From contig NZ_JASSOT010000054.1 of NCBI RefSeq assembly GCF_030238365.1, forward strand, positions 62,001 to 126,000: a stretch of DNA of 64,000 bases. The letters run 5' to 3'. Each line of letters begins with the position of its first letter. The stretch's first letter is position 1. This document shows positions 1 through 64,000 of the stretch, in pieces. The notes beneath the pieces were generated by a model. That model was not told the DNA's origin, did no database searches, and worked only from the letters and a program-made list of their open reading frames with translations. The translations under genes were made by a program, and so were the position numbers. The stretch comes from Lelliottia wanjuensis (GTDB lineage Bacteria > Pseudomonadota > Gammaproteobacteria > Enterobacterales > Enterobacteriaceae).

Positions 1-132
1 GATCACCACCACCAGCGCGGCAATAATAATGCCCCGGCGGTGCAGCGGCGGCAGCGGATCCATGATGCGAAAATTGTCCGGCGCATGCCAGATTTTCTCC
101 AGGGTAGGTTTCAGTTCAAATCGCCCGGGCAT
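1..132 (-). CDS. ytfB: YtfB/OapA-like cell division protein, N-terminal part only
   Basis: The first 44 codons of a minus-strand gene that runs off the left edge of the window. The peptide begins MPGRFELKPTLEKIWHAPDN, followed by a proline- and arginine-containing stretch and then a hydrophobic run (IIIAALVVVI) that starts the single membrane segment. This matches the cytoplasmic N-terminus of E. coli YtfB, an inner-membrane protein with a periplasmic glycan-binding OapA/LysM-like domain that has been linked to cell division. The start is supported by a strong ribosome binding site (AGGAGGAGA) just upstream. Position next to fklB is as in E. coli. The periplasmic domain lies outside the window. 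Confidence 0.9.
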   Translation of the reverse strand, partial: MPGRFELKPTLEKIWHAPDNFRIMDPLPPLHRRGIIIAALVVVI

Positions 133-365
133 GGCTCTCCTCCTGCTCCGCATCATTATAATCCTGTCCTGAGAAGTATAGTCTGCTAACTGCCTGAATG
201 GCGTAGTAAACCCGACTCGTGTGACTCATGTTTAGGAAAACACCTGGTCGCCCCTATTGTTTCTGTTTCGCCGCAGTTTGTCATCTTAACTTAAGACAAA
301 GTTTTACCCATAAGGGCGTGGCTGATATGCTGCCCGCTACTTTAAATGTGATGGAAGGAAAACCC

Positions 366-986
366 ATGACCACCCCGACTTTTGACACTATCGAAGCGCA
401 GGCAAGCTACGGTATCGGTTTGCAGGTAGGACAGCAGCTGAGCGAATCCGGCCTGGAAGGACTGTTACCTGAAGCACTGGTGGCGGGTATCGCTGACGCG
501 CTGGAAGGCAAACATCCGGCTGTACCGGTAGACGTTGTGCACCGCGCACTGCGTGAAGTTCATGAGCGTGCAGATGCCGTTCGTCGCGAGCGTTTCGAAG
601 AAATGGCCGCTGAAGGCGTGAAATACCTGGAAGAAAACCGTGAGAAAGAGGGCGTGAACAGCACCGAATCCGGTCTGCAGTTCCGCGTGATCACTCAGGG
701 CGAAGGCGCCATCCCGGCTCGCACTAACCACGTGCGCGTGCACTACACCGGCAAACTGATCGACGGCACCGTGTTCGATAGCTCCGTGGCGCGCGGTGAA
801 CCGGCTGAATTCCCGGTCAACGGCGTGATCCCAGGTTGGATCGAAGCGCTGACCCTGATGCCGGTCGGTTCCAAATGGGAACTGACTATCCCGCAGAACC
901 TGGCTTACGGCGAGCGTGGCGCTGGCGCGTCCATCCCGCCATTCAGCACCCTGGTGTTTGAAGTCGAGCTGCTGGAAATCCTGTAA
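366..986 (+). CDS. fklB: FKBP-type peptidyl-prolyl isomerase FklB (FKBP22)
   Basis: 206 residues, the E. coli FklB length. Residues 1-90 form the alpha-helical dimerisation region typical of the FkpA/Mip/FKBP22 group (starting [20 protein letters not shown]). Residues ~105-206 form the FKBP rotamase domain, with [29 protein letters not shown] and [17 protein letters not shown]. It catalyses cis-trans isomerisation of prolyl bonds and is dimeric; no signal peptide is seen, so it is cytoplasmic. The frame stays open upstream to about 228, but the ATG at 366 has a GGAAGGAAA ribosome binding site and matches the family N-terminus, so the longer form is rejected. Divergent from ytfB, as in E. coli. 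Confidence 0.96.
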
Positions 987-1001
987 TCGGCATACGCATT
1001 T

Positions 1002-1022
1002 CCTCTCCCGCTGCGGGAGAGG
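1002..1022. repeat. short hairpin repeat in the fklB-cycA gap
   Basis: A perfect 10-bp inverted repeat with one central base (core CCTCTCCCGC). No T-run follows, so it is probably not an efficient intrinsic terminator by itself. The CCTCTCCC...GGGAGAGG core is shared with the larger repeat elements at 55204-55312 and 58913-58990. The rest of the 309-bp gap (987-1295) holds an AT-rich stretch around 1140-1180, where the cycA promoter probably lies, and the cycA leader. Confidence 0.6.
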
Positions 1023-1260
1023 AAGTAGTGAGAAAACCTATAGTTACGCCGATATCAACATTTAATCTTGCAAACAGCCGAGTTGCGTGTATTTTTGTGA
1101 GCTGTTTCGCGTTGTATGAGTGATATGACACTCACTTTAAACATATTATTAACATAATATCTATTTCATAGTATTCATCCCGCCGATTCTTACCTACTAT
1201 CGATGAGTCCTTTTACGGGGACCGTCATGTATTGACGTATTTAAAGGCCAGAAGAGCCTT

Positions 1261-1285
1261 AACAACACAGACAGGCACAAACAGG
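1261..1285 (+). promoter_or_regulatory. probable GcvB small-RNA pairing region in the cycA leader
   Basis: The cycA leader just upstream of the start codon contains AACAACACAGACA and CACAAACAGG, both of the CA-rich type bound by the GU-rich R1 seed of GcvB. cycA is an established GcvB target in E. coli and Salmonella. The pairing itself is inferred from sequence type and position, not modelled. Confidence 0.5.
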
Positions 1286-1295
1286 AAAAAATCAC

Positions 1296-2705
1296 ATGGT
1301 AGATCAGGTAAAAGTCGTTGCCGACGAAGAGGCATCGTCTGAACAGTCGCTACGGCGCAATCTCACAAACCGTCATATTCAGCTTATCGCCATTGGCGGT
1401 GCAATCGGCACGGGGCTGTTCATGGGGTCAGGCAAAACCATCAGCCTTGCCGGACCGTCGATCATCTTCGTCTATATGATCATCGGTTTTATGTTGTTCT
1501 TCGTGATGCGGGCAATGGGTGAATTGCTGCTCTCGAATCTCGAATACAAATCCTTCAGCGACTTCGCCTCCGACCTGCTCGGACCGTGGGCGGGATACTT
1601 TACCGGCTGGACCTACTGGTTCTGCTGGGTGGTCACCGGTATGGCTGACGTCGTTGCCATCACTGCTTACGCGCAGTTCTGGTTCCCCGGCCTTTCCGAC
1701 TGGGTGGCGTCCCTTGCGGTGATTGTTCTGCTGCTGAGCCTCAACCTCGCCACCGTGAAAATGTTCGGTGAGATGGAGTTCTGGTTCGCGATGATTAAAA
1801 TCGTCGCTATCGTTGGGCTGATTGTCGTGGGCCTGGTGATGGTGCTGACGCACTTCCAGTCACCGACCGGCGTGCAGGCTTCCTTTACGCACCTGTGGAA
1901 TGACGGCGGCTGGTTCCCGAAAGGGCTGAGCGGCTTCTTCGCGGGCTTCCAGATTGCGGTCTTCGCCTTCGTGGGCATCGAGCTGGTGGGCACCACCGCG
2001 GCGGAAACCAAAGATCCGGAGAAATCCCTGCCGCGCGCGATTAACTCCATCCCGATTCGTATCATCATGTTCTACGTCTTCGCGCTGATCGTGATTATGT
2101 CCGTGACGCCGTGGAGCTCGGTTGTCCCAACCAAGAGCCCGTTCGTCGAACTGTTCATGCTGGTGGGTCTGCCTGCGGCAGCGAGCCTGATTAACTTCGT
2201 GGTGCTGACCTCGGCGGCCTCGTCTGCCAACAGCGGCGTGTTCTCGACCAGCCGTATGTTGTTCGGTCTGGCGCAGGAAGGCGTGGCGCCGAGCGCATTC
2301 GCGAAGCTCTCCAAACGCGCCGTTCCGGCGAAAGGGCTGACTTTCTCCTGCATCTGCCTGCTGGGCGGTGTGGTGATGCTGTACGTCAACCCGAGCGTGA
2401 TTGGCGCGTTCACCATGATCACCACGGTTTCCGCGATCCTGTTCATGTTTGTCTGGACGATTATTCTTTGCTCGTACCTGGTGTACCGCAAACAGCGTCC
2501 ACAGCTGCATGAAAAATCGATCTACAAAATGCCGCTCGGTAAGCTGATGTGCTGGGTTTGCATGGCGTTCTTCGTGTTCGTGCTGGTTCTGCTGACGCTG
2601 GAAGATGACACCCGTCAGGCGCTGATTGTGACGCCGCTGTGGTTTATCGCGCTGGGGTTAGGCTGGCTGTTTATCGGTAAGAAACGTATGGCAGGCGTGC
2701 GTTAA
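1296..2705 (+). CDS. cycA: D-alanine/D-serine/glycine:H+ symporter CycA
   Basis: 469 residues, an inner-membrane amino acid permease of the APC superfamily. About twelve hydrophobic segments are visible. The first follows NRHIQLIAIGGAIGTGLFMG, the signature of the amino acid transporter family (residues ~25-45). It imports glycine, D-alanine and D-serine with protons and also D-cycloserine. The sequence is almost colinear with E. coli CycA, differing mainly in the N-terminal ten residues and the extreme C-terminus. Leader features suggest GcvB repression (see 1261-1285). The gene is monocistronic and is followed by a tandem REP array and a terminator. Confidence 0.97.
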   Translation: MVDQVKVVADEEASSEQSLRRNLTNRHIQLIAIGGAIGTGLFMGSGKTISLAGPSIIFVYMIIGFMLFFVMRAMGELLLSNLEYKSFSDFASDLLGPWAGYFTGWTYWFCWVVTGMADVVAITAYAQFWFPGLSDWVASLAVIVLLLSLNLATVKMFGEMEFWFAMIKIVAIVGLIVVGLVMVLTHFQSPTGVQASFTHLWNDGGWFPKGLSGFFAGFQIAVFAFVGIELVGTTAAETKDPEKSLPRAINSIPIRIIMFYVFALIVIMSVTPWSSVVPTKSPFVELFMLVGLPAAASLINFVVLTSAASSANSGVFSTSRMLFGLAQEGVAPSAFAKLSKRAVPAKGLTFSCICLLGGVVMLYVNPSVIGAFTMITTVSAILFMFVWTIILCSYLVYRKQRPQLHEKSIYKMPLGKLMCWVCMAFFVFVLVLLTLEDDTRQALIVTPLWFIALGLGWLFIGKKRMAGVR

Positions 2706-2711
2706 GTCTGT

Positions 2712-2880
2712 TGCCGGATGGCGCTAGCGCTTATCCGGCCTACGAAGGCGACAAATGCACGAAATTCTGATGCCGGATGGCGCTTCGCTTATCCGGCCTA
2801 CGAAGGCGACAAATGCACGAAATTCTGATGCCGGATGGCGCTTCGCTTATCCGGCCTACGAAGACAAAAAATGCACGAAA
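2712..2880. repeat. tandem array of three REP units
   Basis: Three head-to-tail copies of a unit of about 58 bp (starts near 2712, 2771 and 2829). Each begins with the REP palindrome TGCCGGATGGCG...CTTATCCGGCCTAC and continues with a nearly identical spacer (acgaaggcgacaaatgcacg). Units 2 and 3 are almost identical; unit 1 has one extra base in the loop. They lie directly after cycA and before its terminator. Such arrays are typical enterobacterial BIMEs. Confidence 0.9.
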
Positions 2881-2881
2881 T

Positions 2882-2921
2882 GTAGGCCCGGTAAGGCGAA
2901 GCCGCCACCGGGCTTTTTTTT
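2882..2921 (+). terminator. REP-derived terminator after cycA
   Basis: Stem GCCCGGT (2886-2892) pairs with ACCGGGC (2907-2913), followed by eight T residues on the plus strand, so it can end cycA transcription. The T-run overlaps the stop codon of the convergent ytfE gene. Confidence 0.75.
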
Positions 2922-3582
2922 ATTCCCCGGCTAATGCGCGCGGGAACAGGACGTTATTTTCCAGACTGATGTGTTCCATCAGATCGTCAATCAATACGTT
3001 GATGCCGTTGTACATCGCTTTCCATGTCGTGCAGGCATCCGCCGGTGGCGTCACGTTATTGGTGGTGTGCTTGATCACTTCCAGCAGTTCACCCGCGTCG
3101 TCATGCTCACTCTCCATCACGCTGATTGGCCCCATCGCCTGGCTGCCCATCCCCTGTTTGATCATCGGGAACAGGATCTGCTCCTCTTTCATCATATGGC
3201 TGGAGAGCTCTTCGTGCAGCATGGTCAGGTATTTCGCCAGCCCGCGCGGAACCGAGGCTTTATCGGCATGCACGCGCTCAACTTTGGTCGCCTGCAAAAT
3301 CAATTCCGGCAGCTGTTCGCGGTGGCGGTCGTGGTATCGCACGATGATGTGGTCAATGATCTCCGCCAGCGCCGCGCTGCGCCAGTCTTTCTCGATGGGC
3401 TGCTCGGCGAGTCGCGCCAGCTCGGCTTCAATCACGTCAATATCCAGCGCTTTGCGCAGAGCCGCACGCGCCAGCGTTTGTTTCCCGCCGCAGCAGTAAT
3501 CCATATCGTATTGGCGAAACAGCGCTGATGCGCGGGGAATGGAGAGCGCCAGCTCGCCTAAAGGTTGGTCGCGAAAGGCCAT
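2920..3582 (-). CDS. ytfE: iron-sulfur cluster repair di-iron protein YtfE (RIC)
   Basis: 220 residues, the standard length. The N-terminal domain (DUF542/ScdA-N) carries the Cys pair C30-C31 in [10 protein letters not shown]. The C-terminal hemerythrin-like four-helix bundle carries the His/Glu di-iron ligands, seen in [37 protein letters not shown] and [14 protein letters not shown]. It repairs Fe-S clusters damaged by nitric oxide or oxidants and has been linked to iron donation and nitrosative stress in the cytoplasm. An NsrR-type operator lies 27 bp upstream of the start (3609-3631), consistent with NO-inducible expression. The gene is monocistronic and convergent with cycA. Confidence 0.96.
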
Positions 3583-3608
3583 AGCAGTTACCTCATCATC
3601 AAGAATAT

Positions 3609-3631
3609 AAGGTGCATATTAAATGCATCTT
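3609..3631 (-). promoter_or_regulatory. NsrR operator upstream of ytfE
   Basis: Read on the minus strand the site is AAGATGCATTT, one central base, then AATATGCACCTT. This is an 11-1-11 arrangement close to the enterobacterial NsrR consensus (AAGATGYATTT and its inverse). ytfE is the classic NsrR-repressed gene in E. coli, and the location just upstream of the start fits repression relieved by NO. Confidence 0.8.
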
Positions 3632-3761
3632 TAAGGCAGGGCTATAACTCTTTGGTGGCAGCGGCAATAATGAGATATGCGTCACAATTATTTTGAAGTA
3701 TTAACTTGCTGAATGGATTTAAAAAATTCCGGGATCGGGCTTCTCGCGCCCGACATCACGT

Positions 3762-3788
3762 TAAACAACCCCGCGCCCCTGCCGATAG
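3762..3788 (+). promoter_or_regulatory. FliA (sigma-28) promoter for the chemoreceptor gene
   Basis: TAAA at 3762-3765, exactly 15 bp, then GCCGATAG at 3781-3788. This matches the flagellar class-3 promoter (TAAA-N15-GCCGATAA) with one mismatch in the -10 element. It lies about 43 bp upstream of the ATG, placing the receptor in the flagellar regulon. Confidence 0.75.
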
Positions 3789-3830
3789 ATACAGGTCAGA
3801 CAAAATCCTGCATATAACTAAAGGCATCGC

Positions 3831-5480
3831 ATGTTTAAACGTATAAAAGTCATCACCCTCTTGATCTCGGTGTTGCTCGGGCTGGGCGCCGTCCAGCTGA
3901 TCTCCGCCGGGGTATTCATCAATGCCCTGAATAACGACAAAGACAATTTCACCGTTTCTCAGCTCTCCAGCCAGAACGTGGCGGAATTTACCGACGCCTG
4001 GATCAGCCTCAACCAGGCGCGTGTGACCCTTAACCGCGGGATGCTCCGCTTACAGAGCAGCGTCGCCAGCCAGATCAACGGCGGACAGCTGAACGAGCTG
4101 GTCGGCACCGCGAAAAACCTGCTGGCCGACGCGCAGAGCCATTACGACAAATACTACGCCCTGCCGGAAACGCCGGGGATGGACGAAAAGCTCTCCAGCC
4201 AGCTGGAAGAGCAATATCGCCTCTACTCCGCTACCCTGACGCAAATGAACACCTTGCTGGCGCAGGGCAATCTGGAAGATATGTTCAAGCAAAACGCTGA
4301 GCAGAAGCAGACCTCGATGCAAAAAGTGTATCGCGAGTGGCGTGAAGCGCAGGCGAAACTGACCAGCAAAGGCATTCAGGATAACGAAAGCGACTACACC
4401 CGCATCCTGTGGATCCTCTCCGCCATTATGCTGGTGGTCGTGGCGGTGATTGTCACCAGCTGGATTGCCATGCGCCGCGTGCTGTTGCTTCCGCTGCATG
4501 ACGTCATCAGCCATATCCGCGCGATTGCCGCGGGCGATCTGACGCAGCCGATCGACGCCCAGGGCAAAAACGAAATGGCGGTACTGGCGCGTAACGTGCA
4601 GGAGATGCAAACCGCGCTGGCGAACACCGTTGGCGTGGTGCGCGAAGGGGCTGACACCATCTACACCGGCGCGGGCGAAATTTCTGCCGGCAGCAACGAT
4701 CTCTCCTCCCGTACCGAGCAGCAGGCCGCATCGCTGGAAGAGACCGCCGCGAGCATGGAACAGCTGACCGCCACCGTGAAGCAAAACGCCGACAACGCCC
4801 GTCAGGCGTCTCGCCTGGCGCTGGACGCTTCGACCACCGCCAAAAAAGGCGGCAGCGTGGTGGAAGGCGTGGTGCGCACGATGGATGAGATCGCCACCAG
4901 CTCCAGCAAAATTGCCCAGATCACCAACGTCATCGACGGTATTGCCTTCCAGACCAACATTCTGGCGCTGAACGCGGCGGTAGAAGCCGCGCGCGCAGGC
5001 GAGCAGGGCCGTGGTTTTGCGGTGGTGGCAGGTGAAGTTCGTACTCTGGCGCAGCGCAGCGCCCAGGCGGCGAAAGAGATCAAAGGGCTGATTGATGATT
5101 CGGGCGATCGCGTCAACGCCGGTTCGGCGCTGGTGAATCAGGCCGGGGAGACCATGGCGGAGATTGTGAATGCCGTAACCCGCGTGACCGACATCATGGG
5201 CGAAATCGCCTCGGCGTCCGACGAGCAGAGCCGCGGTATTGACCAGGTGGGTCAGGCGGTGGCGGAGATGGATCGCGTGACCCAGCAGAACGCCTCGCTG
5301 GTGGAAGAATCAGCAGCCGCAGCGGCAGCGCTGGAAGATCAGGCCGCGCGTCTGAACGAAGCGGTGGCGGTGTTTAAAATCACCCGCGGTCAGGCGGTGA
5401 AAGCCGCGCCGGTGAAAACCCATTCGCCGAAAGCTAAGCCTGTGGCGACGGTGAACGAAGCTCACTGGGAAACCTTCTGA
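3831..5480 (+). CDS. methyl-accepting chemotaxis protein with HWETF tail
   Basis: 549 residues with Tar/Tsr layout. TM1 spans about residues 8-30. A periplasmic four-helix ligand-binding domain covers ~33-190 and includes LNQARVTLNRGMLR, resembling the Tar/Tsr helix that carries the amino-acid-binding arginines. TM2 is ~192-213, HAMP ~215-268, and the cytoplasmic signalling hairpin ~270-520, with the conserved tip VIDGIAFQTNILALNAAVEA and flanking methylation helices. The C-terminus ends HWETF, a variant of the NWETF pentapeptide that tethers CheR and CheB, so this is a high-abundance-type receptor able to support its own adaptation. The ligand cannot be told from sequence. It is inserted between ytfE and ytfF relative to E. 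coli and is driven by a sigma-28-type promoter. Confidence 0.93.
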   Translation: MFKRIKVITLLISVLLGLGAVQLISAGVFINALNNDKDNFTVSQLSSQNVAEFTDAWISLNQARVTLNRGMLRLQSSVASQINGGQLNELVGTAKNLLADAQSHYDKYYALPETPGMDEKLSSQLEEQYRLYSATLTQMNTLLAQGNLEDMFKQNAEQKQTSMQKVYREWREAQAKLTSKGIQDNESDYTRILWILSAIMLVVVAVIVTSWIAMRRVLLLPLHDVISHIRAIAAGDLTQPIDAQGKNEMAVLARNVQEMQTALANTVGVVREGADTIYTGAGEISAGSNDLSSRTEQQAASLEETAASMEQLTATVKQNADNARQASRLALDASTTAKKGGSVVEGVVRTMDEIATSSSKIAQITNVIDGIAFQTNILALNAAVEAARAGEQGRGFAVVAGEVRTLAQRSAQAAKEIKGLIDDSGDRVNAGSALVNQAGETMAEIVNAVTRVTDIMGEIASASDEQSRGIDQVGQAVAEMDRVTQQNASLVEESAAAAAALEDQAARLNEAVAVFKITRGQAVKAAPVKTHSPKAKPVATVNEAHWETF

Positions 5481-5484
5481 CAGA

Positions 5485-5516
5485 TGCCGGATGGCGCTTG
5501 CGCTTATCCGGCCTAC
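5485..5516. repeat. REP element after the chemoreceptor gene
   Basis: A single REP palindrome (TGCCGGATGGCG, loop, CGCTTATCCGGCCTAC) directly after the receptor stop codon. It forms a pair with the inverted half in the terminator at 5534-5571. Confidence 0.85.
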
Positions 5517-5533
5517 AACACCAAAGCCAAATC

Positions 5534-5571
5534 GTAGGCCCGGTAAGCGCAGCGCCACCGGGCTTTTTTTT
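5534..5571 (+). terminator. REP-type terminator after the chemoreceptor gene
   Basis: Stem GCCCGGT (5538-5544) pairs with ACCGGGC (5557-5563), followed by eight T residues on the plus strand. The arrangement is the same as behind cycA. The T-run overlaps the stop codon of convergent ytfF. Confidence 0.75.
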
Positions 5572-6538
5572 ACATTTCGGCCACCGGAACCACCGTCGGT
5601 TTTTCCGGTTTCGCTCTGACCGCGATCACCACCCCCACCACCAGCAGCGCAATCCCGCACCCCGTTAACAGCGGCGGCACGCTCTGGCGCATCAGGAAGG
5701 TATAAAGCAGCCCGGCCAGGGTTTCGAAGACAATCAATGGCCCGAGGATCACCGTCGGCAGTTTCTGGCTGGCGATATTCCAGCACAAGGCTCCGACCCA
5801 CGAGCACAGTACCGCAATCGCCACCATCAGGCCGACAAACAGCCACGGACGCGGCCCGAACGGCAGGGCAAATTCCGGCTGCTGCACACCCAGCCACCAG
5901 CAAGACGCCGCATAGCCCAGCAGCGAAACCGGCAGCGTCACCAGCGCCTGGGCGGTTGCCCACATCATCGGATGCTTATCCGGATTCTCCCGCAGCCAGC
6001 GGGCATTGCGCAGGGCATACCAGGCCCAGCAGACCACCGACACCGACGCCAGCAAAATCCCGGAACCGTACCGCCAGCCGTCAAACTCGCCCACGTCCGC
6101 GTGGCGCAGCTCGGCGATATTCACCAGCGCCAGCCCGATGGCGATACAGACCAGCGCAGGCACCATTTTTGCCCACGCCAGTTTGCCGTCGCGCTGGCTG
6201 TACAGCAGATTGGCGAACACCGGGATCACCACCGGCAGCGTGCCGATAATCATAGTCGAGACCGGTGCGCCGGTGCGCTGAATGGCGCTCGCCAGGCAGA
6301 CGTAATAGATAATATTGCCCATCATGGTCAGGCCCAGGGCGGTGGCCCAGTCGCGGCGAGTCAGCTGGCGCAGACGCGCGCGGCCCAGCCATGCCAGCGG
6401 CAGGGCGATCAGCCCCAGCGCCAGATAGCGCCCCATCGACTGCAGCACCGCCGGGTATTCCGGCACAATCAACGGCCCGACAAAAATCAGCCCCCACATC
6501 AAACCCGCCAGCAGGGCGTACAACACGCCGCTAATCAT
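5570..6538 (-). CDS. ytfF: DMT/EamA-family inner membrane transporter YtfF
   Basis: 322 residues, closely matching E. coli YtfF. Ten hydrophobic segments are arranged as two EamA repeats, beginning MISGVLYALLAGLMWGLIFV. The family exports or exchanges small metabolites; the substrate of YtfF is not established. The frame is open further upstream, but the start at 6538 is the E. coli-like N-terminus; the ribosome binding site is weak. An AraC-family regulator lies 75 bp upstream on the same strand, an arrangement absent from E. coli K-12, suggesting co-transcription or local control. Confidence 0.92.
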   Translation of the reverse strand: MISGVLYALLAGLMWGLIFVGPLIVPEYPAVLQSMGRYLALGLIALPLAWLGRARLRQLTRRDWATALGLTMMGNIIYYVCLASAIQRTGAPVSTMIIGTLPVVIPVFANLLYSQRDGKLAWAKMVPALVCIAIGLALVNIAELRHADVGEFDGWRYGSGILLASVSVVCWAWYALRNARWLRENPDKHPMMWATAQALVTLPVSLLGYAASCWWLGVQQPEFALPFGPRPWLFVGLMVAIAVLCSWVGALCWNIASQKLPTVILGPLIVFETLAGLLYTFLMRQSVPPLLTGCGIALLVVGVVIAVRAKPEKPTVVPVAEM

Positions 6539-6613
6539 TTTGCCATCCACGTCAGAGAAACCTGCGTGCAGTGTAGGAAGACGCACGTCGGGAATATTGT
6601 ATGAGATTGCGCA

Positions 6614-7438
6614 TTAGCGCCGGACGACCTGCTTCTGATAGCGAACCGGCGTGATGCCGTAGCGATGGGTAAAGGCGCGGGTGAGGTGCGACTGGTCGGT
6701 GAGCCCAGTGGCGGCAGCCACTTCGGCGGCTGGCATGCCGAGTGTGAGAAAAGCTTTGGCGCGCCACAGGCGGATCGCCATCAGCATCTGGTGCGGCGTG
6801 ACGTGAAAGTGGGCTTTAAACTGGCGCTGGAAATGGTACGGGCTGAGGGAGACCACGCGGGCCAGCTCGTCCAGCGTGACCGGATGCATATAGTTATCGT
6901 GCAGATACTCGCGCGCGCGCTCGAAGCGATGCGCCCCTTCCTGAATCACCGGCGCATGGCGCGCCAGCGGCTGGAAGGTATCGATCAGATTCAGCAGCAA
7001 ACCCTTCTGCGCCAGCGGATCGTCCGTGTGCCAGAGTCCATAAATCAGCTGACAGATCTGCTGCGAGCGCTGCGGGTCATGGCGCGTAACGTCGCTAAAC
7101 CACCAGTGGCGGATGCCGGTCACTTCTTCGAGCAGATCGGGGTCGAGATAGACCATCCGGTAGCGCCAGCCGTCGTCGGTCGCCGCTTCGCCGGTGTGCA
7201 GCTCGTCAGGATTCATGGTGACAACGGAATGGATGGGGGCGACATACTGGGTGCCGCGATAGCGAAAGCGCTCGGCACCGGCTTCAATCGCGCCGATCCC
7301 GAAGGCTTCGTGGGTGTGAGGTTCAAAGGCGTAGCGTGAGATATGCGCGTGATACAGTTCGACGCCCGGCACCTGCGCCAGATGGCGAAAGCGCGCGCTG
7401 TCTCTCTCATCGATGAACTGTTCGGGTACGCCTTGCAC
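6614..7438 (-). CDS. AraC-family transcriptional regulator
   Basis: 274 residues. The N-terminal cupin-type effector domain (~residues 25-150) has the HTHEAFGIGAIEAG pattern. The C-terminal AraC DNA-binding domain (~165-270) carries two helix-turn-helix motifs: LDELARVVSLSPYHFQRQFK and AAEVAAATGLTDQSHLTRAF followed by YGITPVRY. The start is GTG at 7438 with a GGAGA ribosome binding site six bases upstream. It lies between qorB and ytfF, both on the same strand. An 11-bp perfect inverted repeat at 7452-7485, just upstream of the start, may be its own operator. Because it precedes ytfF directly, control of that transporter is the simplest guess; the effector is unknown. Confidence 0.9.
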   Translation of the reverse strand: MQGVPEQFIDERDSARFRHLAQVPGVELYHAHISRYAFEPHTHEAFGIGAIEAGAERFRYRGTQYVAPIHSVVTMNPDELHTGEAATDDGWRYRMVYLDPDLLEEVTGIRHWWFSDVTRHDPQRSQQICQLIYGLWHTDDPLAQKGLLLNLIDTFQPLARHAPVIQEGAHRFERAREYLHDNYMHPVTLDELARVVSLSPYHFQRQFKAHFHVTPHQMLMAIRLWRAKAFLTLGMPAAEVAAATGLTDQSHLTRAFTHRYGITPVRYQKQVVRR

Positions 7439-7451
7439 AGTGAGTCTCCGG

Positions 7452-7485
7452 GTGGGTCATCTTTTCATTATCAGAGATGACCCAC
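7452..7485. promoter_or_regulatory. inverted repeat upstream of the AraC-type gene
   Basis: An 11-bp perfect inverted repeat (GTGGGTCATCT at 7452-7462 and its complement at 7475-7485) around a 12-base centre, 14 bp upstream of the GTG start and downstream of qorB. No T-run follows on the minus strand, so an operator or leader hairpin is more likely than a terminator. Confidence 0.45.
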
Positions 7486-7519
7486 GGGGACGCCACAAAA
7501 ATTAACCAATGCTTAACGG

Positions 7520-8368
7520 TTACAGAATGCCTTTGACGCTCTCTGCCAGCGTCGTGGTCGGGCGACCGATCAGTTTGCTAAGGGTATGGCTGTCGTCGAA
7601 CAGACCGCCCTTAGAGGCGCCCGTATCGGAGTCTGCCAGCATGTCCGCCAGCCCGGCCGGTAAGCCCACGCCTTTCAGCGCGGCGGCGAAATCGGCTTCG
7701 CTCAGGTTCTGATAGGTCACCGGTTTGCCGCTCTGTTTGCTCAGTTCGGCGGCCAGGTCGCTCAGCGTCCAGGCCTTATCGCCCGCCAGTTCGTACACTT
7801 TGCCCTCATGGCCTTCTCCGGCGACAACGACAGCCGCTGCTGCCGCGTAATCTTCGCGCGTGGCCGAGGCGATTTTGCCGTCACCCGCCGCGCCGATAAA
7901 CACGCCGTGCTCCAGAGCGGGTGGTGCGCTGGCGAGATAGTTCTCCGTATACCAGCCGTTACGCAGCAGGGCGTAAGGAATGCCGGACTCGGCCAGCGCT
8001 TTTTCGGTCTGGACGTGTTCAACGTGCAGACCGAGCGGGGATTGATCCGCATGCAGCAGGCTGGTGTAGGCGATGAATTTCACGCCCGCCGCTTTGGCGG
8101 CATTGATGACGTTCTGATGCTGAGTCGCGCGCTGGCCGACTTCGCTGGAGGAGATCAGCAGCAGTTTGTCCACGCCGCTCAGGGCTGCGGTGAACGCCGC
8201 CTGATCCGTGTAGTCCGCCTGACGCACAACGATACCTTGTTGGCTCAGGGCCTCGGCTTTCGCCGGGTTACGTACAATTGCCACGATCTGGCTGGCAGGT
8301 ACGGTTTTCAGCAGGTTGTCGATAACGTGTTGGCCAAGCTGGCCGGTAGCGCCGGTAATTGCGATCAT
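7520..8368 (-). CDS. qorB: NAD(P)H:quinone oxidoreductase QorB (YtfG)
   Basis: 282 residues, an atypical short-chain dehydrogenase of the NmrA/SDR-a5 type. The N-terminal MIAITGATGQLGQHVIDNLL is the dinucleotide-binding fold with its GATGQLG loop. TSLLHADQSPLGLHVEHVQT and the C-terminal half match E. coli QorB throughout. The enzyme reduces quinones with NADPH in the cytoplasm. The chosen start has a GAGGA ribosome binding site and matches the E. coli N-terminus; the open frame extends 17 codons further but overlaps the operator region. In E. coli qorB is divergent from ytfH. Here the pair is split by the scs operon while operator-like sequence is kept on both sides. Confidence 0.95.
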   Translation of the reverse strand: MIAITGATGQLGQHVIDNLLKTVPASQIVAIVRNPAKAEALSQQGIVVRQADYTDQAAFTAALSGVDKLLLISSSEVGQRATQHQNVINAAKAAGVKFIAYTSLLHADQSPLGLHVEHVQTEKALAESGIPYALLRNGWYTENYLASAPPALEHGVFIGAAGDGKIASATREDYAAAAAVVVAGEGHEGKVYELAGDKAWTLSDLAAELSKQSGKPVTYQNLSEADFAAALKGVGLPAGLADMLADSDTGASKGGLFDDSHTLSKLIGRPTTTLAESVKGIL

Positions 8369-8418
8369 CGGGTATGTCCTCGGTGTTTGTCTGGTGTGGA
8401 GGAACATTATCACCACCA

Positions 8419-8454
8419 CTAACTTTTAGTAAGTACGTACAAAAAGGTAAGTGT
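8419..8454. promoter_or_regulatory. operator-like repeat, copy 1 (qorB/scsA side)
   Basis: CTAACTTTTAGTAAGTAC (8419-8436) recurs exactly at 12052-12069 upstream of ytfH, and similarity continues for about 36 bp (AAAGGTRAGT). It contains AACTT-TTAG-TAAGT, an imperfect inverted repeat plausible for an HxlR-family operator. It lies about 50 bp upstream of qorB and 84 bp upstream of scsA. After it comes ATGAAGACGTT (8465), resembling the first codons of ytfH (ATGAAAACGTC), possibly a remnant of the duplicated ytfH start. Confidence 0.6.
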
Positions 8455-8537
8455 CAAATGTGTCATGAAGACGTTTCTTTACAGCACCGCGCCTTTTTTG
8501 CCGCTAAGATAAGCGCCTGAATTTGATTGAGGCGTCT

Positions 8538-8885
8538 ATGATCCCGCGTCAGCGTAAAGCTTTTCTTCTTGTTGCTCTGGCATGTCTGGTGGTGCTCGTC
8601 TGCACGACCCAGCGCATGGCGGGGCTGCACGCGCTGGTGATGAACGCCTCTCCTGTGGCTCAGCAAAGTGTCGACGGCGATGCCCCGGTCACCCCCTGCG
8701 AGCTGAGCGCCAAATCCCTGCTGGCAACGCCGCCGATCATGTTTGAGGGCGCGCTGTTTGCCATCACCCTGGTGCTGGCGGTAATGGCTGCCGTACCGCA
8801 TCGCCCGGTGCGCCGCTGGCCGCCTCGCGTCATCTCTCCGCCCCGATTGCGGGTGCATCTGCGACTCTGCGTCTTCCGTGAATGA
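8538..8885 (+). CDS. scsA: ScsA-like small membrane protein, suppressor of copper sensitivity
   Basis: 115 residues, first gene of an scsABCD operon. One hydrophobic segment lies near the N-terminus (KAFLLVALACLVVLVC) and another at ~residues 62-85. Between them sits TPCELSAKSLLATPP, and the C-terminus is RLRVHLRLCVFRE, both resembling Salmonella ScsA as I recall it. The biochemical role is unsettled; peroxide and copper tolerance have been proposed for Salmonella ScsA. The ATG at 8538 has a GAGG ribosome binding site. Located 48 bp before scsB on the same strand. Confidence 0.8.
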   Translation: MIPRQRKAFLLVALACLVVLVCTTQRMAGLHALVMNASPVAQQSVDGDAPVTPCELSAKSLLATPPIMFEGALFAITLVLAVMAAVPHRPVRRWPPRVISPPRLRVHLRLCVFRE

Positions 8886-8933
8886 TTGATTGCCTGCGAA
8901 TTCAGGTTAATCAATTATTTATGGAGAAAATAA

Positions 8934-10946
8934 ATGCACGTATTTTTAAGGCAGCTTCTGATCTGCCTGCTTTGGCTATGGCTGCCCGTCAGTCAGGCCG
9001 CCGACAGCGGCTGGCTGCGCGCCGCGGATAACGATCACGCCAGCGTTCGCCTGCGGGCCGATGCTCAGCAAAAGGGCGAGACGCGCCTGCTGCTGGACGT
9101 CAGCCTGGAGAAAGGCTGGAAAACCTACTGGCGATCGCCGGGAGAAGGCGGCATTGCGCCCGCCATCAAATGGCAAACCCCGCTGGAGATGGACTGGCGC
9201 TGGCCGGTGCCGCAGCGTTTCGAGGTGGCCGGGATTTCGACGCAGGGTTATGACGGCAAGGTCTCTTTCCCCATCACTCTGCGCGGCACAATGCCCGAGA
9301 AACTGGCGGGCGTGCTGACGCTCTCCACCTGCAGCAACGTCTGCATCCTGACGGACTACCCCTTCGTGCTGGATCTCACTGTGCCCGCCGACCCGCAGTT
9401 CAGCTACGACTTCAGCCGCGCGCTGGGCACGCTGCCGCTCAAGGAAGGGCTGACTTCGCAACTGAGCGCCGGTTTCGGTGGCGAAAAGCTGACTGTCACC
9501 GCCACCCGCGAGGCGGGCTGGCAAAACCCCGAGCTGTTTATCGACACCCTCGCGGACACGGATTTTGGCAAACCGGTTTACCGGGTTGACGGCCAGACCC
9601 TGACCGCAACGCTGCCCGTCAGCGACGGCTGGGGCGATGCCGCACCGGATATCAGAGGCAAAACCCTGTCGCTGGTGTTAGCCGACAGCGGCCAGGCGCA
9701 GGAGAGCCGGGTAACGGTGGGGGAGGCCCAATCCAGCGCCACCCCGTTATCCCTTGGCTGGATCCTGCTGATGGCGCTGGCCGGAGGGCTGATCCTCAAC
9801 GTCATGCCGTGCGTACTCCCGGTGCTGGCGATGAAGCTGGGCAGTATCGTGCAGGCCTCAACGACCCATCGCCGCGTCGTGCGCCAGCAGTTTCTGGCTT
9901 CGGCCGCCGGGATTGTGACCTCATTCCTTGCCCTCGCGCTGATGATGACCGCCCTGCGCCTCAGCAATCAGGCGCTGGGCTGGGGCATCCAGTTCCAGAA
10001 CCCGTGGTTTATCGCGGCAATGGTGCTGGTGATGGTGGGCTTCAGCGCCAGTCTGTTGGGGCTGTTTGAAATCCGTCTCTCGTCCGGACTGTCGACGTTT
10101 CTCGCCACGCGCGGCGGGAATGGTCTGGTGGGCCATTTCTGTCAGGGGGCTTTTGCCACGTTGCTGGCGACACCCTGTACCGCGCCGTTCCTCGGCACGG
10201 CGGTGTCGGTGGCGCTGGTCGCTCCCTTGTCGCTGCTGTGGGGGATCTTCCTGGTGATGGGGATCGGCATGAGCCTGCCGTGGCTGCTGATCGCCGCCTG
10301 CCCAGGGCTGGCGCTGCGCCTGCCGAGACCGGGACGCTGGATGAACGTCGTGCGGATAATCCTCGGGCTGATGATGCTCGCGTCAGGGCTGTGGCTTGCC
10401 AGCCTGCTCTCGGTTCACATCGGGCAACTGCCGACGCAGGCGTTTAGCGCTCTCCTTGTGATCGCGCTGCTGCTCGCCACGCTGTGGCGCTGGGGTTGGC
10501 GGGTGGCCTTGTGGAGTACGTTGGCCGCGATCCTGGCGCTCGCCATGACTCTTGTGCTGCTGCGCACCGGCCACACGGGGCTTACGAAAGATCGCATTGC
10601 CTGGCAGCCGCTCAGCGAAAAAGCCATCACCGCTGCGCTGGCGGACAACAAAAGGGTGTTTGTGGATGTCACCGCCGACTGGTGCGTGACCTGTAAAGCC
10701 AACAAATACAACGTCTTGCTGCGCGACGAGGTGCAAGACGCCCTCAGCGAGCCAGACGTGGTGGCCCTGCGCGGTGACTGGAGCCGTCCGTCAGAGACCA
10801 TCGGCCAGTTCCTCCGCGCGCGCCAGAGTGCCGCCGTCCCCTTCAACCAAATTTACGGCCCCGGACTCGAGCAAGGCCGCGTCTTGCCGCCGCTGCTGGA
10901 CCGCGATGATGTGCTCCAGACCCTGACCGATGCCAAAGGAAAATAA
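8934..10946 (+). CDS. scsB: DsbD-like transmembrane thiol reductase ScsB
   Basis: 670 residues. A signal peptide (~1-22, cleaved near SQAAD) precedes a periplasmic alpha domain with paired Cys C133/C137 (STCSNVCIL). A polytopic beta domain (~275-545) carries the redox pair C293 (NVMPCVLPV) and C415 (ATPCTAPFLG). A C-terminal periplasmic thioredoxin gamma domain has C584-V-T-C587 (DWCVTCKAN). This is the three-domain relay of DsbD/ScsB, which takes electrons from cytoplasmic thioredoxin and passes them to periplasmic partners, here ScsC and possibly ScsD. It overlaps scsC at TAATGATG. Salmonella scs genes confer copper tolerance. Confidence 0.93.
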   Translation: MHVFLRQLLICLLWLWLPVSQAADSGWLRAADNDHASVRLRADAQQKGETRLLLDVSLEKGWKTYWRSPGEGGIAPAIKWQTPLEMDWRWPVPQRFEVAGISTQGYDGKVSFPITLRGTMPEKLAGVLTLSTCSNVCILTDYPFVLDLTVPADPQFSYDFSRALGTLPLKEGLTSQLSAGFGGEKLTVTATREAGWQNPELFIDTLADTDFGKPVYRVDGQTLTATLPVSDGWGDAAPDIRGKTLSLVLADSGQAQESRVTVGEAQSSATPLSLGWILLMALAGGLILNVMPCVLPVLAMKLGSIVQASTTHRRVVRQQFLASAAGIVTSFLALALMMTALRLSNQALGWGIQFQNPWFIAAMVLVMVGFSASLLGLFEIRLSSGLSTFLATRGGNGLVGHFCQGAFATLLATPCTAPFLGTAVSVALVAPLSLLWGIFLVMGIGMSLPWLLIAACPGLALRLPRPGRWMNVVRIILGLMMLASGLWLASLLSVHIGQLPTQAFSALLVIALLLATLWRWGWRVALWSTLAAILALAMTLVLLRTGHTGLTKDRIAWQPLSEKAITAALADNKRVFVDVTADWCVTCKANKYNVLLRDEVQDALSEPDVVALRGDWSRPSETIGQFLRARQSAAVPFNQIYGPGLEQGRVLPPLLDRDDVLQTLTDAKGK

Positions 10947-11533
10947 TGATGCGTATTTTAGCCACACTTCTGCTGTTCTGTTTTTCGACTCTGAGTTTTG
11001 CCGCCGAACCCGATCTGGAGAATTTGCTCTGGAACGACCCCGATACCCCCGCGATGGGGGCGGAAAAACCGCGCCTGACGCTGGTCTCATTTACCGATTA
11101 CAACTGCCCGTACTGCAAGCAGTTCGACCCGGAGCTGGAGAAAATCGTGCAGAAATTTCCGGATGTCAAACTGGTGGTGAAACTCCTGCCGTTTCGCAGC
11201 GAAAGCTCTGCGAATTCCGCGCGGATCGCCCTGACGGCGTGGCGACAGCAGCCCCAGCAGTACTGGGATCTGCACCACCGGCTGATGTCGAAGAAGGGCT
11301 ATCACGATGACGCCTCTATCCTGGCCGCGCAGCGGAAGACGGGGACTGCGGCCATCAAAGCGGATGAGAAGAGCGGTGAAACCCTCCAGATGAATTTGAT
11401 TCTTGCTCAGGTGCTGGGCGTGCAGGGCACGCCGGCGACTCTCGTCGGCAAAACCATGGTGCCGGGCGCAATTCCTTACGACGATCTGGAGGCGCTGGTG
11501 AAAGAAGAGCTGGCGAAGCAAGATGCGCAGTAA
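10946..11533 (+). CDS. scsC: periplasmic DsbA/DsbG-like thiol oxidoreductase ScsC
   Basis: 195 residues. The signal peptide (~1-19, cleaved after SFA) is followed by a thioredoxin-fold domain. Its CPYC active site is C54-C57 (FTDYNCPYCKQFD), and a cis-proline loop is seen in VQGTPATLVG. A helical insertion typical of DsbA-like proteins lies between. ScsC shuffles or reduces disulfides in copper-stressed periplasmic proteins and is kept reduced by ScsB. The start overlaps the scsB stop and the 3' end overlaps scsD by 11 bp, so translation is probably coupled. ATG ATG at 10946/10949 leaves a one-codon ambiguity. Confidence 0.92.
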   Translation: MMRILATLLLFCFSTLSFAAEPDLENLLWNDPDTPAMGAEKPRLTLVSFTDYNCPYCKQFDPELEKIVQKFPDVKLVVKLLPFRSESSANSARIALTAWRQQPQQYWDLHHRLMSKKGYHDDASILAAQRKTGTAAIKADEKSGETLQMNLILAQVLGVQGTPATLVGKTMVPGAIPYDDLEALVKEELAKQDAQ

Positions 11534-12026
11534 ACTCGCGCGCTGGCTGCGCGAAGGCATCGTCTGGCTGCTGATTGCGGCAGCCGCGGTTGTGATTGTG
11601 GATCAGTTCCGCAGGCCTGAGCTCCCCGCGACATTCATCAGCACGCCGCTCCAGACGCTGGACGGCGAATCGGTGGATCTGGCGAAGCTGAGCCAGGATC
11701 GACCGTTGCTGGTTTACGTCTGGGCGACCTGGTGCGGCGTGTGCCGCTACACCACGCCGTCGGTGGCGAACATGGCGGAGGAGGGCGGAAACGTCCTCAC
11801 CGTGGCTCTGCGCTCCGGTGAGGATGCGACGCTGAGCCAGTGGCTGGCGAAAAAGCGATACGCGATGCCGACGGTTAACGATCCAAAGGGTGAGCTTGCG
11901 AAAAGCTGGCAGGTGCAGGTCACGCCGACGGTGCTGATTATCTCGCACGGGGAGGTGAAATCTGTGACTACCGGTTACACCAGCGGCTGGGGCATGAAGC
12001 TGCGGCTCTGGTGGGCGGGGTTATGA
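11523..12026 (+). CDS. scsD: membrane-anchored thioredoxin-like protein ScsD
   Basis: 167 residues. An N-terminal membrane anchor (EGIVWLLIAAAAVVIVDQF, ~11-29) is followed by a periplasmic TlpA/ResA-like thioredoxin domain with the active site W-C71-G-V-C74 (VWATWCGVCRYT) and a cis-proline segment (VQVTPTVLI). It is the last gene of scsABCD, overlapping scsC by 11 bp. The partner of ScsD is not established; a reductase role on periplasmic thiols is the family expectation. It ends 59 bp before ytfH, separated only by the second operator-like repeat. Confidence 0.9.
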   Translation: MRSKLARWLREGIVWLLIAAAAVVIVDQFRRPELPATFISTPLQTLDGESVDLAKLSQDRPLLVYVWATWCGVCRYTTPSVANMAEEGGNVLTVALRSGEDATLSQWLAKKRYAMPTVNDPKGELAKSWQVQVTPTVLIISHGEVKSVTTGYTSGWGMKLRLWWAGL

Positions 12027-12051
12027 TATGGCACACTATCGCCACTTATCG

Positions 12052-12087
12052 CTAACTTTTAGTAAGTACCCTCAGAAAGGTGAGTAT
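12052..12087. promoter_or_regulatory. operator-like repeat, copy 2 (ytfH side)
   Basis: Second copy of CTAACTTTTAGTAAGTAC (12052-12069) with the shared continuation AAAGGTGAGT, which also provides the ytfH ribosome binding site. Similarity to copy 1 extends leftward (CACTATCGCCAC versus CATTATCACCAC). Two copies exactly flanking scsABCD suggest either a duplicated YtfH operator or the footprint of the insertion event. Confidence 0.6.
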
Positions 12088-12472
12088 GAAAACGTCAATC
12101 CCGACTCTCAGCGAGCAAATGCGCGACGGCAATCTGTTTGCCGAACAGTGTCCGTCCAGGGATGTGCTCAAGCACGTCACCAGCCGTTGGGGCGTGCTGA
12201 TCCTGGTGGCGCTGCGCCAGGGGACGCATCGTTTTAGCGACCTGCGCCGCAAAATGGGCGGCGTCAGCGAGAAGATGCTGGCCCAGTCGCTGCAGGCGCT
12301 GGAGCAAGACGGATTTGTCGATCGCGTGTCGTATCCGGTGGTGCCCCCGCACGTGGAGTACAGCCTGACGCCGCTGGGCGTTGAGGTGAGCGAGAAGGTG
12401 GCCGATCTGGCGGACTGGATCGAGGTGAATACGCCGCAGGTGTTGGCCCATCGGGACGACCGTGCGGCGTGA
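12086..12472 (+). CDS. ytfH: HxlR-family winged-helix regulator YtfH
   Basis: 128 residues of the HxlR/DUF24 MarR-like family. The core (VLKHVTSRWGVLILVALRQG, FSDLRRKMGGVSEKMLAQSL, VEYSLTPLG) is close to E. coli YtfH. A conserved N-terminal cysteine (C22, in LFAEQCPSRD) sits where thiol-sensing members such as YodB and HypR carry their redox cysteine. The ATG at 12086 is chosen because AAGG lies five bases upstream; a GTG two codons earlier has no spacing for a ribosome binding site. In E. coli it is divergent from qorB and presumed to regulate it. Here it may also control scsABCD through the repeated operator. Confidence 0.93.
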   Translation: MKTSIPTLSEQMRDGNLFAEQCPSRDVLKHVTSRWGVLILVALRQGTHRFSDLRRKMGGVSEKMLAQSLQALEQDGFVDRVSYPVVPPHVEYSLTPLGVEVSEKVADLADWIEVNTPQVLAHRDDRAA

Positions 12473-12477
12473 TGGAT

Positions 12478-12630
12478 TGCCGGGTGGCGGCTACGCCTTA
12501 CCCGGCCTACGGGTTCGGCATGATTTGTGGGTTTTGAACCACGGATTCGGTGCGATTTGCGGGTTTTGAACCACGGGCTCGGGGCGTCATGGGTTTTGTA
12601 GGCCGGGTAAGGCGTAGCCGCCACCCGGCA
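12478..12630. repeat. BIME: perfect inverted pair of REP elements between ytfH and cpdB
   Basis: REP copy 1 (12478-12510) and copy 2 (12598-12630) are exact reverse complements over 33 bp. The spacer carries a direct duplication of GGGTTTTGAACCACGG, seen near 12529 and 12561. It lies between two convergent genes (ytfH and cpdB) and could form a long cruciform or act as a bidirectional mRNA 3' end. Confidence 0.9.
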
Positions 12631-12638
12631 CAACCACG

Positions 12639-14582
12639 CTACTTGCTCAAATCCACCTGATAAATCGCGAACCCGATATCATCGGTTCCGGCTTTGGTCA
12701 TGGGATACTGCGCCTTATCTTTGATAAACGCCGCGGCCTTGTCGGACGGTGACGTCTCAAAGCGGATATCCAGTCTGGTGTCGCTCTGAATCGGGGCCAG
12801 ACGCCAGTTATTGTCGGCCGCCGGATGGATCGCGCCATCTTTCTTCGACTGCTCGCCAATCCACGCCGCCAGCACCGAGCGGTTCTCGTCCGGCGACGCA
12901 AAGGCGATATGGCTATCGCCGGTTCCGGCGAATTTCCCGCCGTAGGCGCGATAGTTATTGGTTGCCACCAGGAACACCGCGTTCGGGTCGATCGGCTTGC
13001 CGTTGAAGGTAAGATTCTTAATGCGTTCCGCCTGCGGATTCACCGTCTGGCACTCGCCGTCGTACTTCGCGGGCTGCGAAACATCAATCTGATAATCCAC
13101 GCCATCGATCACGTCGAAGTTATAGGTGCGGAATCCGTCCCAGTTGATCAGCGACTGCGGCTTGCTGCTGTGAACGTCGATCTGGTTAAACTGACCGGCG
13201 GAGCACTCCAGCCACTCCTTCACCTCTTTGCCCGTCGCTTTCACCACCACCAGCGTGTTCGGGTACAGATAGAGATCCGCCGCGTTGCGGAAGGTGAGCT
13301 GGCCTTTTTCCACTTCCACGTAGCTGGCGGGGTCGTTCTTGCGTCCGCCGACTTTGAACGGCGCTGCAGCCGAGAGCACCGGCAGTTTTGCGAGGTCCGG
13401 ATCGCCCTGAATAAAGCGCTCAACGTAGGCTTTCTGCGCCATATTCACGACCTGAACAGTGGGATCGTCCTGCACCAGCGCCAGATAGCTGTACATATTG
13501 TCGGAGGATTTACCGACCGGTTTGCTGACGAATTCGCGGGTGGCGTCGTGATCGTGTTTCAGCACGTTCAGAATGTTTCTATCTTCCGCCGCCAGCGATT
13601 TTTTGGCCGCCGCGTCGTAAATCGGGCGCGCTTCGGCTTTCGACTGCGTCACCTGCCATTTCCCGCCGTCGTTGTTCAGCACCAAATCCACCACGCCCAG
13701 ATGATCGCCCCACATGCCCGGCATCACGGATGGCACGCCGTTCAGCGTCCCTTTCTCGATATCCGCTCCCTTAATGCTGGCGAAATCTTTGCCCGGGAAG
13801 ACCGCGTGCGCATGACCAAACAGGATGGCGTCAACGCCCGGCACTTCGCTGAGGTAATAGACGGAGTTCTCGGCCATCGCCTGATACGGATCGGCGGAAA
13901 GGCCCGAGTGCGCCACAACCACCACCAGATCGGCCCCTTTCTCACGCATCTCCGGCACATACTTGCGCGCGGTTTCGGTGATGTCGTTGACGGTCACTTT
14001 GCCCGAGAGATTGGCTTTATCCCAGGTCATGATCTGCGGCGGGACAAACCCGATATAGCCGATTTTTAGCGTCTGTTTTTTGCCATCCTGATCGACGACC
14101 TCAGTCTCTTTGATCAGATACGGCGTAAACAGCGGCTTATTGGTCTTAACGTCGATGATATTGGCGTTAACGTACGGGAATTTTGCGCCAGAGAGCGCCA
14201 TATGGAGATAATCCAGACCGTAGTTAAACTCGTGGTTACCGAGGTTGCCGACGGCGTAATCCAGGGTATTCAATGCCTTATAGACCGGGTGAATATCACC
14301 TTTTTTCAACCCCTTCGCGGCCATGTAGTCCCCGAGCGGACTACCCTGAATTAAGTCGCCGTTATCGACCAGCACGCTGTTTTTCACTTCGCCGCGCGCG
14401 GCGTTGATCAAACTTGCGGTGCGTACCAGTCCGAATTTTTCTGTCGGGGTATCTTTGTAGTAATCGAAGTCCATCATGTTGCTGTGCAGGTCGGTCGTTT
14501 CCAGAATGCGGAGATCAACCGTCGCTGCCTGCACGCTCGAGGCAATCAGCGTCGCCAGGAGCGTTGCGCTAAACTTAATCAT
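12639..14582 (-). CDS. cpdB: periplasmic 2',3'-cyclic-nucleotide 2'-phosphodiesterase / 3'-nucleotidase CpdB
   Basis: 647 residues, the E. coli length. A 19-residue signal peptide ([19 protein letters not shown]) precedes a metallophosphatase domain with the binuclear metal motifs [29 protein letters not shown] and [12 protein letters not shown]-terminal 5'-nucleotidase substrate-binding domain follows (~400-647, including [10 protein letters not shown]). It hydrolyses 2',3'-cyclic nucleotides and 3'-nucleotides in the periplasm so nucleosides and phosphate can be salvaged. The open frame extends 38 codons upstream of 14582, but the start used gives the correct signal peptide. Divergent from cysQ. 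Confidence 0.97.
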
Positions 14583-14772
14583 CAGAGGAGTCCTTTTTTC
14601 GATCCAAGCCACAAAAGAATATGTATGTACATTTTGTTGCTTACAGAAGTGTGAATCCTGCCAGAAAAAAGCGCCGTGAAACCAGAATTGCTTCACAGAT
14701 AGCGGAATTGTTTACAATACGATATAACTAAAACAAAGAGTTATGACCACTGCGATAACAAAGAGGTGGAGA

Positions 14773-15513
14773 ATGTTAGAGAAAATTTGTCAGCTCGCAC
14801 GGGATGCGGGTGAGGCCATTATGCAGGTCTACGATGGCGCGAAGCCGATGGATGTCGTCAGCAAGGCCGACGACTCCCCGGTGACGGCGGCGGATCTCGC
14901 GGCCCACGAGGTGATCCTCAAAGGGCTACAGGCCCTGACGCCGGATATCCCCGTACTGTCTGAAGAAGATCCCCAGAGCTGGGATGTGCGCCAGCACTGG
15001 CAGCGCTACTGGCTGGTGGATCCGCTGGATGGCACCAAAGAGTTCATCAAGCGTAACGGCGAGTTTACCGTCAATATCGCGTTGATTGAAAAAGGCAAAG
15101 CGGTGCTGGGCGTGGTCTACGCCCCGGTGCTGAAGGTAATGTACAGCGCCGCAGAAGGTAAGGCGTGGAAAGAGGAGTGCGGGACGCGCAAGCAGATCCA
15201 GGTGCGTGACGCGCGACCTCCTCTGGTGGTGATTAGCCGCTCCCACAGCGACGGCGAAATGCAGGAGTACCTGCATCAAATCGGCGAGCACCAGACCACG
15301 TCGATAGGATCATCGTTGAAATTCTGTCTGGTGGCGGAAGGGCACGCTCAGCTCTATCCGCGCTTTGGGCCTACCAACGTCTGGGATACGGCGGCAGGCC
15401 ACGCGGTGGCATCCGCCGCGGGCGCACACGTTCACGACTGGCAGGGTAAGCCGCTGGACTATACCCCACGCGAGTCGTTCTTAAATCCGGGCTTTCGGGT
15501 CTCGATTTACTGA
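14773..15513 (+). CDS. cysQ: 3'(2'),5'-bisphosphate nucleotidase CysQ
   Basis: 246 residues, inositol monophosphatase superfamily. Metal ligands are visible at E64 (VLSEEDP) and in [10 protein letters not shown] (D83, D86), with the second motif in [16 protein letters not shown]. It converts 3'-phosphoadenosine 5'-phosphate to AMP, removing a toxic by-product of sulfate assimilation at the inner face of the membrane. The start at 14773 has an AGGTGGAGA ribosome binding site and matches the E. coli N-terminus; an earlier ATG at 14743 is rejected. The 3' end overlaps convergent ytfJ by 7 bp. Confidence 0.96.
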
Positions 15514-16064
15514 CCGAGCAATTTATGCAGCAGGGCGACAACCTGCTGCACCTCTTCCTGCGTCAGCGCGCCGTCTTTCGCCCACTCAACGCGGCCCGCT
15601 TTGTCCAGCACGATAATCGCTGAACTCTCCTCTTCCAGGCCCCAGGCTTTGCGCGTCACGCCGTTGCTGTCGACAATAAACTGCGACCACGGATAGAGCT
15701 TTTTATTGCTCTCCAGGCTGCTGCGCACAAACATGCCCGAGCCTGGGATCGCATCGTCGGTGTTCACAATGGTGGTGGTCTGATAGCGGTCATGGGGGAA
15801 TTTTGCGGACTTGATCGCTTCAACCAGAGTGGCATTTTTCTCTTTTGCCGAGGTGCGACCGGCAATATGTTGCACCACTCGCACTTTCCCCGCGAGCTGC
15901 GCGCTATTCCAGGGTTTATAGCTAAACTTATCATTGTCGAGAATCAATTCTCCCCGATCGGCGATACCGATCGGTGGCACACGCTGTCCATTTTCAATGT
16001 TATGCGCGAAGGCCATCATCGGCAGTAACAGGCAGGCTGCGGCCAGGATGTTACGAAGGGTCAT
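15507..16064 (-). CDS. ytfJ: periplasmic thioredoxin-fold protein YtfJ
   Basis: 185 residues. A signal peptide (~1-20, cleaved around MAFAHN) precedes a thioredoxin-like domain that lacks a CxxC active site, so a classical redox role is unlikely. The body ([50 protein letters not shown]) is near-identical to E. coli YtfJ, whose function is unknown. Convergent with cysQ, with a 7-bp overlap of the 3' ends. Divergent from ytfK. Confidence 0.93.
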
Positions 16065-16385
16065 GGTGTTTCCTTATAGTTGCAGGTGATCCGACCACTT
16101 GGTCTTACGGTTTAATCATAAGTGCGATCAATCGGCTTTTCCCGCAATCCGAATGCCAGTTTGCGGGTGAACGCACATAACCGTAAAAAAAAGAAGGCTT
16201 ATACTGTTTTGTGAAACGCTATGCAAAGAATGTTCTGAATAATTGTAATCAAACGGTAAATAAACTTATGCATACTGGGTATCAACGTTTTTCTGGTCTA
16301 TAGTCATTGAGCAATAAATTTGCGCTCAGGACAGTCGGCCCGATTGTGGCGCCGCAAGAGCGTATGATTCGCAGGAGATACAAGA
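16065..16385. other. divergent ytfJ/ytfK intergenic region
   Basis: A 321-bp gap with no convincing ORF on either strand. It is AT-richer than the surroundings, with a poly-A tract near 16185-16195 and a TATAGT element near 16300 that could serve as the -10 for ytfK. ytfK is reported to be phosphate-regulated in E. coli, but I could not identify a clear PhoB box by eye. Confidence 0.5.
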
Positions 16386-16592
16386 ATGAAAATTTTCCAA
16401 CGCTACAACCCGCTTCAGGTGGCGAAGTACGTGAAGATCCTGTTCCGAGGACGGTTGTACATCAAGGATGTTGGCGCTTTCGAATTTGATAAGGGCAAAA
16501 TTCTTATCCCGAAAGTTAAGGACAAACAGCACTATTCTGTGATGTCCGAAGTCAACCGACAGGTTATGCGTCTGCAAACTGAGATGGCTTAA
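16386..16592 (+). CDS. ytfK: YtfK, SpoT-interacting stringent-response protein
   Basis: 68 residues, nearly identical to E. coli YtfK (start [20 protein letters not shown], end VMRLQTEMA) over its whole length. In E. coli YtfK binds SpoT and shifts its balance toward (p)ppGpp synthesis during phosphate or fatty acid starvation. A GCAGGAG ribosome binding site precedes the ATG. It is convergent with ytfL and separated from it by a strong terminator. Confidence 0.95.
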
Positions 16593-16622
16593 CCGCGTGC
16601 TATGCAGTAGTTAAAGCAGTAT

Positions 16623-16650
16623 AAAAAAAACGGCTCCCGAGGGAGCCGTT
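16623..16650 (-). terminator. terminator of ytfL (paeA)
   Basis: A 10-bp perfect stem (AACGGCTCCC / GGGAGCCGTT) with a two-base centre. On the minus strand it is followed by a long run of T, placed 17 bp after the ytfL stop codon. It is a strong rho-independent terminator for ytfL and may also help end ytfK. Confidence 0.88.
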
Positions 16651-16666
16651 GATATTTGTGGGGCGC

Positions 16667-18004
16667 TTACGCCGACACTTTCTCTTCCGCGTCCGGCAGC
16701 TTCGGCACCAGCACCGTCGGTTTGTTATCAATGCGCGTCACCAGCAGCTGGTCGATGCGGTAGTTGTCGATATCCACCACCTCGAATTTGTAGCCGGAGA
16801 ACTTCACCGAGTCGGTACGTTTCGGGATTTTACGCAGCATAAACATCATGAAGCCGCCAATGGTCTCGTAGTTGCCTGACTGCGGGAATTCGTCGATATC
16901 CAGCACGCGCATCACGTCTTCAATCGGCGTGCCGCCGTCTACCAGCCATGAGTTCTCATCGCGCGCCACGATCTGCTCTTCCAGACCCTGGCCGACCAGG
17001 TCGCCCATCAGCGTGGTCATCACGTCGTTCAGGGTAATGATCCCCACCACCAGCGCGTATTCGTTCATGATCACCGCGAAGTCTTCCCCGGCGGTTTTGA
17101 AACTTTCCAGCGCTTCGGAGAGCGTCAGGGTGTCCGGCACAATCAGGGTATTGCGGATTTGCACGCCGCTGTTCAGCGCCAGGCTCTGGTTCGCCAGCAC
17201 GCGGTTCAGCAGGTCTTTCGAGTCGACGTAGCCGATGATGTGGTCGATGTCTTCGTTACACACCAGGAACTTAGAGTGCGGATGCTCGGCCACTTTGTTT
17301 TTCAGGCTCTGCTCGTCTTCGTGCAGATCAAACCAAATCACGTTTTCACGCCCGGTCATAGAGGACGGTACGGTACGGGATTCCAGTTCAAACACGTTCT
17401 CGATCAGCTCATGTTCCTGCTTACGCAGCACACCTGCCAGCGCACCGGCTTCAAACACCGCGTAGATATCATCGGAAGTGATGTCATCTTTACGCACCAT
17501 CGGCAGCTTAAACAGACGGAAAATGGTATTCGCCAGGCCGTTGAAGAACCACACCAGCGGACGGAACACGTACAGGCAGAAGCGCATCGGGTTGATGATG
17601 CGCAAAGCCACAACTTCTGGCGCAATCATACCGATGCGTTTCGGGGTTAAATCCGCGAACAGGATGAACAGGCCGGTCACCAGCGAGAAGGAGAGAATAA
17701 AGCTCAGCTGCTCGGAGAGTTCAGGCGCGAAGTACTTAGAAAACAGGCTGTAAAAAGCCGGAGAAAAGGCCGCATCGCCCACGATACCGCCGAGAATGGC
17801 GACCGCGTTCAGACCGATTTGCACCACGGTAAAGAACATACCGGGATTTTCCTGCATTTTCAGGACGCGTTGCGCATTGAGATTGCCATCGTCGGCAAGC
17901 AGTTTAAGTTTGATCTTGCGGGAGGCGGCCAGCGAAATCTCAGATATCGAGAAAAATGCACTGACGGCAATAAGACAAAGTATTACTAAAATACTGTTTA
18001 ACAT
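16667..18004 (-). CDS. paeA: CNNM/HlyC-CorC-family inner membrane protein YtfL (PaeA)
   Basis: 445 residues. An N-terminal CNNM transmembrane domain (~1-195, four helices, including SAFFSISEISLAASRKIKLK) is followed by a pair of CBS domains (~210-335, MTGRENVIWFDLHEDEQSLK and VVGIITLNDVMTTLMGD) and a C-terminal CorC/HlyC domain. The sequence is near-identical to E. coli YtfL/PaeA, reported to export cadaverine and putrescine and protect stationary-phase cells. Related CNNM proteins transport Mg2+/Co2+. The leader (18005-18130) contains an 8-bp hairpin at 18074-18097 that might affect expression. Confidence 0.95.
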   Translation of the reverse strand: MLNSILVILCLIAVSAFFSISEISLAASRKIKLKLLADDGNLNAQRVLKMQENPGMFFTVVQIGLNAVAILGGIVGDAAFSPAFYSLFSKYFAPELSEQLSFILSFSLVTGLFILFADLTPKRIGMIAPEVVALRIINPMRFCLYVFRPLVWFFNGLANTIFRLFKLPMVRKDDITSDDIYAVFEAGALAGVLRKQEHELIENVFELESRTVPSSMTGRENVIWFDLHEDEQSLKNKVAEHPHSKFLVCNEDIDHIIGYVDSKDLLNRVLANQSLALNSGVQIRNTLIVPDTLTLSEALESFKTAGEDFAVIMNEYALVVGIITLNDVMTTLMGDLVGQGLEEQIVARDENSWLVDGGTPIEDVMRVLDIDEFPQSGNYETIGGFMMFMLRKIPKRTDSVKFSGYKFEVVDIDNYRIDQLLVTRIDNKPTVLVPKLPDAEEKVSA

Positions 18005-18073
18005 AGTTTATCCGGCTTCTCGCCAGATCCTCGGAAGGGAAGTTGATTTCATTCGTGTGAAGACACATTGAAC

Positions 18074-18097
18074 ATCGGCTCGTAGCGTTGAGCCGAT
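18074..18097 (-). promoter_or_regulatory. hairpin in the ytfL (paeA) leader region
   Basis: Perfect inverted repeat ATCGGCTC-N8-GAGCCGAT about 70 bp upstream of the ytfL start. There is no T-run on the minus strand, so it is not an intrinsic terminator. It could be part of the 5' untranslated region or an operator; nothing in the sequence decides between these. Confidence 0.35.
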
Positions 18098-18157
18098 TAT
18101 TTCAGCGGGTAGTATAGCGTAAACGAGTGTAAATCCGCCAGAGGTCACATTTTGACT

Positions 18158-18190
18158 AAAAAAAGGCCGGGCAGACCGCGCCGCCCGGCC
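18158..18190 (-). terminator. terminator of the GPH/Gfo-Idh operon
   Basis: Stem GGCCGGGC (18165-18172) pairs with GCCCGGCC (18183-18190). The minus strand then runs into seven T residues. It lies 6 bp after the transporter stop codon and closes the five-gene minus-strand operon. Confidence 0.88.
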
Positions 18191-18196
18191 CTGGGG

Positions 18197-19735
18197 TCAG
18201 GAGAGACTGACGTTATCCACCGGCCGCCGTGCGGCGTTGCCGCCCCAGACTTCGTCATATTCATAGCCGGTGAGCTGCTTGATGATCACGCGGGTGCGGT
18301 CGTCGCAGTCGCGATAATCGCCGCCCAGCTTGCGACGGGCGATCTCTTTGAGCAGCAGCTTGTGAGTCTCGCGCGTCAGCTTGAACTTGTAGGTGGTGAT
18401 AAAGCTCACCGCCAGCAGCGCGGAGGTGGCGAACAGCATCAGGCCGATGATGGCGTACAGCGCCGATTCAGGCTGCGCGCCGCTGCCTTTCACGAATCCG
18501 GACTCCTGCAACACCACACCGATCAGCATGATCGCCAGCGCCACGGTACTTTTGCGCGTCAGGACCATGACGCCGGCAAAAATCCCCTCCCGGCGCTGCT
18601 GAGTGACCATCTCGTCGATATCAGGAATGAAGCTGTAGATATTCCACGGGATGTAATACAGCCCGGAACGCGCCGCGCCCAGCAGAATAAAGACCGCCGA
18701 AAACAGAAGGGCAGGCACCTGGGTATCCGTGTAATAGACGGCGAACAAGAATGCCAGCACGAAGAAGATACAGCCGTATGAAATGCGCAGTGCCGCCGAC
18801 GGGGAAATATTCAGCCGGTTTAACAGGAGCATAAATCCGTAGGTGCCGGGCACCGAGGCAAACGCCGCAATACTTAACCAGCCGGATACCGCCGCTGCGT
18901 CCTGGCTCAGGCAATAGACCACGTAATAAGTAAAAACTGAACCGAACACATCCATCGCGGTAAAGGAGAAAATATAGATGATGATGTGTAAGCGGAAGGC
19001 GCGAATATGGAACGCGGAGAAGAGATCCAGCACCAGATATTTCAGGTGATTGAGTAAACCGCTACTGCGATGGGTCTCTATTTTAAAATCAGACTCCTGA
19101 TGGACATCTTTTGCCTCCCACGTCGTGCGCCAGGTAATAAAGACCGCGAGACAGAAGACGCAGGAGAAAATGAATCCGGTAAGAGTGTAGGTGAAAGGAT
19201 TATCTTTTCCGGTGAAGTGCATAATCACGCCCGGCACCGATACCGCGAGAAAACCGCCGAGCTGGGAGCAGATCATGCGCACCCCGGACAAGCGGCTGCG
19301 CTCTTCGTACCGGTTGGTCATCTCTGCGGCCAGGGTCTCCCAGGGCACCAGCACCATCGCCGACAATAATTCAATCGACAGATAAGTCCCGAGATAATAC
19401 CAGTAGCCCATGTCCGTCACCCACAGCAGGGCGTATAAGAACATCAGCGGGGAACTGAGTAATAAAAAGAAGCGACGCCGACCGAATTTCCGCCCAAGCC
19501 AGGTATTGCCAAAATTGTCGGTGATATAGCCCATAATCGGGCTTAATACGGCGTCAATGACGCGAGCAATAGCAAAGATAGAACCGGCTTCGAGGACGCT
19601 CAGTCCGCAATAGGTGGTATAAAAAAATAACAGCCAGGTGCCAATAATGGCGAAAGCGCCTCCGCCAAACAGATCGGTTATGCCGTAGCCAAGGGCCACA
19701 CCATAACCAACCCTGCGTTCAGTTGGTTTGACCAT
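18197..19735 (-). CDS. GPH-family (MelB-like) sugar:cation symporter
   Basis: 512 residues with about twelve hydrophobic segments. GPH hallmarks are visible: an N-terminal GYGITDLFGGGAFAIIGTWL, the acidic-rich cytoplasmic loop entry IARVIDAVLSPIMGYITDNF, and a long central loop around residues 210-235. The GPH family co-transports glycosides, pentosides or glucuronides with Na+ or H+. It is the last gene of an operon with four Gfo/Idh/MocA-fold genes, 58 bp after the nearest, and is followed by a terminator. The C-terminal tail (~460-512) is long and charged. The substrate cannot be read from the sequence; the neighbours suggest a sugar or glycoside that is processed by oxidation. Confidence 0.85.
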   Translation of the reverse strand: MVKPTERRVGYGVALGYGITDLFGGGAFAIIGTWLLFFYTTYCGLSVLEAGSIFAIARVIDAVLSPIMGYITDNFGNTWLGRKFGRRRFFLLLSSPLMFLYALLWVTDMGYWYYLGTYLSIELLSAMVLVPWETLAAEMTNRYEERSRLSGVRMICSQLGGFLAVSVPGVIMHFTGKDNPFTYTLTGFIFSCVFCLAVFITWRTTWEAKDVHQESDFKIETHRSSGLLNHLKYLVLDLFSAFHIRAFRLHIIIYIFSFTAMDVFGSVFTYYVVYCLSQDAAAVSGWLSIAAFASVPGTYGFMLLLNRLNISPSAALRISYGCIFFVLAFLFAVYYTDTQVPALLFSAVFILLGAARSGLYYIPWNIYSFIPDIDEMVTQQRREGIFAGVMVLTRKSTVALAIMLIGVVLQESGFVKGSGAQPESALYAIIGLMLFATSALLAVSFITTYKFKLTRETHKLLLKEIARRKLGGDYRDCDDRTRVIIKQLTGYEYDEVWGGNAARRPVDNVSLS

Positions 19736-19793
19736 AATATTGATACTCAGAGTAGGGTTATTTTGAACCAGATTATTTCTGGCCGTTTTTTAT

Positions 19794-20819
19794 TCACTGC
19801 TGATTTATCTCAATCCATTGCCGCATCTGGGATGATCGATATATTGCCTCCACGAGGGTGAGTGATTTCCCGGCTTCGCGAATATCGTTGTAATCCGCTT
19901 TATCAGGATCTGTGAGTGCGGCGTAAAAATCACCGATGGCGTGCTGATGGCCGAGCCCCCAGTAGCTTTTTGCCGCGCCGTTGGGTGAGGCGTCGCTGAC
20001 CAGTTTGATCCGCTCGCCGTTTTTGATTCGCCACAGGGCGTTATCAACCAGCTGCAGCGTGGCGTTTTCGCAGTGGATTTCGAGCAGCAGCGGTGAATCG
20101 GTGGTGTGGCAGTTGCTGGCGTAGAACAGCCCGCGCGCACCGTTGGTGAAGTGCAGCGTCGCCATCGCGCTGTCTTCGGCTTCCGTCACGTCCGCCAGCT
20201 CGCCGCTGTCGACGACTCCTTTCAGGCGCGTCACGCCGCCCGCAAACCACTGCATCAGATCGAGCGTATGAATCGCCTGATTGATCAGCAAACTCCCGCC
20301 CTCGGTGGCAAACCGCCCGCGCCACGGGCTTTGGGTGTAATAGGCCCCCGATCGCGACCAGGTGAGCACGGCTTTAATACTCAGCATCCTGCCGTGGTCT
20401 CCCTCCGCCAGCTCGCGGCGAATGCGCTGGCTGGTGGGGTTGAGACGGTTCTGATAGCACACGCCAAGCAAGCCCGGCGCGTTTTGCGCGGCCATTGCGA
20501 TCTCGGCGATTTCGCCCCCGTTCATCCCCACCGGTTTTTCGCAGAACACCTGTTTACCCGCCGCGAGGGCCGCCAGAATCATGCGTTTATGCTCGAAATG
20601 CGGCGTGCAGATGTGCACCACATCGATCTCACCGTCGAGCAGCATTTCGAGATAGTCCTGATAAAAGCGGCACTGGTACGCCATCGCCAGCTTCAGACCC
20701 CGTTCACTGTCGATATCGACCAGCGCGCGCAGGGTCACGCCGGGCATCTGGCGCAGGGCGTTGACGTGGCAGGTGTGGATCGCGCCGCCGCCGATAATCG
20801 CCGCATTGAGCATTTTCAT
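19794..20819 (-). CDS. Gfo/Idh/MocA-family oxidoreductase, paralogue 1
   Basis: 341 residues. The N-terminal Rossmann domain starts AAIIGGGAIHTCHVNALRQM, a variant glycine-rich loop. The family EKP motif is present (E94-K95-P96, FCEKPVGMNGGE), providing the catalytic lysine. The second domain carries the conserved histidine H184 in LINQAIHTLDLMQWF. These are canonical residues for an NAD(P)-dependent sugar or inositol dehydrogenase. The start at 20819 has a GGGAGG ribosome binding site; ATG two codons later is possible. It lies 11 bp after paralogue 2 in the same operon. The specific reaction is not known. Confidence 0.87.
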   Translation of the reverse strand: MKMLNAAIIGGGAIHTCHVNALRQMPGVTLRALVDIDSERGLKLAMAYQCRFYQDYLEMLLDGEIDVVHICTPHFEHKRMILAALAAGKQVFCEKPVGMNGGEIAEIAMAAQNAPGLLGVCYQNRLNPTSQRIRRELAEGDHGRMLSIKAVLTWSRSGAYYTQSPWRGRFATEGGSLLINQAIHTLDLMQWFAGGVTRLKGVVDSGELADVTEAEDSAMATLHFTNGARGLFYASNCHTTDSPLLLEIHCENATLQLVDNALWRIKNGERIKLVSDASPNGAAKSYWGLGHQHAIGDFYAALTDPDKADYNDIREAGKSLTLVEAIYRSSQMRQWIEINQQ

Positions 20820-20830
20820 CGCGCCTCCCG

Positions 20831-21898
20831 TTAATCCGCCGCGTTCGCCAGCATCTGCGCTTTCACGCACAGCTCGGCCGCCTTGAAAGCGTGCGCCTGA
20901 GTCATCGCGTTTTCGCTGCGATTCAGGCAGTCCAGGATCAGCTCGCCAAAGAACGGGAAGCCGACCTGGCCCGCCACCGGATAGCGGAACTCGCCCTCTT
21001 TGTTGACGAGATAGACCACGTCCTGCTCGCCGCGGGTGAGATCGACGTATTTGCGGATCTCGATATAGCCTTCGGTGCCGAGCAGCGTCAGACGCCCGTC
21101 GCCCCAGGTAGAAAGCCCGTTTGGCGTGAACCAGTCGCAGCGGAAATAGCCGCTGGCGCCGTTTTCGCCTTTCAGCATCGCATCGCCGAAATCTTCAAAG
21201 TTTGGATACTGCGGATGGCTAAAATTCCGCGCCTGGGCGGCCACCACCGTGGCCTCGCTGTTCCCGGTGTAAAACAGGAACTGCTCAATCTGATGGCTGC
21301 CGATATCACACAGGATGCCGCCGAAATAGCGCCGTTCGTAGAACCAGTCCGGGCGGCCTTGCCCCTCGCGATGCGGACCGGTGCCCAGCGTCTGCACCAC
21401 GCGGCCAATCGCCCCCTGTTTCACCAGCTGTCCGGCAAAGACCGCGCTCTCGACATGCAGGCGCTCGCTGTAATAGACCGCGTATTTGCGCCCGGTTTTC
21501 GCCACCATCGCTTTGGCATCATTCAGCTGATCCAGCGTGGTGAGCGGCGCTTTGTCGGTGAAATAGTCTTTGCCCGCCGCCATCGCTTTTAGCCCCAACG
21601 CGCAGCGTTCGGACGGCACCGCCGCCCCGGCGACCTGCTGCACCTCGCGGTCGGCAAGAATCTCTTCCAGCGAGGCGGCGACCTTTACCTGCGGATACTG
21701 CTGCACAAATTTGTCCACTTTCGCCGGGTCGGGATCGTAGACCCATTTCAGCGTCGCCCCGGCCTCGATCAGCCCGTTGCACATCCCGTAGATATGGCCG
21801 TGATCGAGGGCCGCCGCCGCGAAGACAAATTCGCCGGGCTGAACCACCGGCTGCGGTTTGCCCACGGGCGCGTAATTCATGCCGTCATTTTTGTTCAT
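20831..21898 (-). CDS. divergent Gfo/Idh/MocA-fold protein, paralogue 2, with altered nucleotide loop
   Basis: 355 residues, recognisably of the same superfamily by its second domain (GGILCDIGSHQIEQF, histidine H202) but unusual. It has an N-terminal extension of ~23 residues. The glycine-rich nucleotide loop is replaced by FVFAAAALDHGHIYGMCNGL, and the EKP motif is D115-K116-A117-P118 (FTDKAPL), so the lysine is kept but its surroundings differ. It may bind cofactor differently or catalyse a non-net-redox step. The gap to the preceding paralogue 3 is 2 bp, implying translational coupling. Function not assigned. Confidence 0.82.
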   Translation of the reverse strand: MNKNDGMNYAPVGKPQPVVQPGEFVFAAAALDHGHIYGMCNGLIEAGATLKWVYDPDPAKVDKFVQQYPQVKVAASLEEILADREVQQVAGAAVPSERCALGLKAMAAGKDYFTDKAPLTTLDQLNDAKAMVAKTGRKYAVYYSERLHVESAVFAGQLVKQGAIGRVVQTLGTGPHREGQGRPDWFYERRYFGGILCDIGSHQIEQFLFYTGNSEATVVAAQARNFSHPQYPNFEDFGDAMLKGENGASGYFRCDWFTPNGLSTWGDGRLTLLGTEGYIEIRKYVDLTRGEQDVVYLVNKEGEFRYPVAGQVGFPFFGELILDCLNRSENAMTQAHAFKAAELCVKAQMLANAAD

Positions 21899-21900
21899 GG

Positions 21901-23079
21901 TCAGATCCCCTGGTCCAGATTTTTGCCTAATGGAATGGCACCGACTTCGCTGAAGTTCGCGACGCTGGCGGATTTTTGGTAGAAGCGCGGGGCGAGCACG
22001 TTAGTGCCGCCGGTGCGATAGAACGGGTCGTCGCGGGAGATAGGCAGCCGCACCACGCTGCCGGTGATGGACGATTTATAGATGGCGGTGATGAGTTCCA
22101 GCGAGCGTTTACCCTGCACGCCATCCACCAGCGGGGCGGTTTGGCGCTCGACGGCGCACAGCATGTCGTTGATCTGCCCGGTGTGCAGCGTCCACTCCAG
22201 TTTGGGCGTCTCCTGAAACACGGCGTTCAGCTGCGCTTCGCGCGCGGTATCGTGGGTGACCTGCGGGAAACCATTGTCGGCGCTGACGCTGGCGAACACC
22301 TCCCACGGGGCGGAGATCCGCGCTTTCTCGCCCTGAATCACGATCTTCTGATCTTCCCCGTGATGCACCACCGAGGCGGTGAGCTGCGTCAGTGCGCCGC
22401 TCGGGTATTTGAAAATGGCGGCGCTCAGATCCTCGACTTCGGCGTTGTCATGGGCAACGTTGGTCATCATCGCCACTACTTCCGAAGGATAGCCGAGCAT
22501 CCACTGGATGGCGTCGATGTGATGCACCGCATGATTGAGCGTGCAGCCGCCGCCCTCTTTTTCCCAGGTGCCGCGCCACCAGAGATCGTAATAGCAGTGG
22601 CCGCGCCACCAGAACGAGTCCACCTGCGCGTGGCAGACTTTCCCCGCCAGTTCAGAATCCAGCGCCGCCTTCAAGCGCCAGAAGGCGTCGGTAAAGCGGT
22701 TCTGGGCGATGATCGACAGGGTTTTCCCGCTGGCCTGCTGCGCGGCAATCATCGCGTCGCACTCCTCCAGCGACGCGGCCATCGGTTTTTCACACAAGAC
22801 GTGGCACCCGGCGTTCAGGGCGTCGATGCTGATGTCCGCATGCACGTAGGGCGGTGTGCAGACGTCGACGATATCCATTTCCGCTTCGGCGGCCAGCATC
22901 TGCTGGTGGCTTTCGTAAATGCGGGCGTGCTCCAGACCGTAGCGCGCCTTTTTCTCCTGCGCTTTTTCCGGGTAGATATCGACCAGCGCCACGATGCGGC
23001 AGCGCTGCCCGAATTCCAGATAGCTCTGAATATGGTTATGCGAGATGTTCCCTGTTCCCACGATGGCGATTTTTAACAT
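21901..23079 (-). CDS. Gfo/Idh/MocA-family oxidoreductase, paralogue 3
   Basis: 392 residues. The glycine-rich loop is IAIVGTGNISHNHIQSYLEF. The EKP motif is E97-K98-P99 (LCEKPMAAS) and the active-site histidine is in LNHAVHHIDAIQWML (H186). A longer C-terminal tail of about 35 residues ends LGKNLDQGI. All residues expected of an active NAD(P)-dependent dehydrogenase are present. The start at 23079 has a GGAG ribosome binding site. Second gene of the operon, 16 bp after paralogue 4. The substrate is presumably a sugar or glycoside imported by the GPH symporter; this is inferred from context only. Confidence 0.87.
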   Translation of the reverse strand: MLKIAIVGTGNISHNHIQSYLEFGQRCRIVALVDIYPEKAQEKKARYGLEHARIYESHQQMLAAEAEMDIVDVCTPPYVHADISIDALNAGCHVLCEKPMAASLEECDAMIAAQQASGKTLSIIAQNRFTDAFWRLKAALDSELAGKVCHAQVDSFWWRGHCYYDLWWRGTWEKEGGGCTLNHAVHHIDAIQWMLGYPSEVVAMMTNVAHDNAEVEDLSAAIFKYPSGALTQLTASVVHHGEDQKIVIQGEKARISAPWEVFASVSADNGFPQVTHDTAREAQLNAVFQETPKLEWTLHTGQINDMLCAVERQTAPLVDGVQGKRSLELITAIYKSSITGSVVRLPISRDDPFYRTGGTNVLAPRFYQKSASVANFSEVGAIPLGKNLDQGI

Positions 23080-23095
23080 CGTTATTTCTCCGGTT

Positions 23096-24250
23096 TTACC
23101 AGGTGCCAGAGGCATCCAGAGTGCGGCTGGTGGCCTCTTTTTCCACAGAGGTGGTGATGCGCTGCTGGAGCAGGTGCAGATACTGCTTTTCGTCGAGTGG
23201 GAGCGTCACCCAGTCGTCCGTCCAGGTTGAGAGGTGCATGGCGTTGGAGAGCGTCAGGCCGTTGATCCCCTCAAGCCCCGGGGCGATCAGCGGCTCGCCA
23301 CGCAGCACGGCGGCGCAGAAGTTGGCGGTAATGACGTGATGGTCGCTGCACTCGGGGGCGACGGGGATCGACACTTCCCAGCACTCCGGCTCGCCAAAGC
23401 CGCTCTGCCAGCGGGCGTTGAACTCGGTTTCGGATTCCCGCAGCCGCCAGTAGCGCAGCTTGCCCTCTTCGACGACCACTTTGCCGCGATCGCCCGCGAT
23501 CTCCAGCCGGTTGGTCCCCGGCGTTTCGGCGACGGTGGTGATAAACACCCCGGTCGCGCCGTTGGCGTATTCCGCGTAGGCGGTGACGTCGTCTTCCACT
23601 TCAATCTGGCGATGTTTGCCAAACTGGCAGAAGGCGCGCAGACGCACGGGCATCCCGACCAGCCACTGCCAGAGATCAAGCTGATGCGGGTCCTGATTAA
23701 GCAACACGCCGCCGCCTTCACCCTTCCAGGTGGCGCGCCAGCCGCCGGAGTTGTAGTAGCTTTGCGAGCGATACCAGTTGGTGATAATCCAGTTGGAGCG
23801 GCGGATTTCGCCCAGCTCGCCGCTCTCAATCAAATCTTTCACTTTCTGATACAGCGGGTTAGGGCGCTGGTTGTACATGATGCCGAACACCAGGTCACAC
23901 TCGCGCGCGCAGGCGTTCATCTCCTGCACCTGGGCGGTGTACACACCCGCCGGTTTCTCGCACAGGGTATGAATGCCGTGGCGCATGGCCATAATGGAAA
24001 GCCGGGGATGATCGTAGTGGGGCGTGGCGACAATCACCGCGTCGATCAGCCCGCTGGTGAGCATCTCTTCGGCATCGCTAAACAGCGCCACCGGTTCGCC
24101 GACGAGTGCCCGGATCGCCCGATGTTTTGCCGGATCGTTATCGCAGACCGCCGTCAGGCAGGCTTCTTTCACCACGCCCGCCAGCAAATAGCGCGTATGG
24201 ACCGTGCCAATATTGCCGATGCCAATAATGCCAAACCGTACCTTTTCCAT
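23096..24250 (-). CDS. Gfo/Idh/MocA-family oxidoreductase, paralogue 4 (first gene of operon)
   Basis: 384 residues. The nucleotide loop is RFGIIGIGNIGTVHTRYLLA. The EKP motif is E98-K99-P100 (LCEKPAGVY) and the conserved histidine H189 is in LLNQDPHQLDLWQWL. The YYNSGGWRATWKGEGGG segment before it parallels paralogue 3 (FWWRG...GTWEKEGGG), suggesting that the two share a common ancestor or substrate class. The start at 24250 has an AAGGTG ribosome binding site. Promoter-proximal gene, divergent from the LacI-type regulator with two palindromes between them. Confidence 0.87.
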   Translation of the reverse strand: MEKVRFGIIGIGNIGTVHTRYLLAGVVKEACLTAVCDNDPAKHRAIRALVGEPVALFSDAEEMLTSGLIDAVIVATPHYDHPRLSIMAMRHGIHTLCEKPAGVYTAQVQEMNACARECDLVFGIMYNQRPNPLYQKVKDLIESGELGEIRRSNWIITNWYRSQSYYNSGGWRATWKGEGGGVLLNQDPHQLDLWQWLVGMPVRLRAFCQFGKHRQIEVEDDVTAYAEYANGATGVFITTVAETPGTNRLEIAGDRGKVVVEEGKLRYWRLRESETEFNARWQSGFGEPECWEVSIPVAPECSDHHVITANFCAAVLRGEPLIAPGLEGINGLTLSNAMHLSTWTDDWVTLPLDEKQYLHLLQQRITTSVEKEATSRTLDASGTW

Positions 24251-24323
24251 GTCACACCTTAATTGGGTTAAAAAGAGTGATGAGGGGAAAATAGGAAAGG
24301 CCAACCGCAGCGACAATGTGTTT

Positions 24324-24341
24324 TTGTGAGAATACTCGCAA
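24324..24341. promoter_or_regulatory. operator-like imperfect palindrome 1
   Basis: TTGTGAG-AATA-CTCGCAA, seven-base arms with one mismatch, 74 bp upstream of the operon start and 100 bp upstream of lacI-type gene. The size fits a LacI-family operator. Confidence 0.5.
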
Positions 24342-24397
24342 GGTGCATAAGTAAAAACCTACGCTCTGAAAATTTGGTTTTAAAATCAACAGGCTGT

Positions 24398-24419
24398 TTC
24401 TGCAAATATTTGCAAAAAC
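24398..24419. promoter_or_regulatory. operator-like palindrome 2
   Basis: A perfect 14-bp palindrome TGCAAATATTTGCA (24401-24414), extending to 22 bp with one mismatch. It is 23 bp upstream of the regulator start, in the divergent promoter region. It is a likely binding site for the LacI-type regulator encoded next to it. Confidence 0.6.
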
Positions 24420-24441
24420 TGAATGCGAGCGAGGTCACACT

Positions 24442-25500
24442 ATGCCGGGCAAGCTAAAAATGGACGAAATCGCGGCGCTGACGGGCTATTCCGTCAGTAC
24501 CGTCTCCAGGGTGTTAAGCGGCAAATCCTATACCAGCGATAAGGCCCGCGAGGCCATCGTGCGCTCTGCGCGGGAACTCGGCGTGCTGGCGTCCATGGCG
24601 AGCGGGCGGCTGTTGATTAACGGCATTGCGGTCTTTGCGCCCGAAAGAACCTTTCAGGGGCGGGGGGATATTTTTTATCTTGAGGTGACGAAAGGCATCG
24701 CCGAGGCCAGCGCCCCGCATGATGTCTGGATCAGTTATTGCGGATTAGAAGAGCAGCGCGCGGACGTAAAATTATTTCTCGAAAAAGCCGGGCATAAGAA
24801 TATTAACGCGATCATTATTATTGGCACCGACGATTCCACCATATTTAAACTCGCCACCACCCTCAATAAACCCTGTGTGTTAATTAATTCTATCGATCGG
24901 GAAAATACCCTCGATTCCGTTTCGCCCGACCATCGGGCCATTGGATTTACCGCCATGCGCCATCTGTTTGAACAGGGGCATCGCCGCATTCTGACCATGA
25001 CCTGCCTGCGTCGGGAGACACTCTACGCCCGACTCGACGGTATCAAAGAAGCCTATCGCCATTTTCACGTTCCTTTTGATCCGCAGAACGATCTGCTGGT
25101 GACCGAGTGGTTTACGGCGGAGGAGGCCGAGCGTGCCCTCGACGACTGGCTTGCCGCGCACGACAAATCCCAATGGCCGCAGGTGATTTTCCCCAACAGC
25201 ACCAGCATGACCGAAGGCGTGCTCAGGGCGCTGGCGCGTCGCGGTCTGCGCGTTCCGGAAGATATTTCGATTATCACCACGGATTTCACCTGGAATCTGC
25301 AAAACCGGCTGGACGCGCCGGTGACCGGCGTGACGGTGCCGTGCCGCGAGCTGGGCATTGAGGCGGTTCACCTGCTGCAAACGCGGCTGAATCGGCCGCA
25401 GGCGTCGGTGTTTAACCTGCTGCTGCAGGGCAAAGTGATGGATTTTGGATCGGTGAGCAATGCGACGCGCCACGCGGCTCGCGTGGCGCTGGATCAGTAA
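24442..25500 (+). CDS. LacI-family transcriptional regulator of the GPH/Gfo-Idh cluster
   Basis: 352 residues. The N-terminal LacI HTH (MDEIAALTGYSVSTVSRVLS) and hinge are followed by a periplasmic-binding-protein-like effector domain (~60-345) with the family C-terminal features (VPEDISIITTDFTWNLQNRL). It is divergent from the five-gene operon, and two palindromes in the shared promoter region support local repression. The 3' end abuts msrA (stop codons adjacent, convergent). The effector is unknown but is probably the transported sugar or a derivative. Confidence 0.9.
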   Translation: MPGKLKMDEIAALTGYSVSTVSRVLSGKSYTSDKAREAIVRSARELGVLASMASGRLLINGIAVFAPERTFQGRGDIFYLEVTKGIAEASAPHDVWISYCGLEEQRADVKLFLEKAGHKNINAIIIIGTDDSTIFKLATTLNKPCVLINSIDRENTLDSVSPDHRAIGFTAMRHLFEQGHRRILTMTCLRRETLYARLDGIKEAYRHFHVPFDPQNDLLVTEWFTAEEAERALDDWLAAHDKSQWPQVIFPNSTSMTEGVLRALARRGLRVPEDISIITTDFTWNLQNRLDAPVTGVTVPCRELGIEAVHLLQTRLNRPQASVFNLLLQGKVMDFGSVSNATRHAARVALDQ

Positions 25501-26142
25501 TCAGGCCAGCTGTGGCGGCAGGCAAACGCCGATCCCGCCGATGCCGCAGTAGCCGTACGGATTTTTGTGCAAGTACTGCTGGTGGTCGTCTTCCGCGTAA
25601 TAGAACGGCGTGGCATTGGCGATTTCGGTGGTGACCTGGCGGTTATCGCCCGCGGCCTGCATCGCCTGCTGGAAACGGGCCAGACTGGCGCGCGCGGCGG
25701 CGTCCTGCTCCGGCGTCAGCGGGTAAATGGCGGAACGGTATTGCGTGCCGTGATCGTTACCCTGCTGCATGCCCTGGGCCGGGTCGTGGTTTTCCCAGAA
25801 AACCTGCAATAATTGTTCGTAGCTGATGACCGCCGGATCGTAGACGACGCGCACGGCTTCCGCATGACCGGTCTCACCCGAGCACACTTCGCGATAGGTT
25901 GGGTTAGGCGTGTAACCGCCAGTATAACCCGCCGCCGTGCTGTAGACGCCCGGCAACTGCCAGAAGAGGCGCTCGACGCCCCAGAAGCAGCCCATCGCGA
26001 ACAGGGCAATCTCCATCCCGTCCGGGACGTGGGTCATCGAATGATCGTTTACGGCGTGTAAAGTGGCGACCGGCATTGGCGTATTACGTCCCGGCAGTGC
26101 ATCTGCTTGAGAAACAAGATGCTTTTTGTCGAATAAACTCAC
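25501..26142 (-). CDS. msrA: peptide methionine (S)-S-oxide reductase MsrA
   Basis: 213 residues. The catalytic cysteine is C52 in [12 protein letters not shown], and the resolving cysteines C199 and C207 are in [17 protein letters not shown], the same spacing as E. coli MsrA. It reduces methionine-S-sulfoxide, free or in proteins, with electrons from thioredoxin in the cytoplasm. In E. coli msrA neighbours ytfL; here the GPH/Gfo-Idh/LacI cluster is inserted between them. Divergent from tamA with a 225-bp gap. Confidence 0.97.
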
Positions 26143-26367
26143 GGTTGGGCCTCCGGGGCAGCGATGTTTCAGTTAAGGTTGTCATGGAGCGTTTAATTGA
26201 ACACAATAAATACGCTGAATGAGTCTAGATTTAAACATAAGAAATATTAGGCCTGTCGGCCATTTTTCAACCCACAGATTGGGTTTTGGGCTTTTATGCC
26301 GTGAAACGCCGCGGAGCGGCACTTCAATTGCTTCCAGGGGTGGAAACAAGGATATTCAGGAGAGAAC

Positions 26368-28101
26368 GTGCCAAAGATCCGCCAGTTATGTTTGGTCAGT
26401 TTATTGCTGACAAGCGGAGTCGCCAGCGCGGCGAATGTCCGTTTGCAGGTTGAGGGGTTATCCGGGACGCTGGAAAAAAACGTGCGTGCACAGCTTTCAA
26501 CCATTGAGAGTGACGAAGTCACGCCGGACCGGCGCTTTCGCGCACGCGTGGATGATGCCATCCGCGAAGGGCTAAAAGCGCTGGGCTACTACGAACCCAC
26601 CATTGATTTCGATTTACGTCCGCCACCGGCCAAGGGCCGTCAGGTGTTGATTGCTCGCGTCTCCAAGGGCGAACCGGTGCTGATCGGCGGCACCAACGTG
26701 GTGCTGCGCGGCGGCGCGCGTACTGACCGGGATTATCTGGATCTGCTGGGCACGCGCCCGAAGGTCGGCACCGTGCTGAATCACGGCGACTACGACCACT
26801 TCAAAAAAGAGCTCACCAGCGTCGCGCTGCGTAAGGGCTACTTCGACAGCCAGTTCAACAAAAGCCAGCTCGGGATTGCTCTCGACCGCCGCCAGGCGTT
26901 CTGGGATATCGATTACGACAGCGGCGAGCGCTATCGTTTTGGGGCTGTCACCTTCGAAGGCTCGCAGATTCGTGAAGAGTACCTGCAAAACCTGATCCCC
27001 TTCAAAGAGGGGGATTACTACCAGTCGCGAGATCTGGCCGAGCTGAACCGCCGTCTGTCGGCGACCGGCTGGTTTAACTCCGTCGTCGTGGCGCCAGAAT
27101 TCGAAAAGTCGCGTAAAACGAAAGTCTTACCGCTGCATGGCGTGGTTTCCCCGCGCACCGAGAACACCATCGAAACCGGTGTGGGTTACTCAACGGACGT
27201 CGGCCCGCGCGTGAAAGCGACGTGGAAAAAGCCGTGGATGAACTCCTACGGCCACAGCCTGACCACCAGCGCCAGCATCTCCGCGCCGGAACAGCAGCTC
27301 GATTTCAGCTACAAAATGCCGCTGCTGAAGAACCCGCTGGAGCAGTATTACCTGGTGCAGGGCGGCTTTAAGCGCACCGACTTGAACGATACGGAATCGG
27401 ACTCCACAACGCTTGCGCTGTCGCGCTTCTGGGACCTCTCCAGCGGCTGGCAGCGGGCAATTAACCTGCGCTGGAGCCTCGACCACTTTACCCAGGCTAA
27501 CGTCACCAACACCACCATGCTGCTCTATCCGGGGGTGATGATCAGCCGCACCCGTTCGCGCGGTGGCCTGATGCCAACCTGGGGCGACTCCCAGCGCTAT
27601 TCCATTGATTACTCCAACACTGCCTGGGGCTCGGACGTCGATTTCTCGGTGGTTCAGGCGCAAAACGTCTGGATCCGGACCCTTTACGATAAACACCGCT
27701 TTGTGACGCGCGGCAACCTCGGCTGGATTGAAACCGGCGATTTCGAACGCGTGCCGCCGGACCTGCGTTTCTTCGCGGGCGGCGACCGCAGTATTCGCGG
27801 CTACAAATACAAATCGATCTCCCCGAAAAACGACAAAGGCCAGCTGATGGGGGCCTCGAAACTGGCAACCGGATCGCTGGAGTACCAGTACAACGTCAGC
27901 GGGAAATGGTGGGGCGCGGTGTTCGTCGACGGCGGCGAAGCGGTGAGTGATATCCGCAAAAGTGATTTCAAAACCGGCGCGGGCGTGGGCGTGCGCTGGC
28001 AGTCACCGGTCGGGCCGATCAAGCTCGATTTCGCCGTTCCTGTCGGCGACAAAGACGAACACGGTTTACAGTTTTACATCGGTCTGGGGCCTGAATTATG
28101 A
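26368..28101 (+). CDS. tamA: outer membrane translocation and assembly module protein TamA
   Basis: 577 residues, identical in length to E. coli TamA. The signal peptide (~1-22, ending GVASAA) is followed by three POTRA domains (~23-265) and a 16-strand Omp85 beta-barrel. The conserved lid-lock motif is in [16 protein letters not shown], and the protein ends in an aromatic-rich C-terminal strand ([12 protein letters not shown]). It works with TamB in inserting outer membrane proteins or moving lipid to the outer membrane. The start is GTG with an AGGAGAG ribosome binding site. The stop overlaps the tamB start by 4 bp. Confidence 0.97.
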
Positions 28102-31100
28102 GTTTATGGAAGAAGATAAGCCTCGGTGTGCTGATTTTTATCGTGCTGCTGCTCGGCACGGTGGCGTTCCTGGTGGGCACCACCACCGGTCTGCATCTGC
28201 TGTTTAACGCGGCGAACCGCTGGGTGCCTGGGCTTGAGATCGGCCAGGTGACGGGCGGCTGGCGCGATCTGCGCCTCAAGAATATCCGCTACCAGCAGCC
28301 GGGCGTGGCGGTGAACGCGGGCGAGTTTCATCTGGCGGTGAAATTGAGCTGCCTGCGTGACAGCAGCCTGTGCGTCAACGATCTGTCGCTAAAAGACGTG
28401 AACGTGGCGATTGATTCGAAGAAAATGCCGAAATCTGCACCGGTGGAGGAAGAGGAGAGCGGTCCGCTTAACCTCTCGACGCCCTACCCGATCGCGCTTT
28501 ACCGCGTGGCGCTTAACAACGTCAACATCAAGATCGACGACACCACCGTCTCGGTGATGGACTTCACCTCCGGCCTGCGCTGGCAGGAGAAAAACCTGAC
28601 CCTGACGCCAACCTCCCTGCAGGGGCTGCTGATCGCCCTGCCGAAAGTGGCGAAAGTGGCGCAGGAGGAGATCGTCGAACCGAAAATTCAGAACCCGCAG
28701 CCGGAAGAAAAACCGCTCGGCGAAACCCTGAAAGATCTCTTCTCGAAGCCGGTTCTGCCGGAGATGACCGACGTTCATCTGCCGCTTAACCTCAACATCG
28801 AAGAGTTCAAAGGCGAACAGTTGCGCCTGACGGGTGACACGGATTTGACCGTGTTCAACATGCTGCTGAAAGTGAGCAGCATCGACGGCACCATGAAGCT
28901 CGACGCGCTGGATATTGATACCAACCAGGGGAGCGTTAACGCGACCGGGCAGGCGCTGCTGCGCGACAACTGGCCGGTGGATATCACCCTCAACAGCGCC
29001 CTGAATATCGACCCGCTGAAAGGCGAGAAGGTGAAGCTGAAAGTGGGCGGTGCGCTGCGCGAGCAGCTGGAGTTTGGCGTCAATCTCTCCGGCCCGGTGG
29101 ATATGGTGCTGCGTGGGCAGACAAAGTTAGCGGAGGCCGGTTTACCGCTGAATCTGGAGCTGGTGAGCGAACAGCTCTACTGGCCGTTTACCGGCGAAAA
29201 ACAGTTCCAGGCCGATAAGCTCAAGCTCAAGCTAAGCGGCAAAATGACCGATTACACCCTGTCGTTCCGCACCTCGGTGAAGGGTGAAGGGTTGCCGCCT
29301 GCGGACATCACTCTGGATGCGAAGGGCAACGAGCAGCAGATTAACCTCGATAAACTCACCGTGGCGGCGCTGGAAGGCAAAACCGAACTGACCGCGCTGC
29401 TCGACTGGCAGAAAGCGATCAGCTGGCGCGGCGAGCTGAACCTGAAAGGCATCAACACGGCGAAAGAGGTGCCTGACTGGCCGTCGAAGCTCGACGGAAC
29501 CATCAAAACGCGCGGCAGTCTGTACGGCGAAAGCTGGCAGATGGAGGTGCCGGAGATCAAACTCACCGGCAACGTGAAGCAGAATAAAGTGAACGTCGAA
29601 GGCGCCCTGCGCGGGAACAGCTATCTGCAGTGGATCATCCCGCATCTGCACGTCGCTCTGGGCCGAAACACTGCCGATATCAAAGGCGAGCTGGGCGTGA
29701 AGGATCTCAATCTGGATGCCACCATCGACGCGCCGAATCTCGACAACGCCCTGCCGGGCCTCGGCGGCACCGCGAAAGGCCTGGTGAAAGTGCGCGGAAC
29801 GGTGGACGCACCGCAGCTGCTGGCTGATATCACCGCCAACAATCTGCGCTGGCAGGAGCTGTCCGTCGCGCGCGTGCTGGTGAAAGGCGACGTCAAATCT
29901 ACCGACCAGATCGCGGGCAACCTGAATCTGCGCGTCGAGCGTATTTCCCAGCCGGACGTGAACATCAGTCTGGTGACGCTGGATGCGAAAGGCAGCGAGA
30001 AGCAGCACGACCTCCAGCTGCGCGTGCAGGGCGAGCCGGTCTCCGGTCAGCTGCATCTGACGGGCAGTTTCGATCGCAAAGAGGAGCGCTGGAAAGGGGT
30101 TCTGGATAACACCCGCTTCACTACGCCGGTGGGGCCGCTGACGCTCTCCCGTTCCATCGCGCTGGATTACCGTAACGCCGAGCAGAAAATCAGTATCGGG
30201 CCACACTGCTGGACCAACCCGAACGCCGAGCTGTGCGTGCCGCAGACCATTGATGCGGGCGCGGAAGGGCGTGCGGTGGTGAATCTCAATCGCTTCGATC
30301 TGGCGATGCTCAAGCCGTTTATGCCGGAGACCACCGAGGCCAGCGGCGTTTTCAGCGGGAAAGCCGATGTCTCCTGGGACACCACCAAAGAGGGCCTGCC
30401 GCAGGGCAACGTGACCCTCTCCGGGCGTAACGTGAAAGTGACCCAGACGGTGAACGACGCGCCGCTGCCGGTGGCCTTCGAGACCCTGAACCTGACGGCG
30501 GATCTGCATAACAACCGGGCAGAACTCGGCTGGCTGATTCGTCTGACCAACAACGGTCAGTTCGACGGCCAGGTGCAGATCACCGATCCGCAGGGACGAC
30601 GCAATCTGGGCGGCAACGTCAATATCCGCAATATGAACCTGGCGATGGTCAACCCGATCTTCTCCCGCGGCGAAAAGGCAGCGGGGATGCTCAGCGCCAA
30701 TCTGCGTCTGGGCGGTAACGCCCAAAGTCCGCAGCTGTTTGGTCAGATGCAGCTCAACGGCGTGGATATCGACGGCAACTTTATGCCGTTTGATATGCAG
30801 CCGAGCCAGATTTCGATGAACTTCAACGGCATGAGCTCGACGCTGGCGGGCGTGGTGCGCACCCAGCAGGGGCAGATCAACCTCAGCGGTGACGCGGACT
30901 GGAGCCAGATCGACAACTGGCGCGCGCGCGTGGCGGCGAAAGGCAGCCGGGTACGTATCACCGTGCCGCCAATGGTGCGCCTCGACGTCTCGCCGGATGT
31001 GGTGTTCGAAGCCACGCCGAGCCTGTTTACCCTTGATGGTCGCGTCGATGTGCCGTGGGCGCGCATCGTGGTTCACGACGTGCCGGAAAGCGCTGTCGGG

Positions 31101-31874
31101 GTCTCCAGCGATGAGGTGATGCTTAATAATGATCTGAAGCCAGTTGAGACCAAAAGCGCCGGCATTCCGATTAACAGTAATCTGATAATTCACGTCGGCA
31201 ACAACGTGCGTCTCGATGCGTTTGGCCTGAAAGCGCGCCTGACGGGCGACCTGAAAGTGGCGCAGGACCAGCAGGGGCTGGGTCTGAACGGGCAGATCAA
31301 TATTCCGGAAGGGCGCTTCCATGCTTACGGTCAGGATCTGATTGTGCGTAAAGGCGAGCTGCTGTTCTCCGGCCCGCCGGACCAGCCGCTGTTGAACATC
31401 GAAGCGATTCGTAACCCTGAATCGACGGAAAACGACGTGATCGCCGGGGTACGCGTCACCGGTTCTGCCGACGAGCCGCGGGCGGAAATCTTCTCCGATC
31501 CGGCGATGTCGCAGCAGGAAGCGCTCTCTTATCTGCTTCGCGGACAGGGTCTGGACAGCCAGCAGAGCGATAGTGCGGCGATGACCTCAATGTTAATCGG
31601 CCTGGGGGTTGCACAAAGTGGGCAGGTTGTGGGTAAAATCGGCGAGACGTTTGGCGTAAGCAATCTGGCGCTGGACACCCAGGGAGTCGGTGACTCTTCG
31701 CAGGTGGTGGTCAGCGGCTATGTACTGCCGGGTCTACAGGTGAAATATGGCGTGGGGATCTTTGACTCACTGGCAACACTCACGCTACGCTATCGGCTGA
31801 TGCCTAAGCTATATCTGGAAGCGGTGTCTGGCGTAGACCAGGCGCTCGATTTGCTCTATCAGTTTGAGTTTTAG
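28098..31874 (+). CDS. tamB: inner-membrane-anchored AsmA-like protein TamB
   Basis: 1258 residues. The N-terminal signal anchor ([20 protein letters not shown], ~6-25) is followed by a very long periplasmic region of repetitive amphipathic beta-strands, predicted to form a hydrophobic groove spanning the periplasm. The C-terminal DUF490/TamB domain (~900-1258) ends in [20 protein letters not shown], which contacts TamA. Four-base ATGA overlap with tamA indicates coupled translation. AsmA-like family members are implicated in phospholipid transport to the outer membrane. ytfP follows after 2 bp. Confidence 0.96.
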
Positions 31875-31876
31875 CA

Positions 31877-32221
31877 ATGCGAATATTTGTATACGGCAGT
31901 TTACGAACCAGGCAAGGCAACAGTCACTGGATGACGAACGCCCAGTTGCTGGGAAATTACAATATCGAGAACTACCAGTTGTACAGTCTGGGCCACTATC
32001 CAGGCGCGGTTCCGGGGAACGGAACGGTACAGGGTGAAGTTTATCGTATTGATAACGCTACACTTGCCGAACTTGATGCCTTGCGCACCAGGGGCGGTGA
32101 ATATGCACGCCAGTTGATCCAGACTCCGTATGGCAGTGCATGGATGTACGTGTACCAGCGTCCGGTCGATGGATTGAAACTGATTGAAAGCGGTAACTGG
32201 TTAGACAGAGACCAGTACTGA
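31877..32221 (+). CDS. ytfP: gamma-glutamylcyclotransferase-like protein YtfP
   Basis: 114 residues. The N-terminal MRIFVYGSLRTRQGNSHWM has the YGSL motif of the GGCT/BtrG fold, and GEVYRIDNATLAELDALRTR continues the family pattern. It is near-identical to E. coli YtfP. The enzymatic activity of YtfP itself is not demonstrated as far as I know. Third gene of tamA-tamB-ytfP, starting 2 bp after the tamB stop, and followed by a strong terminator. Confidence 0.93.
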   Translation: MRIFVYGSLRTRQGNSHWMTNAQLLGNYNIENYQLYSLGHYPGAVPGNGTVQGEVYRIDNATLAELDALRTRGGEYARQLIQTPYGSAWMYVYQRPVDGLKLIESGNWLDRDQY

Positions 32222-32225
32222 GATG

Positions 32226-32257
32226 AACAACGCCACCTCCGGGTGGCGTTGTTTTTT
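32226..32257 (+). terminator. terminator of tamA-tamB-ytfP
   Basis: A 12-bp perfect stem (AACAACGCCACC, 32226-32237, with GGTGGCGTTGTT, 32242-32253) and a four-base loop, followed by T residues. It lies 5 bp after the ytfP stop. Confidence 0.92.
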
Positions 32258-32429
32258 GCAAGATGCTTCGCGTTCTGTTCTGCAATTTCCCCGCACTCCA
32301 CTTTTTTCTCCGATGCGTTTTCCGAAACACCGAATTGCTGCACTTTTTTGCTGGCACTCACAAAAGCGTGGGCGTAAAACAGTTCTCGCACTTTCATGAG
32401 TTATACTTTGTATAACTATGGAGGTGCTC

Positions 32430-32681
32430 ATGCGTATAACCATCAAAAAATGGGGAAACAGTGCAGGTATGGTCATTCCAGGCACAGTGATGAAAGCGCT
32501 CGGTTTACAACCGGGTCAGAGTATGGAGGCTCAGGTGATGAATAATCAGTTAGTGCTCACTCCGGTGGCAAAGCGTTACACACTTCAGGAACTGCTGGCG
32601 CAGTGCGATACGACAGCACCAGAGATCAGCGAACAGGACATCTGGGGAACATCCGGCCCCGTGGGTGATGAAGTATGGTAA
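32430..32681 (+). CDS. chpS: ChpS (ChpBI) antitoxin, MazE-like
   Basis: 83 residues. The SpoVT/AbrB-type swapped-hairpin DNA-binding N-terminus (MRITIKKWGNSAGMVIPGTV) precedes an acidic C-terminal tail (EISEQDIWGTSGPVGDEVW) that would bind and block the toxin. It is close to E. coli ChpS. The start at 32430 has a GGAGGTG ribosome binding site. It overlaps chpB by 7 bp, the usual toxin-antitoxin coupling. It probably autoregulates the operon; the short AT-rich segment upstream (32395-32420) contains the direct-repeat-like TATACTTTGTATAAC. Confidence 0.93.
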   Translation: MRITIKKWGNSAGMVIPGTVMKALGLQPGQSMEAQVMNNQLVLTPVAKRYTLQELLAQCDTTAPEISEQDIWGTSGPVGDEVW

Positions 32682-33025
32682 CGCGCCCGATCTTTGAGCG
32701 TGGAGATATTGTGCTCGTCGGGCTTGATCCCGTAAGAGGCCATGAGCAACAAGGGGAGAGTCGGCCGGCGCTTGTCCTTTCAGTCGGTGATTTTAATCAG
32801 TTAGGCATGACGCTAATTGCCCCTGTCACTCAGGGTGGCAACTTCGCTCGTTATGCGGGTTTCAGCGTGCCGCTGAGCTGTGAAGAGGGTGACATTCAGG
32901 GCGTGGTTCTGGTTAACCAGATCAGGATGCTGGATCTCAATGCCCGTCAGGCTAAACGGCTGGGTGTGGCCGCAGATGAAGTGGTTGAAGATGTGCTGCT
33001 GCGTTTGCAAACGCTTATCGACTGA
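32675..33025 (+). CDS. chpB: ChpB (ChpBK) mRNA interferase toxin, MazF/PemK family
   Basis: 116 residues. The MazF/PemK fold is shown by FERGDIVLVGLDPVRGHEQQ, RPALVLSV and VNQIRMLDLNARQAKRLG. It cleaves single-stranded mRNA at short sequences when free of ChpS and so halts translation. Length and sequence match E. coli ChpB with no truncation, so the module looks intact. The start codon lies within the last codons of chpS. Confidence 0.93.
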   Translation: MVTRPIFERGDIVLVGLDPVRGHEQQGESRPALVLSVGDFNQLGMTLIAPVTQGGNFARYAGFSVPLSCEEGDIQGVVLVNQIRMLDLNARQAKRLGVAADEVVEDVLLRLQTLID

Positions 33026-33034
33026 GGCTGACTC

Positions 33035-33107
33035 TGCCGGGTGGCGCCGGCTTACATGACGGTATCGCAGCTTTAGTAGGCCGGGTAAGCGCAAGCGCCA
33101 CCCGGCA
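33035..33107. repeat. REP elements after chpB
   Basis: A partial REP (TGCCGGGTGGCGCCGGCTTAC, shortened on its right side) at 33035, followed by a full REP in inverse orientation at 33076-33107 ending CGCCACCCGGCA. It separates two convergent genes, chpB and the TonB-dependent receptor. Confidence 0.85.
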
Positions 33108-33122
33108 ATCAACGGCGCAGGA

Positions 33123-35111
33123 TTAAAACTCAATCCTCGCCCCAAGATTATACCGACGCCCTTCGAGTTGCCCGTAATCACCCCACGAGGTGGTGCGTTT
33201 CGGGTCCGCATCGAACAGGTTATAGATCCCCGCCAGCAGCTGCGTATTTTTATTCAGCTTATAGCGCGCGCCGATATCGACCAGCGTGTAAGCCTCATAT
33301 TTCGTGCCGCTGTTGCTGTCCCGGTTGCTGCTGCGGTAGTTCGCGTTGCTCCACAGATCCAACGACTGCGTCGCCGCCCAGTTCAGTGACACATTCGCCA
33401 TATGACGCGGGTAGTCGTTCAGCGCGTAGCCCTTATCCACACCGGATTTCTGCTCGCTGTGGTTGTACGTGTAGTTCGCGTTGGCTTTCAGATCCTGGGT
33501 GACCTGCCAGTCGCCGTTCAGCTCGATACCGTAAACGTCCGCTTTGCTGACGTTAAAGTATTTATCGACGGAATCGGCTTTGTAGCCGTTCACTTCGCAC
33601 TGGTTGGTGGCGGTGGTTTCGCAGATCGTCTGCTCAGAGATTTTGTCCTTGAACTGGGTGTAGAAGACGGTGCCGTCCAGCGACACAGATTCGCCGGTCC
33701 AGTAGAGGCCCGTTTCTGCGTTGACACTTTTCTCTGGTTTCAGATCGTCGTTACCCACGGTCAGGAACGGATACGGCGGCGTCGACCCGTGCGGGGTGAC
33801 GAATTGATCCGAGGTGGCGCGCAGCTCCGGTTTTTTATAGCCCGCGGAGATCCCGCCCTTCAGCGCCCAGGCATCGGTAATCGCCCAGTTGCCGTACAGT
33901 TTTGGCGTCACGTGCGCGCCGAAATAGCTGTCGTAATCGCCGCGTGCGGAGCTGGTCAGGGTAAAATCGTTGATCGTCCAGGCGTCTTCTGCAAACAGCG
34001 CCCAGCCGTTACGCGTCACTTTGGTGACGGGCTCGACGCCCGGCAGCGTTTTGCCTGACTCATAGAAATGGTCGTTCAGCTCTTCGCGCGTGAAGTTCGC
34101 CCCGACGGTGAGCTTGTGGTTATCCAGAGTGAAGGTGGTTTGCGAGTTGGCCACGTAGTTTTCAGTCTGCACGTACTCAGGCGAGGTGTTGTCCAGCAGA
34201 TACTTCGAACGCCCTTTCTCGTAGTTGATGTAGTTGGTTGTCGCAATGGTGTCCTCCGCGTACCAGCCCGTATGGGTGAGGGTCACCGCGTTGCGATCGA
34301 ACTTCCACATCCACGGCGTACCGCGTTTTTTGGTGCGATTTTTTTCCTGCTCGCCCACGACCACGTTCAGGTCGAAGAGGTTATTGTCGCTGGCTTTCAG
34401 GCCCAGCGTGGCATCGACGGATTTCCGGTTGTGCTTGCCGAAGTAGTTCTGGCGCTCGTCATCGCGACGATCCAGCCCGTCAGCGGCAATGCTCAGGCCC
34501 AGCTTGTCCTGAATCAGCGGCCCCATCGCGAACAGGTTCAGCTGACTGGTGTTGCCCAGATCTTTATGCTCCTGCAGCCAGGTGTTGGCGGCGATAGCGC
34601 CCGTCCAGTCGGCCACGCCGTAAGGTTTTTTGGTGATCACGTTGACCACGCCGCCGAGGGCGTCAGAGCCGTACAGGGAGGACATCGGGCCGCGAATCAC
34701 CTCGATGCGCTCGATGGCTTCCATCGGCGGTAAAAAGCCCGCTTCGGCGCCGATATCCTGGCCGTACGGGCGCGATTCGCTGGTGTTCTGCTTCACGCTG
34801 TTGACCATAAACGCCGTGTAGCTCGAGTCCATCCCGCGCATCATGATGCTGCCGTTGGCCATATCGCTGCCGCCGTTAGAGACGGAGACGCCGGGGATGT
34901 TTTTAATCGCATCGCCGATGGTCTGGTCGGGCTGAATATCCAGCGTTTTGCGATCGACCGTGGAAATCGTGGCGGGCGCTTCTTTTTTCTGTTGTGAAAA
35001 GCCGGTGGCGGTGACCACCATCTCATCGTCTGCCTGTGCGGGCAAAACCAGCGTGCCGGTTAACGCCACCATGCCTGTGAACATCATTAATTGACGCGTT
35101 TTCATAGCCAT
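33123..35111 (-). CDS. CirA-like TonB-dependent siderophore receptor
   Basis: 662 residues. A signal peptide (~1-27) precedes a TonB box (DDEMVVTATGF), a plug domain (~40-165, including IERIEVIRGPMSSLYGSDAL and GGVVNVITKK, typical of CirA-type catecholate receptors) and a 22-strand beta-barrel ending in an aromatic residue (YNLGARIEF). It would import a ferric siderophore or similar ligand across the outer membrane using TonB energy. It lies 66 bp after the YncE-like gene, which has the Fur box, and a terminator-like hairpin sits between them. The start region has a weak ribosome binding site, with ATG at 35111 or 35105. Absent at this position in E. coli. Confidence 0.9.
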   Translation of the reverse strand: MAMKTRQLMMFTGMVALTGTLVLPAQADDEMVVTATGFSQQKKEAPATISTVDRKTLDIQPDQTIGDAIKNIPGVSVSNGGSDMANGSIMMRGMDSSYTAFMVNSVKQNTSESRPYGQDIGAEAGFLPPMEAIERIEVIRGPMSSLYGSDALGGVVNVITKKPYGVADWTGAIAANTWLQEHKDLGNTSQLNLFAMGPLIQDKLGLSIAADGLDRRDDERQNYFGKHNRKSVDATLGLKASDNNLFDLNVVVGEQEKNRTKKRGTPWMWKFDRNAVTLTHTGWYAEDTIATTNYINYEKGRSKYLLDNTSPEYVQTENYVANSQTTFTLDNHKLTVGANFTREELNDHFYESGKTLPGVEPVTKVTRNGWALFAEDAWTINDFTLTSSARGDYDSYFGAHVTPKLYGNWAITDAWALKGGISAGYKKPELRATSDQFVTPHGSTPPYPFLTVGNDDLKPEKSVNAETGLYWTGESVSLDGTVFYTQFKDKISEQTICETTATNQCEVNGYKADSVDKYFNVSKADVYGIELNGDWQVTQDLKANANYTYNHSEQKSGVDKGYALNDYPRHMANVSLNWAATQSLDLWSNANYRSSNRDSNSGTKYEAYTLVDIGARYKLNKNTQLLAGIYNLFDADPKRTTSWGDYGQLEGRRYNLGARIEF

Positions 35112-35124
35112 AAACCCAAAAAGG

Positions 35125-35163
35125 AAAAATAAAAAACACCCGCGGTCTTACGCCGCAGGGTGT
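35125..35163 (-). terminator. terminator or attenuator between the YncE-like and receptor genes
   Basis: On the minus strand an interrupted stem (CACCC + GCGG type arms, 35137-35145 with 35153-35162, one bulged base) is followed by TTTTTTATTTTT. It lies 14 bp after the YncE-like stop and about 14 bp before the receptor ATG. If active, it would limit read-through into the receptor gene. Confidence 0.6.
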
Positions 35164-35177
35164 GGTTGGTGAGGGAA

Positions 35178-36248
35178 TCAGAGCTTATCGAGGGCGATTC
35201 TGATGACGTAATCCGGTTTCTCTTTCGCCACTTTCTCGTCCTGTTTGACGCTGGCATAGAGCACGTTCCCGTCAGTGGAGAGAGCGAGACTGTTCGGCAT
35301 CGCGGTGGTCGCAATGCTGTTTTTCACCTTGTACGTCTGGCTGTCGATAATGCTGATGAGTTTGCCGTTGCGGTGCGTGACGTAAATCTCGTTACGTTTT
35401 TCGTTGTAAAGCACCGCCAACGAGTTGGTGACGTCGATGTGATTGAGCACTTTACCGGTGCGGATATCCACCACCATAACCTTCGGGAGATCCGGGTCAG
35501 TCAGGAAGGCGCGGTTGTTTTTGCTGTCCAGCGCGATATTCAGGAAGAAGTGCTTTTTCTCTGGTTCGACGTTGAAACGGCTGAGGATCTTGTCGCTCTG
35601 GGTATCGACGACGATCAGCCCGTTTTTACCGTTGACCACGTACAGACGATTTTTCTCCGCGTCCACCGCCAGCCCGGTCGGGTATTCGTCCATATCGGTC
35701 AGAGTGTTAATGAGCTGGCGCTTTTCGGTGTCGATCACCCAGACGATGCCTTTTTCCACCACGGCGGTGACGTACAGGCGGTGATGCTGTTTATCGAGCA
35801 CCATTTCGCGGGTGTGGGCGATATCTTTCGGATTGCTGGTGTCGGCGAGCTGAATCACGGCCAGCTCTTTGCCGGTCCGGGTGTCGATCACGGTGACGGA
35901 GCCTTCCAGCGTGTTGCCCACGTAGAGAAGATGATTTTCTTCGTCAAGCGCGGTGGCAAAGGCGCGGCGCGTGGTTTCAATCACGCCCGTTCCCGTGAGG
36001 TCTTCCAGGTTCAGCTTGTAGATTTTGCCTTTGGTTTGGTCTTTATCAAACGAGGGGGCGCTGGCGGCAAACAGCACTTTTGCCTGTCCGTCATAGGCCA
36101 GCTCGTAAACACCGTGGCCCACGGGCTGGGTGACAAAGTCTTTCTCTGGCAATGCAGCCGAGAAGCCAGACACGCTGGTCAGCATGAGTGCCGCTGCCAT
36201 TGCCGCGCGAATCGAGGTGCTGAGGGTTTTCACATTGTGTAGGGTCAT
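35178..36248 (-). CDS. YncE-like periplasmic seven-bladed beta-propeller
   Basis: 356 residues. The signal peptide (~1-30, ending VSGFSA) is followed by YVTN-type beta-propeller repeats: LLYVGNTLEGSVTVIDTRTG, RLYVVNGKNGLIVVDTQS, EIYVTHRNGKLISIIDSQ and NSLALSTDGNVLYASVK. Overall it resembles E. coli YncE, an iron-regulated periplasmic protein of uncertain role that neighbours the TonB-dependent transporter YncD (PqqU). Pairing with a TonB receptor here repeats that association. A Fur box lies 35 bp upstream, so iron limitation should induce it. Which small molecule or DNA it may bind is not visible. Confidence 0.87.
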   Translation of the reverse strand: MTLHNVKTLSTSIRAAMAAALMLTSVSGFSAALPEKDFVTQPVGHGVYELAYDGQAKVLFAASAPSFDKDQTKGKIYKLNLEDLTGTGVIETTRRAFATALDEENHLLYVGNTLEGSVTVIDTRTGKELAVIQLADTSNPKDIAHTREMVLDKQHHRLYVTAVVEKGIVWVIDTEKRQLINTLTDMDEYPTGLAVDAEKNRLYVVNGKNGLIVVDTQSDKILSRFNVEPEKKHFFLNIALDSKNNRAFLTDPDLPKVMVVDIRTGKVLNHIDVTNSLAVLYNEKRNEIYVTHRNGKLISIIDSQTYKVKNSIATTAMPNSLALSTDGNVLYASVKQDEKVAKEKPDYVIRIALDKL

Positions 36249-36282
36249 TGACGTTTATTCACATTTATTTACGAACTGCAAA

Positions 36283-36309
36283 TGATAATGATATCCACTC
36301 TCATTATCA
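36283..36309 (-). promoter_or_regulatory. Fur box upstream of the YncE-like/receptor operon
   Basis: Two overlapping Fur-type half-site sets: TGATAATGATATC at 36283-36295 and CTCATTATCA at 36300-36309. This resembles the GATAATGATAATCATTATC consensus in 7-1-7 form with mismatches. It is 35-60 bp upstream of the start, a typical repressor position. Confidence 0.75.
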
Positions 36310-36391
36310 AATGACGAATGTGAACAGCGACTACCTTTTCTGGTGGGGCAATAACCGGTCAGATATTAAGGGGATACGAAATGGCGGGCAC

Positions 36392-36418
36392 AAAAAAGCC
36401 CCGACGTGCGGGGCTTAA
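36392..36418 (-). terminator. terminator of ppa
   Basis: Stem AAGCCCCG / CGGGGCTT around ACGTG. The minus strand continues into TTTTTTG. It lies about 19 bp after the ppa stop codon. Confidence 0.88.
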
Positions 36419-36436
36419 AGCATAGGGGTGGAAGAA

Positions 36437-36967
36437 TTACTTCTTCGCAGCGCGCTCGAAGGAGGCAACGATTTCAGCTTTCGCTGCTTCTGCGTTGTCC
36501 CAGCCGTCAACTTTAACCCATTTGCCTTTTTCGAGATCTTTGTAGTGCTCGAAGAAGTGAGTGATCTGCGCTTTCAGCAGTTCTGGCAGGTCGTTCACAT
36601 CTTTGATGTGATCGTACTCTTTGCTCAGTTTGGTGTGCGGAACCGCAACCAGTTTCGCATCTTCACCGGCTTCGTCGGTCATTTTCAGCACGCCAACTGG
36701 ACGGCAGCGAACCACAGAACCTGGGGCCAGTGGGTACGGAGTTGGGACCAGAACGTCTACCGGGTCACCGTCCAGAGACAGGGTGTGGTTGATGTAACCG
36801 TAGTTGCACGGATAGAACATCGCGGTGGACATGAAACGGTCAACGAACAGCGCACCGGTGTCTTTGTCGATTTCGTATTTGATAGGATCTGCGTTGGCCG
36901 GGATTTCGATAACAACGTAGATGTCTTCCGGCAGTTCTTTACCCGCAGGGACGTTGAGTAAGCTCAT
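36437..36967 (-). CDS. ppa: inorganic pyrophosphatase
   Basis: 176 residues, family I soluble pyrophosphatase. The signature [17 protein letters not shown] contains the metal-binding aspartates, and [24 protein letters not shown] and the C-terminal [13 protein letters not shown] complete the active site. It hydrolyses pyrophosphate to phosphate, pulling biosynthetic reactions forward; it is hexameric and essential in E. coli. The AAAACC-type codon use is that of a highly expressed gene. Divergent from ytfQ. Confidence 0.98.
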
Positions 36968-37127
36968 GTGAGTGTCCTATGTGTATGCTAAACAAGTGGC
37001 GAGTATTATAGCCAACTCACGCCGAAAGTCTCCGCCTGTTTTCATTCTCATCCCCATCCCCGCGCCATTTTCAGAACCTTTCCATGACAGGAAAATCCAT
37101 AAACTCAGCCGCATATTTCATGAGCGA

Positions 37128-37143
37128 ATGAAAGCGATTACAA
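37128..37143 (+). promoter_or_regulatory. GalR/GalS-type operator upstream of ytfQ
   Basis: ATGAAAGCGATTACAA fits the GalR/GalS operator pattern TGNAANCGNTTNCA at every defined position (37129-37142). The site is about 130 bp upstream of the ytfQ start. From memory, GalR binding near ytfQ has been reported in E. coli, which would agree. Confidence 0.6.
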
Positions 37144-37181
37144 ACTTGTGATTAACGTTTTATTCACTTTTCTGAAGTGTG

Positions 37182-37202
37182 ATGTAACGCAATCCGTTAC
37201 AT
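37182..37202. promoter_or_regulatory. perfect palindrome in the ytfQ promoter region
   Basis: ATGTAACG-CAATC-CGTTACAT, two perfect 8-bp arms around 5 bp, about 72 bp upstream of the ytfQ ATG. It does not have GalR spacing and is not a CRP site, so it may be the operator of another regulator. The 306-bp gap between ppa and ytfQ otherwise holds only promoters and leaders. Confidence 0.5.
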
Positions 37203-37273
37203 ATTCCATTGGCTATAGTTTTTTCGCAGAACATCTTTTGACCAACAATAACCTGGGCTACGAGGACATCATT

Positions 37274-38230
37274 ATGTGGAAGCGCTTACTTCTTGTCACA
37301 GCAGTTTCGGCAGCCATGTCGTCTATGGCGATGGCCGCCCCCTTAACCGTCGGTTTTTCGCAGGTCGGCTCAGAATCCGGCTGGCGCGCGGCTGAAACCA
37401 ACGTCGCGAAAAGCGAGGCCCAAAAGCGCGGTATCACGCTGAAAATCGCCGATGGCCAGCAAAAACAGGAAAACCAGATCAAAGCGGTGCGTTCGTTTAT
37501 CGCCCAGGGCGTTGACGCCATTTTCATCGCGCCGGTAGTGGCGACAGGCTGGGAACCGGTGCTGAAAGAAGCGAAAGACGCTGAAATTCCGGTGTTCCTG
37601 CTCGACCGTTCCATCGATGTGAAAGACAAATCTCTCTATATGACCACCGTCACCGCCAACAACGTGCTCGAAGGGCAGCTGATCGGTGACTGGCTGATTA
37701 AGCAGGTCGATGGCAAGCCGTGTAACGTTGTGGAGCTGCAGGGCACCGTCGGCGCAAGCGTGGCAATCGACCGTAAGAAAGGCTTTGCGGAAGCCATCGC
37801 CAAAGCGCCAAACATCAAAATTATCCGTTCTCAGTCCGGCGACTTTACCCGCAGCAAAGGTAAAGAGGTGATGGAGAGCTTCATCAAAGCGGAAAACAAC
37901 GGCAAGAACATCTGCATGGTTTACGCCCATAACGACGACATGGTGATCGGCGCGATTCAGGCGATCAAAGAAGCGGGCCTGAAACCGGGCAAAGATATCC
38001 TGACCGGCTCAATCGACGGCGTGCCGGATATCTATAAAGCGATGATTGACGGCGAAGCGAACGCCAGCGTCGAGCTGACGCCAAACATGGCCGGCCCGGC
38101 GTTTGATGCCCTTGAGAAATTCAAGAAAGACGGCACCAAACCTGAGCAGCTGACCATCACCAAATCCACCCTCTACCTGCCAGACACGGCGAAAGAAGAG
38201 TTAGAGAAGAAGAAAAACATGGGCTACTAA
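37274..38230 (+). CDS. ytfQ: galactofuranose ABC transporter, periplasmic binding protein YtfQ
   Basis: 318 residues, same as E. coli YtfQ. The signal peptide (MWKRLLLVTAVSAAMSSMAM, cleaved after MAMA) precedes a ribose-type binding protein with two lobes (LTVGFSQVGSESGWRAAETN, DILTGSIDGVPDIYKAMIDG). It captures galactofuranose and, more weakly, galactopyranose in the periplasm. The frame is open upstream to 37148, but the ATG at 37274 has a GAGGA ribosome binding site and gives the right signal sequence. First gene of ytfQRT-yjfF. Confidence 0.97.
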   Translation: MWKRLLLVTAVSAAMSSMAMAAPLTVGFSQVGSESGWRAAETNVAKSEAQKRGITLKIADGQQKQENQIKAVRSFIAQGVDAIFIAPVVATGWEPVLKEAKDAEIPVFLLDRSIDVKDKSLYMTTVTANNVLEGQLIGDWLIKQVDGKPCNVVELQGTVGASVAIDRKKGFAEAIAKAPNIKIIRSQSGDFTRSKGKEVMESFIKAENNGKNICMVYAHNDDMVIGAIQAIKEAGLKPGKDILTGSIDGVPDIYKAMIDGEANASVELTPNMAGPAFDALEKFKKDGTKPEQLTITKSTLYLPDTAKEELEKKKNMGY

Positions 38231-38250
38231 GGCCGCTCAGTCAGGAAAAA

Positions 38251-38323
38251 TGCCGGGTGGCGCTGCGCTTACCCGGCCTACAGGAAGCGCATTTGTAGGC
38301 CGGATAAGCGTAGCGCCATCCGG
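38251..38323. repeat. inverted pair of REP elements between ytfQ and ytfR
   Basis: REP copy at 38251-38281 (TGCCGGGTGGCGCTGCGC...) and an inverted copy at 38295-38323 (GTAGGCCGGATAAGCG...). No T-run follows, so it should not terminate. Such intercistronic REPs often stabilise the upstream mRNA, which would give more binding protein than membrane components. Confidence 0.85.
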
Positions 38324-38341
38324 CGTGATGCAGGGGGAACC

Positions 38342-39844
38342 ATGACTCAAGAACAACACCAGGAAATCCTCCGAACCGAAGGATTAAGCAAATTCTTCCC
38401 CGGCGTGAAAGCGCTGGATAACGTCGATTTCAGCCTGCGTCGCGGTGAAATCATGGCGCTGCTCGGTGAAAACGGCGCCGGGAAATCGACGCTGATCAAA
38501 GCCTTGACCGGGGTGTACCACGCCGATCGCGGCACCATTTTTCTGGAAGGCAACGCCATCTCCCCGAAAAATACCGCCCACGCCCAGCAGCTGGGTATCG
38601 GGACGGTCTACCAGGAAGTGAACCTGCTGCCAAACATGTCGGTGGCGGATAATCTGTTTATTGGCCGTGAGCCGCGCCGCTTCGGCCTGCTGCGCCGAAA
38701 AGAGATGGAAGCGCGCGCCACCAGGCTGATGGAATCCTACGGTTTCTCACTCGACGTGCGCGAGCCGCTGAACCGCTTTTCGGTGGCGATGCAGCAGATT
38801 GTCGCCATTTGCCGGGCGATCGATCTCTCCGCCAAAGTGCTGATCCTCGACGAACCCACCGCCAGCCTCGATACCCAGGAAGTGGAAATGCTGTTTACCC
38901 TGATGCGCCAGCTGCGTGACCAGGGCGTGAGCCTGATCTTCGTCACCCACTTCCTCGATCAGGTATATCAGGTCAGCGATCGCATTACCGTCCTGCGCAA
39001 CGGCAGTTTTGTTGGCTGCCGCGAAACCCGTGAGCTGCCGCAGATCGAGCTGGTCAAAATGATGCTGGGCCGTGAGCTGGATACCCATGCGCTGCAGCGC
39101 GCGGGCCGCACGCTCCTGAGCGACAAACCCGTCGCCGCGTTCAAAGATTTTGGTAAAAAAGGTACCATCACGCCGTTCAACCTGGAAGTGCGCCCCGGTG
39201 AAATCGTCGGTCTGGCGGGCTTATTAGGATCAGGGCGCACTGAAACCGCGGAAGTGATCTTTGGCATTAAGCCTGCCGACAGCGGCAGCGCGATGATCAA
39301 AGGCAAACCGCAAACCCTGCGATCGCCGCACCAGGCCTCCTGCCTGGGGATCGGTTTTTGTCCGGAAGACCGGAAAACCGAAGGGATCATTGCCGCCGCC
39401 TCGGTGCGCGAAAACATCGTCCTTGCATTGCAGGCGCAGCGCGGCTGGCTGCGGCCGATTCCAAAGCGTGAGCAGATCGCCATTGCCGAGCGCTTTATTC
39501 GCCAGCTCGGCATTCGCACCCCCAGCACCGAGCAGCCGATCGAGTTTCTCTCCGGCGGCAACCAGCAAAAAGTGTTGCTCTCCCGCTGGCTGCTGACCAA
39601 ACCGCAGTTCCTGATCCTCGATGAGCCGACGCGCGGCATCGACGTCGGCGCGCACGCGGAAATTATTCGCCTGATCGAAACGCTCTGCTCCGACGGTCTG
39701 GCGCTGCTGGTCATCTCCTCCGAACTTGAAGAGCTGGTGGGGTACGCCGATCGCGTGATCATCATGCGCGATCGCAAGCAGGTGGCAGAGATCCCGCTGG
39801 ATGAACTCTCGGTTCCGGCGATCATGAATGCCATCGCGGCATAA
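38342..39844 (+). CDS. ytfR: galactofuranose ABC transporter, double ATPase YtfR
   Basis: 500 residues with two fused ABC domains. Domain 1 (~8-245) has Walker A GENGAGKST and Walker B VLILDEPTASLD. Domain 2 (~255-500) has a degenerate Walker A (GLLGSGRTE), a signature LSGGNQQKV and Walker B FLILDEPTRGID. This asymmetry is normal for the monosaccharide CUT2 family. It energises import through YtfT and YjfF at the inner membrane. The ytfT start follows after about 10 bp. Confidence 0.96.
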   Translation: MTQEQHQEILRTEGLSKFFPGVKALDNVDFSLRRGEIMALLGENGAGKSTLIKALTGVYHADRGTIFLEGNAISPKNTAHAQQLGIGTVYQEVNLLPNMSVADNLFIGREPRRFGLLRRKEMEARATRLMESYGFSLDVREPLNRFSVAMQQIVAICRAIDLSAKVLILDEPTASLDTQEVEMLFTLMRQLRDQGVSLIFVTHFLDQVYQVSDRITVLRNGSFVGCRETRELPQIELVKMMLGRELDTHALQRAGRTLLSDKPVAAFKDFGKKGTITPFNLEVRPGEIVGLAGLLGSGRTETAEVIFGIKPADSGSAMIKGKPQTLRSPHQASCLGIGFCPEDRKTEGIIAAASVRENIVLALQAQRGWLRPIPKREQIAIAERFIRQLGIRTPSTEQPIEFLSGGNQQKVLLSRWLLTKPQFLILDEPTRGIDVGAHAEIIRLIETLCSDGLALLVISSELEELVGYADRVIIMRDRKQVAEIPLDELSVPAIMNAIAA

Positions 39845-39857
39845 GGAGTACATCGTG

Positions 39858-40880
39858 ATGCCCCGTTCTCTTCCCAAACCTGGCGAATCCAGGCGCCGCT
39901 TCAGCTGGCCCACCGGCACGCCGCAAATCGTGGCGCTGCTACTGGTGCTGGTGGTCGATAGCCTCGTCGCGCCGCACTTTTTCCAGATTATTTTGCAGGA
40001 TGGCCGCCTGTTCGGTAGCCCCATAGATATCTTAAACCGCGCCGCACCGGTGGCGCTGCTGGCGATCGGCATGACGCTGGTGATTGCCACCGGCGGGATC
40101 GACCTCTCCGTCGGCGCGACCATGGCTATCGCGGGGGCGACTGCCGCCTCGATGACGGTCGCCGGGCACAGCCTGCCGGTTGTGATTTTAGCGGCGCTGG
40201 GCACCGGCGTGCTGGCGGGGCTGTGGAACGGGATCCTGGTCTCGCTTCTGAAAATCCAGCCGTTCGTCGCCACTTTGATTCTGATGGTCGCCGGGCGCGG
40301 GGTGGCGCAGTTGATCACCGCCGGGCAGATCGTCACCTTCGACTCCCCGCAGCTGGCGTGGTTCGGCAGCGGCAGGCTGCTGCTGTTCCCGACGCCGGTG
40401 ATTATCGCCCTGGTGACGCTGGTTGTGTTCTGGCTGTTCACCCGTAAAACGGCGCTGGGGATGTTCATCGAAGCAGTGGGGATCAACATTCGCGCCGCGA
40501 AAAATGCCGGCGTCAGCACCCGCATGGTGGTGATGCTGACCTACGTGCTGAGCGGGGTCTGCGCGGCCATTGCCGGGATCATCGTTGCCGCCGATATTCG
40601 CGGGGCCGATGCCAACAACGCCGGATTGTGGCTGGAGCTGGACGCGATTCTGGCGGTAGTCATCGGCGGCGGATCGCTGATGGGCGGGCGCTTTAACCTG
40701 CTGCTGTCGGTGATTGGCGCGCTGATTATCCAGGGCATGAACACCGGCATTCTGCTTTCAGGCTTCCAGCCGGAGCTCAATCAGGTGGTCAAAGCGGTGG
40801 TTGTGCTTTGCGTGCTGATTGTTCAGTCGTCGCGCTTTATTAGCATCATCAAGGGGATACGCGGCCATGATAAAACGTAA
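39858..40880 (+). CDS. ytfT: galactofuranose ABC transporter permease YtfT
   Basis: 340 residues, CUT2 permease with about ten transmembrane segments. The family motif around IGMTLVIATGGIDLSVGATM and AILAVVIGGGSLMGGRFNLL is clear. It pairs with YjfF to form the membrane channel. The ATG at 39858 is used; a GTG one codon earlier sits six bases from AGGAG and would match the MM- start of E. coli, so the true start could be 39855. The longer frame from 39828 overlaps ytfR and is not family-like. Overlaps yjfF by 14 bp. Confidence 0.94.
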   Translation: MPRSLPKPGESRRRFSWPTGTPQIVALLLVLVVDSLVAPHFFQIILQDGRLFGSPIDILNRAAPVALLAIGMTLVIATGGIDLSVGATMAIAGATAASMTVAGHSLPVVILAALGTGVLAGLWNGILVSLLKIQPFVATLILMVAGRGVAQLITAGQIVTFDSPQLAWFGSGRLLLFPTPVIIALVTLVVFWLFTRKTALGMFIEAVGINIRAAKNAGVSTRMVVMLTYVLSGVCAAIAGIIVAADIRGADANNAGLWLELDAILAVVIGGGSLMGGRFNLLLSVIGALIIQGMNTGILLSGFQPELNQVVKAVVVLCVLIVQSSRFISIIKGIRGHDKT

Positions 40881-41868
40881 CTTACCGCTCATGATCACCC
40901 TGGGCGTATTCGTGCTGGGCTATCTCTACTGCCTGACGCAATTCCCCGGTTTCGCCTCGACGCGCGTAATCTGCAACATCCTGACCGATAACGCGTTTCT
41001 CGGGATCATCGCCGTCGGCATGACCTTTGTGATCCTCTCCGGCGGGATCGATCTCTCCGTCGGGTCGGTGATCGCCTTTACCGGTGTGTTCCTCGCCAAA
41101 GCGATCGGGTTCTGGGGGATCTCGCCGCTGCTGGCCTTCCCGCTGGTGCTGGTGATGGGCTGCGCGTTTGGCGCCTTTATGGGGCTGCTGATCGACGCCC
41201 TGAAGATCCCGGCGTTTATCATTACTCTCGCCGGGATGTTTTTCCTGCGCGGCGTGAGTTATCTGGTGTCGGAAGAGTCGATCCCGATTAACCATCCGAT
41301 CTACGACACACTCTCCAGCCTGGCGTGGAAAATCCCCGGCGGCGGGCGTCTGAGCGCAATGGGCCTGCTGATGCTCGGCGTGGTGGTGATCGGCATGTTC
41401 CTCGCGCACCGCACCCGTTTTGGCAACCAGGTCTACGCCATCGGCGGCAGCGCGACCTCGGCGAACCTGATGGGGATCTCCACCCGCAGCACCACCATCC
41501 GCATCTATATGCTCTCTACCGGGCTGGCGACGCTGGCGGGGATTGTCTTCTCGATCTACACCCAGGCGGGCTACGCGCTGGCGGGCGTGGGCGTTGAACT
41601 GGACGCGATTGCGTCGGTGGTGATTGGCGGCACGCTGCTGAGCGGCGGCGTCGGAACGGTGCTCGGGACGCTGTTTGGCGTGGCGATCCAGGGGCTGATC
41701 CAGACCTACATCAACTTCGACGGAACGCTGAGTTCCTGGTGGACCAAAATCGCGATTGGGATTTTGCTGTTCATCTTTATCGCCTTGCAGCGCGGTCTGA
41801 CGGTGCTGTGGGAAAACCGCCTCAGCTCGCCTGTGACGCGCGTTAGCACCACAACGCTCAACAGATAA
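40867..41868 (+). CDS. yjfF: galactofuranose ABC transporter permease YjfF
   Basis: 333 residues, second CUT2 permease of the system. The sequence MIKRNLPLMITLGVFVLGYL, the loop VGMTFVILSGGIDLSVGSVI and AIASVVIGGTLLSGGVGTVL match E. coli YjfF almost throughout, differing in the last residues. It starts within ytfT (14-bp overlap), implying coupled translation and equal stoichiometry of the two permeases. Last gene of the operon; no clear terminator follows before the FliA-type promoter at 41891. Confidence 0.96.
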   Translation: MIKRNLPLMITLGVFVLGYLYCLTQFPGFASTRVICNILTDNAFLGIIAVGMTFVILSGGIDLSVGSVIAFTGVFLAKAIGFWGISPLLAFPLVLVMGCAFGAFMGLLIDALKIPAFIITLAGMFFLRGVSYLVSEESIPINHPIYDTLSSLAWKIPGGGRLSAMGLLMLGVVVIGMFLAHRTRFGNQVYAIGGSATSANLMGISTRSTTIRIYMLSTGLATLAGIVFSIYTQAGYALAGVGVELDAIASVVIGGTLLSGGVGTVLGTLFGVAIQGLIQTYINFDGTLSSWWTKIAIGILLFIFIALQRGLTVLWENRLSSPVTRVSTTTLNR

Positions 41869-41890
41869 CACCCTGAATTTGCTTAAAGTG

Positions 41891-41917
41891 TAAACTTTTT
41901 CCGGTAGCGGTCGATAA
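41891..41917 (+). promoter_or_regulatory. FliA (sigma-28) promoter of the second chemoreceptor gene
   Basis: TAAA at 41891-41894, exactly 15 bp, then GTCGATAA at 41910-41917, one mismatch from GCCGATAA. It is 44 bp upstream of the ATG. The same spacing is seen at the first receptor (3762-3788). Confidence 0.75.
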
Positions 41918-41961
41918 CCTTTATTTCTGTCCAGAAATATCTCGCTACCGGAAATAACATC

Positions 41962-43530
41962 ATGCTGAAAACGCTATCGATTCGTACCGGCTTGCTTTCG
42001 TTACTGGCCGTTATGACCCTTCTGCTGCTGATTGTCAGCGGCATTGGCATCTATGCCCTCACACAGAGTTCCTCTTCTTTACAGCGCATCAATCACCTGC
42101 AGGGTGAGCAGATGGTGCAGCTCAACGCGGGTTACACGCTGATTTTGCGCGCCCGTAATGAGGCAGGTCAGGCCGTGCGTCTGATGGAGATCGGCATGCT
42201 GGATGATGCCGCCAAATCCGTGCAGAACATCAATCGCGAAGTCGCGCAGGCGCAAAAAACGCTGAAAGGCGTAATCGACGGCGGAATTGAGAATCCGCAG
42301 GGGCAGCAGCTGCTGGATAAAGTGGCGGCGAGTTTCGCCACCTATAACACCGACGGGATCACTCCGATGGTCGCTGCGCTGAACCAACAGAGCGCCGATG
42401 CCTATTACGATCTGCTGGAGAACAAGCTGATCCCGGTCGCGCGCCAGTTTGATAACGATATGCAGGCGTTCCAGTCGTGGAGCGAGCAGCGCGGGAAATC
42501 GGAAGTGAAAGCGGTGCAGTCGAGCAAAAACCGCGTGATGATGCTGATCGTGATCGCCGCGCTGCTCACCGCCGGGATTATCGTTCTGGCGTGGCTGTCC
42601 CTGCGCCATATGCTGCTTAAGCCGCTGCTGGCATCTATCTCCCAGCTTGAGCGCGTGGCGGCAGGCGATCTGACCCACAGCCTGAACGAACCGACCAGTC
42701 AGGAGTTCAACCGGCTGAATGCGGCCATCGAAGAGATGCGCCAGTCGCTGATGGGCTCGGTGATGCGCGTGCGCGATGCCAGCTCGCAGATTGACACGGG
42801 CAGCCGCGAACTGACGGCGGGCAACATCAATCTGGCCCAGCGCACGGAATCCACGGCCACCTCCCTTGAGCAGACCGCGGCCAGCATGGAACAGATCACC
42901 GCCACGGTGAAACAGAACGCCGACAACGCCGAGCAGGCGCACCAGATGGCGAAAAGCGTCTCGGACACGGCGGATCACGGCAGCGAAATGGTGTGCTATG
43001 TGATTGAAAAAATGCGCGATATCTCGGGCAGCTCGGCGCGCATCGCCGACATCCTGAGCGTGATTGACGGTATCGCCTTCCAGACCAACATCCTGGCGCT
43101 CAACGCTTCGGTAGAAGCCGCGCGTGCGGGCGAGCAGGGGCGTGGTTTTGCGGTGGTCGCCGGGGAAGTACGCAACCTCGCCAGCCGAAGCGCCGATGCG
43201 GCGAAAGAGATCCGCACGCTGATCAGCGATTCACAGACTCACGTCAACGAAGGCAGCGAGCTGGCGCAACAGGCTGGTGAGACGATGGATGAGATCGCCA
43301 CGGAAGTGCTGCGCATGACCAAACTGATGCGTGAGATCGCCAACGCCTCTCTGGAACAGAGTCGAGGTATTGAGCAGGTGAATATTGCGGTCAATCAGAT
43401 GGACGAGACCGCGCAGCAAAATGCCGCGCTGGTACAACAGTCTTCCGCGGCAACGCGATCGCTGGAAGAGCAATCACGCGAACTGATTGAAGCGATGTCG
43501 TCGTTTAAATTGTCGGCACAAACGGCCTGA
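41962..43530 (+). CDS. methyl-accepting chemotaxis protein lacking the CheR/CheB tail
   Basis: 522 residues. TM1 (~11-33), a four-helix periplasmic domain (~35-188, with NAGYTLILRARNEAGQAVRL resembling the ligand-binding helix of Tar-type receptors), TM2 (~189-212), HAMP (~213-266) and a signalling domain with tip VIDGIAFQTNILALNASVEA. It ends SSFKLSAQTA with no NWETF-like pentapeptide, so it is of the low-abundance type that depends on other receptors for efficient methylation. The ligand is unknown. It lies between yjfF and fbp, where E. coli has no gene. The first receptor in this window (3831-5480), with the HWETF tail, could assist it. Confidence 0.92.
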   Translation: MLKTLSIRTGLLSLLAVMTLLLLIVSGIGIYALTQSSSSLQRINHLQGEQMVQLNAGYTLILRARNEAGQAVRLMEIGMLDDAAKSVQNINREVAQAQKTLKGVIDGGIENPQGQQLLDKVAASFATYNTDGITPMVAALNQQSADAYYDLLENKLIPVARQFDNDMQAFQSWSEQRGKSEVKAVQSSKNRVMMLIVIAALLTAGIIVLAWLSLRHMLLKPLLASISQLERVAAGDLTHSLNEPTSQEFNRLNAAIEEMRQSLMGSVMRVRDASSQIDTGSRELTAGNINLAQRTESTATSLEQTAASMEQITATVKQNADNAEQAHQMAKSVSDTADHGSEMVCYVIEKMRDISGSSARIADILSVIDGIAFQTNILALNASVEAARAGEQGRGFAVVAGEVRNLASRSADAAKEIRTLISDSQTHVNEGSELAQQAGETMDEIATEVLRMTKLMREIANASLEQSRGIEQVNIAVNQMDETAQQNAALVQQSSAATRSLEEQSRELIEAMSSFKLSAQTA

Positions 43531-43564
43531 TAATAATCAACCCTGGCGTGCAATGCGCCGGGGT

Positions 43565-43858
43565 TTATACTTCCGTAGTATTCACTGCACCAATATTTTG
43601 ATGAATATCCGCCATTAAATTTTCCAGCGAATTGGTTAACTGTAATGCTTTTGGCGTCGGCTCAAGATATAAGCCTTTACGAATAAATAACGGCTCGTCA
43701 AAGAGTTGATTAAAACGTTTTAACGCCAGGCTCACCGCAGGGCGGGACATCTCCAGACGGATGGAGGCTTTCGCCATGCTGCCGCAACGGACGATCTCAA
43801 TAAAGACAGGGATAAGATTTAAATCAATACCGGTGTTCGCACGAGAAAAATTTTGCAT
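43565..43858 (-). CDS. stand-alone LysR-type DNA-binding domain protein
   Basis: 97 residues. LNLIPVFIEIVRCGSMAKAS and MSRPAVSLALKRFNQLFDEP form a typical LysR winged HTH, closest in style to LeuO/NodD-type N-termini. Translation stops after the linker helix (LENLMADIHQNIGAVNTTEV), so there is no effector domain. The region is much more AT-rich than its neighbours, suggesting horizontal origin. ATG at 43858 is preferred; a GTG at 43870 has the AGAGGA sequence directly abutting it. Either a truncated regulator remnant or a small functional DNA-binding protein. Convergent with the chemoreceptor gene. Confidence 0.6.
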   Translation of the reverse strand: MQNFSRANTGIDLNLIPVFIEIVRCGSMAKASIRLEMSRPAVSLALKRFNQLFDEPLFIRKGLYLEPTPKALQLTNSLENLMADIHQNIGAVNTTEV

Positions 43859-43964
43859 CCTGACAGTCACTCCTCTGAATAATTACGCAACTGTTCAGAA
43901 TAATGCGCGACAGGGCGGGAAGATTAAAGCGCCATTTTTATATTCATTTATACGGTAAAATATA

Positions 43965-43994
43965 TAAATAAGAACGGGGAGTGGAACTCCCCGT
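43965..43994 (-). terminator. terminator of fbp
   Basis: A 9-bp perfect stem ACGGGGAGT/ACTCCCCGT with a three-base loop. On the minus strand it runs into TCTTATTTATA, 10 bp after the fbp stop codon. Confidence 0.8.
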
Positions 43995-44004
43995 AAGAAA
44001 AGCA

Positions 44005-45003
44005 TTATGCGTCAGGGTATTCGCGGATAAGACGCTCGACGTCTTCGACCATATGATCGTTGCCGACGAAGAACGAACGGCGCTGGTGCAGACTCTCCGG
44101 GATGATGTCCAGGATGCGATCTTTACCGTCGCTCGCCTTGCCGCCGGCCTGTTCGGCCAGGAACGCCATCGGGTTGCATTCGTACAGCAGACGCAGTTTC
44201 CCTTCCGGGTGGCTGGCGGTGCTTGGGTAGAGATAAATACCGCCTTTCAGCAGGTTACGGTGGAAATCCGCCACCAGAGAACCGATGTAGCGCGAGGTAT
44301 ACGGGCGCTGGGTCAACTTATCCTCTTCCTGGCAGAATTTGATGTACTTCTTCACGCCATTCGGGAATTTGATGTAATTGCCTTCGTTAATGGAGTAGGT
44401 GCTGCCGCTGGCCGGGTAACGCATACGCTCCTGGCACAGGCAGAACACGCCCAGCGACGGATCGTAGGTAAAGGCGTGCACGCCGCAGCCGGTGGTGTAC
44501 ACCAGCATGGTGGAGGAGCCGTAAACCACATACCCGGCCGCCACCTGCTTGTTGCCCGGCTGGAGGAAATCTTCTTCCGTGACCGGCGTGCCGACGGGCG
44601 TGACGCGGCGATAGATGGAGAAGATCGTGCCGACAGAAACGTTAACGTCGATGTTCGAGGATCCGTCCAGCGGATCCATCAGCACAACGTATTTGGCGTG
44701 CTCGCAGCCTTCGAAAACCACGATTTCATCTTCTTCTTCGGACGCGATGCCCGCGACGATATCGCGTGCGCGCAGTGCGGCTTTCAGTTTTTCATTGGCG
44801 AACAGATCGAGTTTTTGCTGCACCTCGCCCTGTACGTTTTCGGCACCGCTGGCACCCAGGATATCGACCAGACCGGCCTTGTTGATATCGCGGTGGATGA
44901 TCTTCGCGCCGAGCTTTATTGCCGACAGCAAAGCAGTGAGCTCACCGGTAGCATGAGAGAACTCGTGCTGCTTTTCGACAATAAATTCACCTAACGTTTT
45001 CAT
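44005..45003 (-). CDS. fbp: fructose-1,6-bisphosphatase class 1
   Basis: 332 residues, as in E. coli. The active-site segment [19 protein letters not shown] contains the metal-binding residues, with EEEDE upstream and [18 protein letters not shown] near the C-terminus. It dephosphorylates fructose 1,6-bisphosphate in gluconeogenesis; it is a cytoplasmic tetramer inhibited by AMP. The frame is open 27 codons upstream, but the start at 45003 ([20 protein letters not shown]) is the family start. Divergent from mpl. Confidence 0.98.
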
Positions 45004-45201
45004 AACACTTTCCCTGCATCGTATGTGAGTAAAGCGATCGTATGTTGCGTATAAAGCCAGAAGTCCAACAATCTTAACAAACATTCAAATATTAGCGCAG
45101 AGGTGAATCGCGCCAGCAAAATACGGATTTACCTGAAATGCGTTTCTCTGGGGCTGACATGTGAGTAAAATGTGCGCCACACAGAAGAGGGATAGTGACG
45201 T

Positions 45202-46575
45202 ATGCGCATTCATATATTGGGGATTTGTGGCACTTTCATGGGCGGACTGGCGATGCTGGCGCGCTCTTTAGGCCATGAGGTGACAGGTTCGGACGCCAAT
45301 GTGTATCCGCCGATGAGCACATTGCTCGAGAAGCAGGGCATCGACCTGATTTCGGGATATGACGCCAGCCAACTGGACGACGAGCCCGATCTGGTGATTA
45401 TCGGCAACGCCATGACCCGTGGTAATCCGTGTGTGGAAGCGGTGCTGGAACGCAACATTCCGTTCATGTCTGGCCCGCAGTGGCTGCACGATTTCGTGCT
45501 GCGCGATCGCTGGGTGCTGGCCGTTGCCGGTACGCATGGCAAAACCACCACCGCCGGTATGGCAACCTGGATCCTGGAAGCCTGCGGCTACAAACCGGGC
45601 TTTGTGATCGGCGGCGTACCGGGGAATTTTGACGTCTCCGCGCGTCTGGGCGACAGCCCGTTCTTTGTGATTGAAGCGGACGAATACGACTGCGCGTTCT
45701 TCGATAAGCGTTCCAAGTTCGTGCATTACTGCCCGCGCACGCTGATCCTCAACAACCTTGAGTTCGATCACGCGGACATCTTTGACGATCTGAAAGCCAT
45801 TCAGAAACAGTTCCACCACCTGGTGCGCATCGTGCCGGGCCAGGGCCGCATCATCTACCCGGAAAACGACATCAACCTGAAACAGACGATGGCGATGGGC
45901 TGCTGGAGCGAGCAGGAGCTGGTGGGCGAGCAGGGCCACTGGCAGGCGAAGAAACTGACCACCGACGCGTCCGAATGGGAAGTGTTGCTGGACGGCGAGA
46001 AAGTCGGCGAAGTGAAGTGGGCGCTGGTCGGCGAACACAACATGCATAACGGTCTGATGGCGATTGCCGCCGCGCGTCACGTGGGCGTAGTGCCTGCCGA
46101 TGCGGCGAATGCGCTGAACTCGTTCATCAACGCCCGTCGTCGCCTTGAACTGCGTGGCGAAGCCAACGGCGTGACCGTGTACGACGATTTCGCCCATCAC
46201 CCGACGGCGATCCTCGCGACGCTGGCTGCCCTGCGCGGCAAAGTGGGCGGTACGGCGCGGATCCTGGCGGTGCTGGAACCGCGTTCAAACACCATGAAAA
46301 TGGGGCTCAGCAAGGACGATCTCGCGCCGTCGTTAGGCCGTGCGGATGAAGTTTTCCTCCTGCAACCGCAGCATATTCCGTGGCAGGTGGCGGAAGTGGC
46401 CGAAGCCTGCGTGCAGCCTGCGCACTGGCATGCGGACGTGGATACGCTGGCGGATATGATCGTGAAAACGGCCCAGCCGGGCGATCACATTCTGGTGATG
46501 AGTAACGGTGGTTTTGGTGGGATACATCAGAAACTGCTGGACGGTCTGGCGAAGAAAGCACAAGCGGTAGAGTAA
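45202..46575 (+). CDS. mpl: UDP-N-acetylmuramate:L-alanyl-gamma-D-glutamyl-meso-diaminopimelate ligase Mpl
   Basis: 457 residues, Mur ligase family. The N-terminal UDP-binding domain has MRIHILGICGTFMGGLAMLA, the central ATP-binding loop is VAGTHGKTTTAGMA, and the C-terminal domain includes RRRLELRGEANGVTVYDDFA with the conserved DDFAHHPTAI. It joins recycled murein tripeptide to UDP-MurNAc in the cytoplasm. The ATG follows a GAGGG ribosome binding site. The gene is followed by an inverted REP pair and convergent darP. Confidence 0.97.
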   Translation: MRIHILGICGTFMGGLAMLARSLGHEVTGSDANVYPPMSTLLEKQGIDLISGYDASQLDDEPDLVIIGNAMTRGNPCVEAVLERNIPFMSGPQWLHDFVLRDRWVLAVAGTHGKTTTAGMATWILEACGYKPGFVIGGVPGNFDVSARLGDSPFFVIEADEYDCAFFDKRSKFVHYCPRTLILNNLEFDHADIFDDLKAIQKQFHHLVRIVPGQGRIIYPENDINLKQTMAMGCWSEQELVGEQGHWQAKKLTTDASEWEVLLDGEKVGEVKWALVGEHNMHNGLMAIAAARHVGVVPADAANALNSFINARRRLELRGEANGVTVYDDFAHHPTAILATLAALRGKVGGTARILAVLEPRSNTMKMGLSKDDLAPSLGRADEVFLLQPQHIPWQVAEVAEACVQPAHWHADVDTLADMIVKTAQPGDHILVMSNGGFGGIHQKLLDGLAKKAQAVE

Positions 46576-46581
46576 CTGTTG

Positions 46582-46649
46582 TGCCCGGTGGCGCTTTGCT
46601 TACCGGGCCTACGGGATCGTAGGCCGGATAAGCGCAGCGCCATCCGGCA
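46582..46649. repeat. inverted pair of REP elements between mpl and darP
   Basis: TGCCCGGTGGCGCTTTGCTT... at 46582-46612 and an inverted copy GTAGGCCGGATAAGCGCAGC... at 46619-46649, filling the gap between two convergent genes. Confidence 0.88.
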
Positions 46650-46654
46650 AAAAC

Positions 46655-47206
46655 TTAACCTTCGTTCTCAGCCAGCTCGCGCAGATACTGGAAAATCAGG
46701 CGCGCAGATTTCGGCGGCTTATTCCCTTCTTTCTCTTTCTTCGCGTTGCGGATAAGCGAACGTAACTGCTGACGGTCGGCGTCCGGCCACAGGTTCAACA
46801 CTTCTGCGACGGCGTCGTCGCCATTATCCACGAGACGGTCGCGGATCTGCTCCAGCTTATGGAACAGCGCAACCTGCTGGTTGTGGCGGTTCTTCAGCTT
46901 GTCCAGCGCCTGGCGAATCGGTTCTACGTCACGCTGGCGCAGCATTTTACCGATCAGCTGCAGCTGACGGCGACGGCCTTCTTTTTTGATGCGTTGGGCC
47001 AGTTCAATGGCTCCGCGCAAATCCGGGTCGAGCGGGAGTTTATCCAGCGCGTTTTTACCCAGCTCTACCATTTCCGCACCAAGTTGTTTTAACTCTTCGG
47101 CGTCGCGTTTAATTTCACTTTTACTGACCCAGATGATTTCATCATCTTCGTCTTCGATGTCATCACCGGGAACGTCGTCGAGCCAGTCTTCGGGCTGCTT
47201 AGTCAT
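46655..47206 (-). CDS. darP: ribosome-associated protein DarP (YjgA)
   Basis: 183 residues, the E. coli YjgA length. The acidic N-terminus ([18 protein letters not shown]) is followed by helical segments rich in Lys/Arg ([20 protein letters not shown]). It acts late in assembly of the 50S subunit and promotes peptidyl transferase centre maturation. The start at 47206 (MTKQPEDW) follows AAGGAG; the longer frame to 47254 is rejected. Divergent from pmbA. Confidence 0.95.
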
Positions 47207-47300
47207 GTCAGGCTCCTTAAAAAAGAGGCTAATGTTACCAGTTAAGACGCGCACTGAAAAACGGTTCTCTGTTAGACTTCAGATAACTCCCTCTTACAGT

Positions 47301-48653
47301 ATGGCATTTGCGATGAAAGTAACCTCACAAGTTGAAGCGCAGCGTAAGATTCTTGAAGAAGCGGTATCCACAGCACTGATGCTGGCCTCAGGCCAATCCG
47401 ATGGCGCAGAAGTGGCGGTCAGCAAGACCACGGGCATTAGCGTCAGCACCCGCTTTGGCGAAGTGGAAAACGTTGAATTTAACAGTGACGGCGCGCTGGG
47501 GATTACGGTTTATCACCAGAATCGCAAAGGCAGCGCCTCGTCGACAGATTTGAGCCCGGATGCGATCGCGCGCACCGTGCAGGCCGCGCTGGATATCGCG
47601 CGCTACACTTCGCCAGACCCGTATGCAGGCGTGGCGGACAAAGAGCTGCTGGCGTTTGACGCCCCGGATCTCGACCTGTTCCACCCGGCGGAAGTGTCTC
47701 CGGACGAAGCCATTGAGTACGCGGCTCGCGCAGAGCAAGCCTCGCTGAAAGCGGATAAACGCATCACCAATACCGAAGGCGGCAGCTTCAACAGCCACTA
47801 CGGGATCAAAGTGTTCGGCAACAGCCACGGCATGCTGCAGGGCTACTGCTCAACGCGTCACTCTCTCTCCAGCTGCGTGATCGCCGAAGAGAACGGCGAC
47901 ATGGAGCGCGATTACGCTTACACCATTGGCCGCGCGATGGGCGATTTGCAGTCCCCGGAGTGGGTCGGCGAAGAGTGCGCGAAACGCACCCTGTCCCGTT
48001 TGTCGCCGCGCAAACTCTCCACCATGAAAGCGCCGGTGATCTTCGCCAATGAAGTGGCGACAGGTCTGTTTGGTCACCTGGTGGGCGCGATTGCGGGTGG
48101 GGCGGTTTACCGTAAATCCACCTTCCTGCTCGATGCGCTGGGCACGCAAATTCTGCCAGAATGGCTGACCATCGAAGAACATCCGCACCTGCTGAAAGGC
48201 CTGGCGTCCACGCCGTTCGACAGCGAAGGCGTGCGCACGGAACGTCGCGACATCATCAAAGACGGCGTGCTGACCCAGTGGCTGCTGACCAACTACTCCG
48301 CACGTAAGCTGGGGCTGAAAAGCACCGGTCACGCGGGCGGGATCCACAACTGGCGCATTGAAGGCCAGGGGCTGAACTTTGAACAGATGCTCAAACAGAT
48401 GGGCACCGGCCTCGTGGTCACTGAGCTGATGGGCCAGGGCGTAAGCGGCATCACCGGGGATTACTCGCGCGGTGCGGCGGGCTTCTGGGTCGAAAACGGC
48501 GAAATTCAGTACCCGGTGAGCGAAATCACCATCGCCGGCAACTTAAAAGATATGTGGCGCAATATTGTGACCGTCGGTAACGATATTGAAACGCGCAGCA
48601 ATATACAGTGTGGTTCAGTGCTGTTACCGGAGATGAAAATCGCCGGTCAATAA
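47301..48653 (+). CDS. pmbA: metalloprotease PmbA/TldE
   Basis: 450 residues, TldE subunit of the TldD/TldE protease. Conserved segments include [51 protein letters not shown] and [14 protein letters not shown]. With TldD it matures microcin B17-type peptides and degrades unfolded peptides in the cytoplasm; TldE itself lacks the zinc site. The chosen start (MAFAMKV) matches E. coli MALAMKV; the frame is open far upstream over darP but without family similarity. cybC follows after 28 bp, possibly co-transcribed. Confidence 0.96.
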
Positions 48654-48681
48654 TCTTTCATAATAAAAAAGGAAGTGAGCA

Positions 48682-49068
48682 ATGTATAAAAGCCTGTTAG
48701 CCGTCGTCGTCGCGTCAACCCTGGTCATGAGTTCGGCAGCCTTTTCCGCCGATCTTGAAGACAACATGGACACCCTCAGCACCAATCTGAAAGTGGTGCA
48801 AAAAACGGATAATGCGACAGAAATGAAAGACGCATTAACCAAGATGCGTGCCGCCGCCCTCGACGCGCAAAAAGCAACGCCGCCGAAGCTGGAAAACGCC
48901 GCACCGGACAGCGCGGAGATGAAAGATTTCCGCCACGGTTTTGACGTGCTGGTCGGCCAGATTGACGGTGCGCTTAAGCTTGCCAACGAAGGCAAAGTGA
49001 AAGAGGCGCAGGCCGCCGCTGACGGGTTTGTCACCACGCGTAACGAGTACCACAAAAAGTACCGTTAA
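48682..49068 (+). CDS. cybC: soluble cytochrome b562
   Basis: 128 residues. A 22-residue signal peptide ([20 protein letters not shown], then FS) precedes a 106-residue four-helix bundle. The haem ligands are present: mature Met7 (ADLEDNM, residue 29 of the precursor) and mature His102 (NEYHKKYR, residue 124). It is a periplasmic electron carrier whose partner is unknown. Unlike the truncated K-12 allele often annotated, this gene is full length. Confidence 0.95.
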
Positions 49069-49102
49069 TTGGGTGCCTGAGCTGTACGCCCTTTCTCGTG
49101 AG

Positions 49103-49127
49103 GCGGAGGCATACTCCCTGCCTCCGC
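49103..49127 (-). terminator. hairpin at the 3' side of the hok-like gene
   Basis: A 9-bp perfect stem (GCGGAGGCA/TGCCTCCGC) with a seven-base loop, 12 bp after the toxin stop codon on the minus strand. No long T-run follows. It may be the structured 3' end common to hok mRNAs, or a shared end with cybC transcription. Confidence 0.45.
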
Positions 49128-49138
49128 ATGTCAGCTCC

Positions 49139-49294
49139 TTACTTTCCGGAGCGGCAGTCCATCCGCGCAGTTAACTCCAGCGAACCCTGATGAAAACGAA
49201 TTTCACACAGGGTTTTCCGGTTTACCAGAGATAAGATGATTATTGTCAAAGCAATAATCATCAGGGCCCTAATAATGGGTTTCTGCTGCTTCAT
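49139..49294 (-). CDS. Hok/Gef-family small membrane toxin
   Basis: 51 residues, shorter than usual annotation cut-offs. MKQQKPIIRALMIIALTIII starts a single membrane helix (~7-24). It is followed by VNRKTLCEIRFHQG, which matches the Hok/Gef signature TRKxLCExxxRxG including the conserved Cys30, and a tail ending CRSGK comparable to the ESGK end of Hok. A strong ribosome binding site (AAGGAGGCACCC) precedes the ATG. Overproduced Hok proteins depolarise the inner membrane. Expression in this family is normally blocked by an antisense Sok RNA; a candidate lies at 49325-49394. Confidence 0.8.
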   Translation of the reverse strand: MKQQKPIIRALMIIALTIIILSLVNRKTLCEIRFHQGSLELTARMDCRSGK

Positions 49295-49324
49295 GGGTGC
49301 CTCCTTGCTTTAAAAGCGGGTAAG

Positions 49325-49394
49325 GCACTAACTTCACGTGTGAGGACGTGTCGTTTAAGGCCCCGACCCTGGTTTTAAGTCAGTTAGGGGCTTT
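49325..49394 (+). ncRNA. possible Sok-like antisense RNA
   Basis: Region complementary to the hok leader. On the plus strand GCCCC (49360-49364) can pair with GGGGC (49387-49391) and is followed by TTT, which could be a short terminator. By position it is where Sok RNAs lie. No promoter was clearly identified and the boundaries are guesses. Confidence 0.3.
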
Positions 49395-49582
49395 CCACTT
49401 TCCGTCCCATGCATGAGACGGTCAGTCTCAAGCACCCACCCGCACTCTACCGAATCCCGATAAGAAAACCTTATCCACGTCACATTTCTACGAGCCTGCT
49501 CGTAAACTTTTTCGCTCTCATCCGTACCCTTTGACCACCGAATCGCGTGACATTCATCACGCAAATCCAGCTGATAATCCAT
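49355..49582 (-). CDS. small ORF of unknown function upstream of the hok-like gene
   Basis: 75 codons starting MDYQLDLRDECHAIRWSKGT and ending in GKPLTDLKPGSGP. A GGTG sequence three bases before the ATG is a weak ribosome binding site. No family is recognised. The peptide is polar and tryptophan-containing, with no signal or membrane segment. Its last codons overlap the putative antisense/leader region of the hok locus, so it may be a chance ORF; an upstream start at 49663 would run over the palindrome at 49626-49645. Confidence 0.25.
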   Translation of the reverse strand: MDYQLDLRDECHAIRWSKGTDESEKVYEQARRNVTWIRFSYRDSVECGWVLETDRLMHGTESGKPLTDLKPGSGP

Positions 49583-49625
49583 ATTCACCGCAATTATGTG
49601 GCACAGATCACTGGTGCCGCTCTCC

Positions 49626-49645
49626 TTTCCACTTCGAAGTGGAAA
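49626..49645. promoter_or_regulatory. perfect 20-bp palindrome upstream of the PRD/DUF cluster
   Basis: TTTCCACTTCGAAGTGGAAA is a perfect 20-bp palindrome, 87 bp upstream of the first gene of the cluster. No T-run follows on either strand, so it is not an intrinsic terminator. It is a likely operator for the MtlR/LicR-type regulator encoded at 56514-58424, or for another DNA-binding protein. Confidence 0.55.
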
Positions 49646-49731
49646 ACAACTCGCTACAAACAATTCACCGCCAGCGTTAGTTTTATCCCAGAGCCATTAA
49701 CGGGGTAAGACGAGTGATTAACGGAGCGGTA

Positions 49732-50052
49732 ATGAACGACGTTGGGGAACAGGCAGCGCAAACGGCACAGCTCGCCGACACCATGCTGGAGCAGGTTTTC
49801 ACGCTGCTTCGCCAGCACAACATCATTCCCAATGACGTCCAGGTGCAAATGCTGACTTCACACGTTCGCGCGATGGCGCACCGGTCCGTGACCGGCGAAC
49901 CGCTGCCGGACGTTGAAGCCGACCTGTTTGACGAAATTTCTGCAGATTCAATGCGACTTGCCCGCGAAGTAGTGGCGCAGTTCGGCAATCTTCCTGATGA
50001 AGAAGCCTGGCTGCTCTCCGTCCACTTCGAAGTCGCGAAAGACAACCTTTAA
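49732..50052 (+). CDS. single-PRD protein of the EF_0829/AHA_3910 type
   Basis: 106 residues consisting essentially of one PTS regulation domain. The paired histidines expected of a PRD are visible: H44 in MLTSHVRAMAHR and H98 in AWLLSVHFEVAK. There is no DNA- or RNA-binding domain. PRDs are phosphorylated by HPr or EII proteins, so a sensory or adaptor role linked to sugar transport is likely. ATG at 49732 is chosen because GGAG lies five bases upstream; GTG at 49714 is the alternative. First gene of a seven- to nine-gene cluster; the next gene follows after 11 bp. Confidence 0.83.
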   Translation: MNDVGEQAAQTAQLADTMLEQVFTLLRQHNIIPNDVQVQMLTSHVRAMAHRSVTGEPLPDVEADLFDEISADSMRLAREVVAQFGNLPDEEAWLLSVHFEVAKDNL

Positions 50053-50063
50053 GGAGCACTACC

Positions 50064-50426
50064 ATGGAACAAATTACTGTTGTGATTGGCGATCGTCTGG
50101 GCAAAGGCCAGAAAGTGGCTATCGGCGTTGAGAAAGCAGGCGGACGTGCGGTTGTGGTTCCGGGCGTGGCGGCGGACATGAAGCTGGGCGACGTGATGAA
50201 AGCGGAAAACGCTACCTTCGGCATCTCTTTCTGCGGCAGCGGCGGCGCAGGCGCTATCACCGCTCAGACCAAATACGGCTACAAAGCCAAATACGGCATG
50301 CGTTCGGTGGAAGAGGGCGTCACCGCCATCAACGAAGGCTGCAACGTGCTGGGCTTTGGCTTTATGGATAAAGAAGAGCTGGGCGAGCGTCTGGTCCAGG
50401 CGTGGCAGAAGAAGCACGGCGCCTGA
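50064..50426 (+). CDS. glycine-rich SFCGS-family protein (EF_0830/AHA_3911 type)
   Basis: 120 residues, soluble. The name-giving motif FGISFCGSGGAGAITAQT carries C57. A second Cys (C93, NEGCNVLGFGFM) and a basic tail with H118 are present. The family is conserved in a few Gram-positive and Gram-negative genomes next to DUF4310-4312 proteins and has no established function. The CGSG environment of C57 superficially resembles the phosphocysteine loop of PTS EIIB proteins; this is my inference, not a known assignment. AAGGAG ribosome binding site. Two bases separate its stop from the next ATG. Confidence 0.85.
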   Translation: MEQITVVIGDRLGKGQKVAIGVEKAGGRAVVVPGVAADMKLGDVMKAENATFGISFCGSGGAGAITAQTKYGYKAKYGMRSVEEGVTAINEGCNVLGFGFMDKEELGERLVQAWQKKHGA

Positions 50427-50428
50427 GC

Positions 50429-50728
50429 ATGAAAGAACAATTCACCACCACGGTGAGAGTGAAAGGCAAAGGCGAGATGAAATCCCGCGCCTTTGCCGAC
50501 GCGCTAAACCACGTTCAGGCCGCGGTGATGAAAGCATCACCGCATATCTTACTGCGTATTGAGCCACAGGATGTGCAGGTTGTTCAGGCGCAAGAAGCGG
50601 TGCGTAAAGAAGCCTTTCTGTACTTCTTTTTGCGCCGGGAAAGACGCACCTACAGCGTGGAGCTGGATGTGACCGTCAACGTGACCGCCATCAATCTCGA
50701 CAAGGTGGACTTTGTCACGCAACGCTGA
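50429..50728 (+). CDS. DUF4312-family protein (EF_0831/AHA_3912 type)
   Basis: 99 residues, soluble, mixed alpha/beta in appearance: MKEQFTTTVRVKGKGEMKSR, AFADALNHVQAAVMKAS, then strands to VDFVTQR. Histidines H28 and H39 are present. The function is unknown; the family is confined to this kind of cluster. The start at 50429 is preferred to a GTG at 50402 that would overlap the preceding gene by 25 bp. If the four-protein set is a permease, this would be the second soluble component. Confidence 0.83.
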   Translation: MKEQFTTTVRVKGKGEMKSRAFADALNHVQAAVMKASPHILLRIEPQDVQVVQAQEAVRKEAFLYFFLRRERRTYSVELDVTVNVTAINLDKVDFVTQR

Positions 50729-50750
50729 TTCTTACTAATAGGGCAGACTA

Positions 50751-51527
50751 ATGTTCCTGATAATTTTAATAAAATCGCTCATCATCGGCGGCCTGGTTGG
50801 CGTCGGTGTGGGCGCCGGAGCGGCACGCATGTTTCATGCGCCTACCACACAAGGTATGGGCGCGTTTCGTACGTTGGGGGAATTGAACTCCTGTGAAGGG
50901 GACCCTGCGTCTCACTTCTCCTTTGGTCTGGGGTTCTTCTTTAACGCCTGGGCATCGTCAGTGGCTGCGGGGGCATTCACTCAGGACGTTGACCATCGCA
51001 TCATCCCGAACTGGGGTGCGGCGGCGCTGATGCTGAAAAACCGCAACGTCGGCGAAACCCTGCACGACCCGCGCAAAATGGCGATTGCCTGCGGCATCAT
51101 CGGCATGTTCGTCGTCACCTTCCTTAACCTCACCGCGTCGTCCGTTCCGGCAGCCCTTCAGGTCACCGCCGTGAAGGTTCTGGTCCCGGCAGCCAACCTG
51201 CTGGTGAACACCGTGATGCCGGTGATCTTCTGGCTGGCGGCCATTGATGCGGGCAAAAAATCGGGCTTCTGGGCAACCGTGTTTGGCGGCGCAGCGCAGC
51301 TGATCATGGGTAACGCCGTACCGGGTCTGGTGCTGGGGATTCTGATCGGTAAAGGCGTCGAAGAGAGCGGCTGGAACCACGTCACCAAAGTGATGATGGT
51401 CGCCATCGTTCTGCTGTTCGTCCTGAGCGGCTTCTTCCGCGGCTTCGACATGAAGATGATCGAATCCTTCCATCTGACCGTGCCGAACTGGCTCGAACTG
51501 ATCCACAGCTCGCTCAGCGGCAAATAA
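50751..51527 (+). CDS. DUF4311 membrane protein (EF_0832/AHA_3913 type)
   Basis: 258 residues with about six hydrophobic segments, starting MFLIILIKSLIIGGLVGVGV. Polar, probably functional loops include FRTLGELNSCEGDPASHFSF and FTQDVDHRIIPNWGAAALML. Glycine-rich helices such as GNAVPGLVLGILIGKGVEES suggest a transporter. No known transporter family is recognised. It is followed 13 bp later by the DUF4310 partner. Size and order (a 26-kDa then a 22-kDa membrane protein after two small soluble proteins) parallel EIIC and EIID of mannose-type PTS. Confidence 0.85.
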   Translation: MFLIILIKSLIIGGLVGVGVGAGAARMFHAPTTQGMGAFRTLGELNSCEGDPASHFSFGLGFFFNAWASSVAAGAFTQDVDHRIIPNWGAAALMLKNRNVGETLHDPRKMAIACGIIGMFVVTFLNLTASSVPAALQVTAVKVLVPAANLLVNTVMPVIFWLAAIDAGKKSGFWATVFGGAAQLIMGNAVPGLVLGILIGKGVEESGWNHVTKVMMVAIVLLFVLSGFFRGFDMKMIESFHLTVPNWLELIHSSLSGK

Positions 51528-51540
51528 CAGGAGCCTCGAC

Positions 51541-52182
51541 ATGGAACAGAATAAAGGTTTTTGGTATGCCGACTGGTCGTTCCCGATCTTCGTTGGCCTG
51601 CTCTCCTCCGGCGTTTTCGCCGGGACGCACATGTACTACCTGTACGGCATCGGCGCATTTAACGAAGTGGCCTTCGTGGCGATGCTGAAAGCGGGCATCG
51701 ACACCGGCGTGTACGGCGCGGTGGCGGCGTTCGGCGCGAGCTTCCTGTTCGCCCGTATCATCGAAGGCTCCCTGGTGGGGATCCTGGATATCGGCGGTGC
51801 GATTCAGACCGGCGTCGGCCTCGGCGTTCCGGCGCTGTTGCTGGGCGCGGGGATTATGTTCCCGGTGACCAACTTTATCGCCTCGCTGGCGACCGGCCTG
51901 GTGATTGGTCTGGCGATTGGTTACGTCATCATTCTGGCGCGTAAATTCACCATCAATCAGAGCAACTCCACCTACGGGGCTGACGTGATGATGGGCGCGG
52001 GTAACGCCTCGGGCCGCTTCCTCGGGCCGTTGATTATCCTCAGCGCCATGACCGCCTCCATTCCGATTGGTATCGGCTCCCTGGTCGGCGCACTGCTGTT
52101 CTACCTCTGGCAGAAGCCGATTACCGGCGGCGCGATCCTCGGCGCCATGATTTTAGGCTCGCTGTTCCCGGTAGCCCTTTAA
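51541..52182 (+). CDS. DUF4310 membrane protein (EF_0833/AHA_3914 type)
   Basis: 213 residues with about five or six hydrophobic segments. Very glycine-rich repeats such as LDIGGAIQTGVGLGVPALLL and VMMGAGNASGRFLGP alternate with an N-terminal aromatic, soluble stretch (MEQNKGFWYADWSFP). The function is unknown; it always accompanies DUF4311 in the clusters I recall. Likely the second half of a membrane permease. GGAG ribosome binding site within 13 bp of the preceding gene. Confidence 0.85.
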   Translation: MEQNKGFWYADWSFPIFVGLLSSGVFAGTHMYYLYGIGAFNEVAFVAMLKAGIDTGVYGAVAAFGASFLFARIIEGSLVGILDIGGAIQTGVGLGVPALLLGAGIMFPVTNFIASLATGLVIGLAIGYVIILARKFTINQSNSTYGADVMMGAGNASGRFLGPLIILSAMTASIPIGIGSLVGALLFYLWQKPITGGAILGAMILGSLFPVAL

Positions 52183-52224
52183 CACCCACGGGCGCTCAGG
52201 CGCCCGTCCTTTCAGGAGATACGC

Positions 52225-53358
52225 ATGTTTGATTTACTCCTGCGCCGTGCGCGCCTGACCGACGATACCCTGACCGATATCGCCATCCAGGACGGCAAAA
52301 TCGCAGCGCTGGGCGAGATTTCCACTCCCGCACACAAAACCGTCGAGCTGAACGGCGAAGTCTTCGTCAGCGCCGGCTGGATTGATTCCCACGTTCACTG
52401 CTACCCGAACTCCCCGATCTACCACGATGAGCCCGACAGCGTCGGCATCGCCACGGGCGTCACCTCGGTGGTGGATGCAGGCAGCACCGGCGCGGATGAC
52501 GTGGACGACTTCTACGACATCACCCGCAAAGCGTCTACAGACGTTTTTGCCCTGCTGAATATCTCCCGCGTGGGGCTGATCGCCCAGAACGAACTGGCGA
52601 ACATGGCCAATATCGACGCCGACGCGGTGAAGCAGGCCGTTGCACGCCACCCGGATTTTATCGTTGGCCTGAAAGCGCGCATGAGCAGCAGCGTGGTCGG
52701 CGAAAACGGCATCACGCCGCTGGAGCGTGCGAAAACCATTCAGAAAGAGAACGGCGATCTGCCGCTGATGGTGCACATCGGTAACAACCCGCCGAATCTC
52801 GACGAGATTGCCGATCTGCTCAGCTCTGGCGACATCATCACTCACTGCTACAACGGCAAACCGAACCGCATTCTGACGCCGGAAGGGGAGCTGCGCGCTT
52901 CCGTCACCCGTGCGCTGAAGCGCGGCGTGCGTCTGGACGTCGGCCACGGGACCGCGAGCTTTAGCTTTGAAGTGGCGAAACGCGCCATCGCGATGGGCAT
53001 TCTGCCGCACACCATCAGCTCGGACATCTACTGCCGCAATCGCATCAACGGTCCGGTGGGCAGTCTGGCCAGCGTGATGTCGAAATTCCTCGCCATTGGC
53101 ATGTCGCTCCCGCAGGTGATCGAGTGTGTCACCGCCAACGCCGCCGATGGCCTGCGCCTGGCCCATAAAGGCCGCCTTCAGCCGGGTCTGGACGCCGACC
53201 TGACGCTCTTCACCGTCAAACGCCAGCCGACGCTGCTGGTGGATGCGGAAAACGACAGCCTGCAGGCTGAACATATTCTGGTGCCGCTTGCCGCGATCCG
53301 CGCGGGCAAGGGCTATATGACCGAACAAGGGAGTACGGAAAATGCCTTCGATTTATGA
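52225..53358 (+). CDS. amidohydrolase-superfamily metallohydrolase (cog3964, EF_0837 type)
   Basis: 377 residues, dihydroorotase-like fold. Metal ligands are apparent: H56-x-H58 in GWIDSHVHCYPN, carbamylated Lys candidate K150 (FIVGLKARMS), H184 (LMVHIGNNP), H207 (IITHCYNG) and catalytic D267 (TISSDIYC). This is a binuclear hydrolase with all residues intact. Members of this group have been reported to cleave acetylated alpha-hydroxy acids in vitro; the physiological substrate is unsettled. Next to a DgaE-like lyase, hydrolysis of an N-acyl group from an amino-aldonate is a reasonable inference. Overlaps dgaE by 17 bp. Confidence 0.88.
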   Translation: MFDLLLRRARLTDDTLTDIAIQDGKIAALGEISTPAHKTVELNGEVFVSAGWIDSHVHCYPNSPIYHDEPDSVGIATGVTSVVDAGSTGADDVDDFYDITRKASTDVFALLNISRVGLIAQNELANMANIDADAVKQAVARHPDFIVGLKARMSSSVVGENGITPLERAKTIQKENGDLPLMVHIGNNPPNLDEIADLLSSGDIITHCYNGKPNRILTPEGELRASVTRALKRGVRLDVGHGTASFSFEVAKRAIAMGILPHTISSDIYCRNRINGPVGSLASVMSKFLAIGMSLPQVIECVTANAADGLRLAHKGRLQPGLDADLTLFTVKRQPTLLVDAENDSLQAEHILVPLAAIRAGKGYMTEQGSTENAFDL

Positions 53359-54460
53359 GAAGTACAATTTAAAACAGGTGATCAACACGTCTGGCCGCAT
53401 GACCGCGCTCGGCGTATCCACCCCGCGCCCGGAAGTGGTGCAGGCGGCGATGGACGGCATGAATCAGTACTTCGAGATGAAAGATCTGGTGAATAAAACC
53501 GGGGAGTACATCGCGAAGCTGCTGGACGTGGAAGGGGCGACGGTGGTCTCCTGCGCGTCGGCGGGGATTGCCCAGTCCGTTGCGGCGGTGCTGGTGAAAG
53601 ACAGCGACTGGCTGCTGGAAAACCTGCACGTCACCCCGATCGAGAACAACGAAATCGTACTGCCAAAAGGCCACAACGTTAACTTCGGCGCGCCGGTCGG
53701 CACCATGGTGGCGCTCGGCGGCGGTAAACTGGTGGAAGCCGGGTACGCCAACGAATGCTCCGCCGATCAGCTGGCGGCAGCGATCACCCCGCGCACGGCG
53801 GCGATCCTCTACATCAAATCGCACCACTGCGTGCAGAAAAGCATGCTTAGCGTCGAGCAGGCGGCGGTGGTGGCGCGTAAACACGATCTTCCGCTGATCG
53901 TCGATGCGGCGGCGGAAGAAGATCTTCACACCTACTATCGCTCCGGCGCGGATCTGGTGATCTACAGCGGCGCGAAGGCGATCGAAGGGCCAACCAGCGG
54001 GCTGGTGATCGGCAAAACGCAGTACGTGGAATGGGTAAAACGCCAGACGGCGGGCATTGGCCGGGCGATGAAAGTGGGCAAAGAGGGGATTCTCGGCCTG
54101 ACCTGCGCCATCGAACACTACCTGACGGCGACCAAAGAGAGCGGTGCTGAGATGGTGGCGAAGATGACGCCATTTATCGATTCCCTGAATACCCTCAACG
54201 GCGTCACGGCCCGCGTGGTCTGGGACAGCGCCGGTCGCGATATCGCGCGCACCGAAATTAAATTTGACGAGGCCACCACCGGCGTCGGCACCGGCGAGCT
54301 GGTCAGTCAGCTCAAGCAGGGTGAATACGCGATCTATTTCCGTGGCTATAAGGCCAACGAAGGGATTATCGAAGCGGACGTACGCAGCGTCAGCGCCGAT
54401 CAGCTGAACATTGTTTATCGCCGCATCCGCGAAGTCTTAAGCCAGGAGAAATCAGCATGA
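53342..54460 (+). CDS. dgaE: DgaE-family PLP-dependent ammonia lyase (D-glucosaminate-6-phosphate type)
   Basis: 372 residues, SelA-related fold-type I PLP enzyme. The Schiff-base lysine is K212 in VIYSGAKAIEGPTSG, and the cofactor-binding aspartate is D188 (LPLIVDAAAEED). In Salmonella, DgaE converts 2-amino-2-deoxy-D-gluconate 6-phosphate to 2-keto-3-deoxygluconate 6-phosphate and ammonia. This homologue sits between an amidohydrolase and a KDGP aldolase, so the same chemistry is likely. Starts inside the amidohydrolase gene and overlaps dgaF by 4 bp (ATGA): translation is tightly coupled. Confidence 0.87.
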   Translation: MPSIYEKYNLKQVINTSGRMTALGVSTPRPEVVQAAMDGMNQYFEMKDLVNKTGEYIAKLLDVEGATVVSCASAGIAQSVAAVLVKDSDWLLENLHVTPIENNEIVLPKGHNVNFGAPVGTMVALGGGKLVEAGYANECSADQLAAAITPRTAAILYIKSHHCVQKSMLSVEQAAVVARKHDLPLIVDAAAEEDLHTYYRSGADLVIYSGAKAIEGPTSGLVIGKTQYVEWVKRQTAGIGRAMKVGKEGILGLTCAIEHYLTATKESGAEMVAKMTPFIDSLNTLNGVTARVVWDSAGRDIARTEIKFDEATTGVGTGELVSQLKQGEYAIYFRGYKANEGIIEADVRSVSADQLNIVYRRIREVLSQEKSA

Positions 54461-55197
54461 AACTGACCCCCAATTTTTATCGTGACCGCGTGTGCCTGAA
54501 CGTGCTGGCGGGTTCCAAAGCCAACGCCAGCGCGATCTATGAGGCCGCAGAAGGTCATGTCCTGGTGGGCGTGCTCTCCAAAAACTATCCTGATGTGGCG
54601 AGCGCCGTGGCGGATATGCGCGAATACGCCGCGCTTATCGACAACGCGCTCTCCGTCGGGCTGGGCGCGGGCGATCCGAACCAGTCGGCGATGGTGAGCG
54701 AGATTTCTCGCCAGGTGCAGCCGCAGCACGTTAACCAGGTGTTCACTGGCGTCGCGACCAGCCGCGCGCTGCTCGGGCAGAACGCGTCCGTGGTCAACGG
54801 TCTGGTCTCGCCAACGGGCACCGTCGGGATGGTCAAAATCTCCACCGGCCCGCTGAGCAGCAAAGCGCCGGACGGCATTGTTCCGGTGGAAACCGCGATT
54901 GCCCTGCTGAAAGATTTCGGCGGCAGCTCAATCAAATACTTCCCGATGGGCGGCCTTGAGTGTCGTGACGAATACAAAGCCGTCGCCGAAGCCTGCGCCC
55001 GCCACGATTTCTGGCTGGAGCCGACCGGCGGTATCGACCTGGAGAACTTCGAGGAGATCCTGCAGATCGCCCTGGATGCGGGCGTGAGCAAAATCATTCC
55101 GCATATTTATAGCTCGATTATCGACAAAGCCAGCGGCGACACCCGTCCTGAGGACGTGCGTAAGTTGCTGGAGATGACGAAGAAGTTGGTTCAGTAG
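54457..55197 (+). CDS. dgaF: DgaF-family 2-dehydro-3-deoxy-phosphogluconate aldolase
   Basis: 246 residues, EF_0839/AHA_3917 type. The lysine of GGSSIKYFPMGGLE (K160) is a candidate Schiff-base residue, with GFG-like phosphate loops (EPTGGIDLENF) near the C-terminus. It would split KDGP to pyruvate and glyceraldehyde 3-phosphate, feeding glycolysis. The ATGA overlap with dgaE supports a shared pathway. Last gene before a repeat-rich gap; no clear intrinsic terminator with T-run is seen apart from the repeat hairpins. Confidence 0.87.
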   Translation: MKLTPNFYRDRVCLNVLAGSKANASAIYEAAEGHVLVGVLSKNYPDVASAVADMREYAALIDNALSVGLGAGDPNQSAMVSEISRQVQPQHVNQVFTGVATSRALLGQNASVVNGLVSPTGTVGMVKISTGPLSSKAPDGIVPVETAIALLKDFGGSSIKYFPMGGLECRDEYKAVAEACARHDFWLEPTGGIDLENFEEILQIALDAGVSKIIPHIYSSIIDKASGDTRPEDVRKLLEMTKKLVQ

Positions 55198-55203
55198 TTT
55201 TTC

Positions 55204-55312
55204 CCCTCACCCTAACCCTCTCCCACAGGGAGAGGGGACTAAAACCGCCCTCACCCTGTGAGAGTGGGGACTCTTATCTCCCTCTCCCTGTGGGAGAGGG
55301 CCGGGGTGAGGG
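55204..55312. repeat. inverted repeat element (CCCTCACCC...GGGAGAGGG family), copy A
   Basis: The left arm (55204-55236) and right arm (55280-55312) are reverse complements with three differences, and each arm is itself a hairpin (CCCTCTCCC-ACA-GGGAGAGGG). A partial degenerate copy sits between. The same element is found at 58913-58990. It is a repetitive extragenic family distinct from REP, common in Enterobacter-like genomes as far as I know. Confidence 0.85.
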
Positions 55313-55348
55313 CATCAAACCGCACCATAGCCAAAGCCAGGAGCCACC

Positions 55349-56494
55349 ATGCACCCCCATCACCTGCTCGTCGCTTCACTCTCCCTGCTCGCAACCGCCG
55401 CCGTTGCTCAGCCCCAGTACGCCTGGGTCGGCACCTACAACCCGAACGGCGAAGGGCTGTACCGTTTTACCGTCGATCCGCAAACCGGCGCGCTCGGTGA
55501 GAAAAAGCTCGTCAGCCCACTGCCCAACGCCGCGCAGCTCACCGTCTCACACGACGGCAAAACCCTGTATCTGGCAAGCGAAGCCGAGAAAGGCGCAATC
55601 CAGGCGCTGCGCATCGGTGCCGACGGTGAACTCACCGAGCTGAATCAGGTAGCGTCTGGCGGAGCGGGGCCGGTGTATGTGTCCCTCACGCCAGAGGGGC
55701 GTCATCTGCTGGTGGCGAACTACGTCAGCGGCTCGATTGCGGTACTGCCGGTGAAGGCGGACGGCAGCCTGGGCGAGGCGACGGACACCCATCAGGATCA
55801 GGGTGAACCCGGCGCAGCGAAACCGGAAGCAGCAGTGGAGGGGAGTTTCGCTGCGAGCGATCACAACGGCCCGCACGCCCATATGATCGCCGCCGATCCG
55901 AGCGGGAAATTCGTCTTCTCGACGGATCTCGGCCTGGATCGCATCTATCAGTATCGCTTTGACGATCAAAGCGGAAAACTCACGCCAAACGATCCGCCGT
56001 TTATCAGCGCCTCGTCGAAAGGCGCGGGGCCGCGGCATTTCGTCTTTACGCCGAAAGGCGATGGTCTGTGGCTGATCAACGAAGAGTCCTCAACCCTGAC
56101 CTGGTATGCGCTGGATAAGACTTCCGGCACCCTGAAAGCGGGCAGAACGATCTCGTCGCTGCCGAAGGAGTACAAAGGCACCAGTTTTGCCGCCGGGCTG
56201 GCGTTGAGCGCCGACGGCCAGCAGCTGTATGTCGCGAACCGTTTGCATAACAGCATCGCGCACTTTAGGGTAACGGCGGACGGCACGCTGGTGCATCAGG
56301 ACGATGTCTGGACGCGCGGGGATTATCCGCGCTCCCTGACCCTGGATCAGCAGGGCCGCTGGCTGTACGTTATGAATCAGCGCAGCGATAACATCACCCG
56401 TTTTCGCGTTGCGCCCGATGGCACACTAAGCTTTGAACCGGACTACACGCCGGTCGGCAGTCCATCACAGATGGTCATTTCAATCGGGCCATGA
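55349..56494 (+). CDS. exported lactonase-family beta-propeller protein
   Basis: 381 residues. An N-terminal signal peptide (MHPHHLLVASLSLLATAAVA, cleaved before QPQY) precedes a seven-bladed beta-propeller of the 6-phosphogluconolactonase (YkgB/YbhE-like) family. Family landmarks are SGGAGPVYVSLTPEGRHLLV, DHNGPHAHMIAADPSGKFVF and GAGPRHFVFTPKGDGLW. Because it is exported, it would act on an extracytoplasmic lactone rather than on 6-phosphogluconolactone. It follows dgaF by 151 bp across the repeat element and precedes the regulator by 19 bp. An aldonolactone substrate would fit the cluster, but activity is unproven. Confidence 0.83.
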   Translation: MHPHHLLVASLSLLATAAVAQPQYAWVGTYNPNGEGLYRFTVDPQTGALGEKKLVSPLPNAAQLTVSHDGKTLYLASEAEKGAIQALRIGADGELTELNQVASGGAGPVYVSLTPEGRHLLVANYVSGSIAVLPVKADGSLGEATDTHQDQGEPGAAKPEAAVEGSFAASDHNGPHAHMIAADPSGKFVFSTDLGLDRIYQYRFDDQSGKLTPNDPPFISASSKGAGPRHFVFTPKGDGLWLINEESSTLTWYALDKTSGTLKAGRTISSLPKEYKGTSFAAGLALSADGQQLYVANRLHNSIAHFRVTADGTLVHQDDVWTRGDYPRSLTLDQQGRWLYVMNQRSDNITRFRVAPDGTLSFEPDYTPVGSPSQMVISIGP

Positions 56495-56513
56495 GCCGTA
56501 AGAGGACAAAGAC

Positions 56514-58424
56514 GTGCGATTTCCGAACCAACGTTTAGCGCAACTGTTTGATCTGTTGCAAAACGAGACGCTGCCGCAGGATGAACTGGCGCAGCGGTTA
56601 TCGGTATCCACGCGTACCGTACGGGCGGATATCACCGCCCTGAACGCGCTGCTGGCAGGCCACGGCGCGCAGTTTATTCTCAGCCGCGGCAACGGCTATC
56701 AGCTGAAGATTGACGATGCCGCGCGCTATCAGTCGCTGCAGGACTCCCGTCCGCGCGCGCTGCGTATTCCGCGCACCGGGCAGGAGCGCGTCCATTATCT
56801 GGTGGTGCGGTTTCTCACCTCCGCCTTTTCCCTGAAGCTGGAAGATTTGGCTGATGAATGGTTCGTCAGCCGCGCCACCCTGCAAAACGACATGGTGGAA
56901 GTGCGGGAGTGGTTCCAGCGCTACAGCCTGACGCTGGAAACTCGCCCGCGTCACGGCATGAAACTGTTCGGCAGCGAGATGTCGATTCGCGCCTGCCTGA
57001 CGGACTTGCTGTGGGAACTGGCGCAGCAGGACAGCCTTAATCCGCTGGTGACGGAGGTCGCCCTGAATGCGGGCGTGCCGGAGCAGCTGGTGGGGGTACT
57101 GCACGACACGCTGACGCGCCATCACATTCGTCTCACGGATGAGGGCGAGCTGTTTGTGCGGCTCTACTGCGCGGTCTCCGTGAGGCGCATCAGCGAAGGC
57201 TATCCGCTGCCGGAATTTAACGCCGAAGATGTGGAAGAGAACGTGCACGATGCCGCGCGGGATATTGCCGCCGCCATCGCCCGGCTGGCGGACAAAGTGC
57301 TCTCGCCGTCGGAGGAGAACTGGCTCTGTGTGCACATCGCCGCGCGCCAGATTCAGGAGATCGCCCCGAGCGCGATTAACGCCGACGATGACGAAGCGCT
57401 GGTGAACTACATCCTGCGCTACATCAACACCCACTATAACTACAACCTGCTGAACGACGCCCAGCTGCACGCGGATTTGCTGACGCATATAAAAACCATG
57501 ATCACTCGCGTGCGTTACCAAATCATGATCCCCAACCCGCTGCTGGATAACATCAAACAGCACTATCCGATGGCGTGGGACATGACCCTGGCGGCGGTCT
57601 CCGGCTGGGGGAAATACACTCCTTACGTCATCAGCGAAAACGAGATTGGTTTTCTGGTGCTGCATATCGGCGTCGGGCTGGAGCGGCACTATAACGTGGG
57701 CTATCAGCGCCAGCCGCGCGTGCTGCTGGTGTGCGATGCCGGGAACGCGATGGCGCGCATGATTGAAGCGGTTCTAGCGCGTAAATACCCGCAGGTGGAA
57801 GTGACGCGCACCGTCACGTTGCGTGAGTACGAACTGGCGGAAAGTATTAGCGAGGATTTTGTCATTTCCACCGCGCGCATCAGCGAAAAAGCCAAACCGG
57901 TGGTGCAGATCGCCCCGTTCCCGACCGACTATCAGCTGGAGCAGATCGGCAAGCTGGTGCTGGTGGATCGCACCCGTCCGTGGATGCTGGAAAAGTACTT
58001 CGACGCCGACCATTTCCGCGTGATCGATTCAGGCATGGATCAGCAAACCCTGTTCCAGGAACTGTGCGGACAGCTGCGTCAGGAAGGGTTTGTCGACGCG
58101 GAGTTTCTTGATTCGGTGGTGGAACGTGAAGCCATCGTCAGCACCATGCTCGGCGACGGCATCGCGCTGCCGCACTCCCTTGGTCTGCTGGCGCAAAAAA
58201 CCGTGGTCTACACCGTGCTGGCACCCCAGGGCATCAAGTGGGGCGACGAAACGGCGCACGTCATTTTCCTGCTGGCGATCAGTAAAAGCGAGTACGAAGA
58301 GGCGATGGCGATCTACGATATTTTCGTCACCTTCCTGCGCGAACGGGCCATGACGCGGCTGTGCAACTGCCGCGATTTTACGGAATTCAAAGCGGTGGCG
58401 ATGGAGAGTTTGAGCCGGTTTTAA
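56514..58424 (+). CDS. MtlR/LicR-type PRD-EIIB-EIIA transcriptional activator
   Basis: 636 residues. Two N-terminal DNA-binding HTH domains (~5-50, ELAQRLSVSTRTVRADITAL; ~85-150, LEDLADEWFVSRATLQND), PRD1 (~180-285, H274 in CVHIAARQ), PRD2 (~290-395, H384 in LVLHIGVGLE), a Gat-type EIIB domain (C407 in VLLVCDAGNAMA) and a mannitol/fructose-type EIIA domain (H554 in GIALPHSLG). HTHs rather than a CAT RNA-binding domain make it a DNA-binding activator, not an antiterminator. Start is GTG with AGAGGA. It should read PTS phosphorylation state and control the cluster. The 3' end overlaps convergent nrdG by 3 bp. Confidence 0.9.
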   Translation: MRFPNQRLAQLFDLLQNETLPQDELAQRLSVSTRTVRADITALNALLAGHGAQFILSRGNGYQLKIDDAARYQSLQDSRPRALRIPRTGQERVHYLVVRFLTSAFSLKLEDLADEWFVSRATLQNDMVEVREWFQRYSLTLETRPRHGMKLFGSEMSIRACLTDLLWELAQQDSLNPLVTEVALNAGVPEQLVGVLHDTLTRHHIRLTDEGELFVRLYCAVSVRRISEGYPLPEFNAEDVEENVHDAARDIAAAIARLADKVLSPSEENWLCVHIAARQIQEIAPSAINADDDEALVNYILRYINTHYNYNLLNDAQLHADLLTHIKTMITRVRYQIMIPNPLLDNIKQHYPMAWDMTLAAVSGWGKYTPYVISENEIGFLVLHIGVGLERHYNVGYQRQPRVLLVCDAGNAMARMIEAVLARKYPQVEVTRTVTLREYELAESISEDFVISTARISEKAKPVVQIAPFPTDYQLEQIGKLVLVDRTRPWMLEKYFDADHFRVIDSGMDQQTLFQELCGQLRQEGFVDAEFLDSVVEREAIVSTMLGDGIALPHSLGLLAQKTVVYTVLAPQGIKWGDETAHVIFLLAISKSEYEEAMAIYDIFVTFLRERAMTRLCNCRDFTEFKAVAMESLSRF

Positions 58425-58885
58425 CGCAAATGATGCACAACCTGGTTGCTGCTGCCCCGCCAGATCAGAGCCGGGTCTTTCAAATCCTGCACAAATTTGC
58501 CGTCGACCAGGACATTAATCAGGTCGACGATTTCTCTCTGCGCATCGTTCAGTTCATCCAGCTTGTAGCCGGTCCATACCCAGATATCTTTCCCCGCGCA
58601 CTCTTTGTGAATGCGCTTCACCAGCCTGAGAATATGCGGCACGTTCTGCGGATGCAGCGGGTCGCCGCCGGAGAGGGAGATCCCCTGGCGCGGGATACGC
58701 GTATCGTTCAGATCGCGGATGATCCGGTTTTCCATTTCGTCGTCAAACGGCAGGCCCGAGTTCAGCCGCCAGGTGCTTTTGTTGTAGCAGCCAGGGCATT
58801 CGTGAACGCAGCCTGAAACGAACAGGGTGCAGCGGGTGCCTGGGCCATTGACGATGTCGACGGGGTAATACTGGTGGTATCTCAT
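58421..58885 (-). CDS. nrdG: anaerobic ribonucleoside-triphosphate reductase activating protein NrdG
   Basis: 154 residues, radical SAM. The iron-sulfur cysteines are C26, C30 and C33 in FVSGCVHECPGCYNKSTW, the CxxxCxxC motif. It uses S-adenosylmethionine and a reduced 4Fe-4S cluster to create the glycyl radical on NrdD under anaerobic conditions. Close to E. coli NrdG throughout. It follows nrdD with a 122-bp gap filled by a repeat element. In E. coli the gap is short, so this insertion may affect coupling. Confidence 0.97.
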   Translation of the reverse strand: MRYHQYYPVDIVNGPGTRCTLFVSGCVHECPGCYNKSTWRLNSGLPFDDEMENRIIRDLNDTRIPRQGISLSGGDPLHPQNVPHILRLVKRIHKECAGKDIWVWTGYKLDELNDAQREIVDLINVLVDGKFVQDLKDPALIWRGSSNQVVHHLR

Positions 58886-58912
58886 TTCTGTTTCCCAATG
58901 AGCACGCTGATG

Positions 58913-58990
58913 CCCTCACCCCGGCCCTCTCCCACAGGGAGAGGGAGTTCAAGTCCCCTCTCCCTTGAGGGAGAGGGTTAGGGTGAGGGG
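58913..58990. repeat. inverted repeat element (CCCTCACCC...GGGAGAGGG family), copy B
   Basis: The left arm 58913-58945 is almost the same sequence as an arm of copy A at 55204-55312. The right arm 58955-58990 is its imperfect inverse. It occupies most of the nrdD-nrdG intercistronic region. Confidence 0.85.
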
Positions 58991-59007
58991 GAAAATCCCG
59001 CAGAAGA

Positions 59008-61146
59008 TTACCCGATCTGCCCATTCCCCAGATGCTTCACGCGACGCTTCACTTCTTCCTGCTTACCGGCGTTAAACGGACGGGCGTCCGGGCTGCCAAG
59101 ATATCCGCACACGCGGCGAGTCACGGAGACGCGGGCCGCATCGTGGTTACCGCATTTCGGGCAGGTAAAGCCTTTGCTGGTGCACTCAAACTCACCGGTA
59201 AAGCCGCACTCGTAGCACTCGTCGATCGGCGTGTTGGTCCCGTAATACGGCACGTGCTGATAGCTGTAATCCCACACGTCTTCCAGCGCTTTCAGGTTGT
59301 GCTGAATGTTCGGGTACTCGCCGTAACAGATGAAGCCACCGTTAGCGACCGGCGGATAGGCCGCTTCAAAGTCAATCTTGTCGTACGGGTTTACCTTTTT
59401 CTCCACGTCGAGGTGGAAGCTGTTGGTGTAGTAGCCTTTGTCGGTCACGCCGTTCACCACGCCAAACTCGGCGGTATCGAGACGGCAGAAGCGGTCGCAG
59501 AGGTTTTCACTCGGCGTGCTGTAGAGGCTAAAGCCATAGCCGGTTTCGTCTTTCCACAGATCCACCGCATCGCGCAGACGCTGAACGATAGCGATACCCT
59601 TCTCGCGCAGGGCTTCACTGTCATACATATGCTGATTGCCAAACAGGGCGTTGATGGTTTCGTGGATGCCGATATACCCCAGGGAGATCGATGCGCGGCC
59701 GTTCTTGAAGATTTCAGACACGTCGTCGTCCGCTTTCAGGCGCACGCCGCAGGCTCCTTCCATATACAGAATCGGTGCCACGCGGGCTTTGACTCCTTCC
59801 AGACGGGCGATACGGGTCATGAGTGCTTTACGCGCCAGCTGCAGACGTTCGTCGAGCAGCGTCCAGAATGCCGCTTCGTCACCCTTCGCTTCCAGCGCGA
59901 TGCGCGGCAGGTTAAGGCTGATCACGCCGATGTTGTTGCGGCCTTCATGGATCTGCTCACCGTGTTCATTTTCATACACGCCGAGGAAGCTGCGGCAGCC
60001 CATTGGGGTCTTGAACGAACCGGTGACTTTCACCACCTGGTCGTAGTTCAGGATGTCCGGATACATGCGCTTGCTCGCGCATTCCAGCGCCAGCTGTTTG
60101 ATGTCGTAGTTCGCATCGCCAAACTTGTGGTTCAGGCCATCGCGAATGGCGAAGACCAGTTTCGGGAACACCGCGGTTTTACGGTTTTTGCCGAGGCCCG
60201 AAATGCGGTTGCGCAGAATCGACTGCTGAATTAGACGCGATTCCCAGCTGGTCCCCAGACCAAAACCGAAGGTGACAAACGGCGTCTGGCCGTTGGCGGT
60301 GTGCAGGGTGTTCACTTCGTATTCGAGGGACTGGAACGCATCGTAGCACTCTTTCTCGGTGCGGGAGTGCGCGTAACCGTCGGCATCAGGAATGTTCCAC
60401 TCCTGCGCCACTTTACGATGCTTGTTGAAGCTCTCGGTGACGAACGGGGCCAGCACTTCGTCGATACGGTTGATGGTGGTCCCGCCGTAAATATGGCTGG
60501 CGACCTGGGCGATAATCTGCGCCGTTACCGCCGTGGCGGTGGAGATAGATTTTGGCGGCTCAATCTCGGCGTTACCCATTTTAAAGCCGTGGGTCAGCAT
60601 GCCTTTCAGGTCGATCAGCATACAGTTGAACATCGGGAAGAACGGCGAGTAGTCGAGATCGTGGTAGTGGATCTCACCGCGTTCGTGCGCCTGCACCACG
60701 TCGCGCGGCAGCAGGTGCTGACGGGCATAGTGCTTGGCGACGATACCGGCCAGCAGGTCGCGCTGGGTCGGGATCACTTTGCTGTCTTTGTTGGCGTTTT
60801 CATTGAGCAGCGCCGAGTTGGTCTGCTCGACCAGGCCGCGAATCTCCTGATTCAGGCGACCGCGTTTTTCACGCTGGATGTCACGGTCGTGACGGTACTC
60901 AATGTAGGCGCGCGCCAGCTGCTTGTACGGACCGGACATCAGCTGGTTTTCCACCGCAGTCTGGATCTCGTTGATATCCACCTGGCTGCGTTCATTCATC
61001 TGGCTACAGACAATTTCTGCGACGGTGGCGCAGTAATCTGCGTCATCGACTCCCGCTGCTTTAGCTGCACGCAGAATGGCTTCTTTGATGCGCTCTGACT
61101 TAAACGGCACTTTACAGCCATCTCGTTTCATCACATGCGGTGTCAT
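59008..61146 (-). CDS. nrdD: anaerobic ribonucleoside-triphosphate reductase NrdD
   Basis: 712 residues, E. coli length. An N-terminal ATP-cone (~1-95, VMKRDGCKVPFKSERIKEAI) provides allosteric control. The ten-stranded barrel holds the active site. The C-terminus has a zinc-binding four-Cys site (CYECG...CPKCG) and the glycyl radical loop RRVCGYLGSPDARPF. It reduces ribonucleoside triphosphates to deoxy forms with formate when oxygen is absent. The start at 61146 (GGAG five bases upstream) agrees with E. coli; a GTG two codons earlier lacks spacing. The promoter region shows NrdR- and FNR-like boxes. Confidence 0.97.
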   Translation of the reverse strand: MTPHVMKRDGCKVPFKSERIKEAILRAAKAAGVDDADYCATVAEIVCSQMNERSQVDINEIQTAVENQLMSGPYKQLARAYIEYRHDRDIQREKRGRLNQEIRGLVEQTNSALLNENANKDSKVIPTQRDLLAGIVAKHYARQHLLPRDVVQAHERGEIHYHDLDYSPFFPMFNCMLIDLKGMLTHGFKMGNAEIEPPKSISTATAVTAQIIAQVASHIYGGTTINRIDEVLAPFVTESFNKHRKVAQEWNIPDADGYAHSRTEKECYDAFQSLEYEVNTLHTANGQTPFVTFGFGLGTSWESRLIQQSILRNRISGLGKNRKTAVFPKLVFAIRDGLNHKFGDANYDIKQLALECASKRMYPDILNYDQVVKVTGSFKTPMGCRSFLGVYENEHGEQIHEGRNNIGVISLNLPRIALEAKGDEAAFWTLLDERLQLARKALMTRIARLEGVKARVAPILYMEGACGVRLKADDDVSEIFKNGRASISLGYIGIHETINALFGNQHMYDSEALREKGIAIVQRLRDAVDLWKDETGYGFSLYSTPSENLCDRFCRLDTAEFGVVNGVTDKGYYTNSFHLDVEKKVNPYDKIDFEAAYPPVANGGFICYGEYPNIQHNLKALEDVWDYSYQHVPYYGTNTPIDECYECGFTGEFECTSKGFTCPKCGNHDAARVSVTRRVCGYLGSPDARPFNAGKQEEVKRRVKHLGNGQIG

Positions 61147-61302
61147 GATCACTCCATTAAAAACAGGTTATCCACAGAGGTGGGGAAGACGGCACAGGAC
61201 GCAAGTCCCGATGTCTCAGTCACTTCCCTCGTTCCCGACGCTTGTTATCCACAATTCCGGAAGGCTGAGTCGCCGTTGTCTTGTTGGAATAGTAGACGAT
61301 AA

Positions 61303-61349
61303 ATACAATATGTTGGGTCGGCGTGCATTTTAAGTTCTATATGTAGTGA
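61303..61349 (-). promoter_or_regulatory. pair of NrdR-like boxes upstream of nrdD
   Basis: ATACAATATGTTGGGT (61303-61318) and GTTCTATATGTAGTGA (61334-61349) resemble the NrdR box (ACACTATATATAGTGT). Their centres are 31 bp apart, three helical turns, as expected for paired NrdR sites. They lie 157-203 bp upstream of nrdD. Confidence 0.65.
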
Positions 61350-61359
61350 TTTGCATCAA
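61346..61359 (-). promoter_or_regulatory. FNR-like box upstream of nrdD
   Basis: Read on the minus strand, TTGAT-GCAA-ATCAC matches the FNR consensus TTGAT-N4-ATCAA at nine of ten positions. It fits the anaerobic induction known for nrdDG in E. coli. The 465-bp region between nrdD and treC (61147-61611) otherwise holds the REP pair described separately and no convincing gene. Confidence 0.7.
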
Positions 61360-61518
61360 ACATGTTTGCGATTTTTTTGATTCAGAACAAAGTAAAAAGA
61401 CGAGAGTACAAACGGCGGGCACTACAGCGATTGTAAATAAGGGAAGGAAAAATCTGATTAATTATTCAACAAAAACAGTAAGGTATTGTCGGGAAAACGT
61501 AGCGCAGCCAGACACCTT

Positions 61519-61604
61519 TGCCCGGCGGCACTTCGTTTGCGCGGGCCTACAACACCATAAATATTGTGGGTTTGTAGGCCGGGTAAGCGAAGCGCCACCC
61601 GGCA
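61519..61604. repeat. inverted pair of REP elements after treC
   Basis: TGCCCGGCGGCACTTCG... at 61519-61550 and GTAGGCCGGGTAAGCGAAGC... at 61574-61604, in opposite orientation, 8 bp beyond the treC stop. It probably forms the 3' structure of the treBC transcript. Confidence 0.85.
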
Positions 61605-61611
61605 GGAAGCA

Positions 61612-63267
61612 TTACTCCTGTACCCACCACACCGCCTCAAACGGCCGCAGCGTCATCGCGGTCGGTTTCGCGGCCACTTCGGCGTAGTTACTGATGGCCA
61701 CGCGCCAGTCTCCGCTCACGGCATCCGGCCGCCATTCCTGGCATTCGCGACTCAGGTTAGCCACCACCATCAACGTCTGCCCTTGCCACTGGCGGCGGTA
61801 GCACCACAGGGAAGGGTGCATCGGGAGCAGATCCTGATAGTCGCCCCAGGTCAGTAGCGGGAGTGATTTACGCAGGGCGATCAGCGACTGATAGGTATAA
61901 AACACCGAATCGGGATCGTTGAGCGCCGCGTCCACGTTGATGGTTTCGACGTTATCGCACAGATCGATCCACGGCTCACCGGTGGTAAATCCGCCGTTCG
62001 GCGTGGCATCCCACTGCATCGGCGTGCGGCCGTTGTCGCGGGATTTACTCGCCAGAATCGCCAGAAGTTCGTCCGCATCGCGGCCTGTTGCCCGCAGTTC
62101 GGCGAACATGTTATGGCTTTCCACATCGCGATAATCGGTGATGCGCGCGAAGTGCGGGTTAGTCATGCCGATCTCTTCGCCCTGATAAATGTACGGCGTG
62201 CCCTGCATGCCGTGCAGCACCATCGCCAGCATTTTGGCGGATGCGCTTCGATACTCGCCCTCGTCGCCAAAGCGCGAAACGATGCGCGGCTGATCGTGGT
62301 TACACCAGAACAGAGCGTTCCAGGCAACGCCATGCATTCCCTGCTGCCAGTGGCTGAACAGCGTTTTCAGCGCCACGTAATCGGGTTTTGCCAGCGTCCA
62401 CTTTTCGCCGTTCGGATAATCGACTTTCAGATGATGGAAGTTAAAGGTCATCGACAGCTCGCGCCCGTCGAGGGCGGCGTACTGCTGGCAATTTTCCAGC
62501 GACGTGGAGGACATCTCGCCCACGGTCATCAGGTTGCGCGGGGTGAAGACGTCCCGGCTCATCTCCTGAAGATATTCATGGGCGCGCGGGCCGTCGGTGT
62601 AGAAACGGCGGCCATCGCCCAGCGCATCGTTCGGGAAATCCTGGTCCTTGGAGATCAGGTTAATCACGTCGAGACGCAGGCCGTCCACGCCGCGGTCGGC
62701 CCAGAATTCGCACACTTTTTTCAGCTCGCTGCGCACCTCCGGGTTTTCCCAGTTCAGATCCGCCTGCTCCGGGGCGAAGAGGTGCAGATAATACTGCTCG
62801 CTCTCGGCGTGCCAGCGCCACGCGTTGCCGCCAAACTTGGAGCGCCAGTTGTTCGGAAGCTGGTCCGGCGTGCCGTCGCGCCAGATGTAGAACTCACGGT
62901 ACGGGCTTTCTTTATTCAGGGACTCGCGGAACCACGCGTGCTGCGTGGAGGTGTGGTTGAGCACCATGTCGAGCACCAGACGGATGCCGCGCGCGTGGGC
63001 CTGGGCCACCAGCTCGTCAAAATCATCCAGGGTACCGTAGGCCGGATCGATAGCGGTGTAGTTCGCCACGTCGTAACCATTGTCCACCTGCGGGGAGATA
63101 TAGAACGGCGTCAGCCAGATGGCGTCCACGCCGAGGGTTTTCAGGTAGTCCAGACGCTGGGTCACACCGCGTAAATCACCGGTGCCACGCCCGGTGGTGT
63201 CCTGAAAACTCTTTGGGTAAATCTGATAGATGACGCCGTTTTGCCACCAGTGCGGAAGGGTATTCAT
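61612..63267 (-). CDS. treC: trehalose-6-phosphate hydrolase TreC
   Basis: 551 residues, GH13 alpha-amylase superfamily. The catalytic nucleophile is D200 (GLRLDVINL), the acid/base E251 (MTVGEMSS) and the third carboxylate D325 (WCNHDQPRIV). It splits trehalose 6-phosphate to glucose and glucose 6-phosphate in the cytoplasm after PTS uptake by TreB. The ATG at 63267 is the E. coli-like start; the longer frame to 63282 is rejected. Downstream of treB with a 51-bp gap carrying a hairpin. Confidence 0.97.
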   Translation of the reverse strand: MNTLPHWWQNGVIYQIYPKSFQDTTGRGTGDLRGVTQRLDYLKTLGVDAIWLTPFYISPQVDNGYDVANYTAIDPAYGTLDDFDELVAQAHARGIRLVLDMVLNHTSTQHAWFRESLNKESPYREFYIWRDGTPDQLPNNWRSKFGGNAWRWHAESEQYYLHLFAPEQADLNWENPEVRSELKKVCEFWADRGVDGLRLDVINLISKDQDFPNDALGDGRRFYTDGPRAHEYLQEMSRDVFTPRNLMTVGEMSSTSLENCQQYAALDGRELSMTFNFHHLKVDYPNGEKWTLAKPDYVALKTLFSHWQQGMHGVAWNALFWCNHDQPRIVSRFGDEGEYRSASAKMLAMVLHGMQGTPYIYQGEEIGMTNPHFARITDYRDVESHNMFAELRATGRDADELLAILASKSRDNGRTPMQWDATPNGGFTTGEPWIDLCDNVETINVDAALNDPDSVFYTYQSLIALRKSLPLLTWGDYQDLLPMHPSLWCYRRQWQGQTLMVVANLSRECQEWRPDAVSGDWRVAISNYAEVAAKPTAMTLRPFEAVWWVQE

Positions 63268-63289
63268 AATGCGTTCCTGCAAATGCGAA

Positions 63290-63307
63290 GGGGCGCAACT
63301 GCGCCCC
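63290..63307 (-). other. intercistronic hairpin between treB and treC
   Basis: GGGGCGCA-AC-TGCGCCCC, 8-bp perfect arms, 11 bp after the treB stop on the minus strand and 23 bp upstream of treC. No T-run follows, so it may protect the treB mRNA end or partially attenuate rather than terminate. Confidence 0.55.
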
Positions 63308-63318
63308 GAAAGAAGAAG

Positions 63319-64000
63319 TTAAACAATCTGCAGCGTGCCCTGACGGAACTTGCGCTGATAGATAACAGTGGTCAGCGCCATCGGGACGATAATCGCCACC
63401 GCCATCGCCAGAGCAAAGACCTGCCAGTAGGTCGGCTGAATGGAGAGGATGCCCGGCAGGCCACCCACGCCGATGCCGTTCGCCATCACGCCGTTGAGCC
63501 CACACAGCAGCCCCGCGAGGCCGGAGCCGATCATCGCGCAGAGCATCGGGAAGCGGTACTTCAGGTTGATGCCGTACATCGCCGGTTCGGTCACGCCGAG
63601 ATAGGCGGAGATGGCGGCCGGAACCGAGATTTCACGCTCGTTGTGTTTGCGGCTGACCAGGATAATGCCGGTGACAGCAGACGCCTGCGCAATGTTCGAC
63701 AGGGCGATAATCGGCCAGACCGGCGTGCCGCCGAGGCTCTGAATCATCTGCATGTCGATGGCGAGTGTGGTCTGATGCACGCCGGTAATCACCAGCGGCG
63801 CATAGAGGAAGCCAAACAGCGCGGCGCCAATCGGGGCGAAGCTGCCGGTCATCAGGTGACGCACCGCGAAGGCCACGCCGTCGCCAATCATGCGGCCAAA
63901 CGGACCGATAAAGGCGTGGGCGAGGAACACCGCCAGAATCAACGAACAGACCGGAACGACCACCAGATAGAGGTAATCCGGCACGATGCGTTTCAGGCGG
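63319..64000 (-). CDS. treB: trehalose-specific PTS EIIBC component TreB, C-terminal part
   Basis: The last 226 codons of a minus-strand gene cut by the right edge. The visible part is most of the EIIC membrane domain (DYLYLVVVPVCSLILAVFLA, GALFGFLYAPLVITGVHQTT, AYLGVTEPAMYGINLKYRFP) ending QRKFRQGTLQIV, as in E. coli TreB. It imports trehalose and phosphorylates it to trehalose 6-phosphate, the substrate of TreC. The frame continues past 63984 to the window edge (RLKRI), confirming truncation by the window only. Confidence 0.95.
   Translation of the reverse strand, partial: RLKRIVPDYLYLVVVPVCSLILAVFLAHAFIGPFGRMIGDGVAFAVRHLMTGSFAPIGAALFGFLYAPLVITGVHQTTLAIDMQMIQSLGGTPVWPIIALSNIAQASAVTGIILVSRKHNEREISVPAAISAYLGVTEPAMYGINLKYRFPMLCAMIGSGLAGLLCGLNGVMANGIGVGGLPGILSIQPTYWQVFALAMAVAIIVPMALTTVIYQRKFRQGTLQIV

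Follow-up and report, generated by a model that had tools for sequence, protein, structure and literature searches.

A PTS-linked operon of Lelliottia wanjuensis that probably encodes an uncharacterised permease with SFCGS, DUF4312, DUF4311 and DUF4310 subunits

Gene content and distribution of the operon

The window analysed was a stretch of 64,000 nt from Lelliottia wanjuensis (GCF_030238365.1, contig NZ_JASSOT010000054.1, positions 62,001–126,000, forward strand). Positions 49732–55197 were occupied by an operon of eight closely spaced genes with intergenic gaps of −17 to +42 nt, in the order small PRD protein, SFCGS, DUF4312, DUF4311, DUF4310, amidohydrolase, DgaE-like lyase, and KDGP aldolase. 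ORF and profile evidence recovered every gene that a preliminary description had named there; because its quoted start of 49732 takes in the small PRD gene, the "two small soluble proteins" of that description are genes 2 and 3. Two genes absent from it, encoding a lactonase and a PRD/EIIB-like/EIIA regulator, followed downstream on the same strand. The features were as follows.

49732 (ATG) or 49714 (GTG)..50052, + strand: small stand-alone PRD protein (TIGR03582, 137.8 bits)
50064..50426, + strand: SFCGS protein, 120 aa (PF14272, E=7.4e-60; TIGR03577)
50429 (ATG)..50728, + strand: DUF4312 protein, 99 aa (PF14189, E=1.2e-33; TIGR03578)
50751..51527, + strand: DUF4311 membrane protein, 258 aa (PF14188, E=2.4e-121; TIGR03580)
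51541..52182, + strand: DUF4310 membrane protein, 213 aa (PF14187, E=5.6e-108; TIGR03579)
52225..53358, + strand: amidohydrolase/deacetylase of the EF_0837 type (TIGR03583; close solved relative 8wzy)
53342..54460, + strand: DgaE-like PLP ammonia lyase (TIGR01437)
54457..55197, + strand: KDGP aldolase, DgaF-like (PF07071, TIGR03581; solved relatives 3m0z, 3lm7 and 3nzr)
55349..56494, + strand: seven-bladed lactonase (PF10282; N-terminus signal-peptide-like by eye)
56514..58424, + strand: PRD regulator with an HTH, PRD domains, an EIIB-like region and an EIIA2 domain

From the names of its model and Pfam families, we take the EF_0837-type protein to be a deacetylase. Rfam gave no match at the gathering threshold within 47000–60000, and promoter-like sites were not enriched (3 against a shuffle mean of 3.5). 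Terminator-like sites numbered 17, against 9.7 in shuffles (sd 3.3).

The eight genes were collinear and on one strand in all 80 Enterobacterales loci fetched, with a PRD regulator detected in 79 and a lactonase homologue in 46 of them. Of 398 genomes drawn across the phylum, 12 had DUF4311, all belonging to the Enterobacteriaceae, the family of the source organism, and the KDGP aldolase was found in the identical 12 genomes; of 369 genomes drawn across the class, only the source genome matched DUF4311. An Enterococcus faecalis record and a Bartonella plasmid also contained relatives, and viral contigs scanned for DUF4311, DUF4310 and SFCGS contained no relatives. The same families are already recognised in NCBIfam as conserved hypothetical proteins (EF_0829 to EF_0839 and AHA_3910 to AHA_3917; TIGR03577–TIGR03583). 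Nothing in the model names examined points to a function, to transport or to a connection with RpiB or the PTS; those for the PRD protein and the deacetylase refer to domains. A literature search found no account of the function of the quartet formed by SFCGS, DUF4312, DUF4311 and DUF4310.

Phosphorylated substrates, kinases and the PTS

The DgaE-like lyase had been expected to need a phosphorylated substrate, and its conserved residues agreed with this: Arg303, Arg334 and Arg348 were kept in all 83 aligned rows, as was His162, while His161 was present in 82. The three arginines align with Arg301, Arg332 and Arg346 of Salmonella DGL, which manual docking placed at the substrate phosphate, according to PMC9529869. 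In two ABC-transporter-linked homologues (34% identity), whose inspected surroundings contained no annotated KDGP aldolase, the third arginine was replaced by cysteine. In Priestia, where a symporter does the transport, DgaE nevertheless has the three arginines; the triad therefore indicates a phosphate on the substrate of the lyase, but not what adds it. Against the DgaE equivalog model NF047797, the lyase scored 384.7 bits, below the cut-off of 600, whereas the lyase of a dga cluster (L164) scored 710.9 bits; from these scores, the protein probably belongs to the family of DgaE but acts on another substrate. The aldolase passed the model of the DgaF family (NF047796) with 395.5 bits at a cut-off of 300.

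That the operon lacks a kinase gene was borne out, since relatives of five cluster kinases were found in none of the 80 enterobacterial loci, either in the operon or in its flanks. Among the clusters opened, the transporter and the kinase covaried around the KDGP aldolase core. No kinase relative was found where the core accompanied a mannose PTS (L164, L165 and L174) or the quartet (the 80 enterobacterial loci and the whole Bartonella plasmid), whereas a PfkB kinase was present with the gluconate:H+ symporter of Priestia and with the lactose-type EIIC plus MupG of Clostridioides difficile and Niallia. E. faecalis was the exception, having the quartet, EIIC-MupG and the kinase together. This survey covered relatives of the five cluster kinases, and few independent lineages lie behind the pattern. 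The cluster PfkB kinases formed one family with 36–75% identity. The regulators were of the PRD type with the quartet and of the GntR type in the kinase-bearing clusters of C. difficile, Priestia and Niallia (the last by eye).

The proposed link to the PTS proved real, in that two PRD proteins accompany the quartet and a gene for an HPr-EI fusion adjoins the Bartonella copy. PRD domains are phosphorylated on a histidine such as His50 of the small PRD protein, which was invariant together with Arg57 (numbered from the GTG at 49714); the profile of this protein matched E. coli YhfY (hhalign probability 88.7%, E=2.6e-6). In the PRD regulator, His325, His384, Cys407 and His554 were conserved, with Cys407 in the EIIB-like region (by eye) and His554 in the EIIA2 domain. 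The HPr-EI fusion that follows the Bartonella operon has 671 aa (PTS-HPr, E=2.4e-23; EI TIGR01417, 511 bits), and the annotation of the plasmid contained no EII gene. A relative in Caballeronia (55% identical) adjoins a glucose PTS permease gene. The arginine triad, the covariation of kinase and transporter, and the Bartonella HPr-EI fusion with no annotated EII give indirect support to the idea of a phosphorylating permease.

Sequence features of the quartet proteins

The preliminary description had assigned the four proteins one by one to the IIA, IIB, IIC and IID slots of a dga-type operon, an assignment that the searches did not bear out: no PTS EII family was found in 54 member scans (3 SFCGS, 40 DUF4312, 8 DUF4311 and 3 DUF4310 members). 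No Pfam PTS family was reported for the quartet proteins up to E=10, a range in which the filters of the search remove most matches with E above roughly 0.1. The same library readily detected the EIIs encoded in a true dga operon. Cys57 of SFCGS and His28 and His39 of DUF4312 sit at the positions given for them as candidate phospho-acceptors. The two histidines were not supported in that role, being His in 76 (His28) and 81 (His39) of 96 rows, and no His or Cys of DUF4312 was invariant. A dodecin-like nature of DUF4312 was dropped at an hhalign probability of 1.2%.

The membrane proteins DUF4311 and DUF4310 each had five hydrophobic segments in a simple scan; His29, His55, His82, His105 and His252 of DUF4311 and His30 of DUF4310 were invariant. 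An AlphaFold2 model of DUF4311 alone was too poor for use (pLDDT 54.1). DUF2232 was listed for all eight DUF4311 members, with a best E of 0.0058, under its cut-off, and was disregarded. Kinship of DUF4311 and DUF4310 with YhfT or with each other was rejected, hhalign giving at most about 1%. A profile match of DUF4310 to the KDGP aldolase (99%) was an artefact traced to a single Aeromonas sequence (L098) whose two genes are fused by a deletion, and the match vanished (0.19%) once that row was removed. For a match of PF14188 in the E. coli control, YhfT was an early candidate. Weak second matches in two genomes (G199 and G258; loci L093 and L094) may be like the E. coli one; L093 reads, as we take it, as a DjlA-like J-domain protein, so a chance match of membrane segments is likely.

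In SFCGS, Cys57 and Asp10 were invariant. The protein scored 16.2 bits against PF02502 (RpiB/LacAB; E=0.011), under the cut-off of 24.7, and E=0.002 against TIGR02133, and with E allowed up to 10, PF02502 was reported for all three SFCGS members. The match of the SFCGS and RpiB profiles was reciprocal (next-best among 8153 ORFs), its score being reached by 3 of 20000 shuffles, and hhalign gave a probability of 32%. Apart from SFCGS itself, the SFCGS profile matched RpiB/LacAB isomerases and YhfU (DUF2620) best, at low scores of 13–15 bits. Cys57 aligns with the cysteine of the CGTG loop of RpiB, which is catalytic; SFCGS and RpiB have a Cys-Gly-(Ser/Thr)-Gly loop at the equivalent place of the alignment, and YhfU has Cys-Asn-Thr-Gly. 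SFCGS has 120 aa and is encoded with membrane proteins, whereas RpiB has about 150 aa. A phmmer search against solved structures up to E=10 returned no RpiB and one chance-level nitrogenase match. The AlphaFold2 model of SFCGS (pLDDT 64.9, pTM 0.69) was fair at residues 1–58 and about 98–120 and poor at 59–97, with a beta-alpha-beta-alpha-beta order ending just ahead of Cys57. The RpiB profile gave a lactose/cellobiose EIIB 14.1 bits at its Cys loop, equal to SFCGS, whereas the SFCGS profile gave that EIIB just 0.2 bits (rank 764). These profile searches weakly suggest that SFCGS resembles RpiB/LacAB isomerases more than EIIB. Cys57 is a candidate phospho-acceptor that is invariant but lies in an RpiB-like context, the similarity to RpiB being weak.

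Proposed function and comparison with known systems

The operon may serve the import and breakdown of a 2-amino-aldonic acid that is probably N-acylated. The permease in the membrane would consist of DUF4311 and DUF4310, SFCGS and DUF4312 being their cytoplasmic partners, and uptake would be coupled to phosphorylation paid for by the PTS (PEP, EI and HPr), so that the substrate would enter as the 6-phosphate. The amidohydrolase is predicted to strip the acyl group from the 6-phosphate, the DgaE-like lyase to eliminate ammonia and give 2-keto-3-deoxy-6-phosphogluconate, and the aldolase to split this into pyruvate and glyceraldehyde-3-phosphate. Where a lactonase is encoded, as in about half of the enterobacterial loci, this apparently exported enzyme would open a lactone first. 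The PRD regulator and small PRD protein would switch the operon with the phosphorylation state of the PTS. Overall, the quartet is probably a permease, linked to the PTS and so far uncharacterised, that takes up an (acyl)amino-aldonate. Phosphorylation during transport has roughly even odds. The complete scheme of permease, PTS-coupled phosphorylation, amidohydrolase-lyase-aldolase pathway and PRD switch is tentative, with a chance somewhat short of even.

The PTS dependence could be purely regulatory, exerted through the two PRD proteins. The quartet would then transport without phosphorylating, as an ordinary permease whose soluble subunits are unusual. A kinase encoded elsewhere in the genome would phosphorylate the substrate, and the PTS would act only on the regulator and the small PRD protein. 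We regard this account as doubtful but serious. It agrees with the failure to find an EII family for any quartet protein, with the occurrence of the conserved PTS-type residues in the PRD proteins and not in DUF4312, and with the symporter-plus-kinase form of the enzyme core in Priestia and in "system III" of Bacillus cereus (PMC4896439). The source genome also has three PfkB-family matches, with 26 bits to the E. faecalis kinase in a search, and its PfkB-family proteins score as much as 50.9 bits with that of Priestia in phmmer, so the absence of a kinase from the operon does not exclude one elsewhere. However, own-genome proteins scored at most 51 bits, whereas the cluster kinases scored 222–260 bits mutually outside the closest pair, and none lay in the 80 loci. 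The Bartonella HPr-EI fusion could serve the PRD regulator alone, but it stands next to the operon on a plasmid with no relative of the cluster kinases.

The quartet admits further readings. SFCGS, RpiB-like and acting through Cys57, could replace EIIB in a PTS-dependent permease of a new structural class with YhfY-YhfU-YhfT as a second branch; the match of the RpiB profile to the Cys loop of a lactose/cellobiose EIIB makes a link between the two loops possible, and we consider this specific proposal unlikely. Descent from a known EII family, perhaps that of the mannose PTS, so remote that the sequences no longer show it, is very improbable: the operon position, the count of two soluble plus two membrane proteins as in dgaABCD and the equal RpiB-profile scores of SFCGS and EIIB speak for it, against the lack of any reported Pfam PTS family, the lack of a conserved EIIA histidine, the negligible score of EIIB with the SFCGS profile and the poor predicted fold of DUF4311. 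It is also improbable, if less so, that the quartet is not a permease, SFCGS being an RpiB/LacAB-like isomerase or a ligand sensor, the membrane pair serving efflux or signalling, and another transporter importing the substrate. The weak but reciprocal SFCGS-RpiB resemblance fits this, but the quartet holds the transporter place of dga operons, and the window has no other transporter gene among the core genes.

Proposals of new types of PTS permease are rare. A phosphorylating quartet would amount to an Enzyme II, common in the Enterobacteriaceae and present in an enterococcus, for which sequence searches show no kinship with the known ones; a non-phosphorylating one would still be an unrecognised transporter, with an amino sugar acid as the probable substrate. 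Either way, four uncharacterised families are tied to a concrete pathway.

The likeness to dga operons in gene order held up in a genome (G166) that has both a quartet operon and a true dga operon, the latter encoding EIIA-man, EIIB, EIIC and EIID by Pfam followed by DgaE and DgaF; another genome (G370) had the same set by eye. In Salmonella, dgaABCD encode a mannose-family PTS that imports and phosphorylates D-glucosaminate, and DgaE and DgaF act on the 6-phosphate (PMC9529869). The two operon types share the families and order of the lyase and aldolase, transporter genes upstream of the enzymes, a PTS-type regulator and the absence of a detectable kinase relative. Their transporter families are unrelated by sequence search, however, and the quartet operon has an additional amidohydrolase, often a lactonase, and an HTH-PRD-EIIA regulator plus the small PRD protein, whereas dga has a LevR-like activator (by eye). 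Priestia, B. cereus system III, C. difficile and Niallia share with the quartet operon an uninterrupted run of amidohydrolase, DgaE-like lyase and KDGP aldolase genes, but these Gram-positive GntP or EIIC-MupG versions combine a known transporter with a PfkB kinase and a GntR regulator and have no quartet. E. coli yhfS-yhfZ likewise encodes a small PRD protein (YhfY), a small RpiB-like protein (YhfU) and a membrane protein (YhfT) in one operon; no kinase is annotated in it, whereas the adjoining frl operon has one. It differs from the quartet operon in its enzymes and in YhfT, which has no detectable profile similarity to DUF4311 or DUF4310.

Operon content and conservation

The eight genes at 49732–55197 that the preliminary description had named or implied (a small PRD protein, the SFCGS–DUF4312–DUF4311–DUF4310 quartet, an amidohydrolase, a DgaE-like lyase, and a KDGP aldolase) were real, intact, and closely spaced, with intergenic gaps of 11, 2, 22, 13, 42, −17, and −4 nt. 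All eight scored above the cut-offs of their respective NCBIfam models (TIGR03577–TIGR03583, TIGR01437); because these models mostly carry names from EF_0829 to EF_0839 and from AHA_3910 to AHA_3917, the families were already known as conserved hypothetical proteins. As read by eye, the operon lies between cybC-like and nrdG/nrdD-like genes. It is followed by a PRD regulator and a lactonase, the latter suggesting an aldonolactone outside the cytoplasm:

Window 55349–56494: 7-bladed propeller lactonase whose N-terminus looks signal-like (by eye)

Flanking the lactonase–regulator pair are two copies, one per strand, of a 40-base stretch that contains a GC-rich inverted repeat (about 55277–55316 and about 58905–58945).

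The nearest named record was that of Lelliottia nimipressuralis (L002), with a 100% identical DUF4311. The Enterobacterales set consisted of the best 80 of 487 DUF4311 relatives (DUF4311 89–100% identical) and therefore of close kin; all 80 loci had the eight genes in collinear order, 79 had a detectable PRD regulator (L064 ends at its contig end), and 46 a detectable lactonase, four loci (L011, L014, L064, and L077) being shorter than the others. In a phylum-wide draw, DUF4311 occurred in 12 of 398 genomes, every one in the family of the window, and the KDGP aldolase in exactly the same 12; among 369 genomes drawn class-wide, DUF4311 was found in the window's own genome only.

Proteins of the quartet

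The quartet had been proposed as a phosphorylating permease with C57 of SFCGS and H28 and H39 of DUF4312 as candidate phospho-acceptors. In DUF4312, position 28 was His in 76 of 96 rows and position 39 in 81, with replacements including Q, R, and K. Because no His or Cys of DUF4312 was invariant in the 96 rows, this part of the proposal fails. In SFCGS, C57 and D10 were invariant (96/96 rows), and C57 aligned with the Cys of the RpiB CGTG loop, a residue that is catalytic in RpiB. C57 may be catalytic, ligand-binding, or phospho-accepting, and the proposed mechanism is unproven for SFCGS.

The best outside match of SFCGS was to RpiB/LacAB isomerases, below the cut-off in both cases (PF02502, E = 0.011; TIGR02133, E = 0.002), and with the limit set at E = 10, three of three SFCGS members from distant hosts appeared among the PF02502 hits. 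By hhalign, RpiB ranked first among 15 profiles, at a probability of only 32% (E = 0.00048). Against 8153 ORFs, the RpiB profile retrieved 31 RpiB-type proteins, followed by SFCGS starting at rank 32 (E = 0.0081). With the SFCGS profile, the first 91 hits were SFCGS, and RpiB proteins came next at ranks 92–96, ahead of YhfU at 97–98; with the YhfU profile, RpiB proteins came straight after YhfU itself. Only 3 of 20000 shuffled versions of the window SFCGS reached the real score of 11.3 bits. As a control, a lactose/cellobiose EIIB (PF02302; locus L168) scored 14.1 bits on the RpiB profile, equal to SFCGS, with Cys loop on Cys loop; the SFCGS profile gave it only 0.2 bits (rank 764). This EIIB is a minus-strand ORF near a quartet locus in genome G346. 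A phmmer search with SFCGS did not find RpiB among solved structures. Taken together, the profile matches, the EIIB control, and the phmmer result make an RpiB-type fold of SFCGS likely but not certain, and a remote relationship to EIIB stays conceivable from these sequence comparisons. The own genome holds a second RpiB-like protein (L135, G000:C22:287367–287693), covering only positions 3–105 of the LacAB_rpiB profile.

DUF4311 and DUF4310 were both hydrophobic, with five strong segments each in a simple scan that is not a topology prediction, and no PTS family matches were reported in scans of their members. Structure prediction of DUF4311 gave a poor model, probably because the input alignment was 89–97% identical.

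The lyase and its putative substrate

The window lyase was 41–60% identical to the remaining aldolase-linked members aligned. Three of its arginines aligned with the Salmonella DGL residues R301, R332, and R346, for which manual docking had given a position at the substrate phosphate (PMC9529869). The triad was kept in 83 of 83 lyase rows (identical rows counted separately) and in all seven aldolase-linked rows of a second alignment; Niallia was read separately by eye. In two ABC-transporter-linked homologues the third arginine was Cys and the other two were kept; no KDGP aldolase was annotated beside them in the stretch shown. On the docking model, the triad would favour a phosphorylated lyase substrate.

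The substrate of the operon is probably a relative of glucosaminate, because, with the model for glucosaminate-6-phosphate lyase (cut-off 600), the window lyase reached 384.7 bits, whereas the dga-operon lyase of genome G166 scored 710.9 bits. The amidohydrolase suggests an N-acyl form. A Phyllobacterium plasmid (L176:5304–9191) carries a same-family amidohydrolase, RidA, a DgaE-like enzyme, and an ABC transporter, and the stretch shown has no annotated KDGP aldolase; this cluster is possibly a non-phosphorylated version of the pathway.

PTS links, transporter type, and kinase genes

In the small PRD protein, H50 and R57 were kept throughout the 96 rows. Besides its HTH and PRD domains, the regulator has an EIIB-like region (assigned by eye) and EIIA2 (PF00359, E = 1.5e-18), with H325, H384, and C407 invariant and H554 present in 99% of 82 rows. 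Six records in the plasmid collection contained DUF4311. A Bartonella plasmid (L095, DUF4311 73% identical) carried the whole operon and regulator, then a 671-aa protein annotated ptsP:

L095:8047–10062: HPr domain fused to Enzyme I, immediately behind the operon

No EII gene was annotated on the entire plasmid, whose gene table declares itself incomplete; a type VI secretion cluster is also present. In Caballeronia, a 55% identical relative, annotated as a somewhat longer protein, is next to the gene of a glucose PTS permease. The nitrogen-PTS genes rapZ, ptsN, and rpoN (by eye) adjoin the quartet operon in genome G374 (L166, about 9838–13353), there together with npr, and in Aeromonas (L098, 13591–16694). 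The latter record, from Aeromonas caviae KAM479, lacks the central part of the operon: a deletion has fused the beginning of DUF4310 to the last part of the KDGP aldolase (10663–11274), and neither amidohydrolase nor lyase was found in it.

Transporters and kinases were compared in nine of 15 plasmid records with the aldolase, plus L164 and L165 from genomes. The six left out were two Klebsiella records (both matching DUF4311), Bartonella HY761 (matching DUF4311 and HPr–EI), one L. paracasei, one Listeria, and one Metabacillus with a partial aldolase match. Five cluster kinases were searched against the ORFs of all 181 loci. No relative was found in mannose PTS clusters L164 (EIIA-man, EIIB, EIIC, and EIID confirmed by Pfam), L165 (assigned by eye), and L. 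paracasei L174 (by annotation). Where the quartet occurred without another transporter, relatives were likewise found in 0 of 80 enterobacterial loci, in line with the earlier observation that the operon has no kinase gene, and there was none on the Bartonella plasmid. A PfkB kinase accompanied the gluconate:H+ symporter of Priestia (L178) and the EIIC–MupG clusters of C. difficile (L177) and Niallia (L181; MupG and GntR named by eye). The E. faecalis cluster (L096, 66.5%) combined the quartet and the three core enzymes with a lactose-type EIIC, a MupG-type glycosidase, and a PfkB kinase; its KDGP aldolase looks interrupted, because the match (18501–19225) falls in two pieces, a 163-aa ORF first. 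The four cluster PfkB kinases form one family (36–75% identical; 222–260 bits among themselves, the closest pair excepted); for own-genome PfkB proteins, the highest score against the E. faecalis kinase was 26 bits, and against that of Priestia 50.9 bits (phmmer). Distant aldolase relatives (about 31% identity) behaved much alike: the Listeria core has an ascorbate-type PTS and no kinase annotated beside it, and the Alicyclobacillus core an ABC transporter and an annotated xylulokinase-type gene. Regulators were of the PRD type with the quartet and GntR in Priestia, Niallia, and C. difficile; dga had a LevR-like activator (by eye). This pattern, drawn from few independent lineages, is what would be expected if the quartet delivered its substrate in phosphorylated form; E. 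faecalis conforms only if its kinase serves the EIIC–MupG route.

The quartet is best read as an uncharacterised permease that is linked to the PTS and serves an (acyl)amino-aldonate, and the only support for phosphorylation in transit comes from genomic context. Two of the arguments are slightly weakened, by the EIIB control and by own-genome kinases scoring 51 bits, and the Caballeronia neighbour lends slight support; our estimate is unchanged by any of these.

In earlier reports, a B. cereus GntP-type cassette was described with a gluconate derivative such as D-glucosaminate as the proposed substrate (PMC4896439), the E. faecalis pair was named dgaEF (PMC7396535), and a promoter of ef_0839 or ef_2975 was induced in urine (PMC2912369); amino-sugar metabolism was suggested for EF0839 and EF2975, and how the intermediate of another E. 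faecalis aldolase route is phosphorylated was left open (PMC7701990). No kinase was annotated among E. coli yhfS–yhfZ, and YhfU matched PF02502 at E = 0.065. The E. coli yhf operon resembles that of the window in combining YhfU and a membrane protein with YhfY, a small PRD protein that matches that of the window at 88.7% by hhalign.
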